Shown here: one piece after another, positions 1 to 64,000 of the stretch
Position numbering within the stretch: position 1 is the first letter of the stretch
How the letters are laid out: every line of letters starts with the position of its first letter
The notes under the pieces: model-generated
The model's database searches: none
What the model was told of the DNA's origin: nothing
The model's input: the letters and a program-made list of their open reading frames with translations, nothing else
Origin: Rhizobium sp. Q54
GTDB taxonomy: Bacteria > Pseudomonadota > Alphaproteobacteria > Rhizobiales > Xanthobacteraceae
Length of the DNA: 64,000 nucleotides
NCBI GenBank assembly: GCA_945861265.1
Contig: CAMAUC010000006.1
Coordinates: forward strand, 1 to 64,000
Direction of reading: 5' to 3'
Position numbers and translations under genes: made by a program

Positions 1-1373
1 ACGCCGCCGAAACGGCCATAGCCGGAATCCTTGGTGCCGCCGAACGGCATTTGCGGTTCGTCGTTCACTGTCGGGCCGTTGATGTGACAAATGCCGGACT
101 GAATGCGCTTGGCGACCGCCATCGCGCGCTGGATGTTCTGGCTGAACACCGCCGATGACAGGCCATATTCGGTGTCGTTGGCGATGCTGACCGCCTCGTC
201 GTCGCCGTCGACACGGATGATGCTCTTGACCGGGCCGAACGATTCTTCGCGATAGATTTTCATCTGCGGGTTGACGTGGTCGAGCAAGGTGGCCGACCAG
301 GCGGTGCCGTTGCGCTTGCCGCCGGCGACCAGCTTGGCGCCCTTGCTGACGGCGTCGTCGAGCAGTTCCTGCATGCGGTTGGCCGCATGTTCGCTCACCA
401 GCGAGCCGAGCACGACCTTGCCGCGCGGATCGCCGAACGGCAGGCCGTTCGCCTTGGCGGCGAGCTTGCCGACGAAGTCGTCGGCGATCTTGTTGTCGAC
501 GACGATGCGCTCGGTCGACATGCAGATCTGGCCCATGTGCATGAAGGCGCCGAAGGCCGCGCCGTTCACCGCGTCGTCGATATTGGCGTCGTCGAGCACC
601 AGAAGCGGCGCCTTGCCGCCGAGTTCGAGCAGCACGGGCTTGAGATGCTTGGCGGCGATCTGCGCGACGATGCGGCCGACATGGCTCGAGCCGGTGAAGT
701 TGATGCGGCGCACCGCCGGATGCGCGATCAGTGCCTCAACCACCTGCGGCGCGTCCTCGCGCGAATGGGTGACGACATTGATGGCGCCTTTCGGAATACC
801 GGCTTCCTGCAATACCTTGCCGATCAACATATGGGTGGCGGGGCAGGTCTCCGACGCTTTCATCACCACGGTGTTGCCGCAGGCCAAGGCCATCGCCACC
901 GAGCGCACGCCGAGAATGACCGGCGCGTTCCACGGCGCCATGCCGACGCAGACGCCGGCCGGTTGGCGGATCGCCATCGAAAAGCAGCCTGGCTTGTCGG
1001 ACGGAATGACCTCGCCATGAATCATGGTGGTCATGCAAGCCGCTTCGCGCAAAATCTTGGCACCGAACATGACATTGAAGCCGGACCACGGCCCGGTCGC
1101 GCCGGTCTCTTCCATGGTCAGCTTGATGAACTCGGGCGTCTTCGCTTCCAGCAGATCGGCCGCCTTCAGCAGTAGCTTGCGGCGTTCGTTCGGGCCGGTT
1201 TCCGACCAGGCGGGAAACGCGGCGGCCGCGGCTGCGCAAGCGGCATTGACATCGGCAACCTTGCCGGCAGGCGATGTGCTGGCGACGCTGCCGGTGAACG
1301 GGTCGAGACGGTCGAATGTCTTGTTGTCGATAGCGGCGACGTCGGCGCCGTTGATCAGAAGTGATACGTTCAT
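1..1373 (-). CDS. NAD(P)-dependent aldehyde dehydrogenase, vanillin/salicylaldehyde dehydrogenase-like (3' end cut by window)
   Basis: Oxidises an aldehyde, probably aromatic, to its acid in the cytoplasm. The reading frame stays open to the left edge, so the C-terminus is missing. It reads from an ATG at 1373 with a GGGGGAGG ribosome binding site just upstream. Visible family marks are the MAPWNAP segment near residue 146, the FTGS cofactor loop near 227, the catalytic glutamate in LELGGK near 250 and the nucleophilic cysteine in GQICMS near 284. The last visible residues give the PFGGTKDSGYGR motif typical of this family. It lies downstream of a ThDP enzyme and a TRAP transporter on the same strand, which fits oxidation of an aryl aldehyde made by that enzyme or by side-chain cleavage of a cinnamoyl-CoA. 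The exact substrate is inference. Confidence 0.93.
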   Translation of the reverse strand, partial: MNVSLLINGADVAAIDNKTFDRLDPFTGSVASTSPAGKVADVNAACAAAAAAFPAWSETGPNERRKLLLKAADLLEAKTPEFIKLTMEETGATGPWSGFNVMFGAKILREAACMTTMIHGEVIPSDKPGCFSMAIRQPAGVCVGMAPWNAPVILGVRSVAMALACGNTVVMKASETCPATHMLIGKVLQEAGIPKGAINVVTHSREDAPQVVEALIAHPAVRRINFTGSSHVGRIVAQIAAKHLKPVLLELGGKAPLLVLDDANIDDAVNGAAFGAFMHMGQICMSTERIVVDNKIADDFVGKLAAKANGLPFGDPRGKVVLGSLVSEHAANRMQELLDDAVSKGAKLVAGGKRNGTAWSATLLDHVNPQMKIYREESFGPVKSIIRVDGDDEAVSIANDTEYGLSSAVFSQNIQRAMAVAKRIQSGICHINGPTVNDEPQMPFGGTKDSGYGRFGG

Positions 1374-1454
1374 GTTATCCTCCCCCAAAAATTTCATTCA
1401 CTCTACATTTGTCCTCTCGCCGCTGGCCTGCGACGCAAAGTCTCATGTCGGGCC

Positions 1455-3167
1455 TTAAAGATGCGGTACGCGCACATCGAGCACCGCGCAACGCTTCTCC
1501 TCGCGCACAATCCGTAGCGCTTCAGCGATGGCCGCTTCTACTTCGTCGGGCCGTTCCAGCTTTCGTGCAAAGGCGCCGCCGGCGGCGGCGGCGATCGCAG
1601 CGTGATCGGGCGCGGGATCGAATTCGACGCCGATCGCATTGGCGCGGCTGGCATAACCGTCGGGATGCACAGCCAGGGTCGACATTTTCGGCGAGCGCCA
1701 GCCGCCATTGTTGTAGATCACTTGCAGGAATGGCGTTTCGTACTTGCGCGCCATCCAGTGCACCGACGACGGCACCGAGAACATGTAAGAGCCGTCGCCG
1801 GAAAGCGCGATGACGGTCTTGTCCGGCTGCGCCAGCTTGGCGCCGATGGCAGCGCCGCCATGCCAGCCGAGCGACGAGCCGCCGCTGAGGAAATACGATC
1901 CGGGCCGCGACGGCCGCAGATGGTTGGCGATGGTCGGGTAGTTGGTGATCGTCTCGGACAGGATGATGGTGTCGTCGTCGATATGTTTGCGCAGACACGC
2001 CGTGAAATATTCCGGCGTGATCATGGCGCCGTTCGGCTGCTCGCGCTTGAGCCACTGCGCGGCGAGAGCGTCGTGCATCTTGCCGTAATGCGCCTGGCGC
2101 TCCTTGACCTTTCCGGCGTCGATAGTCATGCCGTCGAGCGCGCCATTCACCTGCGCCAGCGCCGTGGCGCAGTCGGCCTGGAACACGCGCTGCGCCTTGA
2201 AGTACCAGAGCGGAATATCGAGTTTGAGCGGATCGACGTCGATATGGAATATTTTTGCGCCGGCCGACGGCTTGCTGACCGACGGCACCCAGGGCGCGTC
2301 ACTGTCGAGCACCAGCACGACATCGGCGTCCGCCAGCACCGGCTCCTGATAGGGCTCGCTCCAGCGATTGCCCATATAGAGCGAATCTTCGGCCGGATAG
2401 TTCATGCTGACCGGCGACTGTTCGAGCACGGCGATGCCGAGGCGATGACATAGCTTGATCAATTCGGGAACGGCGGCCGGATTACGGCCGACCGCACTGG
2501 TCACCACCAGCGGCCGCTTGGCGCCAATGAGCGCCTGCGCCAGTTCGGAGGCGTCGCCTGCGCGCAGCGGCAAAGGCGCGATCGGCGGCCATTCCGTCAT
2601 GTCGATGGCGACCGGCGTGACGTCCTCTTCCATCACCTCGCGCGCGCCGACCAGATAGACCGGGCCCTTCGGCTCGCTCTTGGCAAGCTGCATGGCGCGG
2701 TGCGTCACCTGCTTGATGTTGCGGCCGGTACGGAATTCGTAGTCGAACTTGACGTAGTTGCGCATGATGCCGCGCTGGTCGGCAATATCCTGGATCCATT
2801 GGATCCATTCGTTGCGCGACCCCTTCAGTTCGCCTTCCTGCGTATACGGAGTGGCACCGGCGAAGATCAAAACCGGTACGCGGCCGCGCAACGCGTTGTG
2901 AACGGCACCGCCGAGCGCCTGCGTGCCGCATTCGACATGGACGATCACGGCCTGCGCCTGTCCGCTCACCTGCGCGTAGCCATGCGCCGCGGACAGCGCG
3001 ACCATTTCGTTCGGACACGTCAGCATCGCCGGAAAGCCGCGCGCGCTTGCTTTGCCCTCGGCGACTGATTCGACGATAGCCGGATGGTCGCTGCCGAGAT
3101 TGGCGAAAATATAGGAGACGCCGGCCTCCTTGAGAGCTTCGAGAAAGGCCGTTCCTGCAGTGTACAC
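1455..3167 (-). CDS. Thiamine-diphosphate-dependent decarboxylase / acetolactate-synthase-family enzyme
   Basis: A 570-residue ThDP enzyme with the normal three-domain layout: N-terminal pyrimidine-binding domain with the activating glutamate in CPNEM (Glu54), a middle domain around 200-340, and a C-terminal pyrophosphate-binding domain with GDGS at 457-460 and the paired Asn at 486-487. The start is GTG at 3167, with AGGA eight bases upstream. It follows the TRAP genes and precedes an aldehyde dehydrogenase, all on the minus strand. The family includes acetolactate synthase, benzoylformate decarboxylase and related 2-oxoacid decarboxylases. With an aldehyde dehydrogenase next to it, decarboxylation of an aryl 2-oxoacid to an aldehyde is a reasonable guess, but the sequence does not fix the substrate. 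A biosynthetic acetolactate synthase is less likely because no small regulatory subunit is nearby. Confidence 0.88.
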   Translation of the reverse strand: MYTAGTAFLEALKEAGVSYIFANLGSDHPAIVESVAEGKASARGFPAMLTCPNEMVALSAAHGYAQVSGQAQAVIVHVECGTQALGGAVHNALRGRVPVLIFAGATPYTQEGELKGSRNEWIQWIQDIADQRGIMRNYVKFDYEFRTGRNIKQVTHRAMQLAKSEPKGPVYLVGAREVMEEDVTPVAIDMTEWPPIAPLPLRAGDASELAQALIGAKRPLVVTSAVGRNPAAVPELIKLCHRLGIAVLEQSPVSMNYPAEDSLYMGNRWSEPYQEPVLADADVVLVLDSDAPWVPSVSKPSAGAKIFHIDVDPLKLDIPLWYFKAQRVFQADCATALAQVNGALDGMTIDAGKVKERQAHYGKMHDALAAQWLKREQPNGAMITPEYFTACLRKHIDDDTIILSETITNYPTIANHLRPSRPGSYFLSGGSSLGWHGGAAIGAKLAQPDKTVIALSGDGSYMFSVPSSVHWMARKYETPFLQVIYNNGGWRSPKMSTLAVHPDGYASRANAIGVEFDPAPDHAAIAAAAGGAFARKLERPDEVEAAIAEALRIVREEKRCAVLDVRVPHL

Positions 3168-3209
3168 GTGTTTATCCTGTCTGCGATGAAGCGAAGTTCT
3201 ATCGAACGG

Positions 3210-4508
3210 TTACATATGTGAGGGCAACCAAAGCGCCAGAATCGGGAAGGCGATCAGGATGCCGAGGCGAATGAGATCGGTGATGATGAACGGCATCACG
3301 CCATAGAAGATGGTCGATATCTTGACGTCCTCGACAACGCTCTTGATGACGAAGATGTTCATGCCGACCGGCGGATGAATGAGGCCGAGTTCGACCGTCA
3401 TGACGATGATGACGCCAAACCAGATCGGATTGAAGCCGAGCGCGGTGATAACCGGGAAGATGATCGGGATGGTCAGGATGATCATCGCCAGCGCGTCCAT
3501 CAGGCAGCCGAGCACCAGATACATCAGCATGATGATGCCGAGGATGCCGTAGGGGCCAAGGCCGAGCGAGCCGAGGAATTCCGACACCTTCTGCGGCGTC
3601 TGCGTGATGGTCAGGAAATAGCCGAACAGCAGCGCGCCGATCAACACCGTGAAAACCGCCGCGGTGGTGCGGGTCGCCTCCAGCAGCGAGCGCAGGATAT
3701 CGGCGCGCGACAGCCGGCCGCGCGCGATGCCGATCAGGAAAGCGCCGCCCGCGCCCATGCCGGCCGCTTCGGTCGCCGTGAACATGCCGCCATAAATGCC
3801 GCCGATGACGAACGCGAACAGCAGCACGGTGGCCCAGACGTCGCGAACGCCTTCAAGCCGTTCCTTCCACGAGCTGCGCGGGCCCGCGGGCAGGAAGCCT
3901 GGACGCACCGCGCCAATGATGGAAATGGTCGCCATGTACATCAGTACGGCGAGGATTCCGGGAACGATGCCGGCGACGAACAGCTTGCCGACATCCTGCT
4001 CGGTGATCAGGCCATAGACCGCGAACACGGTCGAGGGCGGGATCATGATGCCGAGCGTGCCGCCGGCCGCGATGACACCGGTGGCGAAACTTTGCGGATA
4101 GCCGTAGCGGCGCATCTCCGGATAGGCGACGCGCGAGAACGTGGCCGCGGTAGCGACCGACGAGCCGCAGATCGCCGCGAAGCCGCCGCAAGCGGCGATG
4201 GTGGCGATGCCGAGCCCGCCGCGCAAATGGCCGACGAAGCCGTTGGCGGCGCGAAACAGTTCGCGGCTCATGCCGGACGTGGTCGCCAGCGAGCCCATCA
4301 GCAGGAACAACGGAATGACCGCGAAGTTGAAGTCGGTCACCGTGCGCATCGTCGTATGGCCGACGATCTTCAGCGCCGGCCCGCCGCCTGACAGGTAAGC
4401 AAAGCCGCCGACGCCGACCAGGCCCATCGCCATGCCGATCGGGACGCGCAACAGCATCAGCGCGAACAGGACGACAAACCCGATGATCGCGACGGCGTCC
4501 GTACTCAT
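3210..4508 (-). CDS. dctM: TRAP transporter large permease subunit (DctM family)
   Basis: A 432-residue integral membrane protein made almost entirely of hydrophobic helices, the usual length and character of the 12-helix DctM subunit that carries substrate with sodium across the inner membrane. The glycine-rich stretches GGTLGIMIPPS and LGLIHPPVGMN are typical of the family. It starts ten bases after the dctQ stop, so it is co-transcribed with dctQ and dctP. Its place in an aromatic catabolic region points to uptake of an organic acid, perhaps a phenylpropanoate or aryl carboxylate; TRAP systems for p-coumarate-type acids are known from related phototrophs. The specificity is set by the DctP partner and is inferred only. 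Confidence 0.95.
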   Translation of the reverse strand: MSTDAVAIIGFVVLFALMLLRVPIGMAMGLVGVGGFAYLSGGGPALKIVGHTTMRTVTDFNFAVIPLFLLMGSLATTSGMSRELFRAANGFVGHLRGGLGIATIAACGGFAAICGSSVATAATFSRVAYPEMRRYGYPQSFATGVIAAGGTLGIMIPPSTVFAVYGLITEQDVGKLFVAGIVPGILAVLMYMATISIIGAVRPGFLPAGPRSSWKERLEGVRDVWATVLLFAFVIGGIYGGMFTATEAAGMGAGGAFLIGIARGRLSRADILRSLLEATRTTAAVFTVLIGALLFGYFLTITQTPQKVSEFLGSLGLGPYGILGIIMLMYLVLGCLMDALAMIILTIPIIFPVITALGFNPIWFGVIIVMTVELGLIHPPVGMNIFVIKSVVEDVKISTIFYGVMPFIITDLIRLGILIAFPILALWLPSHM

Positions 4509-4518
4509 AAGCGGTTAC

Positions 4519-5034
4519 TCACTCGACCGTCTTGATGGCGTTTTGATTGGCGGCGATCAGTTCAGGGTGGAAAATCAGCCGGTAGGTGCGCACGACGATC
4601 AACAGGACGGCGGCGGCGTCACCAAGCCATGCGACGAGGAAGAACGGCCAGACCTGAAGCCGGAGATCGAAAGTCTGCAGATTGGCGTCGCGGGTGCTGA
4701 CGACCTTGTCGAACAGAGTGTAGGTCTGCACCGTCACGACAAACAAAAGGACGAGCGTGGCGAAGATGTCGATGGCGCGCTGCCAACGCGGCCCGACATT
4801 GGCCCAGACCAGATCGACGGTGATGTGGGTGCCGCGATAGGACGTTGCGGCTATGCCCCAGAAGATCAGGATTCCGAGCAGCAGCTGTCCGAAGTCGTAA
4901 GCATCTGGAATCGCAATATTAAAGAAATAGCGCAGCATTACAGTAATGAACACGTCGACCGCGACGATCCCAATAAACAACGCCGCGATCCACTCGATCG
5001 AATCGATGAAGCGGTCCATTAGATTGCCGGACAT
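4519..5034 (-). CDS. dctQ: TRAP transporter small permease subunit (DctQ family)
   Basis: About 171 residues with four predicted membrane helices, the standard form of DctQ, which pairs with DctM in the inner membrane. The frame could be opened at 5127, but that start would lie inside a perfect hairpin at 5096-5125 and would add a 31-residue arginine-rich leader unlike the family. The ATG at 5034 (MSGNLMDRF) puts the first helix where DctQ proteins have it. An AAGG sequence lies a few bases upstream. It sits between dctP and dctM. The hairpin after dctP probably makes dctQ and dctM less expressed than dctP. Confidence 0.9.
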   Translation of the reverse strand: MSGNLMDRFIDSIEWIAALFIGIVAVDVFITVMLRYFFNIAIPDAYDFGQLLLGILIFWGIAATSYRGTHITVDLVWANVGPRWQRAIDIFATLVLLFVVTVQTYTLFDKVVSTRDANLQTFDLRLQVWPFFLVAWLGDAAAVLLIVVRTYRLIFHPELIAANQNAIKTVE

Positions 5035-5095
5035 GGCACGCCTTGATTGCACACGAACGATAGGGGTGAATGCGCCGTCTCGCGCGAAATGAAAC

Positions 5096-5125
5096 GAGCG
5101 GCGGCGGGATGTCCCGCCGCCGCTC
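5096..5125 (-). terminator. Perfect 13-bp stem-loop between dctP and dctQ (attenuator or mRNA-stabilising hairpin)
   Basis: A 13-base GC-only arm at 5096-5108 pairs exactly with 5113-5125 around a four-base loop. On the minus strand it starts six bases after the dctP stop codon and is followed by a short GTTTCATTT stretch. Such hairpins after binding-protein genes commonly stop part of the transcription or protect the upstream message, giving more binding protein than permease. Confidence 0.75.
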
Positions 5126-5131
5126 AATTCA

Positions 5132-6157
5132 TCAATAGGCCGCTTTGAGCTTGGTCAATTCGGCCTTGAGTTCTTTCATGATGGCGTCGCCGTCGCCGCC
5201 GGACTTCTTGACGTTGTCGGCCCAGGTCTTTTCCAGCGGCTGCGCCGCGGTCTTCCATTCCGTCAGTTGCGCCGGTGTGATGGTGTAGACTTCATGCGCC
5301 GGATCGGCCTTGAGCTTGCCGATGCCGGCGTGCTCGAAGTCGGCCCAGTTCGACGCCACTTTCAGCGCCCAATCGTTGGTGCAGTGATTGTCGATCACTT
5401 TCTTTTGCGCCGCCGACATCTGGGCGTATTTGTCCTTGTTGAAGACGAAGGCGAAAGTGGTGACGTAGAGCGGCACTTCCATGTGATACTTGGTCACCTT
5501 GTCGATGCCGAACAGCGGGATCGAGCCCCATGGGAAAGTCACCGCGTCGGCGACGCCCTTCTCGAGAATGTCGCGCACTTCCGGCGCGCTGGACTGCACA
5601 TTGGTGCCGCCGAGCTGCGTGACGAAAGTCGCCATGGTGGCGTGCGCGGGACGGATCTTCATGCCCTTGATATCGGCCGGCACCACGATCTTCTTGGCCT
5701 TGGAGTGGAACGTGCCCGGATCGTGCACGAAGGCGAGGCAGAACTTGACGTCCTTCATCTCCTTGTCGGCGTATTTGCGGTACCAGGCGTCGAGCGCCTG
5801 CGAGCCGGTCTTGCCGTTGGCGATCAAGAACGGCAGTTCGCCGGCGCCGATGATCGGGAAGCGGCCGGGCTGATAGCCAGGATTGATGTAAGTGAGGTCG
5901 GCGATGCCGTCGCGCGCCATGTCGTAATGGTCGAAGGCCTTGCCGAGCTGCTGGGCCGGATAAACTTTGGACTTGATGGTCCCGCCGGAATCCTTCTCTA
6001 CAGAAGCGCCCCATTCTTCAAGCGCCTTCTGCAGCGGGTGTGACGGCGGTACCCAATGCGACAACTTGAGCTCGAACGTCTTGTCCTGGGCAATGCCGGC
6101 GGTGGTTGCGCCGAGCAGGCCGGCAAAGGCAAGCGCGGTGGCGATACGAATTTTCAT
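5132..6157 (-). CDS. dctP: TRAP transporter substrate-binding protein (DctP family)
   Basis: Periplasmic solute-binding protein of about 341 residues that captures the substrate for DctQM. The start at 6157 gives a clean signal peptide (MKIRIATALAFAGLLG followed by an Ala-rich cleavage region ending TTAGIAQ) and has a GAGGGAGAAA ribosome binding site; the longer frame from 6220 would bury that signal. Family features include the LKLSHWVPPSHPL opening, the PAQQLG segment and the conserved arginine region MKIRPAH used for carboxylate binding. It is first in the dctPQM operon and divergent from a marR gene across a 149-base spacer that contains a strong palindrome, so it is likely controlled by that regulator. 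Confidence 0.95.
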   Translation of the reverse strand: MKIRIATALAFAGLLGATTAGIAQDKTFELKLSHWVPPSHPLQKALEEWGASVEKDSGGTIKSKVYPAQQLGKAFDHYDMARDGIADLTYINPGYQPGRFPIIGAGELPFLIANGKTGSQALDAWYRKYADKEMKDVKFCLAFVHDPGTFHSKAKKIVVPADIKGMKIRPAHATMATFVTQLGGTNVQSSAPEVRDILEKGVADAVTFPWGSIPLFGIDKVTKYHMEVPLYVTTFAFVFNKDKYAQMSAAQKKVIDNHCTNDWALKVASNWADFEHAGIGKLKADPAHEVYTITPAQLTEWKTAAQPLEKTWADNVKKSGGDGDAIMKELKAELTKLKAAY

Positions 6158-6245
6158 CGGTTTTCTCCCTCGGTTGATACCGTTGGTTACAAAGCCAACT
6201 TTTTTATTATTCAGCCGCATGTTGTCGCGCTTGTAAAGGGAAGTA

Positions 6246-6267
6246 TATGGTTTGATATCAAACTATA
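6246..6267. promoter_or_regulatory. 22-bp palindromic operator between dctP and marR
   Basis: The core TTTGATATCAAA extends to eleven-base arms with one mismatch (6249/6264), centred between 6256 and 6257. It lies in the divergent spacer, 40 bases before the marR start and about 90 bases from the dctP start. Size, symmetry and place match operators of MarR-family regulators of aromatic catabolism, so it probably mediates autorepression and control of the TRAP operon. Confidence 0.75.
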
Positions 6268-6306
6268 AGCTTGACCGCCGGGAGCGGCGGGCCATGGAGC
6301 GACGAC

Positions 6307-6807
6307 GTGAGCGTAAAGAACGGTAAAGGCGGCAGCCGTGTGCGGCGCGGCAAGAACGGGGTGTCGAGCGTCGAATCGATCAATTTCGGCCCGTTGGCGA
6401 CATGGGTGGGCTTCAATCTGCGCATGGCGCAGGAGTCGGCCTTCCAGGCTTTCTCGCGGCAGTCGCAGGAGATCGGCGAAAGTCCGGGCCGGTTTGCAAC
6501 GCTGACCCTGATCGCACGCAACCCGGGTATCAGCCAGACCGAGTTGAGCCAGGCTGCCGGCCGCGACAAATCCAGTCTGACGCCGGTGATAGAGGATTTG
6601 GTGCGCCGCGGCCTGGTCGAGCGCAAGCGGCTCAACCACGACCGCCGCGCCTATTGCCTCAACGTGACCCGCGACGGCAAGAAAACCCTGACGACCATGA
6701 TGCGGTGCGCGCGCCGGCACGAGCGCAACCTCGACAAGATCATTGGCCTGAAGAACCGCGAGCGTTTCATCGAAATATTGAAGAAACTCGCCGCCGGCTT
6801 CAATTGA
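6307..6807 (+). CDS. MarR-family transcriptional regulator
   Basis: About 166 residues forming a winged helix-turn-helix repressor. The recognition region GISQTELSQAAGRDKSSLT is followed by VIEDLVRRGLVERKRL and the wing HDRRAY, the normal MarR pattern. I chose the GTG at 6307 because GGAG lies seven bases upstream; an in-frame TTG at 6271 has no such site. The gene is divergent from dctPQM and convergent with the thioesterase gene that ends eight bases after it. MarR proteins in phenylpropanoid clusters usually release DNA when they bind an aryl-CoA thioester or free aromatic acid; that role here is inferred from position and from the palindrome at 6246-6267. Confidence 0.9.
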   Translation: MSVKNGKGGSRVRRGKNGVSSVESINFGPLATWVGFNLRMAQESAFQAFSRQSQEIGESPGRFATLTLIARNPGISQTELSQAAGRDKSSLTPVIEDLVRRGLVERKRLNHDRRAYCLNVTRDGKKTLTTMMRCARRHERNLDKIIGLKNRERFIEILKKLAAGFN

Positions 6808-6814
6808 TCTGCGG

Positions 6815-7231
6815 TCAGGCCTCGAATTTCGCCAGCACCGCGTCTGGCACCGGATGCGATTTCAGACGCCCTTCCGCATCGCGCACCGTCCACACCCGCT
6901 TTTCCGAACATTCCGCGCAAAGCTCGCCGTCAAGGCTGAGCTTGTGCTCGACCTCGAAGCTGGAGCGGCCGAAGACGATCGTGCTGACCACGCTGACATC
7001 GTCGCCGAAGCGCGTCGGCTTGATGAATTTCGCCTGCGTACGCACCAGCGGCCAGCCGGTGAATTCCAGTCTCTTGAACATCTCGAATTTGGTCATGCCG
7101 AGTACGGTCTCGAACAGCATCGCCGTCGAGTGATCGAAGATGCGGAAATAGTTCGGAAAGAAAATGATGCCGGCCGGGTCGCAGTCGCCCCATTCGATCC
7201 GCACCATGCGGGTGTTGCTGTGCGTCGCCAT
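6815..7231 (-). CDS. Acyl-CoA thioesterase, 4-hydroxybenzoyl-CoA thioesterase (4HBT) hot-dog family
   Basis: A 138-residue single hot-dog protein. The N-terminal motif WGDCDPAGIIFFPNYF carries the catalytic aspartate (Asp18, equivalent to Asp17 of the Pseudomonas 4-hydroxybenzoyl-CoA thioesterase). It hydrolyses an acyl-CoA, here probably an aryl-CoA such as 4-hydroxybenzoyl- or vanilloyl-CoA, freeing the aromatic acid and CoA. It is the last gene of the run thiolase, SDR, thioesterase, separated from the SDR by eight bases. In a beta-oxidation style route from a cinnamoyl-CoA, thiolysis yields an aryl-CoA and this enzyme would release the acid for ring cleavage. The substrate is inferred from family and context. 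Confidence 0.9.
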   Translation of the reverse strand: MATHSNTRMVRIEWGDCDPAGIIFFPNYFRIFDHSTAMLFETVLGMTKFEMFKRLEFTGWPLVRTQAKFIKPTRFGDDVSVVSTIVFGRSSFEVEHKLSLDGELCAECSEKRVWTVRDAEGRLKSHPVPDAVLAKFEA

Positions 7232-7239
7232 TTTGCGGG

Positions 7240-8001
7240 CTACCGGGGCGCCATGCGCAGCGCGCCGTCGAGGCGGATCACTTCGCCGTTGAGATAGCCG
7301 TTATGGACGCAGTGCAGCACCAAGGCCGCGTATTCGCTTGGCCGTCCCAGGCGCTTGGGGAATGGCACCGAGGCGCCGAGCGAATCTTGAGTCTCCTGCG
7401 GCAACGCGGTCAGCATCGGCGTGCCGAAAATGCCGGGCGCTATCGCCAGCACACGGATGCCGAACTGCGACAGCTCCCGCGCCGCCGGCATGGTCAGCGC
7501 GGCGACGCCGCCTTTTGACGATGCGTAAGCGGCCTGGCCGATCTGGCCCTCGAAGGCGGCGACCGAGGCGGTCGATACGATGACGCCACGCTCGCCATCG
7601 GCGAAGGGCGCGACGGTCTGCATGTCGGCCGCGACCAGCCGCATCATGTTGAAGGTGCCGATCAGATTGATGCGGATGACGCGCTCGAAGTCTTCCAGCG
7701 GCTGCGGGCCGTCGCGGCCGACAATGCGCTTGGCCGGACCGACGCCGGCGCAATTGACGAGAATGCGCGCCGCGCCGTGCGCCGCCTTGGCCTTTTCGAT
7801 ACCCGCCTTGGCGCCGTCGGCCGAGGCGACGTCGCAGGCAATGCCGACGCCCCCAATGTCCTTGGCGACGCTCGCGGCGCCGGCTTCGTTGATGTCGAAC
7901 ACCGCCACTTTGGCGCCGGCGGCCGCCAGCGCGCGCGCGGTCGCGGCGCCCAAGCCCGATGCGCCGCCGGTCACGATGGCCGCCTGTCCTTTGAGTTCCA
8001 T
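7240..8001 (-). CDS. Short-chain dehydrogenase, 3-hydroxyacyl-CoA dehydrogenase type-2-like
   Basis: A 253-residue SDR with the cofactor loop TGGASGLG at 11-18, a serine in the VSTAS strand and the catalytic pair YASSK (Tyr159, Lys163). Asp36 at the end of the second strand (VFDIN) predicts NAD rather than NADP. The N-terminal half and the segment APGIFGTPML resemble 17-beta-HSD10/3-hydroxyacyl-CoA dehydrogenase type 2, which oxidises 3-hydroxyacyl-CoA to 3-ketoacyl-CoA. It lies directly after the thiolase gene, so the pair can perform the last two steps of side-chain beta-oxidation of an aryl propenoyl-CoA. The exact substrate is inferred. Confidence 0.9.
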   Translation of the reverse strand: MELKGQAAIVTGGASGLGAATARALAAAGAKVAVFDINEAGAASVAKDIGGVGIACDVASADGAKAGIEKAKAAHGAARILVNCAGVGPAKRIVGRDGPQPLEDFERVIRINLIGTFNMMRLVAADMQTVAPFADGERGVIVSTASVAAFEGQIGQAAYASSKGGVAALTMPAARELSQFGIRVLAIAPGIFGTPMLTALPQETQDSLGASVPFPKRLGRPSEYAALVLHCVHNGYLNGEVIRLDGALRMAPR

Positions 8002-8027
8002 CGTTTTGGGCTCCTTCCTTGGCGCGA

Positions 8028-9275
8028 TCAGGCGCTATACACCGGATTTTCAATCAGCATTGCAATGCCCTGGCCGCCGCCAATGCAGGCGGAGGCAATG
8101 CCATAGCGCAGGTTCGCGCGTTTCAGTTCGCGCGCCAAGGTCAAGGTGAGGCGAATGCCGGTGGCCCCCAGCGGGTGGCCGATGGCAATCGCCCCGCCAT
8201 TGACGTTCAATTTCTCCTCGTCGAGGTCGAGTTCGCGCGCGCAGGCCATGACCTGGGCGCCGAAGGCCTCGTTGATCTCGAAGCGGCCGATGTCGCCGAG
8301 CGTTAGCCCGGCGCGTTGCAGCACGGCGTTGATCGCCGGTGCCGGCCCGATGCCCATGACGTCCGGCCGCACACCGACGGCCGCGCTGGCGACAATGCGC
8401 GCCAGCGGCACCTTGCCGAGCCGGCGCGCGTAATCGGCGCTGCCGACCAGAATCGCCGCCGCGCCATCGACGATGGCCGACGAATTGCCGCCGGTCTGCA
8501 CACCGCCGAAGGCCGGCTTGATCTTGGCGAGTTGCGCTTCGGTCGAGACGCGGATGTGGCTGTCGGCGGCAATCTCGTCCTTGATCCGGATGCCGCGATC
8601 GTTCAGCCCGTCAATGGCGAATTGCTCGGTGGCGACGGGTACGATCTCGCCGGCAAGAAATCCGCTTTGCTGCGCTTCGGCCGCGCGGGCAAACGAACGT
8701 GCCGCGTAGGCGTCGACCTCCGGTCGCGTGATCTGATACTGCCGCGCCAGATTTTCCGCAGTGTCCCCCATGCCGATGCCGCAGGACGGATCGAGCAGAG
8801 CCTCCCAAAGGAAATCCTTGAACTCGACCTGGCCCATGCGGAAGCCGCCGCGGCTCGTATAAGACGCAACCGGGTTGCGACTCATGCTTTCGGTTCCGAC
8901 GCACAACGCCAGTTCGGCGCGGCCAAGCGAGATCGTGTCGGAGGCTTGCGCCAGCACTTCTATGCCGGTGCCGCAAACCCGCTGCACCAGATGCGCCGGC
9001 GTCGCCTGCGGCACGCCGGAATAGAGCCCGATATGGCGCGGCAGCATGTAGGCGTCGAAGCTTGCCTGCGCCATGTTGCCGGCAATAACGGTGCCGACGT
9101 CGTCCGGGTCCGCGCCGGTTTTTTCAAACGCCGCGCGTGCTGCCTTGATGCCGAGATCGATCGGCGACACCGAGGCGAGCGCGCCGTTGTAATCGGCGAA
9201 GGGTGTGCGGGCGCCATCGATCAGCCATGCGTCGCTGAAAGTCGCAGCCAAGCCGTTTTGTCTTTCTGCCGTCAC
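8028..9275 (-). CDS. Acetyl-CoA C-acyltransferase (thiolase family)
   Basis: A 415-residue thiolase. The nucleophilic cysteine is in QRVCGTG (Cys101), the histidine in [15 protein letters not shown] and the second cysteine in ACIGGGQG; NEAFGAQ is also intact. It is degradative in form and sits between two feruloyl-CoA-synthase-like ligases and a 3-hydroxyacyl-CoA dehydrogenase, so it should cleave an aryl 3-ketoacyl-CoA to acetyl-CoA plus aryl-CoA. The start four bases after the ligase stop shows co-transcription. The N-terminus is about 15 residues longer than in most thiolases, and a shorter start is possible. It is distinct from the pcaF and phaA thiolases elsewhere in the window. Confidence 0.93.
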   Translation of the reverse strand: MTAERQNGLAATFSDAWLIDGARTPFADYNGALASVSPIDLGIKAARAAFEKTGADPDDVGTVIAGNMAQASFDAYMLPRHIGLYSGVPQATPAHLVQRVCGTGIEVLAQASDTISLGRAELALCVGTESMSRNPVASYTSRGGFRMGQVEFKDFLWEALLDPSCGIGMGDTAENLARQYQITRPEVDAYAARSFARAAEAQQSGFLAGEIVPVATEQFAIDGLNDRGIRIKDEIAADSHIRVSTEAQLAKIKPAFGGVQTGGNSSAIVDGAAAILVGSADYARRLGKVPLARIVASAAVGVRPDVMGIGPAPAINAVLQRAGLTLGDIGRFEINEAFGAQVMACARELDLDEEKLNVNGGAIAIGHPLGATGIRLTLTLARELKRANLRYGIASACIGGGQGIAMLIENPVYSA

Positions 9276-9279
9276 GACA

Positions 9280-11157
9280 CTACTCCTTGCTCAGAATGAC
9301 GCGCGGCGACGGTTCGCTGGCATAAATCTCGTCGACCAGCGCCGCGCGATTTTTCAGGACGGCGCGCTGGTTGATCGAGCCCTTGTCGGTCATCTCGGTC
9401 TTGTCGAGCGACGGTGGCTCGGCCATCAGCAGCGCGCGGCAGATCTTGGTCGAGGAGCCGGTGCTGGCGCGCGCCATTTTCTCCAGCAGTGCAGTGAAAT
9501 GCGCACGGACGCACGCGTCGGAAAGAACTTCGTCCGGCGTCGCGCCGGCGGGAATAGCCGGGTTCAGCGAGCGGCAGGCGTCGATGTGGGGGAACACCAG
9601 CACTGCGACATCGTCGCGGCCTTCGCCGGCAATGACGACATCGCGCACATAGGGCGCGCAAGCGTCGACGAACTGTCCGCGCATCGGGCCGACATGCACC
9701 CATGTGCCGGTGGCGAGCTTGAAGTTCTCGGCGATGCGGCCGTCGAACAGCAAGCCCTGTTTTGGATCGTCCGGATCGGCGAATTTGAAGCAGTCGCCCA
9801 GTTTGTAGAATCCCTCGTCGTCGAAAGCAGCGGCCGTGTAGTCCGGCTGCCGCCAATATCCCGATGTGATGTTCGGGCCGCGCACCCGTGCTTCAAGTTT
9901 ACCGTCGTTCGGCACCAGCTTTAATTCCATGCCGGCGCCGGGCAGGCCCATATTCGTCGCATTCGCGGTCGGCCAGGTACGCGCCAGCGCGAAGGGCGCG
10001 GTCTCGGTCGAACCGAATCCGGTCGAAAACAGAATGCGCTCGCCGCAAGCCTGCACCGCGAGGTCCTGTATTTCCTCGAACACATGCTGCGCCAGCGCCG
10101 CGCCGGCGAACCACAGCATTTTCACGCGGCTGAAGAATATCTCGCGCAAGGCGGTGTCGCTACGCAGAAAAGGCAGCAGCGCCTCGAAACCCTTGGGGAC
10201 GTTGAAATACCACGTCGGCGCGATCTCGCGGAGATTGCGCACGGTTTCTTCGATTGCCCCGGGCATCGGCTTGCCGTCGTCGATATAGAACGTGCCGCCA
10301 TTGAACAGCGCCAGACCGACATCGTGATTGCCGCCTGCGGTGTGATGCCACGGCGCCCAGTCGAGGATTACCGGCGGCTCGTCGGCGAGATAGGCAATTG
10401 CCTGCCGCAGCATTACCTGGTTGGAGCACCACATGCGTTGCGTGTTGATGACGCATTTAGGCACGCCGGTCGAACCGGAGGTGAAGAGGAATTTGGCGAT
10501 CGTGTCCGGTCCGATCGAATCATGCGCGGCGTCGATCCTCCCGGTTGGCGTGGCGCGGAGTGCATCGAATAAAATTGTCGAACGGCCCGGCGTCGGATTG
10601 CGCGCCACGACCACCTCGACCTCGGCTGGCACGACCGACTGGATCGCGCGCGCGAAGGCCGCGCCGTCGGCGGCGAACACCAGTCCCGGCGTGATCAACT
10701 CGAAGATCGAACGCAGCCGCGCCAGATCGTTCGACACCAGTGAGTAGGCCGGCGAGATCGGCGCGTAAGGAATCCCGGCATAGAGCGCGCCAAGCCCGAG
10801 CAGTGCGTGTTCGATATCGTTGCCGGACAGGATGGCGATCGGCCGCTCGGCCGAGAGATTGCGCGCGAGCAACGCCTCGCCGATTTCGCGCGCCTGCCGC
10901 AGTGCCTGCGCGTAAGTGACTTTGCGCCAGCCGCCGGATTTGTCGCGTTGCGCGAACAGGACGCGGTCCGGCGCGATTGTCGCCCAATGCACCAGCCGCT
11001 CGGTAAATTTCGCCGGATAGGGTCCGAGTATCTGCGGCGAGCGCAACAGCAGACAGCCATCGGCGCGCGTCTCGATCGTGACATCCTGCGGCCCGAGCGC
11101 GACCTGCCGCAGCGGCGGCAGCGTGGTCGGGCCAGTGCGTGCGGGCTCTGCGTTCAT
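9280..11157 (-). CDS. fcs: Feruloyl-CoA synthase-like acyl-CoA ligase (paralogue 1)
   Basis: A 625-residue ATP-dependent acyl-CoA synthetase of the ANL superfamily: it adenylates a carboxylic acid and transfers it to CoA. The P-loop TSGSTG is at 226-231, the adenine-binding strand shows GFGSTETAP, and the C-terminal domain has the catalytic lysine in TDKGSINQRA. The overall pattern (ILDWAPWHHTAGGNHD, the DDGKPMPG segment, KLGDCFKFADP) is that of feruloyl-CoA synthases acting on hydroxycinnamates. The start codon overlaps the stop of a second paralogue by four bases. Activation of ferulate, p-coumarate or caffeate would be the first committed step of the surrounding pathway. Confidence 0.88.
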   Translation of the reverse strand: MNAEPARTGPTTLPPLRQVALGPQDVTIETRADGCLLLRSPQILGPYPAKFTERLVHWATIAPDRVLFAQRDKSGGWRKVTYAQALRQAREIGEALLARNLSAERPIAILSGNDIEHALLGLGALYAGIPYAPISPAYSLVSNDLARLRSIFELITPGLVFAADGAAFARAIQSVVPAEVEVVVARNPTPGRSTILFDALRATPTGRIDAAHDSIGPDTIAKFLFTSGSTGVPKCVINTQRMWCSNQVMLRQAIAYLADEPPVILDWAPWHHTAGGNHDVGLALFNGGTFYIDDGKPMPGAIEETVRNLREIAPTWYFNVPKGFEALLPFLRSDTALREIFFSRVKMLWFAGAALAQHVFEEIQDLAVQACGERILFSTGFGSTETAPFALARTWPTANATNMGLPGAGMELKLVPNDGKLEARVRGPNITSGYWRQPDYTAAAFDDEGFYKLGDCFKFADPDDPKQGLLFDGRIAENFKLATGTWVHVGPMRGQFVDACAPYVRDVVIAGEGRDDVAVLVFPHIDACRSLNPAIPAGATPDEVLSDACVRAHFTALLEKMARASTGSSTKICRALLMAEPPSLDKTEMTDKGSINQRAVLKNRAALVDEIYASEPSPRVILSKE

Positions 11158-13025
11158 TCCGAAATCGCTATCACGGCGGCCGGCAGCGGCGAGGCATAAA
11201 GCTGGGCGGCAAGCGCGGCACGGCTGGCCAAGACGGCGCGCTGGTTGATCGATCCCTTGTCGGTCATTTCGGCTTTGTCGAGCGATGGCGGCTCGGCCAT
11301 CAGGATCGCCCGCATGACCCGCATCGACGATCCTTGTCCGGCGGCGAAGGCGTCGAGCAATCCTGCGAATTTGGCGCGGACCGTGGGCGCTTCGATGACA
11401 GCGGCAGCCGGCGCGTCGGCGGCAAGGCCGGCCAGTTTGCGGCAGGCCTCGATGTCCGGAAAAACGAGCGCGGCGACGTCGTCGCGGTCGGCGCCGGCAA
11501 AAACGGCATCGCGCACATACGGCGCGAAATAATCGACAAACCGCGCCCGCAGCGGGCCGACGCTGACCCAGGTCCCGGATGTCAGCTTGAAGTCCTCGGC
11601 GAGGCGGCCGTCGAACAGCAGGCCTTTGCCCGGATCGTTCGGGTCGGCGAATTTCAGCGCGTCGCCGATCTTGTAGAAGCCTTCATCGTCGAAGGCGTCA
11701 CGCGTGTGCTGCTCCTGCCGCCAGTAGCCGGGGGTGATCAGCGCCCCGCGCAGGCGCGCTTCCAGTTTGCCTTCATTCGGCGCCAGCTTGAGTTCGACGC
11801 CGGGGAACGGCACGCCGATATTGCCGGCGCGGTCGGCATCGAAGGTGCAGGCGAGAGCCGACGGCGCGGTCTCAGTCGAGCCGAGCGACGACAGAAAAAT
11901 AACGCGCTCGCCGGTGGTCGCGACCGACAGTTCGGTCAGTTCATCCCAGGTGGTCTGGTTGAGGCTGGCGCCGGCGTAGAACAGCACCTTCAGCCGGCTG
12001 AAGAAATTCTTGCGCAAAGTCTCGTCGGCGCGGAAGTGCGGCACCAGCGCCTCGTAGCCTTTCGGTACGTTGAAATAGATCGTCGGCGCGATGTCGCGCA
12101 GATTGCGCGCGGTTTTCGGCACGCCCGGCGGAGTCGGGTTGCCGTCATCGATATAGAGCGAGCCGCCGTTCATCAGCACCAGATTGAAATTGTGGTTGCT
12201 GCCGAAGGTGTGGCTCCACGGCAGCCAGTCGATCACCACAGGCGGCTCATCCTGCACGAAAGCAAAGCCCGAAGTGATCATCGCCTGGTTCGCGCACAGC
12301 ATGCGGTGCGTGTTGATCACCGCCTTTGGCGTCCCGGTCGAACCGGAGGTGAACAGGAATTTGGCGATCGTGTCCGGCGTCACCTTCGCCTGCGCTGCGG
12401 CAACGCCGGCCTCGTCTTCCGCGCCGGTCAGGTCGGCGAACATCGTCGTTGGCCGGTCGCCGAGCGGATTTTGCGTGACCACCAGTTCGATCTCATCCGG
12501 CACGGTGGCGTAAAGCGCGCGCGCATATGGTCCGCCGTCGGCCGTAAACACCAGCCCGGGCGTCAGCAGATCGACGATCATGCGCAGCTTGCCGAAGTCG
12601 CTCGACATCAGCGAATAGGCCGGCGACACCGGCGCATAGGGAATGCCGACGACCATGGCGGCGAGCGCCAGCAGCGCGTGCTCAATGGTATTGCCGGAGA
12701 CGATGACAATCGGCCGCTCGGCCGACAGGCCGCGCCGCAGCAGCGACGCCCCGATGCGACGCACGGCGTCGCGCGTCTGCGCGTAGCTCAATGTCCGCCA
12801 TTGATCCTGCGCGTCGCGCTGCGCCAGGAACACGCGGTCAGGCGCGGCCTTGGCCCAGAGGTCGAGCGGCTCGCCGACTGTGGCGTGGTAGCGCCCGAGC
12901 GGCTGCGCGGCGGTCATGTAGATGGTGCCGTCGGCGCGCCGGTCGAGCAGGCTGTCAAACGCGCCCAGCCGCACCGGGCGCAGCGGCGCGGCGGAATGCG
13001 AGGGCTTGGCGGTCGAAACCGGCAT
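11154..13025 (-). CDS. fcs: Feruloyl-CoA synthase-like acyl-CoA ligase (paralogue 2)
   Basis: A 623-residue ANL ligase closely related to the next gene and collinear with it: TSGSTG again falls at 226-231, followed by IDWLPWSHTFGSNHN, SSLGSTETAP and the catalytic lysine in TDKGSINQRA. It is the first gene after a 100-base spacer that holds a perfect palindrome, so it probably heads the ligase-thiolase-SDR-thioesterase transcript. The two ligases differ around the substrate pocket (for example WAPWHHTAGGNHD against WLPWSHTFGSNHN), which suggests different ring substituents or chain types rather than simple dosage. Function is assigned from family; substrate specificity is open. Confidence 0.88.
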   Translation of the reverse strand: MPVSTAKPSHSAAPLRPVRLGAFDSLLDRRADGTIYMTAAQPLGRYHATVGEPLDLWAKAAPDRVFLAQRDAQDQWRTLSYAQTRDAVRRIGASLLRRGLSAERPIVIVSGNTIEHALLALAAMVVGIPYAPVSPAYSLMSSDFGKLRMIVDLLTPGLVFTADGGPYARALYATVPDEIELVVTQNPLGDRPTTMFADLTGAEDEAGVAAAQAKVTPDTIAKFLFTSGSTGTPKAVINTHRMLCANQAMITSGFAFVQDEPPVVIDWLPWSHTFGSNHNFNLVLMNGGSLYIDDGNPTPPGVPKTARNLRDIAPTIYFNVPKGYEALVPHFRADETLRKNFFSRLKVLFYAGASLNQTTWDELTELSVATTGERVIFLSSLGSTETAPSALACTFDADRAGNIGVPFPGVELKLAPNEGKLEARLRGALITPGYWRQEQHTRDAFDDEGFYKIGDALKFADPNDPGKGLLFDGRLAEDFKLTSGTWVSVGPLRARFVDYFAPYVRDAVFAGADRDDVAALVFPDIEACRKLAGLAADAPAAAVIEAPTVRAKFAGLLDAFAAGQGSSMRVMRAILMAEPPSLDKAEMTDKGSINQRAVLASRAALAAQLYASPLPAAVIAISE

Positions 13026-13051
13026 TTCGTCCCAGACTTATTCTTGTCGTC

Positions 13052-13076
13052 GTATTGTTGTCCTGGACAACAATAC
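13052..13076. promoter_or_regulatory. 25-bp perfect palindrome upstream of the ligase operon (probable repressor operator)
   Basis: Twelve-base arms GTATTGTTGTCC and GGACAACAATAC match perfectly around a single base at 13064. The site ends 26 bases before the ligase start at 13025. On the minus strand a possible -35 TTGAGC lies 18 bases before TATTGT, which would put the -10 box inside the left arm. The TTGTCC/GGACAA core resembles GntR-family operators. No GntR gene is in the window. Confidence 0.75.
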
Positions 13077-13112
13077 AGTGCTTGGCCCGCCCGGCTCAAG
13101 GCCGCGTCGCCT

Positions 13113-13140
13113 CACTCCGGCCGCGTCACTCCGGCCGCGT
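13113..13140. repeat. 14-bp tandem duplication across the crotonase stop codon
   Basis: The unit CACTCCGGCCGCGT occurs at 13113-13126 and again at 13127-13140. It covers the TGA of the crotonase gene, producing a second TGA just after it. Probably a small local duplication without function. Confidence 0.8.
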
Positions 13141-13926
13141 TACCTTGCCGGCGCGGCCCTCGAGAAACGCCGTGAGCCGGCTTTTTGCCTCGGCGTCGGC
13201 CTGGGCGATCGACGAAATCAACGCCTCGACCGCGTAGCCGCTGCCGGGATCGATTTCGGCGATGCGCGGCAGCACATGGGTGATGGCGAAATTGGTCAGC
13301 GCGGTATTGCCGGCAATGCGCTCGGCCAGCGCCAGACCCTTGGCGAAGCCGTCTCCCGGCTCGTTGAGATAGGTCGACAACCCCATGGCCTGGCCGTCCT
13401 CGGCGGAATAGGTACGGCCGGTCAGCATCATATCCATCATGCGGGAAACGCCGATCAGGCGCGGCAGGCGCACCGAACCGCCGCCGCCGACATAGATGCC
13501 GCGGCTGCCTTCGGGCAGGCCGTAATAAGTCGAGCGCTCGGCGACCCGAACATGGGTGGCCGCCGCCAGTTCGAGCCCGCCGCCGACCACCGCGCCATGC
13601 AGCACGCAAACCACCGGCACCTTGCCGAACTGGATCTTGTCGAACACGCGATGCCACATACTGGAATGTGAAATGCCCTGCCGGATGTCGCGCTCCTGCA
13701 ATTCGCTGAGGTCGAGGCCGGCGGAAAAATGGTCGCCCTCGCCATGGACCAGCGCCGCGGCGATGTCGTCGGGCAGCGAGGCGAAGAACGTCTCGATGCC
13801 GAGGACGGTGGTGTCGTCGAGCGCGTTGCGCTTGTGCGGCCGCGCCAGCGTCAGGATGGCGACCTTGCCGCGCCGTTCGGCGCGCAGCGAAGCGGGGAGG
13901 GTAATATTGAGCTGCTGCGCCGCCAT
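13126..13926 (-). CDS. Enoyl-CoA hydratase/isomerase (crotonase family)
   Basis: A 266-residue crotonase. The oxyanion-hole segment HFSAGLDLSEL precedes VVGGGLELAA, whose Glu119 matches Glu144 of rat crotonase, and YGLPEG, whose Glu139 matches Glu164; both acid-base glutamates needed for hydration are therefore present. It likely hydrates the double bond of an aryl-propenoyl-CoA. Followed by the SDR, thiolase and thioesterase this gives a beta-oxidation route; followed by retro-aldol cleavage it would give an aryl aldehyde. The sequence does not look like the classical Pseudomonas feruloyl-CoA hydratase-lyase, so I favour a hydratase. It starts six bases after the DUF3237 gene, so both are one transcript. 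Confidence 0.88.
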   Translation of the reverse strand: MAAQQLNITLPASLRAERRGKVAILTLARPHKRNALDDTTVLGIETFFASLPDDIAAALVHGEGDHFSAGLDLSELQERDIRQGISHSSMWHRVFDKIQFGKVPVVCVLHGAVVGGGLELAAATHVRVAERSTYYGLPEGSRGIYVGGGGSVRLPRLIGVSRMMDMMLTGRTYSAEDGQAMGLSTYLNEPGDGFAKGLALAERIAGNTALTNFAITHVLPRIAEIDPGSGYAVEALISSIAQADAEAKSRLTAFLEGRAGKVTRPE

Positions 13927-13932
13927 TTTTGA

Positions 13933-14385
13933 CTATTCCACTTCATAAACATCGAGCCGCACCGCGCGCGCTTCGCGCCGGCCGCGCGCCAGGGCCAGAA
14001 TTCGGTTGAGCCAGGCGACCTCGGGGTCGGACGTCTCGAACCGCATCACGGTGCGGAAATAGTAGAGCGAAGGATCGACCTTGTCGCCCCGGGCGAGACT
14101 TTCCAGGACGTCGGGCGGACCGTGCCGCAGCCCCTCGCTCGATACTAGGATTTGCGCGCCGTTATCGGACTCAATCGTGTAACGCGCCTGGATGTCGGCG
14201 GCGTCGTCGGCGCGGATAATCTGCCAGTCGGCGCCGCCGGGCAGGATGCGGCCATTCAGCTTCGGCCCACTCACCGTGCCGCCGAGAATGTCGATAATCC
14301 GGCGTTCACCGTAAGGCGTCCGGCCCAGATTGTTGATGGCGGCCAGTTCGGCGTGAATTTGAAAAATCGGGTGTGTTCCCAGCAT
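13933..14385 (-). CDS. DUF3237 family protein
   Basis: About 150 residues matching the DUF3237 (UPF0311) family, recognised from PIFQIHAEL, the TPYGERRIIDILGG segment with G-rich turn, and LNGRILPGGADWQ. The family forms a small beta-barrel; no reaction is firmly established. I used the ATG at 14385; a TTG at 14394 with an AGGA about ten bases upstream is an alternative. It is the first gene of a transcript with the crotonase and is divergent from pcaI, which ties it to aromatic acid catabolism. No signal peptide is seen, so it is cytoplasmic. Confidence 0.82.
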   Translation of the reverse strand: MLGTHPIFQIHAELAAINNLGRTPYGERRIIDILGGTVSGPKLNGRILPGGADWQIIRADDAADIQARYTIESDNGAQILVSSEGLRHGPPDVLESLARGDKVDPSLYYFRTVMRFETSDPEVAWLNRILALARGRREARAVRLDVYEVE

Positions 14386-14416
14386 GGCTGCCAATCGTTG
14401 GAGTTCCTACTACCAT

Positions 14417-14445
14417 TTGACCCTGTCGGTGGCGCGCCGTAAATA
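14417..14445 (+). promoter_or_regulatory. Sigma-70-like promoter for pcaIJFHG
   Basis: TTGACC at 14417-14422 and TAAATA at 14440-14445 are separated by 17 bases, 28 bases before the pcaI start. Good match for a housekeeping promoter. A minus-strand promoter for the DUF3237 gene must share this 87-base spacer, but I cannot place it. Confidence 0.6.
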
Positions 14446-14472
14446 CGGTGCCGCAACCGGGAACCCAATTTT

Positions 14473-15333
14473 ATGGCGCGTATCACGTCTCTTTCCGAAG
14501 CCATCGCCGGCGCCGTGCATGACGGCGATACAGTCGCCTTGGAAGGCTTCACGCATCTCATTCCGCACGCCGCCTGCCACGAAATCATCCGGCAGGGCCG
14601 CAAAGACCTGACGCTGGTGCGCATGACGCCGGATCTGGTTTACGACCAGATGATCGGCATGGGCTGCGTTAAAAAGCTGGTTTTCTCCTGGGGTGGTAAT
14701 CCGGGCGTCGGCTCCCTGCATCGATTCCGCGATGCAATAGAGAACGGCTGGCCACATAAACTTGAAATCGAGGAGCATTCGCACGCCGCCATGGCCAATG
14801 CCTATGAGGCCGGCGCGTCCGGTCTGCCTTGCGCGATCTTCCGCGGCTATATCGGCGGCGACCTGCCCAAAGTGAACGCCAAGATCAAGCGCGTCACCTG
14901 CCCATTTACCGGCGAGGAGCTCGCCGCCATTCCGTCCCACCGGCCGGATGTCGCGGTGATCCATGCCCAGCGCGCCGACCGGGCGGGCAATGTAATGATC
15001 GAGGGCGTGCTCGGCGTGCAGAAGGAGGCGGTGCTCGCCTCCAAGCGTTCGGTGGTGACGGTCGAGGAAATCGTCGACGAATTGCCCGAACGCAGCCTGA
15101 ACGCGGTGGTGCTGCCGCACTGGACCGTCGGTCATGTCGTCGAAGTGCCCGGCGGCGCGTTCCCGTCCTATGCGCAGGGCTATTACCCTCGCAATAACAG
15201 CTTCTATAAAGCGTGGGACGACATCGCCAAGGACCGCGACAGCTTCCACGCCTGGATGAAAACAAACGTTCTCGACAAGGGTCCAGATGCCTTCGCGCAA
15301 TATGCGCGCAAGCACGAAGCGGCGGCGGAGTGA
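14473..15333 (+). CDS. pcaI: 3-oxoadipate CoA-transferase subunit A
   Basis: A 286-residue class I CoA-transferase alpha subunit of the larger type (about 280 residues, as in CatI/PcaI of several soil bacteria). Marks include DGDTVALEGFTHLIP near the N-terminus and SWGGNPGVGSLHRF. With subunit B it moves CoA from succinyl-CoA to 3-oxoadipate, the penultimate step of the protocatechuate branch. It heads the operon pcaI-pcaJ-pcaF-pcaH-pcaG and is preceded by a promoter at 14417-14445. The gene to subunit B gap is five bases. A glutaconate-type CoA-transferase is a possible alternative by sequence, but the pca neighbours make 3-oxoadipate the strong choice. Confidence 0.9.
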   Translation: MARITSLSEAIAGAVHDGDTVALEGFTHLIPHAACHEIIRQGRKDLTLVRMTPDLVYDQMIGMGCVKKLVFSWGGNPGVGSLHRFRDAIENGWPHKLEIEEHSHAAMANAYEAGASGLPCAIFRGYIGGDLPKVNAKIKRVTCPFTGEELAAIPSHRPDVAVIHAQRADRAGNVMIEGVLGVQKEAVLASKRSVVTVEEIVDELPERSLNAVVLPHWTVGHVVEVPGGAFPSYAQGYYPRNNSFYKAWDDIAKDRDSFHAWMKTNVLDKGPDAFAQYARKHEAAAE

Positions 15334-15338
15334 CGACA

Positions 15339-16109
15339 ATGGCCGATTACAAGCCGACCGAAATGATGACCATCGCCGCGGCCCGCCTGCTCAAGAACGA
15401 CGACATATGTTTCGTCGGCATCGGTCAACCCTCCGCAGCCTGCAATCTCGCGCGGCTGACGCACGCGCCCGATATCACATTGATCTACGAATCCGGCACG
15501 CTCGCCACCAAGCCGACGGTGCTGCCTCTGTCGATCGGCGACGGTGAATTGTGCGACACCGCGCTGACCACCGTGTCGGTGCCGGAAATGTTCCGCTACT
15601 GGCTGCAGGGCGGCCGCATCAAGGTCGGTTTTCTCGGCGGCGCGCAGATCGACAAGTTCGCCAATCTCAACACCACGGTGGTCGGCCCTTACGATAAGCC
15701 GAAAGTGCGCCTGCCCGGCGGCGGCGGCGCGCCGGAAATCGCCACGTCGTGCGGCGAGATCTTCATCATCATGGCGCAGGGCAAACGCTCGTTTGTCGAG
15801 AAGCTCGATTTCGTCACCTCGATCGGTCACGTCTCGGGCGGCGATTCCCGCGCTAAACTGGGCGTCAAGACCAAGGGCCCGACCAAGCTGATCACCGATC
15901 TCGCTGTTTTCGCGCCTGATCCGCAGACTAAAGAGATGACTGTCATCTCGATCCATCCCGGCGTGACACGCGAACAGGTCCAGGAAAACACTGGCTGGGC
16001 GGTCAAGTTCGCCGCCAAGGTAGACGTAACACCGGCGCCGACGGCCAAGGAACTCGACGTGCTGCGTGAATTGCACGCGCGCACCAACCGTGCCCACGCG
16101 GCAGCGTGA
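15339..16109 (+). CDS. pcaJ: 3-oxoadipate CoA-transferase subunit B
   Basis: A 256-residue beta subunit. The catalytic glutamate that forms the glutamyl-CoA intermediate is in YESG (Glu51). The start is the ATG at 15339, five bases after the pcaI stop; the longer open frame from 15213 only overlaps pcaI. LPGGGGAPEIATSCGE is the glycine-rich CoA-binding segment. It forms a heteromer with PcaI and acts just before the PcaF thiolase, whose gene follows after 18 bases. Confidence 0.92.
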   Translation: MADYKPTEMMTIAAARLLKNDDICFVGIGQPSAACNLARLTHAPDITLIYESGTLATKPTVLPLSIGDGELCDTALTTVSVPEMFRYWLQGGRIKVGFLGGAQIDKFANLNTTVVGPYDKPKVRLPGGGGAPEIATSCGEIFIIMAQGKRSFVEKLDFVTSIGHVSGGDSRAKLGVKTKGPTKLITDLAVFAPDPQTKEMTVISIHPGVTREQVQENTGWAVKFAAKVDVTPAPTAKELDVLRELHARTNRAHAAA

Positions 16110-16127
16110 GGGATAAAGGAACGAAGC

Positions 16128-17336
16128 ATGCGTGACGTATTTCTCTGCGACGCGGTTCGCACGCCGATCGGCCGCTTCGGCGGCGCGCTCGCCAAGGTGC
16201 GGACCGACGATCTCGCCGCCGTGCCGATCAAGGCATTGATGGCGCGTAATCCGAAGGTCGATTGGGACAAGCTCGAAGAAGTCTTTTACGGTTGCGCCAA
16301 CCAGGCCGGCGAGGACAATCGCAATGTCGCGCGCATGGCGTTGTTGCTGGCTGGCCTGCCGCAGAGCGTTCCCGGCGTCACCTTGAACCGGCTCTGCGCT
16401 TCGGGCCTTGAAGCGGTCGGCACTGCGGCGCGCGCCATCCGCGCCGGCGAAATGGAATTCGCCATTGCCGGCGGCGTCGAATCGATGACGCGGGCGCCCT
16501 TCGTGCAGGGCAAGGCGCAGGAAGCTTTTTCGCGCACGGCCGAGATCTTCGACACCACCATCGGCTGGCGTTTCGTCAATCCGCTGATGAAGAAGCAATA
16601 CGGCGTCGACTCGATGCCGGAGACCGGCGAGAACGTTGCCGCCGATTTCCAGATTTCGCGCGCCGACCAGGACGCCTTCGCGATCCGCTCGCAGCAGCGC
16701 GCCGGCAAGGCGATCGCCTCCGGCTATTTCGCCAAGGAACTCGTCGCGGTCGAAATACCCGGCCGCAAGGGCGAGACCGTCAAGGTCGAGGCCGACGAGC
16801 ACCCGCGTCCAGAGACGACGCTGGAGCAACTCGCCAAGCTCAAGACGCCGTTCCGCGAACCCGGCACCGTGACCGCGGGCAACGCCTCCGGCGTCAATGA
16901 CGGCGCGGCGGCGATTATCGTCGCCTCGGAAGCGGCGGTGAAGGAACATGGACTGACGCCACGCGCCCGCATTCTCGGCATGGCATCGGCCGGCGTGGCG
17001 CCGCGCATCATGGGCATCGGCCCGGTGCCGGCGACGCTCAAGCTTATGGCGCGTCTCGGCCACAAGATACGCGATTACGACGTGATCGAACTTAACGAAG
17101 CCTTCGCCTCACAGTCGCTCGCGGTGTTGCGGCAGTTGGGTCTGAGCGACGACGCCGAGCACGTCAACCCGCATGGCGGCGCCATTGCGCTCGGCCATCC
17201 GCTCGGCATGTCGGGCGCCCGTCTGGCGCTGACGGCGGTGCATGGTCTGGAAGAAAGAGGCGGCAGACTGGCGCTCGCCACTTTGTGCGTCGGTGTCGGA
17301 CAGGGTGTGTCGCTCGCACTCGAACGAGTTCAATAA
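16128..17336 (+). CDS. pcaF: 3-oxoadipyl-CoA thiolase
   Basis: A 402-residue thiolase that splits 3-oxoadipyl-CoA into succinyl-CoA and acetyl-CoA, the final step of the 3-oxoadipate pathway. The nucleophile is in NRLCASG (Cys90); the histidine lies in HGGAIALGHPLGMSG and the second cysteine in TLCVGVGQG. The segment GWRFVNPLM followed by YGVDSMPETGENVA is typical of PcaF/PaaJ rather than of biosynthetic acetoacetyl-CoA thiolases. AAGGA precedes the ATG. It lies between the CoA-transferase and protocatechuate dioxygenase genes in one operon. Confidence 0.95.
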   Translation: MRDVFLCDAVRTPIGRFGGALAKVRTDDLAAVPIKALMARNPKVDWDKLEEVFYGCANQAGEDNRNVARMALLLAGLPQSVPGVTLNRLCASGLEAVGTAARAIRAGEMEFAIAGGVESMTRAPFVQGKAQEAFSRTAEIFDTTIGWRFVNPLMKKQYGVDSMPETGENVAADFQISRADQDAFAIRSQQRAGKAIASGYFAKELVAVEIPGRKGETVKVEADEHPRPETTLEQLAKLKTPFREPGTVTAGNASGVNDGAAAIIVASEAAVKEHGLTPRARILGMASAGVAPRIMGIGPVPATLKLMARLGHKIRDYDVIELNEAFASQSLAVLRQLGLSDDAEHVNPHGGAIALGHPLGMSGARLALTAVHGLEERGGRLALATLCVGVGQGVSLALERVQ

Positions 17337-17350
17337 AAAGGATAAACGCA

Positions 17351-18058
17351 ATGTCGCTGATCTACCCAAAGGCAAGTCTCGATGCTTATCCCAAGCATCT
17401 CTCGCCCGGCTACAAGAGCACGATCAAGCGCTCGCCTTCGAAGCCGCTGATGATCGTGCCGCATACCTTGTCGGAGCTGACCGGCCCGGTTTACGGCCAC
17501 GATGCGATCCAGGAAAACGACAACGATCTGACCAAGCAGCACAAGGGCGAGCCGCTCGGCGAACGCATCGTCGTGCACGGCCACGTTCTCGACGAGGACA
17601 AGCGCCCGGTGCCGAATGCGCTGGTCGAGTTGTGGCAGGCCAATGCCTGCGGTCGCTATGTCCATAACGTCGATCAGCATCCGGCGCCGCTCGATCCGAA
17701 CTTCACCGGCGCCGGGCGCACCGTCACCGACGCCAAGGGCTATTACAAATTCATCACCGTGAAGCCGGGCGCCTATCCCTGGGGCAATCACCACAACGCC
17801 TGGCGTCCGAATCACATCCACTTCTCGGTGTTCGGCCACTCGTTCCTGTCGCGCCTGGTCACCCAGATGTATTTTCCCGGCGACTACCTGTTTCCGTACG
17901 ATCCGATCTTCAATTCGGTGCCGGACGAGAAGGCGCGGGCGCGCATGATCTCGACCTTCGATCTCGAGAACACCGTGCCGGATTGGGCCCTGGCCTTCCG
18001 CTTCGACATCGTGCTGCGCGGCCGCGAAGCGACACCGCTCGACAACGACGAACATTAG
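17351..18058 (+). CDS. pcaH: Protocatechuate 3,4-dioxygenase beta subunit
   Basis: A 235-residue non-haem Fe(III) intradiol dioxygenase subunit that opens the ring of protocatechuate to 3-carboxy-cis,cis-muconate. All four iron ligands are visible: Tyr103 in GRY, Tyr142 in GAYPWGN, and His155 and His157 in NHIHF. The start at 17351 has AAGGA upstream; the frame opened at 17285 only overlaps pcaF. The C-terminal segment LVTQMYFPGD is normal. It is followed after 21 bases by pcaG, the alpha subunit, and together they form the active heteromer. Confidence 0.97.
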   Translation: MSLIYPKASLDAYPKHLSPGYKSTIKRSPSKPLMIVPHTLSELTGPVYGHDAIQENDNDLTKQHKGEPLGERIVVHGHVLDEDKRPVPNALVELWQANACGRYVHNVDQHPAPLDPNFTGAGRTVTDAKGYYKFITVKPGAYPWGNHHNAWRPNHIHFSVFGHSFLSRLVTQMYFPGDYLFPYDPIFNSVPDEKARARMISTFDLENTVPDWALAFRFDIVLRGREATPLDNDEH

Positions 18059-18079
18059 TAAGGGCAAAGGAAAAGCATA

Positions 18080-18691
18080 ATGTCTGAAATCACGCCCTCA
18101 CAGACCGTCGGTCCGTTCTTCGCCTATGGCCTCACGCCCAAAGGCCGTTGCCAATGGGATCCGAATGGCAGCTACAGCTGGAAGAACACCGTCGAATCCA
18201 ATCTGGTGACGCCGGATGCTTCGGGCACCCGCATCCATATCGAAGGCACCGTACGCGACGGCGACGGCGCGCCGATCAACGACTGCATGATCGAGATCTG
18301 GCAGGCGGATGCGCAAGGCCGTTTCGCCAGCCCCGGCACCAACCGGGCGCTGCCCAACACCAAGTTCAAGGGCTTCGGCCGCTCAGCGACCGACAAGCAG
18401 GGCGTCTATGCCTTCGACACCATCAAGCCGGGTTCGGTCCCCGGCCCCGGCGGCAAGCCGCAGGCGCCGCACATCGTGGTCTGCATTTTCTCGCGTGGCA
18501 TGCTGCGCCAGATTTATACGCGGCTGTATTTCGATGACGAACCGGCCAACGTCAGCGATCCCATCCTGAACATGGTGCCGGCCGAACGCCGCGGCACTCT
18601 CATTGCCCACAAGCAGCCGGGCGCCGATCACCAGTACCGCTTCGATATCCGGGTACAGGGCGGCGACGAGACCGTGTTCTTCGATATCTAG
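18080..18691 (+). CDS. pcaG: Protocatechuate 3,4-dioxygenase alpha subunit
   Basis: A 203-residue alpha subunit sharing the intradiol dioxygenase fold with PcaH but lacking the full iron-ligand set, as is normal. TPSQTVGPFF at the N-terminus and the WQADAQGRF segment are family marks. It completes the substrate pocket of the PcaGH complex. It is the last gene of the pca operon, since a strong terminator begins 29 bases after its stop codon. Confidence 0.96.
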   Translation: MSEITPSQTVGPFFAYGLTPKGRCQWDPNGSYSWKNTVESNLVTPDASGTRIHIEGTVRDGDGAPINDCMIEIWQADAQGRFASPGTNRALPNTKFKGFGRSATDKQGVYAFDTIKPGSVPGPGGKPQAPHIVVCIFSRGMLRQIYTRLYFDDEPANVSDPILNMVPAERRGTLIAHKQPGADHQYRFDIRVQGGDETVFFDI

Positions 18692-18720
18692 AGTCTCGTT
18701 TTTTGATTGTGAGATCAATG

Positions 18721-18748
18721 CGGCCGGCGGAAACGCCGGCCGTTTTTT
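18721..18748 (+). terminator. Rho-independent terminator after pcaG
   Basis: CGGCCGGCG at 18721-18729 pairs perfectly with CGCCGGCCG at 18734-18742 around GAAA and is followed by six T. It ends the pcaIJFHG transcript. Confidence 0.93.
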
Positions 18749-18750
18749 AT

Positions 18751-18890
18751 TGCCCACTATTGCCCACCAAGAACTTCGTTTTTGCCCACTATTTGACGCT
18801 GACCGAAACTGTTCAATTTTTTCGAAAGCATAAATTATTGGTATTCATTGAGAAATTGACAGGTGGGCTATGCCCACGTTCACTGCCCAA
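18751..18890. promoter_or_regulatory. Cluster of TGCCCAC repeats with a GTGGGC-TAT-GCCCAC palindrome (probable operator region)
   Basis: TGCCCAC occurs at 18751, 18761, 18783 and 18871, with TGCCCAA at 18884; an inverted GTGGGC at 18863-18868 makes a perfect palindrome with the fourth copy (18863-18877). The first two copies are ten bases apart and the third 22 bases further on, so they face the same side of the helix. The stretch is AT-rich between the copies, and TATATA at 18894-18899 could be a -10 box with the palindrome at -35. It lies in the 302-base gap between pcaG and a gene for a predicted DNA-binding methyltransferase, which may be its own regulator. Confidence 0.65.
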
Positions 18891-18993
18891 CTTTATATAC
18901 CTGATTTTGTGGTTGACGAGTTTACCTCCGCTTGGTTCGCTATGCGGGCGCAAAGGCCTTCAGAGCCACCACAAAAAAGCGCGAGGAAATGTC

Positions 18994-20403
18994 ATGAACG
19001 AGGTCATCCTTCAGGAGATCAGCGAATTCTGCCGTCAGCGCGGCCTGGCCGAATCCACCTTCGGACGCCGCGCCGTCAACGACGGGAAGCTCGCCAGCCG
19101 CCTGCGCAATGGCGGCCGCATCACCACCGACACGCTGGAACGTATCCGCGCCTTCATGTCGCAAAGCGACGATGACGCCCCGGCGCGCCGCCGCGTGCTG
19201 TTCGACGCGCCACCCGCGCAAACGCTTCCCATCATTAAACCGCAGGCGCCGCCAATGGCCACGAACCAGACGGATGACGATCCGCAGCGCAATTTCCGCT
19301 TTTTCGACAACCGTCAGAAATATCTTCTATTCGTGAACACCTGCTCGGAAAAATGGGAAGTCGCGCAGCGCGTCAGTCTCGAACTCACCAATATTCACCC
19401 GCGTCCGCCAGCGGTGCGCGTATTCGACGCCGGCGTTGGCGACGGCAGCGTGCTGACGCGCGTGATGCGCTCGATGCACGACAAATTTCCGACCATGCCG
19501 CACTACATCGTTGGCAAGGAAATCAGCCTCGAGGACGTGCGTCTGACCTTGCACAAGATGGCCGACCGCTTCGTCGAGCATCCGTCGACCGTGCTGGTGC
19601 TGACCAATCTTGCCTATGCCGAAGCGCCTTGGCTCGCCGCCAAGTCGCTGTCGGCGGCGACCAGCATGGTTTGGAAAGAGCTGGCGATGGACGGCGGCAC
19701 CGCCCATACCTTCGAGGAGCAGATCACCGCGCTCGAGCCGTTCCTCGCCGAGAGCTGGAAGGCCAAGGTTTCGCCGAAAAGCGGCAATCCGGTCTATGAG
19801 CGCCCTGTCGTTCTGGTGATCTACCGCAACGATCACCGCTTCCTGCTCGATCAGGTCATCCCGAGGCCGGGCGGCACCAGCGCCGATTACGACCTGGTCA
19901 TCGCCTCGCAGCCATATCGCGCCCGTGCGTCGCTCGAGTTCAAGGCCAAGCGCGTGCTGGCGCCGCTGGCGCGCGCGCTCGGCCCCGGCGGCCGCATGAT
20001 CGCAATCCAGTCCTACGGTCATGACCCGGCGATGGAGATCATCCATAAAGTGTGGCCGGAGGACAATCCGTTCACGCACAGCCGCCACGATTTGCTCAAG
20101 GAAACCAAGCACGAATTGGGATCGGCGGCGCGCGATCTCAACTTCAACGCCTATTCCGACCAGCGTTCGCTGTTCCGCTATGACATGCACACGTTGCCGT
20201 CCGAAGTGTCCTCATCGATCGGGACGTCCACATTGCTGGCCGCGTGGAACGCCGCGGTTTACGTCGCGCAAGTCGAGGACGACCGGCTCTCCGACGTCAA
20301 CAGCGACCGGCGCTATATCGAAGCGACGCGCGACGCGCTGCAAAAACACGGCGGGCTATGGTTCTATGACGAATCCTTTGTGATCTCGCGCCGGCGCGAG
20401 TAA
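18994..20403 (+). CDS. Predicted HTH-domain plus SAM-dependent-methyltransferase-like protein
   Basis: A 469-residue protein of unknown function. Residues 1-56 (with LAESTFGRRAVNDGKLASRL and the following helix) look like a phage-repressor-type helix-turn-helix. After a linker, residues 100-469 contain a Rossmann methyltransferase core with motif I VFDAGVGDGSVL at 142-153, a motif II-like acidic strand near 175, and LVIASQPYR as a motif IV-like strand. The start at 18994 has AGGAAATGTC upstream; the open frame reaches back to 18703 but crosses the repeat cluster. The stop lies only four bases before a MetF-like gene, so it is in a one-carbon operon. It may modify a small molecule or act as a methyl-status sensor that binds the TGCCCAC repeats; both are inference. 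Confidence 0.8.
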   Translation: MNEVILQEISEFCRQRGLAESTFGRRAVNDGKLASRLRNGGRITTDTLERIRAFMSQSDDDAPARRRVLFDAPPAQTLPIIKPQAPPMATNQTDDDPQRNFRFFDNRQKYLLFVNTCSEKWEVAQRVSLELTNIHPRPPAVRVFDAGVGDGSVLTRVMRSMHDKFPTMPHYIVGKEISLEDVRLTLHKMADRFVEHPSTVLVLTNLAYAEAPWLAAKSLSAATSMVWKELAMDGGTAHTFEEQITALEPFLAESWKAKVSPKSGNPVYERPVVLVIYRNDHRFLLDQVIPRPGGTSADYDLVIASQPYRARASLEFKAKRVLAPLARALGPGGRMIAIQSYGHDPAMEIIHKVWPEDNPFTHSRHDLLKETKHELGSAARDLNFNAYSDQRSLFRYDMHTLPSEVSSSIGTSTLLAAWNAAVYVAQVEDDRLSDVNSDRRYIEATRDALQKHGGLWFYDESFVISRRRE

Positions 20404-20407
20404 GCGC

Positions 20408-21292
20408 ATGACGCCTGGTTTCGCCGCGTCATTCTCGATCGAGGCCACGCGCCCAAGCGAAGCTGATATCGCGGCGATGGCCGGGGTATTGCCGCCGGGC
20501 ACCGCGGTCTATCTGTCCGCGGTGCCCAGCGTGGCCCCGGCCGAGTTGGTAACGACCGCGGCCCGGCTGCGCCGGGCCGGCCTTGATCCGGTCGCGCATA
20601 TCGCGGCGCGGCGAATGACCAGCACCGGCCACTTGATCGGTCTGCTGAAAGGCCTGCGCGGCGAGGCCGATATGCGACAGTTGCTGCTGATTGGCGGCGA
20701 CGTTGACCAGGCCGGGCCCTATGCCGATGCGCTCGCCATCCTCCAGAAGGGCGGCCTGCGCGAGATGGGCTTCGAGACGATCGGCATCGCCGCCTATCCG
20801 GAAGGCCATGCCAAAATTCCGCCCGGCCGGCTGGAGGCGGCGCTTGACGAAAAAATCGCCAGCGCCACGGCGCAGGGCCTGCGCGTCCATATCGTCAGCC
20901 AGTTTTCATTTTCGCCGGAGCGGGTCCTGACCTGGCTGCGGCAGTTGCGCAGCTCCGGCATCGTTGTACCGGTCAAGGTCGGCATGGCCGGGCCGACCAG
21001 CGTGCCGGCTTTGCTGCGCTACGCCAAACGTTGCGGTGTCGCCGCTTCCCTGCGCGGGCTGGTCTCCGGCGTCGGCGCCGGCCTCGTCGGCCAGATCACG
21101 ACCGGGTCGGTCGGACCTGGCCGCATGATCGATGCTCTGGCGACGGCCGAAGCGCGGGAGCGGAATATCGGCGATATCGCGCCGCATTATTTTTCGTTCG
21201 GCGGGGTCGTTGAAACCGCATGCTACGCATGCGAAGCGGCCAGCGCGACGCAAAGCCCGGGCCGTGCTATGGCACGTCCAAACAGCGCCTGA
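20408..21292 (+). CDS. Methylenetetrahydrofolate reductase-like protein (MetF family)
   Basis: A 294-residue TIM-barrel flavoprotein of the MetF family. Recognisable points are SIEATRPSE at the N-terminus (the glutamate corresponds to the catalytic one), HIAARRMTS, LLIGGDV, AAYPEGHAKIP, which matches the MetF YPEGHP signature, and the glutamine in VSQFSFSPE. It would interconvert methylene- and methyl-tetrahydrofolate with FAD. It follows the HTH-methyltransferase gene by four bases and precedes the MetE-like array by 88 bases. The sequence is a divergent branch rather than the housekeeping MetF. In demethylating bacteria such reductases recycle methyl-THF, so a catabolic direction is plausible here. 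Confidence 0.85.
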   Translation: MTPGFAASFSIEATRPSEADIAAMAGVLPPGTAVYLSAVPSVAPAELVTTAARLRRAGLDPVAHIAARRMTSTGHLIGLLKGLRGEADMRQLLLIGGDVDQAGPYADALAILQKGGLREMGFETIGIAAYPEGHAKIPPGRLEAALDEKIASATAQGLRVHIVSQFSFSPERVLTWLRQLRSSGIVVPVKVGMAGPTSVPALLRYAKRCGVAASLRGLVSGVGAGLVGQITTGSVGPGRMIDALATAEARERNIGDIAPHYFSFGGVVETACYACEAASATQSPGRAMARPNSA

Positions 21293-21344
21293 CTCCGGCG
21301 GCCGGCTGGCCCTCGGACGGACGTTTAGCGCCTTAACAATTAGA

Positions 21345-21361
21345 CCCGCCGCAATGGCGGG
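21345..21361 (+). other. Short hairpin in the leader of the first MetE-like gene
   Basis: CCCGCC and GGCGGG pair around GCAAT, ending ten bases before the GGAGGA ribosome binding site at 21371. There is no T-tract. The 88-base spacer shows no SAM-II or cobalamin riboswitch that I can recognise. Confidence 0.5.
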
Positions 21362-21380
21362 ACTGCCTACGGAGGAAACG

Positions 21381-22493
21381 ATGTCCCAGAGAACCACCCC
21401 GCCCTTCCGCGCCGACCAGGTCGGCAGCATCCTGCGCACCAAAGCCATTCATGACGCGCGCGCCAAGCACGAGAAGGGCGAGATCACCGACGCTCAACTC
21501 AAGGCGGTTGAGGACGCCGAGATCATCAAGGTGATCAAGAAGCAGGAAGAGGTTGGCCTGCACGCCATCACCGACGGCGAATACCGCCGCTCATTCTGGC
21601 ACTATGATTTCTACGGCATGCTGGACGGCGTCTCGGTCGAAAAGTCCGATCACGGCATCCAGTTCCAGGGCATGCAGACCCAGATGAAGGTGCTGAAGGT
21701 CACCGGCAAGATCGACTTCGCGCCCAACCATCCGATGCTGGAGCATTTCACGTTCCTGAAGAAGCACGCCACCAAGACGCCGAAGATGTGCATTCCTTCG
21801 CCGACGGTCATGCATTTCCGTCTTGAGCCGGGTTCGGTCGCGGCGTCCGCCTATCCGAACCGCGACGCGATCTTCGACGATCTGGCGATTGCCTATCAAA
21901 AGGCGATCAAGGCGTTCTACGCCGCCGGCTGCCGCTATCTGCAGTTCGACGACACCGCCTGGGCCTATCTGTGCTCCGAAGTTGAGCTGAAGAAAGCGCG
22001 CGACCGCGGCGTCGACGTCGATCATTTGCAGGCCACCTATACCAAGTGCATCAACAAGGCGCTTGAGGCGAAGCCCGCCGACATGGTCATCACCACGCAT
22101 GTCTGCCGCGGCAACTTCCGCTCCACCTTCATCTCGTCGGGCGGCTACGAGCCGGTGGCCGAGAGCCTCTTGGCCAAGTGCAACTACGACGGCTACTTCC
22201 TCGAATACGACACCGACCGGGCCGGCGGTTTCGAGCCGCTGCGTTTCCTGCCGAAGGGCAACAAGATCGTCGTGCTCGGCCTCATCAGTTCAAAGGTCGG
22301 CGCGCTCGAACCGGTCGCCGACATCAAGAAGCGCATCAAGGAAGCCGAGAAGTTCGTCGCGCTTGAGCAGCTTGCTTTGTCGCCGCAATGCGGTTTTGCC
22401 TCGACCGAGGAAGGCAATGTGCTGGCCGAGGACGAGCAGTGGGCCAAGCTCAAGGAGATCGTTGCGATCTCGAAGGAAGTGTGGGGAAAGTAA
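21381..22493 (+). CDS. MetE C-terminal-domain-like methyl/alkyltransferase, paralogue 1
   Basis: A 370-residue protein matching only the C-terminal catalytic half of cobalamin-independent methionine synthase (COG0620, core MetE). The zinc site is complete: His240 and Cys242 in THVC, Glu275 in FLEYD and Cys337 in SPQCGF. The N-terminal MetE domain is absent, as in core-MetE and in epoxyalkane:CoM transferases, so the methyl donor need not be methyl-THF triglutamate. GGAGGA precedes the ATG. It is the first of four consecutive paralogues but is separated from the others by 142 bases of hairpin repeats. Transfer of a methyl or alkyl group to a thiol is the family chemistry; the actual substrate is unknown. 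Confidence 0.85.
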   Translation: MSQRTTPPFRADQVGSILRTKAIHDARAKHEKGEITDAQLKAVEDAEIIKVIKKQEEVGLHAITDGEYRRSFWHYDFYGMLDGVSVEKSDHGIQFQGMQTQMKVLKVTGKIDFAPNHPMLEHFTFLKKHATKTPKMCIPSPTVMHFRLEPGSVAASAYPNRDAIFDDLAIAYQKAIKAFYAAGCRYLQFDDTAWAYLCSEVELKKARDRGVDVDHLQATYTKCINKALEAKPADMVITTHVCRGNFRSTFISSGGYEPVAESLLAKCNYDGYFLEYDTDRAGGFEPLRFLPKGNKIVVLGLISSKVGALEPVADIKKRIKEAEKFVALEQLALSPQCGFASTEEGNVLAEDEQWAKLKEIVAISKEVWGK

Positions 22494-22500
22494 ATTCCTC

Positions 22501-22611
22501 TACCCTCTCCCCGCATTTGCGGGGAGAGGGTAGCGAGCGGCGGTTGCCGCTCGCCGACCGCCATCGCTGAAAGCTCAGGCGGCCGACCTCTCCCCGTGAA
22601 CGGCGAGAGGT
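22501..22611. repeat. Three successive palindromic repeat hairpins between MetE-like paralogues 1 and 2
   Basis: First hairpin: 14-base perfect arms at 22501-22514 and 22519-22532. Second: GCGAGCGGC and GCCGCTCGC at 22533-22554. Third: ACCTCTC and GAGAGGT at 22586-22611, with a CCGT/ACGG inner stem. The first matches the CTCTCCCCGC type of intergenic repeat common in Bradyrhizobium-like genomes. The block may end or stabilise the upstream message. Confidence 0.85.
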
Positions 22612-22635
22612 GAAGAAAGCAAGGGAGCCAACTCA

Positions 22636-23739
22636 ATGACTCAACGCACGTCGCCGCCCTTCCGCGCCGACCATGTCGGCAGTCTGCTGCGCCCCGCCGT
22701 CCTCAAGGATGCGCGCGCAAAATTCGCCGCCGGCACGATCGATGCCGCGGGCTTGAAAAAAATCGAAGACGAGGAAATTAAAAAGGTCGTCAAGAAGCAG
22801 GAGGAGATCGGCCTGCAACTCGCCACCGACGGCGAATTCCGCCGTTCCTGGTGGCATTTCGATTTCTTCCGTGGCCTGCAAGGCGTCGACCTGGTCGAGG
22901 CGCCGCCGATCAAATTCCACGGCGTCGTCACCAAGAGCGAAGCGATCAAGATCAACCGCGAAATTGATTTCGCCGGCCATCCGCATCTCGAACACTTCAA
23001 ATTCCTGAAAGCGAATTGCAGCGTCGTGCCGAAGATGACGATTCCTGCGCCGTCGACTTTCCACTTCCGGCAGGGCCGGGCAATGGTGAGCAAAGAGGCT
23101 TACCCGGATCTCGACGTGTTTTTCGAAGATGTCGGCAAGGCCTGGCAGAAAGCGATCCGCGCATTCTACGACGCCGGTTGCCGTTATCTGCAGCTCGACG
23201 ACACCGCCTGGGCGATGATGTGCGATCCGAAGGAGCGCGAGGGCTCGAAAGCGCGCGGCGACAATCCCGATGCGCTGCCGCAAATCTATGCGCGCGTGAC
23301 CAATGCCGCGCTCAAGGACAAACCGGCCGACATGGCCATTACCATGCATTCCTGCCGCGGCAATTTCCGCTCGACCTGGATCGCACAGGGCGGCTACGAA
23401 TTCGTCGCCGAACAGTTGCTCGGCAACACCAATCTCGACGGCTACTTCCTTGAATATGACTCAGACCGCGCCGGCGGGTTCGAGCCGTTGCGCTATTTCC
23501 CGAAGGGCGACAAACAATTGGTTCTCGGCCTGGTGACGTCCAAGAGCGGCACGCTCGAATCAAAGGACGACATCAAGCGTCGTATCGATCAGGCGACAAA
23601 ATATGTAGCGCTCGAACAACTTTGTCTTTCGCCGCAATGCGGCTTCTCCTCGACCGAGGAAGGCAACGTGCTGGCCGAGGACGAGCAGTGGGCCAAGTTG
23701 CGCATGATTGTCGAACTCTCAAAGGAAATCTGGAAGTAA
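22636..23739 (+). CDS. MetE C-terminal-domain-like methyl/alkyltransferase, paralogue 2
   Basis: A 367-residue core-MetE homologue. The zinc ligands are all present: THE-type His and Cys in MHSCRGNF, the glutamate in FLEYDSDRAGG and the last cysteine in SPQCGFSS. It opens with PPFRADHVGSLLRPA, as do paralogues 3 and 4 with small changes. Its stop overlaps the start of paralogue 3 by one base (TAATG), which indicates translational coupling. It begins a tight six-gene run: three MetE-like genes, MaoC, acyl-CoA dehydrogenase, CoA-transferase. Methyl or alkyl transfer to a thiol or to a folate is the likely chemistry; substrate unknown. Confidence 0.85.
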   Translation: MTQRTSPPFRADHVGSLLRPAVLKDARAKFAAGTIDAAGLKKIEDEEIKKVVKKQEEIGLQLATDGEFRRSWWHFDFFRGLQGVDLVEAPPIKFHGVVTKSEAIKINREIDFAGHPHLEHFKFLKANCSVVPKMTIPAPSTFHFRQGRAMVSKEAYPDLDVFFEDVGKAWQKAIRAFYDAGCRYLQLDDTAWAMMCDPKEREGSKARGDNPDALPQIYARVTNAALKDKPADMAITMHSCRGNFRSTWIAQGGYEFVAEQLLGNTNLDGYFLEYDSDRAGGFEPLRYFPKGDKQLVLGLVTSKSGTLESKDDIKRRIDQATKYVALEQLCLSPQCGFSSTEEGNVLAEDEQWAKLRMIVELSKEIWK

Positions 23740-24845
23740 TGACACTCCGTACCAAGCCGCCGTTCCGTGCCGATCATGTCGGCAGTCTCCTGCGCACGGC
23801 GCCGCTGAAAGAAGCCCGCGCCCAGCGCGAACGGGGTGAGATAACGCCGGAGGCGCTTGAGGAAATCGAAGACCGCGAAATCATCGGTATCATCAAGAAG
23901 CAGGAAGACCTCGGTCTGAAGTCCATCACCGACGGCGAATTCCGCCGTGCCTTCTGGAACTACGACTTTCTTGGCGCGCTCGAGGGCGCCGAAGCCTATC
24001 TCGGCGAACGCAAGATCAAGTTCGAAGGCGTCAATCCGCGGCCGATGATGATGCGGGTGACCGGCAAGCTCGGCAGTTTCAGTGGGCATCCGATGCTGGA
24101 ACACTTCAAGTTCCTGAAAGAGCACACCCGCGCGACGCCGAAGATGACGATTCCCTCGCCGTCCAGCATGCATTTCCGCTACGGCCGTGACGCGGTGCCG
24201 GTGAGCATCTATCCGGATATGAGCGATTTCTACCGCGATCTCGGTGCGACTTACCGCCAGGCCGTGCGCGCCTTCGCCGATGTCGGTTGCCGCTATCTAC
24301 AACTCGACGAGGTCAACTTCACCTATCTCTGCGATCCGAAGCTGCGCGAGCAGGTCGCCGCGCGCGGCGACGATCCGGAAAAGTTGCCGCTGGTTTATGC
24401 CGATATGATCAACGCGGCGATTTCCGACATCCCGTCCGACATGGCCATCACCATGCATTTGTGCCGGGGCAATTTCCAATCGACTTTCGTGGCCTCCGGC
24501 GGCTACGAGCCGGTGGCGGAAATTCTGTTCAACAAAATCAATGTCCACGGCTACTTCATGGAATATGATTCCGAACGCGCCGGCGGCTTCGAGCCGCTGC
24601 GCTTCGTGCCCAAGGGCAAGTCCGTGGTGCTCGGCCTGGTGACGTCGAAGTCCGGCAAGCTGGAATCGAAGGATGAATTGAAGCGCCGCATCGACGAGGC
24701 CGCCAAGTTCATTCCGCTCGAGCAGCTTTGCCTGTCGCCGCAATGCGGCTTTGCCTCGACCGAGGAAGGCAACATTCTTGCCGAGGATGAGCAGTGGGCC
24801 AAGTTGCGCATGATCGTGGAAGTGGCCGAAGAAGTGTGGGGTTAA
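23739..24845 (+). CDS. MetE C-terminal-domain-like methyl/alkyltransferase, paralogue 3
   Basis: A 368-residue core-MetE homologue starting at the ATG that overlaps the previous stop; the longer open frame from 23622 lies inside paralogue 2. The zinc ligands are MHLCRGNF, FMEYDSERAGG and SPQCGFAS. Compared with paralogue 1 it has a distinct segment around residues 80-110 and 140-165, where MetE proteins line the substrate pocket, so it may act on a different donor or acceptor. It stops four bases before paralogue 4. Four such genes in a row argue for a multi-substrate transfer system or for oligomers of different subunits. Confidence 0.85.
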   Translation: MTLRTKPPFRADHVGSLLRTAPLKEARAQRERGEITPEALEEIEDREIIGIIKKQEDLGLKSITDGEFRRAFWNYDFLGALEGAEAYLGERKIKFEGVNPRPMMMRVTGKLGSFSGHPMLEHFKFLKEHTRATPKMTIPSPSSMHFRYGRDAVPVSIYPDMSDFYRDLGATYRQAVRAFADVGCRYLQLDEVNFTYLCDPKLREQVAARGDDPEKLPLVYADMINAAISDIPSDMAITMHLCRGNFQSTFVASGGYEPVAEILFNKINVHGYFMEYDSERAGGFEPLRFVPKGKSVVLGLVTSKSGKLESKDELKRRIDEAAKFIPLEQLCLSPQCGFASTEEGNILAEDEQWAKLRMIVEVAEEVWG

Positions 24846-24849
24846 ACTA

Positions 24850-25950
24850 ATGTCTCAAAACACCAAGCCGCCGTTCCGCGCCGATCACGTCGGCAGTCTG
24901 TTGCGGCCCGCCGCGCTGAAGGACGCGCGCGCAAAGTTCGCCAAGGGTGAAATTCCCGCCGCCGCGCTTAAGGAAGTCGAGGACCGCGAGATCGAGCGTG
25001 TCATCAAGAAGCAGGAAGAGGTCGGGCTGAAATCGGTCACCGACGGCGAATTCCGCCGCTCCTGGTGGCATCTCGATTTTCTCTGGGGCCTCGACGGCAT
25101 CGAGAAATACATCATGGAGCAAGGTGTGGCCTTCGCCGGCGTCACCACGCGCAATGAAGGTCACAAGATCACCGGCAAGATCGGCTTTTCCGGCCATCCG
25201 ATGATCGAGCATTTCAAGTTCGTCGCCGGCCACACCACGCGCACGCCTAAGATCACCATTCCCGCGCCGTCGGCGGCTTACGGCCGTCCGGCCAAGCCGC
25301 CGATCTCCGGCTATAGCGACAACGCGGCGATGTTCGCCGATCTCGGCCAGGCCTATAAAAAAGCCGTGCGTGCTTTCGCCGATGCCGGCTGCCGCTATCT
25401 CCAACTCGACGAAGTGTTCATCGCCATGCTGTGCGATCCGAAGTATCGGCAGCAGATGACGGCGCGCGGCGACGACCCGGAAAAGCTCGGGCCGCTCTAT
25501 GGCGATCTCATCAACACGGCGATGTCGGATATTCCCGCCGACATGCGCATCACCATGCATCTGTGCCGCGGCAATTATAAATCGACCTTCCAGGGTTCGG
25601 GCGGCTATGAGGCGGAACAGGAGATCCTGTTCAACCGCATCAAGGTGCACGGCTATTTCATGGAATACGACACCGAGCGCGCCGGCGGTTTCGAGCCGCT
25701 GAAGCTGGTGCCGAAAGACCGGCAGGTGGTGCTGGGCCTCGTTACCACCAAGACCGGCCAGCTCGAATCCAAAGACACGCTCAAACGCCGCATCGACGAG
25801 GCGACGAAATACATCTCGCTCGATCAGCTTTGCCTGTCGCCGCAATGCGGCTTCGCCTCGACCGAGGAGGGCAATACCCTCACCGAGGAGCAGCAATGGG
25901 CCAAGCTGCGGCTGATCGTCGAACTGGCGGACGAGGTTTGGGGGCGCTAG
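24850..25950 (+). CDS. MetE C-terminal-domain-like methyl/alkyltransferase, paralogue 4
   Basis: A 366-residue core-MetE homologue with intact zinc ligands in MHLCRGNY, FMEYDTERAGG and SPQCGFAS. It differs from the others in the segment AAYGRPAKPPISGYSD near residue 140, where the others have a histidine-bearing MHFR or FHFR sequence. That change near the presumed substrate pocket suggests another specificity. The gene ends nine bases before the MaoC gene, so it shares a transcript with the CoA-ester genes. Confidence 0.85.
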   Translation: MSQNTKPPFRADHVGSLLRPAALKDARAKFAKGEIPAAALKEVEDREIERVIKKQEEVGLKSVTDGEFRRSWWHLDFLWGLDGIEKYIMEQGVAFAGVTTRNEGHKITGKIGFSGHPMIEHFKFVAGHTTRTPKITIPAPSAAYGRPAKPPISGYSDNAAMFADLGQAYKKAVRAFADAGCRYLQLDEVFIAMLCDPKYRQQMTARGDDPEKLGPLYGDLINTAMSDIPADMRITMHLCRGNYKSTFQGSGGYEAEQEILFNRIKVHGYFMEYDTERAGGFEPLKLVPKDRQVVLGLVTTKTGQLESKDTLKRRIDEATKYISLDQLCLSPQCGFASTEEGNTLTEEQQWAKLRLIVELADEVWGR

Positions 25951-25959
25951 CCTAGACGG

Positions 25960-26826
25960 ATGCCCGTCAATCTCGAAAAACTGCTGACGCACGAAGTCGC
26001 TCCGGTCGAGCACAGCTATGGCTCGAAAGACGTCATTCTTTACGCGCTGGGCCTCGGCTTCGGTCAGAACCCGACTGACCAGAACGAACTCCAGTTCGTC
26101 TATGAGAAAAATCTGAAGGCGCTGCCAACCTGGCCGTTGATGCAGGGCTACGCGCCGTATTGGTTGCACGACGAAGGCTTCGGGCTGACCTTTTCGCACG
26201 CGGTGCATGGCGAACAGGCCATCGTGCTGCACGCGCCGGTCGCCGTTCAAGGGACCGTGGTCGGCCGGGAGCGCGTCGTCGATGTCGTCGACAAGGGCGA
26301 AGGCCGCGGCGCGCTGATTTACTCCGAGCGCACGATTACCGACAAGGTGAGCGGCCGGCTGCTGGCGACTTTGTCGCAGACCACCTTTTGCCGCGCCGAT
26401 GGCGGCTTTGGCGGACCGAGCGAGCGACAACGGCCGGCGCCGCCGCATACTCCGCCGGAGCGTGCACCGGACCTGATCTGCGATCTGCCGACGCGCCCGG
26501 AAATGGCGCTGATCTACCGCCTGTCCGGCGACATCAATCCGCTGCACGCCGACCCGGAATTCGCCAAAGCCGCCGGCTATCCGCGCCCGATCCTGCACGG
26601 GCTTGCGACAATGGGCGTCGCCGGCCATGCGCTGCTCAAGTCGGTCTGCGGTTATGACCCGGCCCGTTTGACGGCCATGTCCGTGCGGTTTTCGGCGCCG
26701 GTATTCCCGGGCGAGACCATCCGCACGGAAATCTGGCGCGATGCCGGTGTTGTAAGCTTCCGTGCCCGTGTTAAGGAACGCGACGTCGTGGCGCTCAATC
26801 ATGGCCGCGCCGAAATTGCCGGGTAA
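25960..26826 (+). CDS. MaoC-family (R)-specific enoyl-CoA hydratase, double hot-dog
   Basis: A 288-residue protein resembling the hydratase-2 domain of peroxisomal multifunctional enzyme type 2. The C-terminal hot-dog has the hydratase-2 motif YRLSGDINPLHADPEFA (Asp191 and His196 catalytic) followed by PILHGL. The N-terminal half is a catalytically silent hot-dog that makes room for bulky acyl chains. It hydrates 2-enoyl-CoA to (R)-3-hydroxyacyl-CoA. It sits between the MetE-like genes and an acyl-CoA dehydrogenase gene (five-base gap), so it should act on a product of that dehydrogenase. Substrate unknown. Confidence 0.9.
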   Translation: MPVNLEKLLTHEVAPVEHSYGSKDVILYALGLGFGQNPTDQNELQFVYEKNLKALPTWPLMQGYAPYWLHDEGFGLTFSHAVHGEQAIVLHAPVAVQGTVVGRERVVDVVDKGEGRGALIYSERTITDKVSGRLLATLSQTTFCRADGGFGGPSERQRPAPPHTPPERAPDLICDLPTRPEMALIYRLSGDINPLHADPEFAKAAGYPRPILHGLATMGVAGHALLKSVCGYDPARLTAMSVRFSAPVFPGETIRTEIWRDAGVVSFRARVKERDVVALNHGRAEIAG

Positions 26827-26831
26827 AGACG

Positions 26832-28001
26832 ATGAGCAAAAGCACCGACCGCGACGACTATGCCGACATCCGCGAATCCGTGCGCGCTTTATGCGCGCGG
26901 TTTCCCAGCGAATACTGGCGCGCGCTCGACCGCGAGCGCGCCTATCCGACCGCCTTTGTCGCGGCGCTGACCGAGGCCGGCTATCTCGCCGCCTTGATCC
27001 CCGAAGAATACGGCGGCAGCGGGCTCACTGTCGGCGCCGCCGCGGCGATCATGGAAGAGGTGCATGCGACCGGATGCAACGGCGCCGCCTGCCACGCCCA
27101 GATGTACACGATGGGCACAATTCTGCGGCACGGTTCGCCGGCGCAGAAGCAGGCTTACCTGCCGGGCATCGCCAGCGGTGAATTGCGGCTGCAGGCCTTC
27201 GGCGTCACCGAGCCGACTTCGGGCACCGATACATTATCGCTACGCACGACGGCGCGGCGCGACGGCGACGCTTACGTTATCAACGGCCAGAAGATCTGGA
27301 CGTCGCGGGCCGAACACTCCGACCTGATGCTGCTGCTGGCGCGCACCACGCCGAAGGAGCAGGCGGTCAAGCGCACCGACGGACTATCGGTGTTTCTGGT
27401 CGACATGCGCGAGGCGCTGGCGAGCAAGAGCCTCACCATCAAGCCGATCCGCACCATGATGAACCACGCCACCACCGAAGTGTTCTTCGACGACTTGCGC
27501 GTGCCGGCGGCGAACCTGGTCGGCGAGGAAGGCAAGGGCTTCCGCTACATTCTCGCCGGTATGAACACCGAACGCATTCTCATCGCCGCTGAATGCATCG
27601 GCGACGCCAAATGGTTCATCGAGAAGGCCACAGCTTACGCCAAGGGCCGCGAATTGTTCGGCCGCCCGATCGGGCAGAATCAGGGCGTACAGTTTCCGAT
27701 CGCGCGCGCCTATGCGCAGATGCGCGCCGCTGAATTGATGGTGCACGAGGCTTGCCGCAAATATGAAGCCGGCGGCGACATTGGCGCCGAGGCTAATATG
27801 GCGAAGCTTCTCGCCGCTGACGCCTCCTGGGCCGCCGCCGACATGTGCGTGCAGACGCATGGCGGCTTCGGCTTCGCCGAGGAATACGATGTCGAACGCA
27901 AATTCCGCGAGACGCGGCTCTACCAGGTGGCGCCGATCTCGACCAATCTGATCCTGTCTTATCTCGCCGAGCACGTGCTCGGCCTGCCGCGGTCGTATTG
28001 A
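26832..28001 (+). CDS. Acyl-CoA dehydrogenase
   Basis: A 389-residue FAD flavoprotein that oxidises an acyl-CoA to the 2-enoyl-CoA. FAD and substrate segments FGVTEPTSGTD, KIWTSRAEHSD and QTHGGFGFAEEYDVER are present. At the position of the usual catalytic glutamate of medium- and short-chain enzymes (IYEGT) this protein has LYQVA, but NTERILIA supplies Glu247 at the place used as base by isovaleryl- and long-chain acyl-CoA dehydrogenases, so it should be active. It is coupled to MaoC and CoA-transferase genes with one- to five-base gaps. A branched or unusual short acyl-CoA is a plausible substrate. Confidence 0.92.
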   Translation: MSKSTDRDDYADIRESVRALCARFPSEYWRALDRERAYPTAFVAALTEAGYLAALIPEEYGGSGLTVGAAAAIMEEVHATGCNGAACHAQMYTMGTILRHGSPAQKQAYLPGIASGELRLQAFGVTEPTSGTDTLSLRTTARRDGDAYVINGQKIWTSRAEHSDLMLLLARTTPKEQAVKRTDGLSVFLVDMREALASKSLTIKPIRTMMNHATTEVFFDDLRVPAANLVGEEGKGFRYILAGMNTERILIAAECIGDAKWFIEKATAYAKGRELFGRPIGQNQGVQFPIARAYAQMRAAELMVHEACRKYEAGGDIGAEANMAKLLAADASWAAADMCVQTHGGFGFAEEYDVERKFRETRLYQVAPISTNLILSYLAEHVLGLPRSY

Positions 28002-28002
28002 A

Positions 28003-29130
28003 ATGTCTTTGCCGCTCGAAGGCCTCCTTGTCGTCTCGGTCGAGCAGGCCGTCGCCGCGCCGCAATGCACTTGCCGGCTTGCCGACGCCGGCGCGCGAGT
28101 CATCAAGGTCGAGCGACCGGAAGGCGATTTCGCCCGGCATTACGATTACATCGTACATGGCGAGAGCGCGCATCTGGTCTGGCTTAATCGCGGCAAGGAG
28201 TCCGTTGTCCTCGATCTCACCAAAGGCGACGACAAGGCTCTGCTGGAGGCTATGCTCGCCAAGGCCGACGTGTTCGTGCAGAACCTCAAGCCCGGTGCGC
28301 TCGGCAAACTCGGCTTTTCGTTCGAGCGGTTGCGCAAGGACTATCCGAAGCTGATCTGCGCCTCGATCTCCGGCTACGGCGAGAGCGGACCGTTCGCGCA
28401 ACGCAAGGCCTACGATCTCTTGATCCAGGCCGAGTCGGGTCTGTCGTCCGTCACTGGCGGGCCGGAAGCGCCGGCGCGCGTCGGTGTCTCGGTCGTCGAT
28501 ATCGCCGCGGGTTTGAGTGCCTACGAGGCTATCCTCGAGGCGATCATTCGCTGTTCGCGCACCGGCGAAGGCGCGACCATTTCGATTTCCATGTTCGACG
28601 CCATGGCGGAATGGATGACCATCCCGCTGCTCAATCAGGAATGGGGCAACCCGTTCAAGCGCGTCGGCCTCGCGCACCCGACCATCGCGCCGTACGGCGT
28701 GTTCAAGACGCGCGACGGCGCCGACATCCTGATCTCGATCCAGAACGACCGCGAGTGGCGTGTGCTTGCCGACAAAGTACTCGGCAATGCCGCACTTGGC
28801 GCCGATGAGCGTTTCGCCACCAATCCGCAACGTCAGGCCAACCGCGCGCAGACTGACGGCGAAGTGGCAAAGGTTTTTGCCGAACAAGATGTCGAGCCGC
28901 TGATGCAGAAGCTCGCCAGCGCCGACATTGCCTTCGCCCGCGTCAACGATTCTGCTTTGCTGGCAACGCACCCGCACTTGAGGCGGATCACCGTCGATAC
29001 CCCAAGCGGGCCGGCGAGCACGCCGGCGCCGTCCGCGCAATTCGTCGGCGAACCGCGCTATTACGGCGCAGTTCCAGCGCTCGGCGCGCAGACAGCCGCG
29101 ATCAAGGCCGAGTTCGCGCCGAAGCGCTAG
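28003..29130 (+). CDS. Class III CoA-transferase (CaiB/BaiF family)
   Basis: A 375-residue family III CoA-transferase. The catalytic aspartate that forms the aspartyl-CoA intermediate is in KAYDLLIQAESG (Asp138), and the N-terminal Rossmann-like part shows ADAGARVIKVERPEGD. It moves CoA between a thioester and a free acid, probably activating the substrate of the neighbouring acyl-CoA dehydrogenase and MaoC hydratase. It starts one base after the dehydrogenase stop and is the last gene of the six-gene run. Its stop codon overlaps the stop of the convergent efflux gene within the tetranucleotide CTAG. Confidence 0.92.
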   Translation: MSLPLEGLLVVSVEQAVAAPQCTCRLADAGARVIKVERPEGDFARHYDYIVHGESAHLVWLNRGKESVVLDLTKGDDKALLEAMLAKADVFVQNLKPGALGKLGFSFERLRKDYPKLICASISGYGESGPFAQRKAYDLLIQAESGLSSVTGGPEAPARVGVSVVDIAAGLSAYEAILEAIIRCSRTGEGATISISMFDAMAEWMTIPLLNQEWGNPFKRVGLAHPTIAPYGVFKTRDGADILISIQNDREWRVLADKVLGNAALGADERFATNPQRQANRAQTDGEVAKVFAEQDVEPLMQKLASADIAFARVNDSALLATHPHLRRITVDTPSGPASTPAPSAQFVGEPRYYGAVPALGAQTAAIKAEFAPKR

Positions 29131-30686
29131 TCCATCGCGTGGATGACTTCTTCTTGCTTGCCCGAAGCGGCCGCCGCCGGCGACTTCGTCGTGCCGATCA
29201 GCATCACCAGCGGCACCATCAGCAATGTCAAAACCATCAGGAGCTTGAAGTCGTTGAGATAGGCAATCAGTGCCGCCTGCTGCGTGATGATGCCGTCGAG
29301 CATGGCCTTGCCGGCGTCGGTCGCCATATTTAGATTCGTCGCGACGTCCTGCATCTGCAGCGCATTGTTGAACGGCGTCACCGCCGCGCCGATGGTTTCG
29401 TGCATGATCGTCGTCTTGCTGGTAAGGTTGGCGATCATCATCGAAATGCCGATCGACGAGCCGATATTGCGCAGCAGTGTCGTCATCGACGTCGCGCCGT
29501 TGCGCAACGTACCGGGCAAGGTGGTGAAGGCGACCGAGGTCACGGGAACGAACAGCAGGCCGAGGCCGATGCCTTGCGCCACGCTGGTGACGACGATGGT
29601 CGTCTGCTGCACGTCGAGCGACCAGCCGGTCATTTCGTACAAAGTCGCGGCGGTGATCAAAAGCCCGCCGAGGATTAAATAGCGTGGCTCGATCATCCGC
29701 ATCAAACGCGGCGCCGCCATCATCGTCAGCAACGTGCCGACGCCGCGCGTGCCGAGCAGGAAGCCGGCGGTCTGGATCGGATAGCCGAGCAGGTTCTGCA
29801 TGAACGGCGTCACCAGTGCCATGGTGCCGAACAGCACCACGCCGATCACCAGCATGAACACGCAACCGCTGACGAAATTGCGGTCCTTGAACATTTCGAA
29901 GTTGACGAAAGGCTGTCGCGTCGTCAACGAATGGGCGAAGAAATAATAAAAGCCGGCGGCCGAGACGATGGCCTCGACCCATATCTCGCGGGCGCCGAAC
30001 CAGCCGACCTGTTCGCCGCGATCGAGCATCAATTGCAACGAGCCGATGCCGATGGCCAGCGCGATAAAGCCGAACCAGTCGAAGATCAGATGCTCCTGCT
30101 TCTTGGTCTCTTCCATGAACAGCATCATGCCGGCGACGGTGAGAACGCCGATCGGCAGGTTGATCAGGAAGACCCAGTGCCAGGAATAGTTGTCGGTGAG
30201 CCAGGCCCCCAACGTTGGCCCCATGATCGGGCCGAGCATCACGCCCATGCCCCAGATCGCCATCGCCTTGGCGCGCTCTTGCAGCGAATAGGAATCCAGC
30301 ATCACCGATTGCGACAGCGGCACCAGTGCCGCGCCGGCCATGCCTTGCAGCAGGCGAAACAGCACCATCTGCTCAATATTCTGCGCCAGCGCGCAGAGCA
30401 GCGACGCGGCGGTGAATCCGGCGACGCAGATGATGAACAGCTTCTTGCGGCCGAAACGGTCGGCCAGCCAGCCGATCGGCGCGGTCATGATCGCGGCGGC
30501 GACGATATAGGACGTCAGCACCCAGTTGATCTGGTCGAGCGAAGCCGATAGCGAGCCCTGCATATAAGGCAGCGCGACGTTGGCGATTGTTGTATCCAGC
30601 GCCTGCATGATGGTCGCGGTCATCGCGCAGACCGTGATCAGCATGCGGCGCGAGGTCGGCGCCATCGTTGCGCCGGCGGTGCTCAT
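29127..30686 (-). CDS. emrB: DHA2-family MFS multidrug efflux pump (EmrB type)
   Basis: A 519-residue inner-membrane transporter with about 14 predicted helices, the DHA2/EmrB form. The signature ALDTTIANVALPYMQG in helix 1, WLADRFGRKK in the first loop and the helix 5 motif GPTLGAWLTD are present. With an EmrA-type periplasmic adaptor it exports hydrophobic drugs or uncouplers using the proton gradient. Its start overlaps the adaptor stop by four bases. In this location aromatic acids or phenolics may be natural substrates. Last gene of the marR-emrA-emrB operon. Confidence 0.94.
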   Translation of the reverse strand: MSTAGATMAPTSRRMLITVCAMTATIMQALDTTIANVALPYMQGSLSASLDQINWVLTSYIVAAAIMTAPIGWLADRFGRKKLFIICVAGFTAASLLCALAQNIEQMVLFRLLQGMAGAALVPLSQSVMLDSYSLQERAKAMAIWGMGVMLGPIMGPTLGAWLTDNYSWHWVFLINLPIGVLTVAGMMLFMEETKKQEHLIFDWFGFIALAIGIGSLQLMLDRGEQVGWFGAREIWVEAIVSAAGFYYFFAHSLTTRQPFVNFEMFKDRNFVSGCVFMLVIGVVLFGTMALVTPFMQNLLGYPIQTAGFLLGTRGVGTLLTMMAAPRLMRMIEPRYLILGGLLITAATLYEMTGWSLDVQQTTIVVTSVAQGIGLGLLFVPVTSVAFTTLPGTLRNGATSMTTLLRNIGSSIGISMMIANLTSKTTIMHETIGAAVTPFNNALQMQDVATNLNMATDAGKAMLDGIITQQAALIAYLNDFKLLMVLTLLMVPLVMLIGTTKSPAAAASGKQEEVIHAMD

Positions 30687-31819
30687 TTCGCCAGTTCTTT
30701 CGACATGAACGGAATGCGGCTGTGGCCGGTGTCGATCTCGACATTGACGCTCATGCCGGTGCGCAGAAGATGCGTATCCTCATCCTTGTCGAAAGCGATG
30801 CGGACCGGCACGCGCTGCACCACCTTGACCCAGTTGCCGCTGGCGTTCTGCGCCGGCAGGATCGAGAACTGCGAACCGGTGCCGGGACTGACAGCCACAA
30901 CGGTGCCCTTGAAGGTGTGGTCGGGAAACGAATCGACGTCGAGCGTCGCCTTCTGGCCGATGCGCAGATAGGTGATGTCGGTTTCCTTCGGGTTGGCGTC
31001 GACCCAAGGGCTGCTGTCGTCGATGACGCTGAGAATTGGCCCGCCGGCGGCGACGAAGCGGCCGAGCTGGATATTGTCGACCTGTGTCGCGGTGCCGGTA
31101 ATCGGCGCGCGCAACACGGTGTGTTCGACATCGCGCTGAGCAATGTCGAGCGCCGCCTTGGCCTGCGCATATTCCGGGAATTTTTCCAGCGGAAGGTTCG
31201 AATCGCCGAGCAACTGGTTGAGCGCGTCGTCGCGCTGCTGGCTGGAATACTGCGCCTGCAACTGCGCCGTGACCAAAGTGCCGGTCGCGGTATCGACATC
31301 GGCCTGCGAGCCGGCCTGCGTCGACATCAGTTTGCTCTTGCGATCGACGTCGCGCTGCTTCAGGTCGACGTTCTTCTGGGCCAGCTCGGCGAGTGTGCCG
31401 AGCGACGTCAGGTTGCTCTTGATCTTGGCGTAGTTGCTGCGCGCGGTATTCAACTTGGCTTGCGCCGACGCCAGCGCCAATTGAAACGGTTCCGCATCGA
31501 GCGACAACAGCTCATCGCCGGCCTTGACGTGCTGGCCCTCGCGCACGGCGACACGGATGACCTTGCCGGAAATGTCCGGCGTGATCAGCACTTTCTGCGC
31601 GCCGACATAGGCATTGTCGGTCGAGATGTAGCGCCCGCCGGTCAGATAAATGCCGAGCCCTATCACCACCGCCAGCGATGGCAGCGCCACCAGCAGGATC
31701 ATGCGCAGTTGCGCGCGGCCGGACGCGGGCGCGCGCCGGGCCGCCGGCGCTTCGGTGACTGCCTCGGGCGACGCTTTCGATTCCGGCGCCGGAACGACTT
31801 TCAGGACTTTATCACTCAT
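30683..31819 (-). CDS. emrA: HlyD-family periplasmic adaptor (EmrA type)
   Basis: A 378-residue membrane-fusion protein: a cytoplasmic N-terminus rich in Ala and Pro, one membrane helix (RMILLVALPSLAVVIGLGIY, residues about 40-60), a biotinyl-lipoyl half-motif, a long coiled-coil hairpin around 120-230 and a C-terminal beta barrel. I chose the ATG at 31819, which overlaps the MarR stop (ATGA); the open frame to 32308 only antisenses nothing and covers the MarR gene in another frame. It links EmrB to an outer-membrane channel, which is not encoded here. Confidence 0.93.
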   Translation of the reverse strand: MSDKVLKVVPAPESKASPEAVTEAPAARRAPASGRAQLRMILLVALPSLAVVIGLGIYLTGGRYISTDNAYVGAQKVLITPDISGKVIRVAVREGQHVKAGDELLSLDAEPFQLALASAQAKLNTARSNYAKIKSNLTSLGTLAELAQKNVDLKQRDVDRKSKLMSTQAGSQADVDTATGTLVTAQLQAQYSSQQRDDALNQLLGDSNLPLEKFPEYAQAKAALDIAQRDVEHTVLRAPITGTATQVDNIQLGRFVAAGGPILSVIDDSSPWVDANPKETDITYLRIGQKATLDVDSFPDHTFKGTVVAVSPGTGSQFSILPAQNASGNWVKVVQRVPVRIAFDKDEDTHLLRTGMSVNVEIDTGHSRIPFMSKELAK

Positions 31820-32301
31820 GAGGCCAGCACATTGGTTTGCGATAGGGATTGGTTGGCGTTGCGGCCGATCGCGGCGCGCAGATTGTCCTTGATCAGGCCG
31901 AGATCGCTCAACATGCGTTCGACGGTCTTGGTATCGAGCCCGTCGAGCACGGTCGTCATCATGTCGGTGCCAAGGGCGGCGAGCTGTTCCAGCAGCGGCC
32001 GCGCCGCCGGCTTCAGATACAAGCGATTGGCGCGACGATCGTTCGGATCGGCGCGGCGTTCGATCAGGCCGTTTTCGGCCAGCCGGTCGAGCAAACGGGT
32101 CAGCGAGATCGGCTGCATATCGAGAATGTCGGCGAGTTCGGATTGCTTGAGGCCCTCGGTGCGGTCGATCCGTATCAGTACGGCCCACTGCGCCCGCGAG
32201 ATGCCGAATTGACGCGCGCGCTGATCGGCATAGGTCCGCAGCATCCTGGCTACGTCCATGATTTGAAAGGCTATTTCGCGCTTGGCGGGGAGTTTCGACA
32301 T
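31816..32301 (-). CDS. MarR-family regulator of the Emr efflux operon
   Basis: A 161-residue winged helix-turn-helix repressor. KQSELADILDMQPISLTRLLDRL is the recognition region and ADPNDRRANRLYL the wing; the N-terminal dimerisation helix includes MLRTYADQRARQFG. It is the first gene of marR-emrA-emrB with a four-base overlap, the usual EmrR arrangement. A 26-base palindrome lies 23 bases upstream of its start, so it most likely represses its own operon until a phenolic or drug ligand binds. Confidence 0.93.
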   Translation of the reverse strand: MSKLPAKREIAFQIMDVARMLRTYADQRARQFGISRAQWAVLIRIDRTEGLKQSELADILDMQPISLTRLLDRLAENGLIERRADPNDRRANRLYLKPAARPLLEQLAALGTDMMTTVLDGLDTKTVERMLSDLGLIKDNLRAAIGRNANQSLSQTNVLAS

Positions 32302-32323
32302 CGGGCAATCCGTTGAAAGTATC

Positions 32324-32349
32324 TATATTGTAAGGACCCTTATAATATA
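32324..32349. promoter_or_regulatory. 26-bp palindromic operator upstream of marR-emrAB
   Basis: Arms TATATTGTAAGG and CCTTATAATATA (12 bases, one mismatch) flank AC. Both arms contain TATAAT-like boxes on one strand or the other, so a bound repressor would cover promoters in both directions, including one for the divergent dehydrogenase gene at 32448. The TTRTAAGG half-site has typical MarR-operator length and symmetry. Confidence 0.75.
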
Positions 32350-32447
32350 ATCAAGAGCCTTTCTCCCGGTCGCACAAAGGTGACGGCGCGTGCCGCATCG
32401 GGCAATGTCGCCGCCGGAAAAAACCTCAACGGGACGGAAACGCGACA

Positions 32448-33335
32448 ATGCAAATTGGCTTCATCGGTCTGGGCAAAATGGGGCATCCGATGGCGCGGCG
32501 CCTGATCGAGGCCGGCCATACGCTGGTTGTTTTCGACACGCGCGGCGACGCGACCGCGCCATTGGTGGCGCTCGGCGCCCAACTGGCGTCGTCGCCGCGC
32601 GATGTCGCCGACCGCGTCGAGACAGTGATGGCGAGTTTGCCGGAGCCGCATATCGTCGCCAGCGTGGCGACGGGAGACAGCGGCGTCATTAACGGCAAAC
32701 GCATCAAGCGCTTCGTCGATCTGTCGACCACCGGCTCGCGCGCCGCCGCCGATATTGCCGCGCAGCTTGCCAAAAAGGACATCGCGCAAATCGATTCGCC
32801 GGTGTCCGGCGGCGTCGCCGGCGCGGTGAAGGGCACCTTGGCGGTGATGGTGTCGGGGCCGCAAGCCGATATCGACGTCGTCAAGGATGCGCTCGGCGTC
32901 TTTGGCACTGTGTTCGTCATCGGCAATCAGCCCGGCATGGCGCAGACGATGAAGCTCGCCAATAATTTCCTGTCGGCGACCGCGATGGCGGCGACGTCGG
33001 AAGCGGTAGTGATGGGCGTGAAAGCGGGACTCGATCCGGCGATCATGATCGACGTCATCAATGCAGGCTCGGGCCGCAATACCGCCTCGACCGGCAAGTT
33101 TCCAAACGCTATTCTGCCGCGCACATTCGACGCCGGCTTTGCCACCGCGCTGATGCTCAAGGATGTGCGGCTGTGTCTGGCCGAAGCCAAGGCTGCCGGC
33201 GTGCCGACCGACATGATGGGCATGGTCGCCTCGCTGTGGGAACGCGTCGCCAGCGAGATCGGCGCCGACAAGGACTTCACCACTATCATCCAGCCGGTCG
33301 AGCGGCGCGCCGGCGTCATCGTCGGCAAAGTCTAA
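32448..33335 (+). CDS. 3-hydroxyisobutyrate dehydrogenase-family NAD(P)-dependent beta-hydroxyacid dehydrogenase
   Basis: A 295-residue enzyme with the N-terminal cofactor motif GFIGLGKMG, the substrate motif DSPVSGGVAGA (Ser120) and the catalytic lysine in MKLANN (Lys169). Members oxidise 3-hydroxyisobutyrate, tartronate semialdehyde or related hydroxyacids to semialdehydes. The sequence cannot settle which. It is divergent from the Emr operon across a spacer with a MarR-type palindrome and is followed by a metallohydrolase gene after 20 bases, so the two may share a transcript. Confidence 0.9.
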   Translation: MQIGFIGLGKMGHPMARRLIEAGHTLVVFDTRGDATAPLVALGAQLASSPRDVADRVETVMASLPEPHIVASVATGDSGVINGKRIKRFVDLSTTGSRAAADIAAQLAKKDIAQIDSPVSGGVAGAVKGTLAVMVSGPQADIDVVKDALGVFGTVFVIGNQPGMAQTMKLANNFLSATAMAATSEAVVMGVKAGLDPAIMIDVINAGSGRNTASTGKFPNAILPRTFDAGFATALMLKDVRLCLAEAKAAGVPTDMMGMVASLWERVASEIGADKDFTTIIQPVERRAGVIVGKV

Positions 33336-33355
33336 GCATTGGCGAGGGCATAATC

Positions 33356-34153
33356 ATGAGCGACGACATTCACGAAGTCTTTGCCGTCAAATATGCCGAA
33401 CACGCACGCAAGCGTTCGGAAAACTATGTGTTCGGCGATCCGCACGACGAGATGACGTCGATTGCCTATTACGTCTGGGTGATCAAGGGACCATCCGGCA
33501 CATTCGTCGTCGATACCGGTTTTGACGAAGCCGCTGCCAAAGAGCGAGGCCGCAAGATCATCAAGCCGGTCGGCGAGGGCCTGATGGCGCTCGGCATCCA
33601 GCCCGACAAGGTCGAGCACGTCATCGCCACGCACATGCACTGGGATCACGCCGGCAATTACGACCTGTTCCCGAACGCGCGCTACCACATCCAGGACGAG
33701 GAGATGGCTTACGCCACCGGCCGCTGCATGTGCCACAAGATGCTGCGCATCCCGTTCAGCGAGAGCGACGTGCAGGCGATGGTCAAAAAGGTATTCGCCT
33801 ATCGCTGCGAATTCCATGACGGCGCCGACGAACTGGCGCCGGGCATTACCGTGCACAAGATCGGCGGCCACTCCAAGGGCCTGCAATGCGTACGGGTCAA
33901 AACCAAACGCGGCTATGTCGTCGTTGCCTCCGACTGCTGTCATCTCTATTCGCACATGGACGAAGGCCGCGTCTTCCCGATTACCTATTCGATCGGCGAT
34001 ACGCTGGAGGGCTACCGGACCTTGTTGAAGCTCGCTACGTCCCGGCACCACTTCGTGCCGGGCCACGATCCGGAGGTGATGAATCTTTATCCCGCCGCGG
34101 CGCCGGGGCTTGAAGGTTGGATCGCGCGGCTGGATGTCGCGCCGAAGGTTTAA
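33356..34153 (+). CDS. Metallo-beta-lactamase-fold hydrolase, N-acyl-homoserine lactonase-like
   Basis: A 265-residue MBL-fold protein with the dinuclear metal motif THMHWDHAG (His93, His95, Asp97, His98), a further histidine in GGHSKG and the bridging aspartate in ASDCC. The layout resembles the AttM/BlcC lactonase branch, which opens the lactone ring of acyl-homoserine lactones or gamma-butyrolactone. GGCGAGGG precedes the ATG at 33356; the open frame from 33173 lies within the upstream gene. Paired with a hydroxyacid dehydrogenase, hydrolysis of a catabolic lactone is as likely as quorum quenching. Confidence 0.87.
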   Translation: MSDDIHEVFAVKYAEHARKRSENYVFGDPHDEMTSIAYYVWVIKGPSGTFVVDTGFDEAAAKERGRKIIKPVGEGLMALGIQPDKVEHVIATHMHWDHAGNYDLFPNARYHIQDEEMAYATGRCMCHKMLRIPFSESDVQAMVKKVFAYRCEFHDGADELAPGITVHKIGGHSKGLQCVRVKTKRGYVVVASDCCHLYSHMDEGRVFPITYSIGDTLEGYRTLLKLATSRHHFVPGHDPEVMNLYPAAAPGLEGWIARLDVAPKV

Positions 34154-34156
34154 CCT

Positions 34157-34274
34157 GTCCCGGGCGCAGCGCAGCACGAAGTGGTGCGCTGCAGAACCGG
34201 GACCGTCGTGCATTGTTGGGTGGAAAGGTCCCGGATCTGCGGCGCAGCGTTTCACGCCGCACCGCGTCCGGGAC
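34157..34274. repeat. Pair of palindromic intergenic repeat hairpins
   Basis: GTCCCGG...CCGGGAC bounds a first hairpin (34157-34203) with an inner GCAGCGCA/TGCGCTGC stem; a second (34228-34274) pairs GTCCCGGA with TCCGGGAC and has an inner GCGGCG/CGCCGC stem. This double element is of the dispersed type seen in Bradyrhizobium relatives. It lies between two convergent genes and could stop transcription from both sides. Confidence 0.85.
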
Positions 34275-34281
34275 ACTGAAG

Positions 34282-34842
34282 CTACACCAACCCCAACTCG
34301 CCAAACGCATTCTTGTGGTGTTCGGCGCTCTCAGCCGAGAAACAGCAGAAGATGACGCGCGACAGAACCGGCGAAGCGCCGCGCGAGAGGCCCGCCAGTT
34401 CCGACGCCACGGTGCCGACGGCGATGCGCGCGGCAAGGTCGGCGGGAAAGCGATAAATGCCGGTCGAGATCGCCGGAAAGGCCAGCGACGGCAAGCCGTG
34501 CTGTGCGGCGAGTGTTAGCGCGGTGCGGTAGCAACTGGCGAGCAGCGCCTGCTCGTCGGCGATGCCGCCCATCCACACCGGCCCGACCGCGTGAATGATC
34601 GCTTGCGCTTTCAGATCATAGCCGTGCGTGATCTTGGCATCGCCGGTATCGCAGCCGCCGAGCGCGCGGCATTCCTCGAGCAATTGCGGGCCGGCGGCGC
34701 GATGAATGGCGCCATCGACACCGCCGCCACCCAGGAGCGATGAATTCGCCGCGTTCACGATCGCTGCGACGTCCAGCGTGGTGATGTCGGCGATTTCGAT
34801 TTCCAGCCGGGCGCGGCCGATTTCGGCGAACAGTTCGGTCAT
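34282..34842 (-). CDS. Macrodomain protein, O-acetyl-ADP-ribose deacetylase-like
   Basis: A 186-residue single macrodomain. [18 protein letters not shown] and [14 protein letters not shown] are the ADP-ribose-binding loops with the conserved Asn and Asp used by the YmdB/MacroD class, and [13 protein letters not shown] is the second phosphate loop. It likely removes O-acetyl or aspartyl/glutamyl-linked ADP-ribose. It begins 12 bases after the patatin gene, in an operon with 3-hydroxybutyrate dehydrogenase; the link to PHB metabolism is unclear. Confidence 0.92.
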
Positions 34843-34854
34843 GGGGTTACTTTA

Positions 34855-35931
34855 TCACCCCCGCTCCGCATAAACCTCGGCCTGCAGATCGACGCTCGAA
34901 CGCACGCCGATATCGCTGTAATGCGCGTCGAGGAACCGTCGCGCGGCGCGCTGGCCGACCTTGCGCAGCAATTCGAGCGATTCGAAATCGTTGCGCAGCT
35001 TGGACGACGACGACAGCCGTTCGCCGAGACCTTCAAGAACGATGCGGTGCACGTTGATGCGGCGATATTCGTTCGGGCCCTTGCCGTGCGGAATGCGGCC
35101 CTGGTCGATCAGCCGGTTGACGAACTCGATGGCCCGCAGTTCCGCCATCAGCGCCGAATTGAACGTGATCTCGCTGACGCGGCCCATGATGTCGCGGGTC
35201 GAATGCGGGATCTTCTTGCGCACCAGCGGATTGATCTGGACGATGATGACGTCCTCGGTGTCGGTCGAGCGGAAGAACGGGTAGAGCACCGGATTGCCGA
35301 GATAACCGCCGTCCCAATAGGGCACGCCGTCGATCTCGACGGCGCGAAACACCGCCGGCAGGCAGGCCGAGGCCATCACCGCTTCGGCGGAAATCTTCTC
35401 GTGCGGAAATATGTGCAGACGCCCCGTCTGCACATTGGTGGCGGCGATGAAGATTTGCCGTGCATCGGCGCGCAACGCATCGAAATCGACGAAGCGTTCG
35501 ATCAGATCCTTGAGCGGATTGATGTTGAGCGGATTGAGATCGTAGGGCGACAAATATTGCGACCAGGCCGACAGCCAGTTGAAGGTCGGCGAGCCTTCGC
35601 CCGGCAGCAGCGTGAACAGCCGGTCGGCGACGGCACGTTGCAGCGGCGGCAGGTCGCCGCCGAGGCTCGCCGCGCGCCAGAAATCCGACAGCCGCTTGCG
35701 CGCTTCCCCGGGGCCGCCGCGCTTCAAGCCATCAGCCAGCATAACCGCGTTGACCGCGCCGGCGGACGTGCCGGATATGCCCTCGACCGTCAGCCTTCCG
35801 TCTTCCAGCAGATGATCGAGTACGCCCCAGGTGAAGGCGCCATGCGCGCCGCCGCCCTGCAAAGCAAGGTTGATGCGTTTCGGCTTTGGCGACTTGTCGC
35901 CGCCGAGCGCGCGCGTCAGGAAATCGATCAT
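34855..35931 (-). CDS. Patatin-like phospholipase/esterase
   Basis: A 358-residue patatin-family serine hydrolase. The oxyanion motif LQGGGAHGAF is at 24-33, the nucleophile is in GTSAG (Ser56) and the dyad aspartate in DGGYLG (Asp207). The C-terminal part after residue 260 is helical and typical of the larger alphaproteobacterial members that occur next to 3-hydroxybutyrate dehydrogenase. It has no signal peptide and is probably cytoplasmic. Because it begins ten bases after bdhA, hydrolysis of a lipid or short hydroxybutyrate oligomer is plausible; this is inference. Confidence 0.92.
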   Translation of the reverse strand: MIDFLTRALGGDKSPKPKRINLALQGGGAHGAFTWGVLDHLLEDGRLTVEGISGTSAGAVNAVMLADGLKRGGPGEARKRLSDFWRAASLGGDLPPLQRAVADRLFTLLPGEGSPTFNWLSAWSQYLSPYDLNPLNINPLKDLIERFVDFDALRADARQIFIAATNVQTGRLHIFPHEKISAEAVMASACLPAVFRAVEIDGVPYWDGGYLGNPVLYPFFRSTDTEDVIIVQINPLVRKKIPHSTRDIMGRVSEITFNSALMAELRAIEFVNRLIDQGRIPHGKGPNEYRRINVHRIVLEGLGERLSSSSKLRNDFESLELLRKVGQRAARRFLDAHYSDIGVRSSVDLQAEVYAERG

Positions 35932-35941
35932 CGGCTGCCGA

Positions 35942-36724
35942 TCACTGGGCTACCCAGCCGCCGTCGATCGAATAGGCCGAACCGGTGATCGTCGCTGCGC
36001 CGTCGCTGCACAGGAACACCGCCAGCGCGCCGATGCCTTCCGGCTTGGAGAACTGGTGCATTGGCTGCTTTTCCGACAACAGCGCGATTTCTGCCTCGCG
36101 GTTCGATTGGCCGGAGGCTTGCGCCCGCGCGTCGATTTGCTTCTGCACCAAAGGCGTCAGCACCCAGCCCGGGCAGATCGCGTTGCAGGTGACGCCGTCA
36201 TTGGCCGCTTCGATGGCGACGACCTTGGTCATGCCGACGATGCCATGTTTGGCCGCGACGTAAGCCACCTTCTGCGCGCTCGCCACCAGGCCGTGCGCCG
36301 AGGCGATGTTGATGATGCGGCCCCATTTGCGCTTCTTCATGCCGGGGATGGCGGCGCGGATGCCGTGAAACGCCGACGACAGATTAATCGCGATGATGGC
36401 GTCCCATTTGTCGATCGGGAAATCTTCGATGCTGGCGACATGCTGGATGCCGGCATTGTTCACCAGCACGTCGAGCGCGCCGAATTCCTTTTCCGTCGTC
36501 GCGATCATCGCCGCGATCTCGGAAGGCTTCGACATATCGGCCGGCGAATAAAGCGCCTTGATGCCGAAGTCCTTTTCGAGGCCCGCGCGTTCCTTTTCGA
36601 TCGCGTCCTTGTCGCCGAAGCCGTTGAGCATGATGTTGGCGCCGTCGGCGGCCAGCGCCCGCGCGGTGGCGAGGCCGATGCCGGAAGTGGAACCGGTGAC
36701 CAAAGCCGTTTTGCCTTTGAGCAT
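35942..36724 (-). CDS. bdhA: D-3-hydroxybutyrate dehydrogenase
   Basis: A 260-residue SDR converting (R)-3-hydroxybutyrate and NAD to acetoacetate, the mobilising step for PHB. The cofactor loop TGSTSGIG is at 10-17, NNAG at 89-92, Ser142 in NIASAH, and Tyr155/Lys159 in YVAAK. The segment CPGWVLTPLVQKQI and the long loop with QSNREAE before LLSEKQPMHQF are diagnostic of this enzyme. AGAGGACTTTC precedes the ATG. It heads the operon with the patatin and macrodomain genes. Confidence 0.95.
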   Translation of the reverse strand: MLKGKTALVTGSTSGIGLATARALAADGANIMLNGFGDKDAIEKERAGLEKDFGIKALYSPADMSKPSEIAAMIATTEKEFGALDVLVNNAGIQHVASIEDFPIDKWDAIIAINLSSAFHGIRAAIPGMKKRKWGRIINIASAHGLVASAQKVAYVAAKHGIVGMTKVVAIEAANDGVTCNAICPGWVLTPLVQKQIDARAQASGQSNREAEIALLSEKQPMHQFSKPEGIGALAVFLCSDGAATITGSAYSIDGGWVAQ

Positions 36725-36820
36725 GAAAGTCCTCTTGTCCGTGCGGCCGTGTCGGCCAAAGGGCGGGATGTCGGGGGCAGATTACCCGTAGGGAGGCGCG
36801 CTGAAACCTGCCCCTATTCT

Positions 36821-36835
36821 TATTGCATTGCAATA
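36821..36835. promoter_or_regulatory. 15-bp palindrome upstream of the Zur-like regulator gene
   Basis: TATTGCA-T-TGCAATA is a perfect inverted repeat followed by an alternating TATATAT tract, about 50 bases before the regulator start and 97 bases from bdhA. It could be an autoregulatory site for the Fur-family protein or a promoter element. It does not closely match a known Zur box that I can state with certainty. Confidence 0.5.
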
Positions 36836-36884
36836 TATATGTACGGAATGGCCCGAATGTGGAAACGTCGGGTTAGACTTGAGT

Positions 36885-37412
36885 ATGACGGCGGAGCGGC
36901 CCTTGGTTAAAGCCACACTGAAGAAATCACACAGTCGCGCGGTGTTTCCGACGCCGGGGCACGACCATGACCGCTGCGCCAGCGACGCGATCGCGCATGC
37001 CGAAGCGACCTGCCTTGCGCACAAGGAAAAGCTGACGCCGATCCGCCGCCGCGTGCTGGAGGCGCTTCTGGCCAGCCATGCGCCGCTCGGCGCCTATGAG
37101 CTGATCGACCGGCTGGCCGAGCAGGGCGCGCGTCCGGCGCCGATCACCATCTACCGCGCGCTCGATTTCCTGCGCGAGCAGGGGCTGGTCCATCGCATCG
37201 AAAGCCGCAACGCCTTCATCGCCTGCGCGCACAATCATGAGAGCGGCGATCCGGTGGTGTTCCTGATCTGCGAGAAATGCGGCGCGGTCGGCGAGGCGGC
37301 CTCGGCGGCTGTCGCCGAGACGATCAAAAGCGCCTCGCGCGCCGCCGGCTTCACGCCCAAGACGCCGGTGATCGAAATTTCCGGCGTCTGCGTGAACTGC
37401 AAGACGGCTTAG
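36885..37412 (+). CDS. zur: Fur-family transcriptional regulator, Zur-like
   Basis: About 175 residues. The winged-helix region TPIRRRVLEALLASHAPLGAYEL is followed by PAPITIYRALDFLREQGLVHRIES. The structural zinc cysteines are in CEKCG and the C-terminal CVNC, and metal ligands lie in HNHESGD. The histidine- and cysteine-rich start PGHDHDRC is characteristic of zinc regulators rather than Fur. I chose the ATG at 36885 because the only earlier start, TTG at 36828, lies inside a palindrome. No zinc transporter gene is adjacent, so the regulon is elsewhere. Confidence 0.87.
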   Translation: MTAERPLVKATLKKSHSRAVFPTPGHDHDRCASDAIAHAEATCLAHKEKLTPIRRRVLEALLASHAPLGAYELIDRLAEQGARPAPITIYRALDFLREQGLVHRIESRNAFIACAHNHESGDPVVFLICEKCGAVGEAASAAVAETIKSASRAAGFTPKTPVIEISGVCVNCKTA

Positions 37413-37518
37413 ATATTTCGCATCATCTTTGTTGATGCGTTTGATGACATGCTCGCGCTTGTCTTTGCCTGTCCCCTTGTGGGAGAGGGAGGGGAGCAAG
37501 CGATTGGAATAATTCTCT

Positions 37519-38424
37519 ATGTCCTCTCCCGGCACCCATCACACCACCCGTCCGCTCGACGCCGTGGCCATCGCGCTTACCGTGCTGCTGTGCCTGTCCT
37601 GGGGTTTCAATCAGGTCGCGGTGAAGCTGGCGATCCACAACATTCCGCCGCTGCTGCAAGGCGCCATCCGTTCATTTGTCGCGGCGGCTATTGTCGCCGG
37701 TTGGTGCCGGGTGCGCGGGATTTCCCTATTCGGTCGCGATGGCACCTTGTGGCCCGGCCTTGCCGCCGGCTTCACTTTCGGCGTCGAGTTCCTCTGCATC
37801 TATCAGGGTCTCGCTTACACCACGGCCACGCGCGCGGTGCTGTTTCTGTATCTGGCGCCGTTCTTTGTCGTGCTCGGCGCGCGCATTTTCTTGCCGGCCG
37901 ACCGCTTCAAGCTGTGGCAATGGATCGGCCTTTGCCTGTCCTTCGCCGGCATGCTGGTGGCGTTCGGATTGCCGACACCGGCGATCGATCCGCGCCAGAC
38001 CCTCGGTGACATACTGATGGTCGGCGGCGCGCTGGCCTGGGCGATCACCACCTTGATCATCAAGGCCAGCCGCCTCAACACCACCTCGGCCGAGAAGGTG
38101 ATGCTGTATCAACTGGTCATCTCGGCGCCGATGCTCGCCATAGGCGCCTTGGCGGCCGGCGAGACCATCACACATGTGCCGGACGCGCTGGCGCTCGGCG
38201 CGCTCGCCTATCAGACCGTCTGGGTGGTCAGCGTCACCTTCGTCATCTGGTTCTGGCTGATCAAGAATTATTCCGCCAACCGGCTGTCGGCCTTTTCCTT
38301 CCTGACACCTTTGTTTGGCGTTGCCGCCGGCCATCTGGTGCTGGGCGACCCTTTGACGTTTGCCTTTGCCGCCGCCGTCGCCCTGGTTGCCGGCGGGCTG
38401 GTACTGGTGAACAGGCCGCGTTGA
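37519..38424 (+). CDS. EamA/DMT-family transporter (10-helix)
   Basis: A 301-residue inner-membrane protein with two EamA repeats of five helices each (roughly 15-140 and 155-295). The first repeat holds LSWGFNQVAVKLAI and the second LTPLFGVAAGHLVLGDPL, the typical end of the family. Members export amino acids, metabolites or other small molecules, and substrate cannot be told from sequence. It lies between the Zur-like gene and ispG, without obvious operon partners. Confidence 0.92.
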   Translation: MSSPGTHHTTRPLDAVAIALTVLLCLSWGFNQVAVKLAIHNIPPLLQGAIRSFVAAAIVAGWCRVRGISLFGRDGTLWPGLAAGFTFGVEFLCIYQGLAYTTATRAVLFLYLAPFFVVLGARIFLPADRFKLWQWIGLCLSFAGMLVAFGLPTPAIDPRQTLGDILMVGGALAWAITTLIIKASRLNTTSAEKVMLYQLVISAPMLAIGALAAGETITHVPDALALGALAYQTVWVVSVTFVIWFWLIKNYSANRLSAFSFLTPLFGVAAGHLVLGDPLTFAFAAAVALVAGGLVLVNRPR

Positions 38425-38469
38425 CCGCATATTATAAGTCTGGCACTCCGGTGCGGTCAGGATCGCAAT

Positions 38470-39708
38470 ATGAGCACGAAAACACGTCATAAAACGGTCG
38501 CGGTGGACGTCGGCGGCATTGCCGTTGGCGGCGGTGCGCCGATTGTCGTGCAGTCGATGACCAATACCGACACGGCCGACGCCGAGGGCACCGCGCGCCA
38601 GGTCGCCGCGCTGGCACGGGCCGGTTCCGAATTGGTGCGCATCACCGTCGACCGGCCGGAAGCCGCCGCCGCCGTGCCGCGCATCAAGGAGCGGCTGGCG
38701 CAGATGAATGTGAACGTGCCGATCGTCGGTGACTTTCACTACAACGGCCACACATTGCTGACCGATTATCCGGCCTGCGCCGAGGCGCTCGACAAATACC
38801 GCATCAATCCCGGCAATGTCGGCTTCAAGAACAAGCGCGATCCGCAGTTCACCCAGATCGTCGAAATGGCGATCAGGCACAACAAGCCGGTGCGCATCGG
38901 CGTCAACTGGGGTTCGCTCGATCAGGAACTGCTCACCAAATTGATGGACGAGAATTCCAGGCAGCCCGAGCCGCTCGACGCGCGCGCGGTGATGCACGAA
39001 GCCATGGTGCAGTCGACGCTGTTGTCGGCGGCGCGGGCCGAGGAAATCGGCCTGCCGAAGAATCGCATCATCCTGTCGGCCAAGGTTTCCGCCGTGCAGG
39101 ATCTGATCGCGGTCTATACCGAACTGGCGCGCCGCTCCGATTACGCGCTGCATCTCGGCCTGACAGAAGCCGGCATGGGCTCAAAAGGCATCGTTGCCTC
39201 GTCGGCCGCGATGGGCGTGCTGCTGCAACAGGGCATCGGCGACACCGTGCGCGTCTCGCTGACGCCGGAGCCGAATGGCGACCGCACGCTCGAAGTACAA
39301 GTCGCGCAGGAATTGTTGCAGACCATGGGCCTGCGCACCTTCGTGCCTCTGGTCGCCGCGTGCCCCGGCTGCGGCCGCACCACATCGACGACATTCCAGC
39401 AACTGGCCGGCGACATCCAGAGTTTCATCCGCACCTCGATGCCGGAATGGAAGACGCGCTATCCCGGCGTCGAGACACTCAACGTCGCGGTGATGGGCTG
39501 CATCGTCAACGGACCGGGCGAGAGCAAGCACGCGGATATCGGCATTTCGCTGCCCGGCACCGGCGAAACGCCGACCGCGCCGGTCTTTGTCGATGGCAAG
39601 AAAGTCGCGACTTTGCGCGGCGCCACCGTGGCCGCCGACTTCAAGCAGATGGTGGTCGACTACATCGAGCGCCGCTTCGGCGCCGGCTCGCGCACGGCCG
39701 CCGAGTGA
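38470..39708 (+). CDS. ispG: 4-hydroxy-3-methylbut-2-en-1-yl diphosphate synthase
   Basis: A 412-residue enzyme of the MEP isoprenoid pathway (GcpE). It reductively opens methylerythritol cyclodiphosphate using a 4Fe-4S cluster. The ligands are visible: Cys298 and Cys301 in CPGCG, Cys344 in GCIVNGPGE and Glu351 right after. The N-terminal TIM-barrel part shows [10 protein letters not shown] and FHYNGH. AGGATCGCAAT precedes the ATG. The window also has ispA further on, consistent with isoprenoid synthesis from this chromosome. Confidence 0.97.
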
Positions 39709-39736
39709 GCGCCAAAATCTTGAAAAAGAAAAAATC

Positions 39737-40168
39737 TTGAAAGCCAAACCATTCCTGATCGGATTTTTGTGCGTGATGCTGGCCTTGGTCGCCGGCTCGA
39801 TCTATCTCGCCGCCACTACCGACCGCGCCGACAAGGCGCTTGTCGCGGTCGCGTCGCCGGACGGCAAATACAAGGCGGTGCGACTGACCGTGTCGAACGA
39901 CACCCCGGTGAACTTCTGCGTCGATACGATCGCCATTTTTCTGTCGGTCTATCCGGACAGTTTCGTGTCCAGCGACAGCGCCTATCAGGTCTATAGCGGC
40001 CCCTGCGCGACGCCGGCCAAGCGTAGCGCCTTTCCGAAGATCGAATGGCTGGCCAACAACAAGGTCAGGATTACCTATGCGCCCGAGCCCGGCGTCGGCA
40101 AGCCGCCGCGCCTGAAGGAACGCGACATGTCGCTGTTCGTCGATATTGCATATGTGAAGGTGGAGTAG
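39737..40168 (+). CDS. Small membrane-anchored or secreted protein of unknown function
   Basis: A 143-residue protein that I do not recognise. It opens with a single hydrophobic segment after two lysines (KAKPFLIGFLCVMLALVAG), either a signal peptide or an N-terminal anchor, followed by about 115 soluble residues with the phrase VASPDGKYKAVRL and two cysteines in a likely periplasmic domain. The best start is a TTG at 39737, 28 bases after ispG; no ATG is available upstream in frame. It ends before a strong hairpin. Confidence 0.65.
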   Translation: MKAKPFLIGFLCVMLALVAGSIYLAATTDRADKALVAVASPDGKYKAVRLTVSNDTPVNFCVDTIAIFLSVYPDSFVSSDSAYQVYSGPCATPAKRSAFPKIEWLANNKVRITYAPEPGVGKPPRLKERDMSLFVDIAYVKVE

Positions 40169-40176
40169 GCGGCTTT

Positions 40177-40202
40177 GTCGTCCCCGCGAAGGCGGGGACG
40201 AC
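40177..40202. terminator. Bidirectional terminator/palindromic repeat between convergent genes
   Basis: GTCGTCCCCGC and GCGGGGACGAC pair perfectly (11 bases) around GAAG. It lies nine bases after one stop and eight from the other. The TCCCCGCGAAGGCGGGGA core is a common dispersed element in this group of bacteria. Confidence 0.85.
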
Positions 40203-40210
40203 GATCACGC

Positions 40211-41818
40211 TTACATCCACCCGCCGCCGTCTTTGCCGCGGTTGGCGACGCCGGCTTCCTCGAGATCGAGTTCGTATTCGATGCGGCGGCGCGCTTCGTC
40301 GGTGATTTTGCCGTCGCGCAGCAATTGATAAATAAAATCGCGTTCGGCATCGATGAGTTCTTTTTTCAACGCCGCCGTTTGCTGCACCAGCGCAAGATCG
40401 TCGGTGAGGTTTTCCGGCAAAATCTGCAAGCGGCTCTTGTTGCGCGTGCGCAGATGCTCGGCGACATAGGCCGGCAATTCGTGGTCGGCGAGCGCCTTGT
40501 CGAGCCGCCTGGTCACCTCGATCAGCGCGGCCTTGCGCGCGTCCAGTTCACGCTTGATCTCCTCGACGTGTTCCTGCTTGCCGAGCTTGCTTAAGCCCAG
40601 CCAGCGAACCACCGTGGGCACCAGCAGTCCTTGGCCGACCAGAGTGACGATGATGACGCCGAAGGTGATGAACAGAATCATGTCGCGATGCGGGAACGGC
40701 TGGCCGTTGGCGATGACGTAAGGCAGTGCCAACGCCGCCGCGAGCGAGACGACGCCGCGAATGCCGGTGAACGACAGCAGGAAGGGGCCCTGCCATGGCG
40801 GCGACGGATCGCGCCGGCGTATCGCCGGGATCAGCCAGCGCGGCAGATAGGTCGCCGGAAATACCCAGACGAAGCGTGCGACGATCACGATCAAGGTGGT
40901 CCAGGCGGTGGCGATCAACAGTTCGCGCAGCGAGAAAGCGTGCGTCTGTTCAATCAAAGTGCGCGCCTGCAGGCCAGTGAGCAGGAACACGAAGCCTTCA
41001 ATCAGATAGACAATCAAGTCCCAGAAAAAGATGCCCTGTAGTCGCGTCGCCGGCGGAATCAGCCGCGGCCCGTTCCAGCTGACGTAAAGCCCGCAGGCAA
41101 CGGTGGCGAGCACGCCGGAGCCGTGCAGATGCTCCGGCACCCAGTAAGCGAGATAGGGCGTCATCAACGACAACGTGATCTCGACGCGCGGCTCGCGCGC
41201 CCATTTGCGCAGACGCAAAGACAGCCAACCGACAGCGACGCCGTAGATCACTTCGCCGATCACGATCAGGCTGAACGTGCCGGCGGCTTCGCCGAGCGAG
41301 AACGCGCCAGTCGAGACGGCGATGACGGCGAAGCGGTAGAGGATCAGCGCGGTCGCGTCATTGGCGAGGCCCTCACCTTCCAGCACGATGACGAGCCGGC
41401 GCGGCAGGCCGAGGCGGCGCGCGATGGCGAGCGGCGCGACCGTGTCAGGCGGCGCGATGATCGCGCCCAAAAGAAAGCCGACCGGCCAGTCGAAGCCGAG
41501 CAGATAATGCGCGGCCGCCGCCACGGCGCAGGTGGTGAAGACGACGCAGCCGAAGGCGAGCAGCGCGATCGGCCGCAAATTGAATTTGAATTCACGCCAG
41601 CTCATGGCGACGCCGGCCGAATAGATCAAAGGCGGCAGGATCACCAGCAGCACCAGCTCCGGCGCCAGTTCTATCTTTGGCAGGCCGGGGATCAGCGCCA
41701 TGCCGACGCCGGCAACAACCAGCAATATCGACGGCGCGACATGCAGCCGCTTGGCCGCGACGGCGACCGCCGCCAGCACCGCGGCCATCAGCAGGATGGT
41801 CTGGAAGATCGCGGTCAT
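40211..41818 (-). CDS. Sodium/proton antiporter, CPA1 (NhaP/NHE) family
   Basis: A 535-residue inner-membrane antiporter with about 12 helices and a cytoplasmic C-terminal tail of some 120 charged residues. ILPPLIYSAG, the GAIIAPPDTVAP segment and EGEGLANDATALILYRFA carry the acidic residues used for ion exchange in this family, and FTGIRGVVSLAAALALP is the later conserved helix. It exchanges internal sodium or potassium for protons. Its start overlaps the stop of the DUF1345 gene by four bases. Confidence 0.94.
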   Translation of the reverse strand: MTAIFQTILLMAAVLAAVAVAAKRLHVAPSILLVVAGVGMALIPGLPKIELAPELVLLVILPPLIYSAGVAMSWREFKFNLRPIALLAFGCVVFTTCAVAAAAHYLLGFDWPVGFLLGAIIAPPDTVAPLAIARRLGLPRRLVIVLEGEGLANDATALILYRFAVIAVSTGAFSLGEAAGTFSLIVIGEVIYGVAVGWLSLRLRKWAREPRVEITLSLMTPYLAYWVPEHLHGSGVLATVACGLYVSWNGPRLIPPATRLQGIFFWDLIVYLIEGFVFLLTGLQARTLIEQTHAFSLRELLIATAWTTLIVIVARFVWVFPATYLPRWLIPAIRRRDPSPPWQGPFLLSFTGIRGVVSLAAALALPYVIANGQPFPHRDMILFITFGVIIVTLVGQGLLVPTVVRWLGLSKLGKQEHVEEIKRELDARKAALIEVTRRLDKALADHELPAYVAEHLRTRNKSRLQILPENLTDDLALVQQTAALKKELIDAERDFIYQLLRDGKITDEARRRIEYELDLEEAGVANRGKDGGGWM

Positions 41819-42507
41819 ATCAGGTTCGACACCATGTTCACGGTCAGCGCCAGCACCGTGACGTTGAAGAAGAACGACAGCACGCCATGGATCGCCGCCA
41901 TGCGGCGGATCGTCTTGCTGCAGATATTCACGTCGGAGGTCTGCGACGTCATGCCGATGACGAGTGAGAAGTAGAGAAAGTCGCGATAGTCCGGCTCTGA
42001 ATCATGCGGAAACACCAGCCCGCCGATGGCGCCGTCGTGACGTTTGCCGTGATATTCGTGCGCGTAATGGAACGTGAAAATCGTGTGCACGAAAGTCCAC
42101 GACAGCAATATCGTCGTGACCGCCATCACGGCGTGGGCGGCGATGCCGCCCGGCATCACCGCGCCCTGCCCGGACTTGATCCCGGCGAGGGCGAAGGCGA
42201 TGGCGACGAAGCTGGCGGCGGTTGCCAGGATCGAAAGGATCAGGATAAAGACCGCGCCTTCGTCTTCCGCGGCGGCGCGCTGGCGGATATGCGCGACTTT
42301 GGCGCGCGCCATCATCGTAGAGGTCCAGACCAGATATATAATGAGCGTGACATCCCAGCCGATGAGAATGCAGGCCGGCGCTTTGAATGCGGGCGGCAAC
42401 ATCTGGCTCACGGCAAGGCCGATCGCGGCGGCAAGCAACAACTTGTTATGCAGCTGGACGAATCGGACAGGGGCGGCGCGGTGAAGCTTCGTCTTTTTGA
42501 TGGCCAT
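41815..42507 (-). CDS. DUF1345 family membrane protein
   Basis: About 230 residues with four to five predicted helices and the DUF1345 signature FHYAHEYH preceded by WTFVHTIFT, then EPDYRDFLYFSLVIGMTSQTSD. Function is unknown. The ATG at 42507 is used; an earlier one at 42531 would overlap ispA. It ends overlapping the antiporter start (ATGA), so the two may form a functional unit in ion homeostasis. Confidence 0.88.
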   Translation of the reverse strand: MAIKKTKLHRAAPVRFVQLHNKLLLAAAIGLAVSQMLPPAFKAPACILIGWDVTLIIYLVWTSTMMARAKVAHIRQRAAAEDEGAVFILILSILATAASFVAIAFALAGIKSGQGAVMPGGIAAHAVMAVTTILLSWTFVHTIFTFHYAHEYHGKRHDGAIGGLVFPHDSEPDYRDFLYFSLVIGMTSQTSDVNICSKTIRRMAAIHGVLSFFFNVTVLALTVNMVSNLI

Positions 42508-42511
42508 GATC

Positions 42512-43435
42512 TTAGTTTCGCCTTTCGGCAATGAAGCGCGCTGTGGCGCGCAAAGTGTCGGCCTTGGCCCCGAACGGCGCCAGCGCCGCGTCGGCTTCCG
42601 CGATCAATTGATCGAGTTTCGCGCGCGCGCCTTTGACGCCGAGAATGGCGACCAAGGTCGCCTTGCCTGCGGTGACATCTTTGCCGGCCGCCTTGCCGAG
42701 CGCCGCGCTGTCGCCTTCGACGTCGAGCAGATCGTCGGCGATCTGGAACGCCTGGCCGATGGCGGCGCCATAGCGCGCGATCGATGCGCGCGCCGGCGTG
42801 TCGGCTTGTCCGAGAATGGCGCCGGCGTCGCAGGCGAAGCGGATCAGTGCGCCGGTCTTCATCGCCTGCAAGGTAACGATCTCGCTTTCGCTGAGCGCGC
42901 GTTTGACCTCGAAGCGTCCCTCGGCGGCGAGATCGAGCATCTGCCCGCCGGCCATGCCACCAATGCCGGAAGCGCGCGCCAGCGCGCCAACGAGCGCGAT
43001 CCGCACCTGAGCGTCGGCGTGAACCGCCTCACGCGCCATGATGTCGAAAGCCAGCGTCAGCAAAGCGTCGCCGGCGAGGATCGCCGTCGCCTCGTCGAAG
43101 GCCTTGTGCACGGTCGGCTTGCCGCGCCGCAGGTCATCATTGTCCATCGCCGGCAGGTCGTCGTGCACCAGCGAATAGCAATGCAGGAGTTCCAGCGCGC
43201 AGCCGGCGAGCAGCGCGCCCGCGCGAGCGACACCGAATAAAGCCGCGCTCTCGGCCACCAGAAAAGGCCGCAGCTTTTTGCCGCCGCCGAGCGCGCCGTG
43301 CCGCATGGCGTCCAGCAATCGGCCGGGCCGCGCCGTCTCGCCGGGCAATGCCGCGCCATCGAGCAGGCGCTCAAGCAACGCCTCGGTCTCGGCGGCTGTC
43401 GCGGTTAGACGGTCGGCAAAGTCATTGGCGTTCAT
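42512..43435 (-). CDS. ispA: Polyprenyl synthetase family protein, (2E,6E)-farnesyl diphosphate synthase type
   Basis: A 307-residue prenyltransferase that condenses isopentenyl diphosphate with allylic diphosphates. The first aspartate-rich motif is DDLPAMDND near 92-100 and the second QIADDLLD near 238. GGKKLRPFLV is the diphosphate-binding start. The bacterial FARM with two inserted residues (DDxxxxD) fits FPP synthase IspA. The ATG at 43435 is used; a longer open frame to 44284 runs through the divergent mtgA gene. It is followed by DUF1345 and antiporter genes with short gaps. Confidence 0.93.
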   Translation of the reverse strand: MNANDFADRLTATAAETEALLERLLDGAALPGETARPGRLLDAMRHGALGGGKKLRPFLVAESAALFGVARAGALLAGCALELLHCYSLVHDDLPAMDNDDLRRGKPTVHKAFDEATAILAGDALLTLAFDIMAREAVHADAQVRIALVGALARASGIGGMAGGQMLDLAAEGRFEVKRALSESEIVTLQAMKTGALIRFACDAGAILGQADTPARASIARYGAAIGQAFQIADDLLDVEGDSAALGKAAGKDVTAGKATLVAILGVKGARAKLDQLIAEADAALAPFGAKADTLRATARFIAERRN

Positions 43436-43498
43436 GCGACATATTTGCCCTAGCCCTGCCGTTGCCGCAAATGCCGGCGCATGGGCTAAGCTCTGGCC

Positions 43499-44248
43499 GT
43501 GATTTATCCCCCCGACCCTCAGCCGCCCGGGCGGCTCAGCCTCGCCTACGATATTCTGCGGCTGCCGCGCGTGGCGCGGCCGCTGCGGCTGGTGCTTTTC
43601 TTCGTGGTGGGATTGCTGCTGCTGCCCTATGGCCTGACGGTTTTGTACAGCGTGGTTAACCCGGTCTCGACGGTGATGCTGTGGCGCAGCCTGACCGGCC
43701 AGCGGGTCGAGCATCAATACGTGCCGTTGGAGCGGATATCGCCAGCCCTGCCGCTGGCGGTGCTGGTCGCCGAGGATGGCCGTTTTTGCAGCCATCACGG
43801 CGTCGATTTCACGGAAATCAACAACGCCATCGAGGGCGCCGAGGGTCTCGATGACCTGCGCGGCGGCTCGACCATTACCCAGCAACTCGCCAAGAACCTG
43901 TTTTTGTGGCCGGGCCGGAGTTTCATCCGCAAGGGACTGGAGTTTCCGTTGGCGCTTTGGATCGATCTGGTGCTGTCCAAGCGGCGGGTGCTGGAAATCT
44001 ACCTGAATATTGCCGAATGGGGGCCGGACGGCGAATTCGGTGCGGAGGCCGGCGCCCGTCGGGTCTTTGGCCGGCCGGCCGAGGGTCTTGGCCGCTACCA
44101 GGCGGCGCTTCTCGCCGCGATGCTGCCCAATCCAGTGACCCGTGACGCCAAAAAGCCGGGGCCGGGGCTGCGGCGTCTGGCCGGGCTTTATGACGCCCGC
44201 GCCGCCCGCTCGCCGGAAGTCGCAATTTGCGTCAAACCGGCCCGCTAA
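43499..44248 (+). CDS. mtgA: Monofunctional biosynthetic peptidoglycan transglycosylase
   Basis: A 249-residue membrane-anchored glycosyltransferase (family GT51) that polymerises lipid II into glycan strands in the periplasm. One N-terminal helix (about 31-50) is followed by the catalytic glutamate in [12 protein letters not shown] (Glu92) and by [24 protein letters not shown] and [10 protein letters not shown], all standard motifs. The start is GTG at 43499. It is divergent from ispA and followed by rpmF. Confidence 0.95.
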
Positions 44249-44349
44249 CCGCCAAAAAGGCGCGGATTTGGCCCTAGCCTTCACCCATTCCTTCCTCTAT
44301 AAGCCCGCATTCAAACCGATAATCTGCGCCTTTCCAGGAGTTGCTTTCC

Positions 44350-44535
44350 ATGGCTGTGCCGAAAAGAAAAACCTCGCCGTCGCGCCGCGGCATGCGCCGC
44401 TCGGCCGACGCGCTCAAGCGGCCGACCTATGTCGAGGACAAGGATTCCGGCGAATTGCGCCGTCCGCACCATATCGACCTGAAGAACGGCATGTACAAAG
44501 GCCGCCAGGTTCTCAAGGTAAAGACCGAAGCGTAA
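44350..44535 (+). CDS. rpmF: 50S ribosomal protein L32
   Basis: A 61-residue basic protein starting [18 protein letters not shown] and ending in [12 protein letters not shown], a clear L32. CCAGGAG lies nine bases before the ATG at 44350. In alphaproteobacteria rpmF often follows mtgA, as here. TATAAG at 44298-44303 could be a -10 box of its own promoter, but I found no good -35. Confidence 0.97.
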
Positions 44536-44564
44536 GTTCTAAATCAGCGAGCAGGCGGGAACTG

Positions 44565-44993
44565 ATGTTCATTCTTGGCTTTCCCCTGCTGCTGGTTCCT
44601 TTCGCGATCTACAACATCGTCGCGGTCCTGATGCCCGGCGTCGGCTGGTCCGGAACGCTGACCAGCGTCCACATGATGTCCGGTGGCACCTGGACCATGT
44701 CGCTTGGCGACATGCTGATCGTTTTGGCGATCGTTCTTCTATTTGCCGAGATGATGAAGTCGACCCGCATCGGCGTGCGCAGCGTCGTCGATCACGGCCT
44801 GTCGCTGCTGTTGTTCCTGGTCATGATCGTTGAATTTCTGCTGGTGGCGCAGGCGGCGAGCTCGACCTATTTCCTGCTGCTGGTCATCGGCCTCGTCGAC
44901 GTACTCGGCGGCTTCGCCGTGACCTTGCGCACGTCGCAGCGCGACCTCACGGTCGAAGGCACCAGCGTGCCGCACATCACCACCTCGCAGTAA
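44565..44993 (+). CDS. Small membrane protein with four predicted helices
   Basis: A 142-residue integral membrane protein: helices at about 3-24, 45-62, 75-97 and 100-120, then a short polar tail. It is not a family I can name; it looks like a conserved hypothetical protein of Rhizobiales. The ATG at 44565 follows rpmF after 29 bases, so it may be co-transcribed. The longer open frame from 44142 runs through rpmF in another frame and is not credible. Confidence 0.75.
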   Translation: MFILGFPLLLVPFAIYNIVAVLMPGVGWSGTLTSVHMMSGGTWTMSLGDMLIVLAIVLLFAEMMKSTRIGVRSVVDHGLSLLLFLVMIVEFLLVAQAASSTYFLLLVIGLVDVLGGFAVTLRTSQRDLTVEGTSVPHITTSQ

Positions 44994-45008
44994 CCCGAGA
45001 AAAATTAA

Positions 45009-46589
45009 ATGAGCCGCGACTTTCAGCTGCCCGGCCGTTCGCCGGTCATCGCCTGCGAAGGCATGGCGGCGACGTCGCATCCGCTGGCAACGCTGGCCGC
45101 CGTCGACATGCTGCGCGCTGGCGGCACGGCGGCCGACGCAGCGATAGCCGCCGTCGCAACCTTGTGCGTTGTCGAGCCGGCGATGACCGGAATTGGCGGC
45201 GACTGCTATTCGCTGGTGTCGAAGCCCGGCAAGCCGGTGTGGGGCTATAACGGCTCCGGCCGCGCCGGCCGCAAGGCCTCGTTTGAAACCTTGCGCGCGC
45301 AGGGCATGAGCGAGATCGGCGCATCGATCCACGCGGTCACCGTGCCCGGCGCGCTCGATGCCTGGGAAGCCGTGCTGAAAGATCATGGCCGTTTCGGTCT
45401 CGATCGTGCGCTGCAAAGCGCGATCAAAAATGCCGAGAACGGCTTTCCGGTCGCAGCGCGCGTGGCCTGGGATTGGAAGCGCAATGAGGCCAAGCTCAGG
45501 AACGACGCCGGCGCCTCGAAACATTATCTGTTCAACGGCCAGGCGCCGACGGAAGGCGACGTCGTCCGCTTTCCGGCTCTGGCGCAGACGCTGAAGACGT
45601 TGGCCGCGAGGGGCGCGCGCGCTTTCTACGAAGGCGAACTGGCCGACGACATGGCGCGGACGCTTGCCGCCAAGGGCTCGTTCATCGACGCCCAGGATTT
45701 TGCCAATCACCGCGGCGACATCGTCACGCCGATTTCGACGAACTACAAAGGTCTCGATCTGGTCGAAATTCCGCCGAACGGGCAGGGCCTCGTCGCGCTG
45801 GTGATGCTCAACATCCTGGAGAATTTCGACGTCGCTGCGCTCGATCCGTTCGGCGCGCCACGCTTCCACCTCCTGCTGGAAACCGCGCGTCTGGCCTATG
45901 CCGTGCGCGACACGCACATCGCCGACGAGGCGCATATGCGCACGCCGATCGTCGATCTTCTCGACAAAAGCTTTGCCAAGAAACTGGCTGGCCTTATCGA
46001 CATGAACAAGCGGGTCCAGTTGCCGAAGGCGCCTGCGCCGCGGAGCGATACGGTCTATCTTTCCGTCGTCGATCGCGACCGCACCGCGGTGTCGTTCATC
46101 AATTCGCTCTATTCCGGCTTCGGCCTCGGCGTTTGCACCGAACAGAGCGGCATCATGCTGACCAATCGCGGCGCCTGCTTCACGCTCGAAGCCGATCACC
46201 CTAATACGTTCGGCCCGGGCAAAAGGCCATTGCACACGATTATTCCCGGCATGACCATGCGTGACAGCCGTTGCGACATGAGTTTCGGCGTGATGGGCGG
46301 CGCCTACCAGCCGATGGGCCATGTGCAGATCGTCAACAATATGCTCGATTACGGCATGGACGTGCAGCAGTCGATCGACTTTCCTCGCTTTTTCTTCGAG
46401 GGCGAGACGACGGTCATCGAAAGCGGCACGCCGCAAGCGGCGATCGACGGGCTGATCGCGCGCGGCCATACGATAGCCAAGGCGGACGCGCCCTGGGGTG
46501 GCGCGCAGGCGGTCAGGATCGACTGGGGCCGCGGTGTACTGATAGGCGGTTCGGACGCGCGCAAGGACGGTTTGGCGCTCGGCTATTAA
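45009..46589 (+). CDS. Gamma-glutamyltransferase family protein
   Basis: A 526-residue Ntn hydrolase precursor. ASHPLATLAAVDMLRAGG-like start, GIGGDCYSLV, and GSGRAGRKA are marks of the large subunit. The predicted autoprocessing threonine is in SDTVYLSVVDRD, followed by NSLYSGFG and PGKRPLHTIIPG in the small subunit. No signal peptide is seen, so unlike secreted Ggt it is likely cytoplasmic, as in many degradative family members. It could hydrolyse gamma-glutamyl compounds or related amides. A Bug-type binding protein gene follows after 111 bases. Confidence 0.88.
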   Translation: MSRDFQLPGRSPVIACEGMAATSHPLATLAAVDMLRAGGTAADAAIAAVATLCVVEPAMTGIGGDCYSLVSKPGKPVWGYNGSGRAGRKASFETLRAQGMSEIGASIHAVTVPGALDAWEAVLKDHGRFGLDRALQSAIKNAENGFPVAARVAWDWKRNEAKLRNDAGASKHYLFNGQAPTEGDVVRFPALAQTLKTLAARGARAFYEGELADDMARTLAAKGSFIDAQDFANHRGDIVTPISTNYKGLDLVEIPPNGQGLVALVMLNILENFDVAALDPFGAPRFHLLLETARLAYAVRDTHIADEAHMRTPIVDLLDKSFAKKLAGLIDMNKRVQLPKAPAPRSDTVYLSVVDRDRTAVSFINSLYSGFGLGVCTEQSGIMLTNRGACFTLEADHPNTFGPGKRPLHTIIPGMTMRDSRCDMSFGVMGGAYQPMGHVQIVNNMLDYGMDVQQSIDFPRFFFEGETTVIESGTPQAAIDGLIARGHTIAKADAPWGGAQAVRIDWGRGVLIGGSDARKDGLALGY

Positions 46590-46625
46590 GCCGCAGCCGA
46601 TATTCACACTGTGAAATCGGTTCAC

Positions 46626-46653
46626 TTGTCTATCGCACCGATTGCTCCATAAT
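46626..46653 (+). promoter_or_regulatory. Possible sigma-70 promoter for the Bug-family receptor gene
   Basis: TTGTCT at 46626-46631 and CATAAT at 46648-46653 are 16 bases apart, 48 bases before the start codon. A small palindrome TTCACACTGTGAA at 46603-46615 lies just upstream and could bind a regulator. Confidence 0.4.
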
Positions 46654-46700
46654 CGGCGGCAATGGCGGCCAACAAAAATCGATAAATCGGGGAGTTTACT

Positions 46701-47681
46701 TTGAAACGCACATTGAGCGCGCTCGCCGCGCTGCTTGCCGGTTCGCTGGTTTTGAGCTCGGCGCAGGCGCAGGATTATCCCTCGCGACCGATCACCATCG
46801 TCGTGCCTTTGGCACCCGGCTCAGGCATGGATTCGCTGGTGCGTCTCTACGCCGATAAATTGCAGCAGTCGCTCGGCAAGCCGGTCGTCGTCGAGAACAA
46901 GCCCGGCGCCGCTTTGATGCTGGCCGCCCAAGCGGTCGCCACCGCGCCGGCCGATGGTTACACGCTGCTGGTTTCGACCAGTTCCGCGATGGCGATCAAT
47001 CTGGTGCTGTACAAGAAGGTCAATTACGACGCGGTGAAGGATTTCGTGCCGGTGTCGTTCTATGTGAAGTCGCCGTTCATTCTGGTGATCAATCCCGAAC
47101 TGAAAGCGCAGACCGTTCCCGAGTTGATCAAGCTCGCCAAGGAAAGCGCGACGCCGCTGAACTATTCCTCGCCGGGCGCCGGCGTCGCCCAGCATCTGTC
47201 GATGGAATACATGAAGCAGCGCTTTGGGCTGAACATGGCGCATGTGCCGTATCGCAACACGCCGCAATCGATCACCGACATCGTCGCCGGTCACGTCCAG
47301 CTTGGCTTTGCCGAAGCCGGCGCCTCGCTGCCGTTGATCCGCGAAGGCAAGCTGCGCGCGCTGGCGGTGTCGTCTTCGACCCGCATCCCGACGCTGCCCG
47401 ACGTGCCGACCTTCGCCGAAGCGGCGAGCGCGCCCGATTTTGAAGCGGTGTCGTGGCACATGCTGTACGCGCCGGCGGCGACGCCCAAGCCAATCGTCGA
47501 TCGGCTGCATGCGGAAATGACCAAGATCATGGCCGACCCGGAGATGAAGGCGAAGGCTTCGACGATTGGTCTGTTGCCGATCGATCCGCCGTCGATCCCG
47601 GACACCGTCAAATATCTGGCGTCGGAGCGGGAAAAGTGGGGATCGCTGGTGCGCAAGCTCGGGCTTGAAGGCTCGCAGTAG
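46701..47681 (+). CDS. Bug/TctC-family tripartite tricarboxylate transporter substrate-binding protein
   Basis: A 326-residue periplasmic solute receptor. A signal peptide (KRTLSALAALLAGSLVLSS, cleavage near AQAQ) precedes YPSRPITIVVPLAPGSGMDSL, the usual opening of this family. The start is TTG at 46701 with GGGGAG six bases upstream. Such receptors bind organic acids or amides for TctAB permeases, but no permease genes are nearby, as is common for orphan Bug proteins in beta- and alphaproteobacteria. Ligand unknown. Confidence 0.93.
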   Translation: MKRTLSALAALLAGSLVLSSAQAQDYPSRPITIVVPLAPGSGMDSLVRLYADKLQQSLGKPVVVENKPGAALMLAAQAVATAPADGYTLLVSTSSAMAINLVLYKKVNYDAVKDFVPVSFYVKSPFILVINPELKAQTVPELIKLAKESATPLNYSSPGAGVAQHLSMEYMKQRFGLNMAHVPYRNTPQSITDIVAGHVQLGFAEAGASLPLIREGKLRALAVSSSTRIPTLPDVPTFAEAASAPDFEAVSWHMLYAPAATPKPIVDRLHAEMTKIMADPEMKAKASTIGLLPIDPPSIPDTVKYLASEREKWGSLVRKLGLEGSQ

Positions 47682-47707
47682 CCAGTCCCGCGCATCGCGG
47701 CCGAGGG

Positions 47708-47929
47708 TCAAGACTGGATAAATCTCCGTCCGGCCTCGGTGGCGAACACAAATGAACCGCGGCCGTCGATCTGTTTGCGCTCGACGAAGCCGCGGTCGGA
47801 CGCCGCTTCCCAAACCATCAGACGTGGACATGACGTGCGCCAGGCATCGAGCATGTCCCGGTATTGCCGGGGCTCTTTGGCAACCCATTCGACGAGGTCG
47901 TGGACCAAGGGCTCGATGATATCGGTCAT
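47708..47929 (-). CDS. Small conserved hypothetical protein
   Basis: A 73-residue protein, MTDIIEPLVHDLVEWV at the start, with a central CPRLMVWEAASDRGFV segment. AGGA lies nine bases before the ATG. It has helix-turn-sheet character reminiscent of a winged-helix fragment, but I cannot assign a family. Convergent with the Bug receptor gene. Confidence 0.65.
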   Translation of the reverse strand: MTDIIEPLVHDLVEWVAKEPRQYRDMLDAWRTSCPRLMVWEAASDRGFVERKQIDGRGSFVFATEAGRRFIQS

Positions 47930-48006
47930 GATTAGCGCTTCCTGAGCGGCTTCCGATTCATGTCATTCTAGCAGCAAACAGTCGGTTCGGGGTGGCGGAG
48001 GAGCGG

Positions 48007-49215
48007 TCAACCGGTAGCCGAAGAATGCCGCTTAATGGGAACTCTCGAATAGAATAGGTGCCCGAGGCGCCACAGTCGCGTATAAAATTCTTTGGCCAAC
48101 ATTGCGCGTTCGCCCTGATCCAGCTTGGCCAGGCCGGTGTGTTTCAATACCTGGGCGATGGTTTTTCGTCCGGTGGCTTCCTCCAGGAGAATGGCCTCGT
48201 ACGGCGACATCGTGAACTCGTGGGCGCCGCGTACGGCTTTTCCGGGATAGAAATCGGAAGGGTGCAATGTGGGATTGCGTTGCGGGTAATAGCTTAGCCA
48301 TTCGTTGCCTTCGAAGGTGATTTCGCTTTTGCGGTCGCGTTCGGGGGAGCTTGCCATGAACTGATGCTGTCCCATCCGCGCGGACAAGCTCTCAATAATC
48401 GACCAGCGATCGCGATCGGGAATGGTCTCGTCAACGCCCTCCCACTCTTGGTTATACATGGCGCCATCCAGCCATCCCTTGAAGACAAGACCGTTTGTTT
48501 CGACAAAATCTAGGACATCCGCGACGCTATAGGCGGTATCCTGCACGTGCAAAAAAGTATCGACGATGGCCGCGTCCGAATTCATCTCCGGCGATGTGTC
48601 GAAATACCAACGCGCCGCATGGCGAGCGGGCAATCGCTGAATGATTGCGCGAACCAGTTTGATGCCCTCGGCAGTGTGAGGGATATTCATGCGACGGAAT
48701 GCTTCCTGGAGCGCATAAACGCCGGTGCGGGCAAATCGCCCGTACAGCATCAGGAGCATGACGCCATGCTTCGGCTCGATTACCGATGCAAGCGCCCGTA
48801 ATCCCTCGCCTGGATTCGGAAGATGATGCAATACACCGCTGCTGACGATCAGGTCGAAACGCCGATCGAGCTTGGCGATGTCCCTTAAGTCCATCTTGTG
48901 CAGCGTTAAATTCTTTAAATTATGCCGTTCGCGAAGCCGCTCCGCGTGGGAGATACTGGTCTGCGAAAAGTCGATGCCGGTTATTCTGCATTCGGGATTG
49001 CTGTAGGCGAGAACCGGCGCCTGCATGGTGCCGCACCCCGCCACCAGAATATCCAGATCGGGCCGCGGACGTCCCTCGGGCCAATATAAGGCTTCATAAA
49101 GGCTTGGATCGTAAGGCGCGTAATTCCAGTTTTTCAGCCAACTGACCACGTCGTCGGCCGGCTCCGGATAGGAATACAGAGAATATTGCAATTCGACCGG
49201 ATTGGTAGAGTTCAC
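48007..49215 (-). CDS. Class I SAM-dependent methyltransferase with a large C-terminal extension
   Basis: A 402-residue protein with a methyltransferase core at 40-190: motif I ILVAGCGTMQAP (56-67), GIDFSQTSISHAE with the ribose-binding aspartate, and the post-motif strand FDLIVSSGVLHHL. Residues 190-400 form an extension of unknown role with several conserved-looking Trp and Tyr. The coding sequence is AT-richer than its neighbours and uses codons that the rest of the window avoids, which suggests recent acquisition. No partner genes are adjacent. Substrate unknown. Confidence 0.85.
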   Translation of the reverse strand: MNSTNPVELQYSLYSYPEPADDVVSWLKNWNYAPYDPSLYEALYWPEGRPRPDLDILVAGCGTMQAPVLAYSNPECRITGIDFSQTSISHAERLRERHNLKNLTLHKMDLRDIAKLDRRFDLIVSSGVLHHLPNPGEGLRALASVIEPKHGVMLLMLYGRFARTGVYALQEAFRRMNIPHTAEGIKLVRAIIQRLPARHAARWYFDTSPEMNSDAAIVDTFLHVQDTAYSVADVLDFVETNGLVFKGWLDGAMYNQEWEGVDETIPDRDRWSIIESLSARMGQHQFMASSPERDRKSEITFEGNEWLSYYPQRNPTLHPSDFYPGKAVRGAHEFTMSPYEAILLEEATGRKTIAQVLKHTGLAKLDQGERAMLAKEFYTRLWRLGHLFYSRVPIKRHSSATG

Positions 49216-49257
49216 CTTTTCACGCGCCCCAGATTGCTCGCAAACACGGAGTTTCTT

Positions 49258-49275
49258 CGACTATAGCCATAGTCG
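49258..49275. other. Small hairpin upstream of the methyltransferase gene
   Basis: CGACTAT and ATAGTCG pair perfectly around AGCC, 43 bases before the methyltransferase start. It could be an operator or leader hairpin; nothing else is visible in the 123-base spacer. Confidence 0.4.
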
Positions 49276-49338
49276 GCGTTCCCGCAAAAGGTCTCCAGCC
49301 TCGCTGAAGGGTTCGACGCTCAAGGAATACGCGCCGCT

Positions 49339-49620
49339 TTACAGCCGCGTCAGCGCGCCGGCGTTCCGATAGGCGGCGATGGCTTCCGACGGGTCGGCGC
49401 GGCGGCGCTCGCGCGTCTGCGGCGCCTGGTCCTTGGTGGCGATGAGGTGGGCCAGAAAGGCCGCCTCGCGATAGACCGGCGAAGTCTGCGCCGCCGCCGG
49501 GCGCGTGGTCACGACCAGCGCGCGGCTTTCTGGCGCCGGCACGTCGTGACGCTCACGGCTGAAATCGCGGCCAAAGTCGCTGGCTTTTCCGGCAGCTTGT
49601 TGCGCGGCTTCGACTCGCAT
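49339..49620 (-). CDS. Small hypothetical protein, alphaproteobacterial type
   Basis: A 93-residue protein from the ATG at 49620 (MRVEAAQQAAGKASDFG). The C-terminal half contains FLAHLIATKDQAPQTRERRR followed by DPSEAIAAYRNA, which looks conserved and soluble; the N-terminal half is low complexity. I recall similar small proteins in Bradyrhizobium relatives but know no function. A GGACAAG/CTTGTCC hairpin (49643-49661) precedes it. Confidence 0.65.
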   Translation of the reverse strand: MRVEAAQQAAGKASDFGRDFSRERHDVPAPESRALVVTTRPAAAQTSPVYREAAFLAHLIATKDQAPQTRERRRADPSEAIAAYRNAGALTRL

Positions 49621-49642
49621 AGGAACGGCCTGTCTCAGTTCG

Positions 49643-49661
49643 GGACAAGAAACCCTTGTCC
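49643..49661. other. Inverted repeat upstream of the small hypothetical gene
   Basis: GGACAAG and CTTGTCC pair around AAACC, 22 bases before the start at 49620. Possible operator or leader hairpin. Confidence 0.4.
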
Positions 49662-49824
49662 GCACTCAGAGTGGCAAGCGCCATGCCGGTCGCGGTTGAA
49701 CGTGGTTAAGGTCGCGGAAATCACCTTTTTTCTAATTGTTTAGGGATTTTCGCTAGTTTCCGGCACGGCATTCATCAAGCAGGCAACGCCCGCCGCAGCG
49801 TGGCGTTCCCAAAAAGGGGCGAGC

Positions 49825-51528
49825 GTGACCCATTTCGAGCAAACCGCCGGTGTCCCGGACGCCGCGGAAATTTTGCAGTCGATTGGCGACGCCGCCTATG
49901 AGTGGCGGCTCGACAGCGACGTTTTGATCTGGAGCGGCAACGCCGCTTCGGTGCTCGGCGTCGCCGATATTCACGACATCGCGAATGGCGCAAGCTTCGC
50001 GCGACGCACCGACGCCACCGGCGGCCAAAGCCGGGGCGATGCGATCGAACATTCCGCCCAGCGCGACACCGGCGCCGGCGTGCCCTATCAGGTGCAATAC
50101 GCTTTCAAGCGCGGCATCGAAGAGCGAACCTGGGTTGAAGACACCGGCCGCTGGTTCGCCGGCCCCGACGGCAAGCCGTTGCGCGCGCATGGCACGCTAC
50201 GCGTCATTGATGCGCGGCACGCGCGCGAGCGCGACCTCATCCAGCTTGCGAAATACGACGCGCTGACCGGCGAACTTAACCGCGCTTCGCTGATGGAAAT
50301 ATTGTCCGCGACCCTGGACGAGACCATCCGCTTCCGCGGCTCCTGCGGCTTCCTGCTGGTCACCATCGATCATCTCGGCCGGCTCAACGAGGCCTATGGC
50401 TTTGACGTCACCGAAAACGTGATCGCCCAGGTGACCAAGCGCCTGCGCGCACGCCTGCGCGGCAAGGATCATCTCGGCCGCTTCTCCGGCAATAAATTCG
50501 GCGTCGTGCTCACCAGCTGCACGCCCGACGAACTGGCGGTCGCCGCCGAACGCCTGCTGACCGGCGTGCGCGACGAGCCGATCGTGACCACGTCCGGCCC
50601 GGCCGCCGTGACCGTGACCATCGGCGGCGTCACTGCGCCGCGGCATGCGCGCACCGTGTCGGAGATTCTCAGCCGCGCCCAGGACGCGCTGACAGCGGCG
50701 CGCGCCAAGCGTTACGGCTCGTTCGCCGCCTATCAGCCGAATATCGAGCGCGACGCGATGCGCAAGGAAGCACTGCGCGCCAGCGACGAAATCGTCGCCG
50801 CGCTCAATGAGCGCCGCATCGCGCTCGCCTTCGAGCCGGTGGTCGATGCCGGCAGCCGTCAGGTGTCATTCTATGAATGCCTGATGCGGGTTTATCGCGA
50901 AGACGGCGGTATCGCCCACGCCAGCGAAATCATCCCGATCGCCGAGCGCGTCGGGCTGATGCGCATGCTCGATTACCGCGTGCTTGAACTGGTGGTCGGC
51001 GAACTCGCGGCGGCGCCCAAGCTGGAACTCAGCGTCAACGTCTCGCCGTCCTCCGCCGTTGATCCGGACTGGTGGGCGGGCCTGGGCGCGATGCTGCGCG
51101 CGCATTCGGGCGCTGCCGAGCGCCTGATCATCGAGATCACAGAAACCGCGGCGATCCAGGATCTCGACGACGCGCGCGGTTTTGTCACGCGCGTCAAGGA
51201 TCTCGGCTGCCGCATCGCCATCGACGATTTCGGCGCCGGGCACACCTCGTTCCGCAATCTGCGCAAGCTCGGCGTCGACATCATCAAGATCGACGGCGCC
51301 TTCGTGCAGAACCTGATGAAGTCGGACGACGACCGCGCCTTCGTGCAGACCCTGATCGATCTGTCGCGCCGGCTCGGTCTGAAGACGGTCGCCGAATGGG
51401 TGCAGGACGAACCCGCGGCGGAATTGCTGCGCGACTGGGGCTGCGATTTCCTACAAGGCGCACTGACTGGGCTGGCGAGCACGACGCGGCCGTGGGTGCC
51501 CGGCAACGGCAATGCGGTGGCGGTGTAG
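49825..51528 (+). CDS. PAS-GGDEF-EAL domain protein (c-di-GMP phosphodiesterase-like, degenerate GGDEF)
   Basis: A 567-residue cytoplasmic signalling protein starting at GTG 49825. Residues 10-130 form a PAS sensor, 140-300 a GGDEF domain and 320-560 an EAL domain. The GGDEF signature is degenerate: the loop reads RFSGNKFG, so it cannot make c-di-GMP but may bind GTP. In the EAL domain the motif reads YECL but keeps Glu; NVSPS, IEITETA, IDDFGAG, IIKIDG, KTVAEWV and the Gln near the end are present, so phosphodiesterase activity is plausible. No membrane helix is seen. Confidence 0.92.
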   Translation: MTHFEQTAGVPDAAEILQSIGDAAYEWRLDSDVLIWSGNAASVLGVADIHDIANGASFARRTDATGGQSRGDAIEHSAQRDTGAGVPYQVQYAFKRGIEERTWVEDTGRWFAGPDGKPLRAHGTLRVIDARHARERDLIQLAKYDALTGELNRASLMEILSATLDETIRFRGSCGFLLVTIDHLGRLNEAYGFDVTENVIAQVTKRLRARLRGKDHLGRFSGNKFGVVLTSCTPDELAVAAERLLTGVRDEPIVTTSGPAAVTVTIGGVTAPRHARTVSEILSRAQDALTAARAKRYGSFAAYQPNIERDAMRKEALRASDEIVAALNERRIALAFEPVVDAGSRQVSFYECLMRVYREDGGIAHASEIIPIAERVGLMRMLDYRVLELVVGELAAAPKLELSVNVSPSSAVDPDWWAGLGAMLRAHSGAAERLIIEITETAAIQDLDDARGFVTRVKDLGCRIAIDDFGAGHTSFRNLRKLGVDIIKIDGAFVQNLMKSDDDRAFVQTLIDLSRRLGLKTVAEWVQDEPAAELLRDWGCDFLQGALTGLASTTRPWVPGNGNAVAV

Positions 51529-51567
51529 AGCGCCGCTTCCGCGCAACCCGCCATGCCCCGCGAAGGC

Positions 51568-51617
51568 GGTGCATACTGCACTGACTATCTTAGGTGCATA
51601 CTGCACTGACTATCTTA
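51568..51617. repeat. Two tandem copies of a 25-bp unit
   Basis: The unit beginning GGTGCATACTGCACTGAC and ending TATCTTA is repeated exactly at 51568-51592 and 51593-51617. It lies between the EAL gene and phaR. Only two copies, so not a CRISPR. Confidence 0.9.
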
Positions 51618-51638
51618 TCTTGAATTGAGAAGCGCCGG

Positions 51639-51660
51639 ATCACCCGCCTGCGCGGGTGAT
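51639..51660. terminator. Bidirectional hairpin between convergent EAL and phaR genes
   Basis: ATCACCCGC and GCGGGTGAT pair perfectly around CTGC, 11 bases from the phaR stop. It is of the dispersed palindromic type and probably ends both transcripts. Confidence 0.75.
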
Positions 51661-51671
51661 GACAGTTCCAG

Positions 51672-52256
51672 CTATTCCTTGCCGCCGAGTTTATCCAGCC
51701 GCTTCTGCATTTCGTCGAGCTGTCGCTTGAGGTCGTCCATCTCGCCGGCGGATTGCGGCTTGTCGCCTGACGGCTTGCCTTCGTCGGATTTGGCGCCGCG
51801 AACGAACGGCGGCGCGAACATCGCGAAGGTCTTCTCGAACATTTCCATGTTCCGGCGCACGTGATCTTCCATCGGGCCGAAGCCGCCTACGCCGCCGAAG
51901 GCCTGGCTGATCTGTTCGCGGAATTTGCCCTGCTGGCTGGTCAGCGATTGCATCGACTGTTCGAGGAAACGCGGCACCATCATCTGCATGCTGTCGCCGT
52001 AGAAGCGGATCAACTGCCGCAAGAAGGCGATCGGCAGCAGGCTTTGGCCTTCCTTGTTCTCCTGCTCGAAGATGATCTGCGCCAGCACCGAGCGGGTAAT
52101 GTCCTCGCTGGTCTTGGCGTCATAGACGACGAAATCCTCGCCATTCTTGACCATGACGGCGAGGTCTTCGAGGGTTACGTAGGTGCTGGTGCCGGTATTA
52201 TAGAGCCGCCGATTGGCGTACTTTTTAATGGTGACCGGCTCTTTTTCATCTGCCAT
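51672..52256 (-). CDS. phaR: Polyhydroxybutyrate synthesis repressor
   Basis: A 194-residue PhaR. The N-terminal domain IKKYANRRLYNT with TSTYVTLEDLA is the PHB-accumulation DNA-binding domain; residues 70-125 form the second conserved domain; the C-terminus MDDLKRQLDEMQKRLDKLGG is a short coiled coil. PhaR binds DNA and PHB granules and represses phasin and pha genes until PHB accumulates. It is divergent from phaA across a 259-base spacer, its expected target. Confidence 0.95.
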   Translation of the reverse strand: MADEKEPVTIKKYANRRLYNTGTSTYVTLEDLAVMVKNGEDFVVYDAKTSEDITRSVLAQIIFEQENKEGQSLLPIAFLRQLIRFYGDSMQMMVPRFLEQSMQSLTSQQGKFREQISQAFGGVGGFGPMEDHVRRNMEMFEKTFAMFAPPFVRGAKSDEGKPSGDKPQSAGEMDDLKRQLDEMQKRLDKLGGKE

Positions 52257-52497
52257 GTAATCACTCGTTTCCTCTGCCCAGCCATAAGCATAACCGGATT
52301 ATGACCGGGCGGGCCACCGTTTTGTGGCGGCGCGGTAAACTTAAGGGGCGTTGCGGTATCCCTTGCGGAAACTCGAAAAAAGGGCCAATTCTCAGCCATA
52401 ACCGCGAGGCCCCCATTATTGACAGGCCCCCTTGGCCTGCCGAGGATGCGGCAGTGCCATAACGGCAGCCATAAAACGTCACCTTGCCCCAAGTTGA

Positions 52498-53691
<1,194 letters not shown>

Positions 53692-53768
53692 CGAAGACGA
53701 ACCATCAAAAATGTGCGTCGAGCGCTAACGCATAGTCGTTGCACCGCACAAAATTAATTGATCTGCAT

Positions 53769-53801
53769 CATGGCCGGCTCCCGCGAGCCGGCCATGATTT
53801 T
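53769..53801 (+). terminator. Strong terminator between phaA and phaB
   Basis: CATGGCCGGCTC and GAGCCGGCCATG form a perfect 12-base stem around CCGC followed by ATTTTAA. It makes phaA and phaB separable transcripts; phaB probably has its own promoter in the 100 bases after it, where GATAAT at 53844-53849 could be a -10 box. Confidence 0.9.
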
Positions 53802-53905
53802 AACCGCGACTAAATGCGACTATTAAAATCGGCGCGCAAAGGCGATAATCTAAAGCGTCGTCAAAAGAACGGCTGTAAAGCTCGGTACTCTGGGAGGAGT
53901 AGTTT

Positions 53906-54631
53906 ATGTCTCGCGTGGCTTTGGTAACGGGCGGAACCCGCGGCATTGGCGCGGCAATTTCAAAGGCGTTGAAAGAGAAGGGCTACAAGGTCGCGGCCAG
54001 CTACGCCGGCAACGATGAGGCCGCGCAAAAATTCAAGGCCGAGACCGGCATTCCGGTATTCAAATGGGATGTATCCTCGTTTGAGGCCTCCGGCGCCGGC
54101 ATCAAGCAGGTCGAAGCCGAACTCGGACCCATCGAAGTGCTGGTCAACAATGCCGGCATCACCAAGGACGCCATGCTGCACCGCATGAAGCCGGAGCAGT
54201 GGAGCGCGGTGATCAACACCAATCTCGGCTCGCTGTTCAATATGTGCCGTCAGGTCATTGAGGGCATGCGCGAACGCAAGTTCGGCCGCATCATCAACAT
54301 CTCGTCGATCAACGGTCAAAAAGGCCAGATGGGCCAGACCAATTATTCCGCCGCCAAGGCCGGCGAGATCGGCTTCACCAAAGCGCTCGCGCAAGAGAGC
54401 GCCAAGGCCGGCATCACCGTCAACGCCATCTGCCCCGGCTATATCAACACCGAGATGGTGCAGGCGGTGCCGAAGGACGTGCTGGAAAAGTCGATCCTGC
54501 CGCTGATCCCGATCGGCCGTCTCGGCGAGCCGGAGGAAATCGCGCGCTGCGTCGTCTTCCTCGCCGCGGATGAAGCCGGCCTGATGACCGGCTCGACGCT
54601 TACGGCCAATGGCGGGCAGTATTTCGCCTAG
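53906..54631 (+). CDS. phaB: Acetoacetyl-CoA reductase
   Basis: A 241-residue SDR reducing acetoacetyl-CoA to (R)-3-hydroxybutyryl-CoA with NADPH. The cofactor loop GGTRGIG is at 9-15, NNAG at 81-84, Ser134 in NISSING and Tyr147/Lys151 in YSAAK. NGQKGQMGQTNYSAAKAG is diagnostic of PhaB. GGGAGGAG precedes the ATG. It follows phaA after 214 bases with a terminator between. Confidence 0.97.
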   Translation: MSRVALVTGGTRGIGAAISKALKEKGYKVAASYAGNDEAAQKFKAETGIPVFKWDVSSFEASGAGIKQVEAELGPIEVLVNNAGITKDAMLHRMKPEQWSAVINTNLGSLFNMCRQVIEGMRERKFGRIINISSINGQKGQMGQTNYSAAKAGEIGFTKALAQESAKAGITVNAICPGYINTEMVQAVPKDVLEKSILPLIPIGRLGEPEEIARCVVFLAADEAGLMTGSTLTANGGQYFA

Positions 54632-54668
54632 ACGCCTTTCGCGCCACGCCCAGTTTCGCTAGATCAGG

Positions 54669-54696
54669 CGGCCCGCCCCGGAAACGCGGCGGGCCG
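54669..54696 (+). terminator. GC-rich hairpin after phaB
   Basis: CGGCCCGCC and GGCGGGCCG enclose a loop with a GAAA turn, 37 bases after the phaB stop. There is no T-run, so termination is probable rather than certain. Confidence 0.55.
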
Positions 54697-54721
54697 TCGC
54701 GCATTCGCAAGGGAGCCCTCC

Positions 54722-55798
54722 ATGACCACCAATTGCGTTCACCGCATCGCCGTCATTCCTGGCGACGGCATCGGCAAGGAGGTCATGCCCGAGGGCGTGC
54801 GCGTTCTCGAAGCGGCGGCGAAGAAGTTCGGCTTCAAGCTGCAGTTCGACGATTTCGATTTCGCTTCCTGCGATTATTACGAAAAGCACGGCCGCATGAT
54901 GCCGGAGGACTGGAAGGACAAGATCGGCAAGCACGACGCGATCTATTTCGGCGCCGTCGGCATGCCCGACAAGGTGCCGGATCATATTTCGCTGTGGGGC
55001 TCGCTGATCCTGTTCCGCCGCGAGTTCGATCAATACGTCAATCTGCGCCCGGTGCGGCTGATGCCCGGCGTGCCGTGTCCCCTGGTCGGCCGCAAGCCGG
55101 GCGACATCGATTTCTGGGTGGTGCGTGAAAATACCGAAGGCGAATATTCGGCCATCGGCGGCAAGATGTTCGCCGGCACCGAGCGCGAAGTCGTCGTGCA
55201 GGAAACGGTGATGAGCCGGGTCGGCGTCGACCGCGTTCTGAAATTCGCGTTTGAATTGGCGAAATCAACGCCGAAGAAGCATCTCACCTCGGCGACCAAG
55301 TCGAACGGCATTGCGATCACCATGCCGTACTGGGACGAGCGGGTGAAGGAAATGGCGAAGGCCTATCCGGACGTGAAATGGAATCAGTTTCACATCGATA
55401 TCCTCACCGCGCACTTCGTCATGAACCCGGACAAGTTCAACGTTGTCGTCGCCTCCAATCTGTTCGGCGATATTCTCTCCGATTTGGGGCCGGCCTGCAC
55501 TGGCACCATTGGCATCGCGCCGTCGGGCAATATCAATCCGGAACGCAAATTTCCTTCCGTGTTCGAGCCGGTGCATGGTTCGGCGCCGGATATTTACGGC
55601 CAGGGCATCGCCAATCCGATCGGGCAAATCTGGTCGGGCGCGATGATGCTCGAGCATCTCGGCGAGCCGGAAGCGGCTAAGGCCATTGTCGCGGCCATCG
55701 AGAAAGTATTGGCGCAGGACAAATTGCGCACCCGCGATCTTAAAGGCCCGGCCAATACGGTGACCTGCGGCAAGGCGGTTGCCGACGCGCTGGGGTAA
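54722..55798 (+). CDS. Tartrate dehydrogenase / D-malate dehydrogenase (decarboxylating)
   Basis: A 358-residue metal-dependent beta-decarboxylating dehydrogenase of the isocitrate/isopropylmalate family. IAVIPGDGIGKEV is the N-terminal nucleotide region, LRPVRLMPGVPCPL the substrate arginines, VVRENTEGEYS the phosphate-binding loop, and ASNLFGDILSDLGPACTG the metal aspartates. The LRPVRLMPG sequence fits tartrate/D-malate enzymes more than isopropylmalate dehydrogenase. GGGAG precedes the ATG. It oxidises tartrate or D-malate with NAD. Confidence 0.9.
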   Translation: MTTNCVHRIAVIPGDGIGKEVMPEGVRVLEAAAKKFGFKLQFDDFDFASCDYYEKHGRMMPEDWKDKIGKHDAIYFGAVGMPDKVPDHISLWGSLILFRREFDQYVNLRPVRLMPGVPCPLVGRKPGDIDFWVVRENTEGEYSAIGGKMFAGTEREVVVQETVMSRVGVDRVLKFAFELAKSTPKKHLTSATKSNGIAITMPYWDERVKEMAKAYPDVKWNQFHIDILTAHFVMNPDKFNVVVASNLFGDILSDLGPACTGTIGIAPSGNINPERKFPSVFEPVHGSAPDIYGQGIANPIGQIWSGAMMLEHLGEPEAAKAIVAAIEKVLAQDKLRTRDLKGPANTVTCGKAVADALG

Positions 55799-55826
55799 GC
55801 TTTCACACACTCCGTCAAGCCTGGCG

Positions 55827-56714
55827 ATGATGAAGAATAGAATGACTTCCTCCCGCGCCACATTGTTCGGCTTTGCCGCTATCCTGATGTGGTCCCTGCT
55901 GGCGGTCATGATCGTCGCGTCCGGCACGGTGCCGCCGTTTCAACTGGCGGCGTTGACCTTCGCCATTGGCGGCGCCATCGGCGCGGTCTGGGTAACGCGC
56001 ACCGGCAATTGGCGCGCGATGCGCCAGCCGCCGCAAGTCTGGCTGCTCGGCGTCGGCGGGCTGTTCGGCTATCACGCGCTGTATTTCATCGCGCTGCGGC
56101 TGGCGCCGCCGGCCGAAGCCGGCCTTCTGAATTATTTCTGGCCGCTGCTGATCGTGCTGTTCTCCGGCCTGCTGCCCGGCGAGCATCTGCGCTGGTATTC
56201 GATATGCGGCGCGCTTCTGGGCCTTGCCGGCACAGTGATCCTGTTTCTCGGCAAGGGCCTCGCGCCGGCGCTGGATTATGTCGCCGGCTACAGCGCGGCG
56301 TTTTGTGCCGCTTTCGTCTGGGCCGGCTATTCGGTGTTGTCGCGCCGCTTTGTCGGCGTGCCGACCGCGGCGGTCGCCGGATTTTGTCTGGCGACCGCTT
56401 TGCTGGCGGCTGTTTGTCATGTCGCTTTCGAGACGACAGTCTGGCCGGCGAATGCCGGTCAATGGCTCGCCGTCGCCGCGCTCGGCATCGGCCCGGTCGG
56501 CATCGCGTTTTATGCGTGGGACATCGGCGTCAAGCGCGGCGACATCAGGCTGCTCGGCGTCGCGTCCTACGCCGCGCCATTACTCTCGACATTTTTTCTG
56601 GTGCTTGCTGGATATGCTGAGGCGCGACTGACATTATGGTTCGCGGCGCTGCTCATTGCTGGTGGCGGTTTGCTTGCGGCGAAGGACATGCTCGGCAAAC
56701 AGACTCCGCCTTAA
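55827..56714 (+). CDS. EamA/DMT-family transporter, aromatic amino acid exporter YddG-like
   Basis: About 295 residues with ten predicted helices in two EamA repeats. FGYHALYFIALRLAPPAEAGLLNYFWPLLIV is split over helices 3-4 and resembles the YddG group; in short, the core is PAEAGLLNYFWPLL. It probably exports a small metabolite from the cytoplasm. ATG 55827, 55830 and 55842 are all possible starts; I kept the first, 28 bases after the tartrate dehydrogenase gene. Confidence 0.85.
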   Translation: MMKNRMTSSRATLFGFAAILMWSLLAVMIVASGTVPPFQLAALTFAIGGAIGAVWVTRTGNWRAMRQPPQVWLLGVGGLFGYHALYFIALRLAPPAEAGLLNYFWPLLIVLFSGLLPGEHLRWYSICGALLGLAGTVILFLGKGLAPALDYVAGYSAAFCAAFVWAGYSVLSRRFVGVPTAAVAGFCLATALLAAVCHVAFETTVWPANAGQWLAVAALGIGPVGIAFYAWDIGVKRGDIRLLGVASYAAPLLSTFFLVLAGYAEARLTLWFAALLIAGGGLLAAKDMLGKQTPP

Positions 56715-56725
56715 GACTTTAATTT

Positions 56726-56774
56726 GCGCATGACCTGATCCGAAAACCGGTTCCCACTTTTCGGGATCATTCGC
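56726..56774. repeat. Rhizobiales-type palindromic intergenic element (copy 1)
   Basis: GATCCGAAAA and TTTTCGGGATC form a stem with one bulge around CCGGTTCCCAC, flanked by GCGCATGA and TCATTCGC. It lies between convergent transporter and cupin genes. Its core AACCGGTTCCCAC is the complement of the core of the element at 58802-58845. Confidence 0.85.
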
Positions 56775-57189
56775 GGGGCGTCCAGTCCCTCGGCGCCAGT
56801 TCAAACCCGTCGAAGGTAAAGCCCGGCGCGACGGTGCAGCCGACCAAAGTCCAGTCGCCAGTCGATTCCGCCGCCTGCCAGGCGCGCGCCGGCACGATAA
56901 CTTGCGGAATCTCATCGGCATGAATGTCGCCGCCGAGCCGGACGATCTCTTCCTTGGTGCCATCGACAACTGACAGCTTGAGCGGTGCGCCGGCATGCCA
57001 GTGCCAGATCTCGACCGCATCGACGCGATGCCAGTGCGAGCGTTCGCCGCGCGCCAGAAGAAATAATATCGCAGTCGAGGCAGCGCGGCCGTTCACCGTG
57101 TGGCTGTCGCGAAACGTCTCGCGATAATGCCCGCCTTCCGGATGCGGCTTGAGATCGAGCTTCCTGATGATGTCGGCGGCGGTCGGCAT
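56767..57189 (-). CDS. Cupin domain protein, DUF985 family
   Basis: A 140-residue single-domain cupin. KPHPEGGHYRETF at the N-terminus and ERSHWHRVDAVEIWHWHAG are the DUF985 signature, with several histidines able to bind a metal; APGFTFDGFELA closes the barrel. The reaction is unknown. Its ATG overlaps the gloB stop by one base (TAATG), so the two are co-translated. A role in sugar or reactive-aldehyde metabolism is a guess. Confidence 0.9.
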   Translation of the reverse strand: MPTAADIIRKLDLKPHPEGGHYRETFRDSHTVNGRAASTAILFLLARGERSHWHRVDAVEIWHWHAGAPLKLSVVDGTKEEIVRLGGDIHADEIPQVIVPARAWQAAESTGDWTLVGCTVAPGFTFDGFELAPRDWTPRE

Positions 57190-57956
57190 TAGAACTTGTT
57201 CTTCCGCTCGCGCACTTCCGCGAACACTTCATTGGCCGGTTTGCCGGCCATGCCGATAGCGGCGGCGAGCGAAGGCTCGCTTGCGCGCAGGAACGGATTG
57301 GTCTTCTTCTCTTCGCCGATAGTGGTCGGAATGGTCGGCTCGCCGGCGGCCAGTTGTTTGGCGGCCTGTTGCGCGCGCGCCAGCAGATCCTTGTTGCCCT
57401 TGTCGACCGAGAGCGCGAACTTGATATTGGCGGCGGTGTATTCATGGCCGCAGAAGATTTTCGTCTCGTCCGGCAGGTCGCGCATTTTCAGCATCGAGCC
57501 CCACATCTGATCCATGGTGCCTTCGATGACGCGGCCGCAGCCGACCGAGAATAAAGTATCGGCGGCGAAGAGCAGATTGTCGGCGTGGAACCAGTAGACG
57601 ATATGGCCGAGCGTATGGCCGGGCGTCTCGATGACATTGCCGGTGAGATTGCCGACCTTGACCTTGTCGCCTTCGCGCACGGTCTCATCGACGCCGGGGA
57701 TCTTTGCGGCTTCACCGGCCGGCGCGACGACGCGGCATTTGTATTTGCTCTTGAGCGCCATGATGCCGTCGGTGTGGTCGGCGTGATGATGGGTAACCAG
57801 AATATCGGTGAGCTTCCAGCCCGTGGCCGTCAGCGCGGCCTCGATCGGCGCCGCCTCCGGCGCGTCGATCGACGCGGTCGCGCCGGTCGCGGAATCGTGC
57901 AGCAGCACGCCGTAATTATCGGAGCGGCACATAAAAAGGCGCGTTTGCGCGGGCAT
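57189..57956 (-). CDS. gloB: Hydroxyacylglutathione hydrolase (glyoxalase II)
   Basis: A 255-residue MBL-fold enzyme that hydrolyses S-lactoylglutathione to lactate and glutathione in methylglyoxal detoxification. The dinuclear metal motif is THHHADH (His56, His58, Asp60, His61), with TPGHTLGH, FAADTLFSVGCGR and CGHEYT. GAGGAG precedes the ATG at 57956; the frame opened at 58094 overlaps the divergent methyltransferase gene. It is followed by the DUF985 cupin. Confidence 0.94.
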   Translation of the reverse strand: MPAQTRLFMCRSDNYGVLLHDSATGATASIDAPEAAPIEAALTATGWKLTDILVTHHHADHTDGIMALKSKYKCRVVAPAGEAAKIPGVDETVREGDKVKVGNLTGNVIETPGHTLGHIVYWFHADNLLFAADTLFSVGCGRVIEGTMDQMWGSMLKMRDLPDETKIFCGHEYTAANIKFALSVDKGNKDLLARAQQAAKQLAAGEPTIPTTIGEEKKTNPFLRASEPSLAAAIGMAGKPANEVFAEVRERKNKF

Positions 57957-58065
57957 GGTCGTTCTCCTCGACGAAGTCGTTAACCTAACATCGGAAATGT
58001 GTCGCATATCGGCGGCCCGCAAGGCCAGCCGTTTATTGGCCGGCGATTCGTGGTAGCCTGCCGTC

Positions 58066-58800
58066 ATGTCGATCGATGTCGTTGATCTGCGCAATTTTTA
58101 TGGCCAGCGTCTGGGCGTGGTGGCGCGCCGCTTTGTCGGCCGCGCCGTGCGGTCGCTATGGCGCGACACTGCCGGCCAGCGCGTCCTCGGCATCGGCTAT
58201 ACGACGCCCTATCTCGGCCTGTTCCGCGAGGACGCCGAACGCTGTCTGGCCTTCATGCCGGCCGGGCAGGGCGTGCTGAAATGGCCGACGGCGCGACCGG
58301 CTCTGTCGGCGCTGGTCGATGAGAACGAATTGCCGCTGACCGATGGCGCGGTCGATCGCGTGCTGCTGGTGCATGCGTTGGAAATGACCAACGACCCGGC
58401 GGCGCTGTTGCGCGAAGTGTGGCGGGTGCTGGCCGCCGGTGGCCGGCTGCTGGCCGTGGTACCGAACCGGCGCGGCGTCTGGGCGCGCATGGACACGACG
58501 CCGTTCGGCCACGGCCGGCCCTATTCGCGCTCGCAGATCAATCAGCTGTTGCGCGAGACCTGGTTCACGCCGTCGGGCTGGAGCGAAGCGCTCTACGTGC
58601 CGCCGGTGCCGCGCGGCTGGTTCCTGCGCTCGGCGGCGGCGTGGGAACGCACCGGCGCGACTTTGTCGGCGCCGTTCGCCGGCGTGCATCTGGTGGAAGC
58701 GACCAAGCAGGTCTATCGCGCGGTGCCGGCGCAACGCCGCCTTAAGCGCAGGCTGATGCCCGCGCTCGAGCCGGTGCTGGCGCCGTCGCCGGGGACATAA
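58066..58800 (+). CDS. SAM-dependent methyltransferase-like protein
   Basis: A 244-residue protein with a reduced methyltransferase core: GIGYTTPYL takes the place of motif I, LPLTDGAVDRVLLVHALEM is the motif IV region and VWRVLAAGGRLLAVVPNRRG the post-motif helix and strand. It is divergent from gloB, an arrangement that is common in Rhizobiales. The degenerate glycine loop raises the chance of altered cofactor binding. Substrate unknown. Confidence 0.88.
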   Translation: MSIDVVDLRNFYGQRLGVVARRFVGRAVRSLWRDTAGQRVLGIGYTTPYLGLFREDAERCLAFMPAGQGVLKWPTARPALSALVDENELPLTDGAVDRVLLVHALEMTNDPAALLREVWRVLAAGGRLLAVVPNRRGVWARMDTTPFGHGRPYSRSQINQLLRETWFTPSGWSEALYVPPVPRGWFLRSAAAWERTGATLSAPFAGVHLVEATKQVYRAVPAQRRLKRRLMPALEPVLAPSPGT

Positions 58801-58801
58801 A

Positions 58802-58845
58802 GCGTTTTCGAGCGAAGTGGGCACCGGTTCGCGTGAAGAAAACGC
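58802..58845. repeat. Rhizobiales-type palindromic intergenic element (copy 2)
   Basis: GCGTTTTC and GAAAACGC close a stem with an inner CGAA/TTCG pairing and the core GTGGGCACCGGTT. It sits two bases after one gene and 34 bases from the convergent DUF4167 gene and may end both transcripts. Confidence 0.85.
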
Positions 58846-58879
58846 GACAAAACAAAAGACCAGAGCCCCTAAGCGCGGA

Positions 58880-59731
58880 TTATTCCGGCTGGCGCGGCGG
58901 TTCGTCGCCACCCGAGGACGGCGCGGACGCGGCGGCATCGACATTGCCACCGACATTGCCGTTGGCATCGCCGCCCGTATTACCGTTGAAGTCCGGACGG
59001 AAGCCGCCGCTGCCGCGGTGACGCCGGCGCCGGCGGCCGAAACGATCCGGACGGTCGCCCTGCTCGTGGCCATTCTGACTGTTGGCATCGCCTTGATCGC
59101 CGGCAACGACCGGTTGCGGTTGACCGCCGCCGGTGATGAAGGCCGGCAGGCCTGTCACTTCCGGCGCGACATTGTTTTGATTTTGCGGCTGACGCGGCTG
59201 GTGTTGCGGCTGATGCTGCGGATTGCGGTGTTGCGGCTGATCGCGCGGCGGGAACGGCTGCGCGTCGCGCGGCAGATAAGGCTGCGCCTGCGGTTGCGGC
59301 GGTGCGAACTGCGGCTGTTCGCTCTGGCCGGCGAACGGCTGGCCGTCGTCCTCGCCGTCGTCGTAATTGTCGTCGGCGGCGCCGGTCGGCGCGCCCGGCG
59401 TCGGCGCCGGATTGTTGTAATAGGGATTTTGCTGCCGGAACTGTTCCTGCGCCGTGGCGATCAGGCGGAAATAATGTTCGGCGTGCTGGAAGTAATTCTC
59501 GGCCGCGACCGGATCGCCGGAGCTCTGCGCGTCGCGCGCGAGCTGCATGTACTTTTCGGCGATATGTGAGGCGGTGCCGCGAATTTTCACGTCGGGGCCG
59601 TTCGACTCATAAACCCGTGTCAGCGGATTCTGGCTTTTGCGGTGATTGTTATTGTTGTTGCCGCCGCCACCGCCACCGCCACCGCTGCCACCGCCGCTGC
59701 GACCGCGCATACGCTTCTGACCGTTTCTCAT
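58880..59731 (-). CDS. DUF4167 domain protein
   Basis: About 283 residues. MRNGQKRMRGR, then a glycine run and an asparagine run, lead into the conserved DUF4167 region NPLTRVYESNGPDVKIRG...EKYMQLARDA at 40-105, then a long Gln/Pro/Asn-rich low-complexity tail ending acidic. The basic start and low-complexity tail suggest RNA binding or condensate behaviour, but no function is established. AGGGAAATC precedes the ATG at 59731. It follows prmC in the conserved ptsP-prfA-prmC-DUF4167 order. Confidence 0.92.
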   Translation of the reverse strand: MRNGQKRMRGRSGGGSGGGGGGGGNNNNNHRKSQNPLTRVYESNGPDVKIRGTASHIAEKYMQLARDAQSSGDPVAAENYFQHAEHYFRLIATAQEQFRQQNPYYNNPAPTPGAPTGAADDNYDDGEDDGQPFAGQSEQPQFAPPQPQAQPYLPRDAQPFPPRDQPQHRNPQHQPQHQPRQPQNQNNVAPEVTGLPAFITGGGQPQPVVAGDQGDANSQNGHEQGDRPDRFGRRRRRHRGSGGFRPDFNGNTGGDANGNVGGNVDAAASAPSSGGDEPPRQPE

Positions 59732-60200
59732 GATTTCCCTGTTCGCCAACTATTGCTTCGCTATTCCGCGGCCTTGGCCGCTGTTGCACTGCTCGACCGG
59801 GAAGACACGTCCCGTGACGTTCTTAAAGAGGTTCATCCAAACGGATGTTGTTGCGTGGCGAACCTGTCCCGGTTGCCAACGCCAATGCCCCGAATCTGTG
59901 CGCCTGTTATCGCGATGATTACAGCAACCCCAATGCCGCTTCTGGCGATTTCGCGAGCCGTTGTCGTTTGACCGGTCCCTGAGCGTTCAACCGGTTCTTG
60001 GTCATCGGCTCGTCGTTATCTGCCACTGCAATCGACTTTGCGGCGCTGCCTCGCAGAGCATCTTGCTCCGGGGTTCGTGGCTATGCATCCGTCACGGGTC
60101 GATTCCGTACTTGGAAGCTAGTCCGTTCCGGGCCATATTCCAAGCGGTTTTTTGCTCTTTTGCCAGCCCCGCATTTCTGTTGAGCGGCAATGCGTGGGGC
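59732..60200 (-). promoter_or_regulatory. 469-base gap: promoter and long leader of the DUF4167 gene
   Basis: No credible gene lies here; the short plus-strand frames are not conserved in style. On the minus strand a GCGGCC-AA-GGCCGC hairpin (59768-59781) sits 37 bases before the DUF4167 start and a CGGGA/TCCCG stem lies further up, so the transcript may have a structured 5' leader. I see no terminator after prmC and no clear -35/-10 pair. Confidence 0.45.
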
Positions 60201-61079
60201 TCATGGCGCCAAACAAGCACTTAACGCGCGTGGAATACCGGCCAAATCGGCGCGAGCGCCGTTAACCGTCAAACCGGACCCGGTAAACAGGCCGCGCACG
60301 GCGTGTTCCTGGCCGGCGCCCAATTCGACGATGAGGCGGCCGCCGGGCGCCAGCAGATGGATCGCCTGCGACGCGATGGCGCGATAGGCATCGAGCCCGT
60401 CGATACCGCCATCGAGCGCCAAGGCCGGATCGTAGTCACGCACCTCCGGTTCCAGCGTCGCGATGTCGCTATGTTCGACATAAGGCGGATTGGACACGAT
60501 CAGATCGAACGGCCCGGTCACGCCAGTGGCGATGTCGCAGACGACGAAGCGGCAACGTGACGAAAGGCCGAGCCGTTCGGCATTGCCGCGCGCAACATCG
60601 ATGGCTGCCGGACTGATATCGGTGGCCACGCCTTCGGCATCTTTCAGTTCGGTGAGCAGCGCCAGCAGCAGGGCACCGGAACCGGTGCCGATGTCGAGAA
60701 GACGCAAGGGCGCAAGACGCAGGCTTTCACGCTCGATGTAATCAAGCGCGGCTTCGACGACAGTCTCGGTATCCGGCCGCGGCACCAGCACGGCGTCGCT
60801 GACGTCGAGCGGCAGACTCCAGAATTCCTTGCGGCCGATAATGCGCGATACCGGCTCGTGCCCGAGGCGGCGGCCGGCGAGCGTGTCGATGGCCGCGATC
60901 TCATCGGCGCGCAGAAGTCGGTCGCCATTTGTCATCAACGCGGTGCGGTCGAGGCCGAGCGCGTGGCCGATCAGCAACCGGGCATCGGTGTCCGGGGATT
61001 CGATGCCTGCCTGCCGCAACATTTCGGTCACAGCGTGCCGTTTCGCCGCGACGGTCAGGCCGGCGGCGGCCATCGTCAC
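60201..61079 (-). CDS. prmC: Peptide chain release factor N(5)-glutamine methyltransferase
   Basis: A 292-residue enzyme methylating the glutamine of the GGQ motif of release factors. Motif I is [11 protein letters not shown] near 128-137 and the catalytic NPPY at 197-200. The N-terminal helical domain is normal. It overlaps the prfA stop by four bases (ATGA), the usual coupling with its substrate gene. Confidence 0.97.
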
Positions 61080-62155
61080 GTCGCGCCTTCGGCGGCGAGC
61101 AGTTCGGCCTGATGCTCGGTGATCAGGGCGTCGATCAGATCGTCGACGTCGCCTTCCATCACCGCCGGCAATTTATAAAGCGTCAGGTTGATGCGGTGAT
61201 CGGTGACCCGGCCTTGCGGGTAATTATAGGTTCGGATGCGCTCGGAGCGGTCGCCGGACCCAATCTGTCCCTTGCGCTCGGCGGCGCGCTCGGCATCGAG
61301 CTTCGAGCGCTGCGTGTCGTAGAGCTTGGTGCGCAAATAAGCGAGCGCCTTGGCCTTGTTCTTGTGCTGCGAGCGCTCCTCCTGCACGAACACGATGGTG
61401 CCCGTCGGAATATGCGTGATGCGGATCGCCGACTCGGTCTTGTTGACGTGCTGGCCGCCGGCGCCTTGCGCGCGCATCGTGTCGATCTTCAGATCGTCAT
61501 CCTTGATCTGGATATCGACGTCCTCGACTTCTGGCAGCACCGCGACGGTCGCGGCCGATGTATGCACGCGCCCCTGCGTTTCGGTGTCCGGCACGCGTTG
61601 CACGCGATGCACGCCGGACTCGAACTTCAACTTGGCGAAGACGCCGCGGCCATGCACCTCGGCGATGACTTCCTTGAGCCCGCCTTTGGAGCCTTCGCTC
61701 ATGGATATGACTTCGGTTTTCCAGCCCTGCTTGGCGGCGTAGCGCTCGTACATGCGGAACAGGTCGCCGGCGAACAAAGCCGCCTCGTCGCCGCCGGTGC
61801 CGGCGCGGATTTCCAGGATGGCGTCGTGGTCGTCCATCGCGTCTTTCGGGATCAGCGCCAGCCGGATTTTCTTTTCCAGCTCCTCGTGGCGCGCCAACAG
61901 CGACTGCTTCTCGGTCTCCGCCATCTTGCGCATTTCGGCGTCGGTCGATGCATCGGCGATCATCGCATCGAGATCGGCGATTTCGGCGCCGGTCGCGCGG
62001 TAAGTCTTGATCGCCTCGATCACGGGCCCGAGTTCGGAGAACTCGCGCGACAATTTGACGTAGGCTTCGGTGCCCAGCCCGCTGCCGAGTTCGCGTTCGA
62101 CCATGGCGTGACGGGAGAGCAGGGCATCGAGACGGTGTTGCGGAAGCGATATCAA
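61076..62155 (-). CDS. prfA: Peptide chain release factor 1
   Basis: A 359-residue class I release factor reading UAA and UAG. The codon-recognition tripeptide is PDT (189-191), a Pro-x-Thr variant, and the GGQ that enters the peptidyl transferase centre is at 233-235 in [11 protein letters not shown] place the start at TTG 62155, with AAGGA about nine bases upstream; the preceding in-frame codons back to 62197 look unlike RF1. It lies 13 bases after ptsP. Confidence 0.96.
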
Positions 62156-62168
62156 AGTGCAAATTCCT

Positions 62169-64000
62169 TCAAAGGGAAAGTCCCTCGGCGGTCGCAAAAT
62201 CTTCTAGTGTCTGGCGGACCGACACGCTGCCGACCGGCTGCGCCAAAGCCGGCAGCAGGGCATCGGCGCCCTTCTTGCAGTCGAGCTGCATCAGCATCGC
62301 CTTGACCGGGCCGACGGCCGACGGCGACAGCGACATCGCGCGATAGCCTATGATTGCCAGCGCCAGCGCACCGATCGGTTGCGAGGCCAATTCGCCGCAC
62401 AGGGCGACCGGCTTGCCGTGCTTGGCGGCCTTGTCGGCGATCTCTTTCAGCGCACGCAGCACCGGCGCCGACAGCGGATCGAAGCGCTGCGACACCCGCG
62501 TATTGCCGCGGTCGGCGGCATAAAGAAACTGCATCAGGTCGTTGGACCCGACCGACAGGAAATCGACACGCTCCAGCAACTCGTCGAGCTGGAACAAGAG
62601 CGACGGCACTTCCAGCATGGTGCCGATATGCACGCGTTCGGGCAGCGAATGGCCGTGCTTGCGCAAATGCGTCAGTTCGACTTCGACCAAAGCCTTGGCC
62701 TGGTCGAATTCCTCGACGGTGGCGATCATCGGAAACATCACGCGAATTTCGCGGCCGCCGCCGGCACGCAGCAGCGCGCGCACCTGGCTGCGCAGCAGAC
62801 CGGGGCGATCGAGGCCGAGCCGGATCGCGCGCCAGCCGAGCGCCGGGTTCTCTTCCTCGAAGTTGCGCAAGTAGGGCAAAACCTTGTCGCCGCCGATGTC
62901 GAGCGTGCGGAAAGTCACCGGCTTCTTGCCGGCGGCATCGAGCACCGTGCGATAGAGCTGCATCTGCTCGCCGGTGCGCGGCAGTGTCGGCGCCACCATG
63001 AACTGCAATTCGGTGCGGAACAGGCCGATGCCGGAAGCGCCGGTCTCCGCCATGTGCGGCAGATCGATGGTCAGGCCGGCATTCATCATCAGCGAAATGG
63101 CGCAGCCGTCCATGGTGATACACGGCTTGTCGCGCGCCGCGCGATACTGCGCCATGCGCCGCGCGCGCAATTTCACGCGCTCGCCGAAGGCCGCCTCGAT
63201 ATCCTGCGCCGGCCGCATATGCACATGGCCGGTCGAGCCATCGACGATGATGGCGTCGCCCTGTTCGACCAGGCCTGTGGCGTTGGCAATGTCGCCGACT
63301 GTCGGAATGCCGAGCGCGCGCGCCACGATCGACACATGCGAGGTCATGCCGCCTTCTTCGAGCACCAGGCCGCGCAATTTCTTGCGGTCGTAATCGAGCA
63401 ATGCCGCCGGACCCATCGAGCGGGCGACGACGATGGCGTTGTCGGGCAATTGATCCTTGCGCGGCGCATGGTCCTGACCCAACAGCACGCGCATCAAGCG
63501 GTTGGCGAGATCGTCGAGATCATGCAGGCGGTCGCGCAGATACGGATCGGAGGCGCGCAGCATGCGCGCGCGGGTGTCGGACTGCACGCGCTCGACGCCG
63601 GCTTCGGCGGTGAGGCCCGTCGTCACCGCCTCTCTGATTTTATGCGCCCAGCCCTGATCGTAGGAGAACATGCGATAGGCTTCGAGCACGTCACGATGCT
63701 CGCCGCCGTCAACGACGTCGCGGTGCTCGACGAGGCGGTCGAGATCGGCGCGTAAGGTGGCGATCGCCGCTTCCAGCCGCTTGAGTTCCTTCGGCACGTC
63801 ATCGGCGATGACATTGGTGATGACGACGCGCGGCTCGTGCAGGACAACATGTCCGAGCGCGATGCCGTCGGACAGCGAGATGCCTTCGATATGAATGGCG
63901 TGGCGCGCGGCCGGCTCGGCGCCGGGCTTGGCAATCGACGAGAGTTCGCCGGAGGCGATCATCTCGGCGAGCACCATCGCCGTCGTCTGCAGCGCTTCTT
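62169..64000 (-). CDS. ptsP: Phosphoenolpyruvate-protein phosphotransferase, nitrogen PTS enzyme I (5' end cut by window)
   Basis: The frame is open to the right edge; about 610 residues are visible and the N-terminal GAF domain is expected beyond it, so the ATG at 63977 is internal. The enzyme takes phosphate from PEP to NPr in the regulatory nitrogen phosphotransfer system. The phospho-histidine is in [12 protein letters not shown], the PEP barrel carries [19 protein letters not shown] and [10 protein letters not shown], and the catalytic cysteine is in ALCGELA. It is followed by prfA and prmC, the common order in Rhizobiales. Confidence 0.97.

Follow-up and report, generated by a model that had tools for sequence, protein, structure and literature searches.

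Four consecutive genes on the forward strand of the window, the whole 64,000-nucleotide stretch of Rhizobium sp. Q54 analysed here, encode MetE-like zinc methyltransferases: E1 (21381..22493, 370 aa), E2 (22636..23739, 367 aa), E3 (23739..24845, 368 aa) and E4 (24850..25950, 366 aa). All four are members of the PRK06520 family, with NF005085 scores of 571, 570.7, 534.4 and 495 bits, respectively, at a curated cut-off of 313 bits, and E2 is a homologue (432 bits) of 1ypx, which we take to be a Listeria protein. E2-E4 share 54-59% identity with E1, and the ATG of E3 overlaps the stop codon of E2 by 1 nt (TAATG). The N-terminal folate domain of MetE is absent from these ORFs of 366-370 residues, and full MetE models align to E1-E3 from about model position 418 onward only. 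The family matches are PF01717 and NF005085, and not GCV_T (PF01571), which leaves the array outside the LigM/DesA family. An earlier note, made from the letters of the DNA, had described four core-MetE genes in a row, with zinc ligands intact and without the N-terminal domain, and on this ORFs, profiles and alignment agree. A chance array is excluded by the family scores together with the conservation of the array in relatives.

Aligned to canonical MetE of E. coli, E1-E4 have in common with it the catalytic domain, the zinc ligands (HxC, Glu and Cys in all four, corresponding to H641, C643, E665 and C726) and the homocysteine-site positions IGS, E484 and D599. Unlike canonical MetE, they lack the N-terminal domain, do not retain W561, R515 and C516 (the alignment around 515 and 561 being loose), and carry a lysine at the H694 position, as do 13 of 13 aligned PRK06520 rows. 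We take W561 to be the folate-stacking residue, R515 and C516 to belong to the folate site and H694 to be the proton donor of MetE, the roles of the other residues being presumed likewise. Fixed differences between the copies include the loop at MetE Trp561, which reads VMHFR in E1, TFHFR in E2, SMHFR in E3 and AAYGRPAKPP in E4. Such a differing loop had been pointed out before, correctly for E4; the MHFR type then given to the other three has to be shortened to HFR, since E2 reads TFHFR. Among 187 sequences of four clades, the His-Phe pair of the loop is present in 100% of the E1, E2 and E3 clades, and the E4 clade has Tyr-Gly at these positions (97% and 100%). With the donor loop excluded, copy-specific residues were not significantly clustered near the active site (P=0.063-0.16).

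In the window, pca genes are followed by a metF of the Sphingobium SYK-6 type and then by the array. On the forward strand, the pcaI-like (14473..15333; PF01144, 85.4 bits) and pcaJ-like (15336..16109; PF01144, 155.2 bits) CoA-transferase subunits remain below the cut-offs of TIGR02429 (46.2 of 128.5 bits) and TIGR02428 (32.2 of 243.55 bits), the start of the latter gene being chosen in our analysis and its PF01144 score coming from the longer ORF 15213-16109. Scores above the cut-offs were obtained for pcaF, encoding 3-oxoadipyl-CoA thiolase (16128..17336; TIGR02430, 707.5 bits), and for pcaH and pcaG, encoding the beta (17348..18058; TIGR02422, 372.6 bits, scored on 17285-18058, the start again being our choice) and alpha (18080..18691; TIGR02423, 251.2 bits) subunits of protocatechuate 3,4-dioxygenase, all on the same strand. 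Further upstream, the reverse strand holds a crotonase/enoyl-CoA hydratase family protein (13126..13926; NF006013, 366 bits, above the cut-off) and genes for two acyl-CoA synthetases (9280-11157 and 11154-13025; NF009232, 791.2 and 781.2 bits, cut-off 777), which are neighbours in some relatives as well. A MaoC-type hydratase (25960..26826; PF01575, 96.1 bits) begins 9 nt past E4, and is followed by an acyl-CoA dehydrogenase (26832..28001; PF00441, PF02771 and PF02770) and a CoA-transferase of family III (28003..29130; PF02515, 327.4 bits), all on the forward strand. From E2 to this last gene, packing is tight, with one 1-nt overlap and other gaps of 1-9 nt.

Directly upstream of the array lies the MetF-like protein (20408..21292, forward strand), which scores weakly against canonical MTHFR models and has its best PDB match in 7xg9 (E 5.2e-51), presumably the Sphingobium SYK-6 enzyme. 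Methyl-THF oxidation has been reported for MetF of this type. Its position had not been recorded in the earlier note; a linkage to LigM is seen in relatives only. The preceding forward-strand gene (18991..20403, start codon chosen in our analysis) encodes an uncharacterised protein with a glycine-rich motif resembling a SAM site, for which neither Pfam (at E up to 1) nor phmmer against PDB gave a match, and whose AlphaFold model is poor (mean pLDDT 51.2). Its homologues adjoin metF or metK in relatives, which weakens its candidacy as an aromatic gene.

Elsewhere in this genome, metH lies beside a canonical metF, and the housekeeping explanation is therefore ruled out for E1-E4. E. coli MetE is placed apart from them in the tree, which took in no epoxyalkane:coenzyme M transferase. 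Both results bear out the earlier proposal that the four copies are not housekeeping enzymes, and its refuting case, all four in the housekeeping clade of a genome with no separate metE or metH, does not apply with metH found. A corrinoid donor was also rejected: PF02607 (B12-binding_2), the sole corrinoid model searched, has one match in the 95.7%-complete genome, and this match is MetH. MesA-D (PMC7857596) and Dehalococcoides core-MetE (PMC7005905) have a single catalytic domain without the folate domain, as do E1-E4, and the core methionine synthases characterised so far use methylcobalamin in vitro or, for MesD, need MesX. The genome of E1-E4 differs in holding metH along with no other B12-binding_2 protein, and one residue of the zinc site is Asp in the Dehalococcoides core-MetE model and Glu in E1-E4. 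A further PRK06520 copy of this genome, C4, adjoins genes for a diguanylate cyclase and a dGTPase.

E1-E4 are old, long-diverged paralogues, and some of the positions fixed differently between them lie next to the active site. In the tree, E1 and E2 share a group with homologues from Firmicutes and Klebsiella, and E3 and E4 fall outside it (100/99); since orthologous clades also recur across genomes, a recent tandem amplification is ruled out. All four copies are under purifying selection (dN/dS of 0.06-0.27 against two relatives). The PRK06520 subfamily with Listeria 1ypx resembles E1-E4 over the full length, including the zinc and homocysteine-site residues and the lysine; E1-E4 differ from it as four old tandem paralogues in an aromatic catabolic island, with the distinct donor loop of E4.

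Among the best 80 of 268 relative loci retrieved with a MetE query, pcaH was found in 36, metF in 31 and LigM in 13. In the 80 same-family genomes, a PRK06520 gene lies within 1.5 kb of a LigM homologue in 10 of 13 cases, counting homologues of at least 54% identity and excluding three rows of 35-37%; the LigM homologue of relatives scores 701 bits to 5x1i. In Pseudolabrys sp. Root1462, E1 and LigM lie together at locus L040. At the level of whole genomes, LigM and arrays showed no association in this set (P=0.15). In other families, vanA-vanB adjoin a PRK06520 gene in 2 of 20 fetched loci (L188 and L193). In the 80 family genomes, counted per genome, tandem arrays occur in 12 of 23 with SYK-6-type metF and in 8 of 57 others (P=0.00073), and the association holds when counted by genus (P=3.5e-5) and in LigM-free genomes (9/16 with metF vs 7/55 without, P=0.0008). 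This metF tracks PRK06520 generally and not arrays alone: none of the 23 genomes with metF lacks a PRK06520 copy, and in genomes without LigM or array, copies occur in 7/7 with metF and 25/48 without (P=0.017). In 20 of 20 other neighbourhoods of metF read in the same family, and in 20 of 20 at class level, no PRK06520 gene was found nearby, which weakens metF as an obligate neighbour of the array; L142, in the class-level set, contains a LigM homologue at 47% and a MetE-like match at 22%. The link to catabolism suspected in the earlier note gains from the pca genes nearby and from the LigM linkage in relatives.

We tentatively prefer to read E1-E4 as old, diversified MetE-fold zinc methyltransferases within an island for the catabolism of aromatics that derive from plants and are probably methoxylated. 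The pca genes nearby, the LigM linkage in relatives and the co-occurrence of SYK-6-type metF with arrays favour this reading. The presence of four long-separated copies inside an island of aromatic-degradation genes suggests that they demethylate lignin-type compounds in this soil-type bacterium rather than supply everyday methionine. We infer both donor and acceptor, the methyl group probably passing from different aromatic ethers to homocysteine. Homocysteine would be bound by zinc and activated as a thiolate; the remodelled donor loop would seat an aryl methyl ether, whose methyl carbon the thiolate would attack, while the lysine in place of the proton-donor histidine of MetE might assist the departure of the phenolate. 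Methionine and a demethylated phenol would result, the latter proceeding to protocatechuate, and the four enzymes would differ by the aromatic donor accepted, different donors having been suggested in the earlier note too. The neighbouring MetF would oxidise methyl-THF produced elsewhere in the same C1 network. Several points speak against such a scheme. With homocysteine as acceptor, a large catabolic flux could be sustained only by regenerating homocysteine at considerable cost, and the VanA-like Rieske oxygenase encoded in this genome may already be a vanillate demethylase. PRK06520 genes also occur away from aromatic genes, in Listeria, Priestia, Selenomonas and on a Klebsiella plasmid, as C4 in this genome, and as single copies behind an ABC importer in other genera of the family, so that the ancestral donor may have been a different one. 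LigM and arrays are not associated across genomes, metF tracks PRK06520 in general and lies apart from it in the 20 other family and 20 class-level neighbourhoods, and the copy-specific residues outside the donor loop show no significant clustering.

Alternatively, though this is unlikely, E1-E4 could be methionine synthases whose methyl group comes from a non-aromatic compound imported by the cell, such as a betaine or an S-methyl compound, and the aromatic neighbours of the island would then be coincidental. The retained homocysteine site fits such enzymes. The Klebsiella plasmid copy, annotated as "cobalamin-independent methionine synthase II family protein", lies before an importer annotated urtABCDE. 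In other genera of the family of our genome, all 6 loci read show a single PRK06520 copy behind an ABC importer operon, and 5 of the 6 have what we recognise as metK no more than about 8 kb away. However, the linkage to LigM and pca genes and the expansion into arrays would be unexpected.

The main alternative to homocysteine as direct acceptor is THF. Next in probability, and improbable too, E1-E4 would be THF-dependent aryl O-demethylases standing in for LigM where it is absent: a reversed MetE barrel would set zinc on the ether oxygen and MetF would oxidise the methylated THF. The comparison here is with the LigM/S6MTHFR module of Sphingobium SYK-6 (PMC12585457): a MetF of its type precedes E1-E4, LigM homologues lie adjacent in relatives, and this genome has no LigM that we could find, its sole PF01571 match (31.3 bits) being at another place; SYK-6 LigM belongs to GCV_T and E1-E4 to the MetE family. 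In favour of LigM stand-ins, the association of SYK-6-type metF with arrays holds in LigM-free genomes. On the other hand, the folate-site residues Trp561 and Arg515/Cys516 are not kept while those of the homocysteine site are, and metF lies near a PRK06520 gene in the Pseudolabrys-like lineage only.

It is quite improbable that E1-E4 are a methyl sink, moving methyl groups from LigM-made methyl-THF to homocysteine: LigM adjoins PRK06520 genes in relatives, but this genome has the array without LigM, the folate-stacking Trp561 is lost, metH could already do the work and four diverged copies would be unneeded. Least probable of all is another thiol alkylation, such as one that joins a thiol to the side chain of an aromatic ahead of the CoA steps, since the homocysteine amino-acid site is kept and specific support is missing, even though CoA-pathway genes stand close-packed with E2-E4 and epoxyalkane:coenzyme M transferases share the zinc-thiolate fold.

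In the use of lignin, removing the methyl groups of methoxyaromatics is costly. To our knowledge, three routes to this are known, by oxygenases, by corrinoid systems and by folate enzymes of the LigM type. Among the matches listed in the open-licence PMC literature, no MetE-like protein was tied to aromatic catabolism and no methyl donor was found for PRK06520. If the preferred demethylase reading of E1-E4 is carried further, to a new aerobic O-demethylation in which aryl methyl ethers are attacked directly by a zinc-homocysteine thiolate, with no need for oxygen, corrinoid or folate, and lignin methoxyl carbon passes directly to methionine and SAM, with one enzyme of the array per methoxyaromatic, it becomes more doubtful, though possible. 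PRK06520 is widespread and carries the annotation of methionine synthase, but its genes repeatedly adjoin LigM and protocatechuate genes and have expanded into diverged arrays. This makes the family a direct candidate for a fourth route, and a demethylase role would give it a testable function.

The four consecutive genes described in the earlier note are real, as their reading frames in the window show. E1 (21381-22493), E2 (22636-23739), E3 (23739-24845) and E4 (24850-25950) all lie on the + strand and encode MetE-like zinc methyltransferases; the E2 stop and the E3 start overlap (TAATG). From E2 to the CoA-transferase gene at 28003, neighbours are 1-9 nt apart or overlap by 1 nt, and because of this spacing E2-E4 are probably co-transcribed with the maoC, acyl-CoA dehydrogenase and type III CoA-transferase genes. 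On the same strand, 5′ of the array, are genes for pcaI/J-like CoA-transferase subunits (scoring under the cut-offs of the pcaI/J models), pcaF, pcaH, pcaG, an uncharacterised protein and a MetF-like protein. The closest solved structure to the latter is 7xg9, presumably the enzyme of Sphingobium SYK-6, an identity on which the label SYK-6-type metF depends.

The family of E1-E4 (PRK06520), their place in the island and their divergence are near certain. In a 222-row FastTree, E2, E3 and E4 formed clades with support of 96, 100 and 100, and E1 a weak one (55). A 52-row IQ-TREE joined E3 with E4 (98/89) and separated them from E1, E2 and the Klebsiella, Listeria, Priestia and Selenomonas copies (100/99); E. 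coli MetE and other MetE-subfamily rows had long branches there, so their exact placement is unsure. Measured against two relatives, dN/dS of the four genes was 0.06-0.27.

Alignment to E. coli MetE showed that E1-E4 retain the zinc ligands as well as I431-G432-S433 (as V-G-S), E484 and D599, which we take to bind homocysteine. W561, the residue presumed to stack against the pterin of folate, is not retained, and the loop flagged in the earlier note sits at its position. The position of H694, the assumed proton donor, holds Lys in all 13 aligned PRK06520 rows, including Listeria and Klebsiella. Among 187 sequences (78 E1, including some single genes outside arrays, 34 E2, 43 E3 and 32 E4), 15 columns were at least 85% fixed inside each clade yet different between clades, including 143/144 in the W561-position loop, 189/190 after D599, 237 next to H641 and 272 next to E665. 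With the loop included, 5-6 of the 15 lay near the active site where 1.3-2.5 were expected (P=0.006-0.022), and with the loop excluded P was 0.063-0.16, which is modest evidence that copy-specific residues cluster there.

The 3.75-Mb genome (133 contigs, 95.7% complete) holds the MetE catalytic domain in 10 genes (13 matches, joined by frame), six of which exceed the PRK06520 cut-off. As it also encodes MetH elsewhere (a 1248-codon frame with activation and B12-binding modules), with a canonical metF (316.5 bits) on the contig of that gene and near to it, methionine supply does not require the array. The corrinoid-fed mode of characterised core-MetE is without an evident partner in this genome. 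Of the other PRK06520 copies, one adjoins diguanylate cyclase and dGTPase genes and another an acyl-CoA ligase gene. A PRK09121-type core MetE (C19:36529-37500, 545 bits, above cut-off) is flanked by FAD_binding_3 and Sulf_transp protein genes. A VanA-like Rieske protein (166 bits) is encoded on another contig, and neither a profile search nor the LigM homologue search described below found a LigM-type protein in this 95.7% complete genome. Its single GCV_T (PF01571) match (C49:24345-24659) reaches 31.3 bits, above the family cut-off and far under LigM level; glycine cleavage T-protein thus seems absent, as it reportedly is in SYK-6.

In SYK-6, LigM works in tandem with a MetF-type enzyme that oxidises methyl-THF (PMC12585457, conference abstract). 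We searched one draw of 80 Xanthobacteraceae genomes, not picked for LigM, for LigM, metF and arrays (two listed PRK06520 starts less than 4 kb apart). LigM homologues, counted at 54% identity or more and excluding three rows of 35-37%, numbered 13 in nine genomes, and in 10 of the 13 cases a PRK06520 gene lay within 1.5 kb; as these nine genomes carry 52 PRK06520 genes over roughly 44 Mb, chance would account for well below 0.1 of the 13. LigM-array association was not found at genome level in the 80 genomes (P=0.15). SYK-6-type metF occurred in 23 genomes and tandem arrays in 20, both being present in 12 (P=0.00073; genus level P=3.5e-5, phylogeny being controlled no further than genus). Among the 71 genomes without LigM, arrays were present in 9/16 with metF versus 7/55 others (P=0.0008). 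As a positive control, LigM, the known metF partner, was found in 7/23 metF genomes versus 2/57 others (P=0.0018). Every metF genome (23/23) had at least one PRK06520 copy, and in genomes without LigM or arrays PRK06520 still accompanied metF (7/7 versus 25/48, P=0.017); the link is therefore to the family, not to arrays alone.

The metF gene and the array are common to genomes and rarely to a locus: the family has 22 further metF genomes, and in the 20 neighbourhoods read from them no PRK06520 gene was found near metF, nor was one in 20 class-level neighbourhoods. In the remaining two of the 22 (G417, G453), which share the genus of the window's genome, a PRK06520 gene lies 3.5-3.8 kb from metF, and one class-level metF locus (L142) carries a LigM homologue of 47% identity and a MetE-like match of 22%. 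The uncharacterised protein adjoins metF or lies within 2 kb of it in 19 of the 20 family neighbourhoods, the contig ending there in the twentieth. Encoded at 18991-20403 (+), it has 470 residues, a glycine-rich motif resembling a SAM site and no Pfam match, and may take part in the methionine cycle by sensing or using SAM. A homologue lies near a metK-like gene in 5/6 loci of other family genera.

The array as query returned 268 loci, and the best 80 of them carried pcaH in 36, metF in 31 (each with the uncharacterised protein, 31/31), LigM in 13 and vanA-vanB in one. The LigM of L040 scored 701 bits against 5x1i, a vanillate/3-O-methylgallate O-demethylase. These selected relatives have one to five PRK06520 genes per locus. 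Some arrays (L056, L079, L080, L241, L243, L253) include a second, distant MetE subfamily of ~25-28% identity (e.g., L080:7549-8601, with 266.6 bits to PRK09121, under its cut-off of 392, and L241:5056-6084), so two zinc methyltransferase lineages share one island. Some arrays include a solute-binding protein gene of the Peripla_BP_6 type; clustering placed a solute-binding protein gene beside or between MetE-like genes in seven relatives (e.g., L049:12332-13615, which is Peripla_BP_6, and L054:4766-6037), which may hint that a substrate is imported.

As to the acceptor, the co-occurrence with metF favours THF over homocysteine, while the residues favour homocysteine over THF. Aryl methyl ethers are perhaps the donor class, a proposal that we consider evenly balanced. 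The fuller reaction, aryl methyl ether and homocysteine giving phenol and methionine with donors differing among copies, is proposed more tentatively.

Across the class, PRK06520 matches at E<=1e-80 occurred in 35 of 289 alphaproteobacterial genomes; the 20 neighbourhoods read contained vanA-vanB in two cases and an ABC importer of one type in seven. In all six loci read from other family genera, taken to be Bradyrhizobium-like, that importer operon has one PRK06520 gene on its 3′ side. Five of the six have a metK-like gene, presumably metK, within ~8 kb, and the sixth stretch stops before the place. A Klebsiella plasmid (L206, 6998-13757) carries a PRK06520 gene 5′ of an importer annotated urtABCDE; transposase genes lie on both sides, those of IS5 and IS110 upstream and one of IS5 downstream. 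Given these importer-linked copies, PRK06520 enzymes probably served at first to make methionine from an imported donor, and the arrays seem to be a recruitment of that role into aromatic catabolism.
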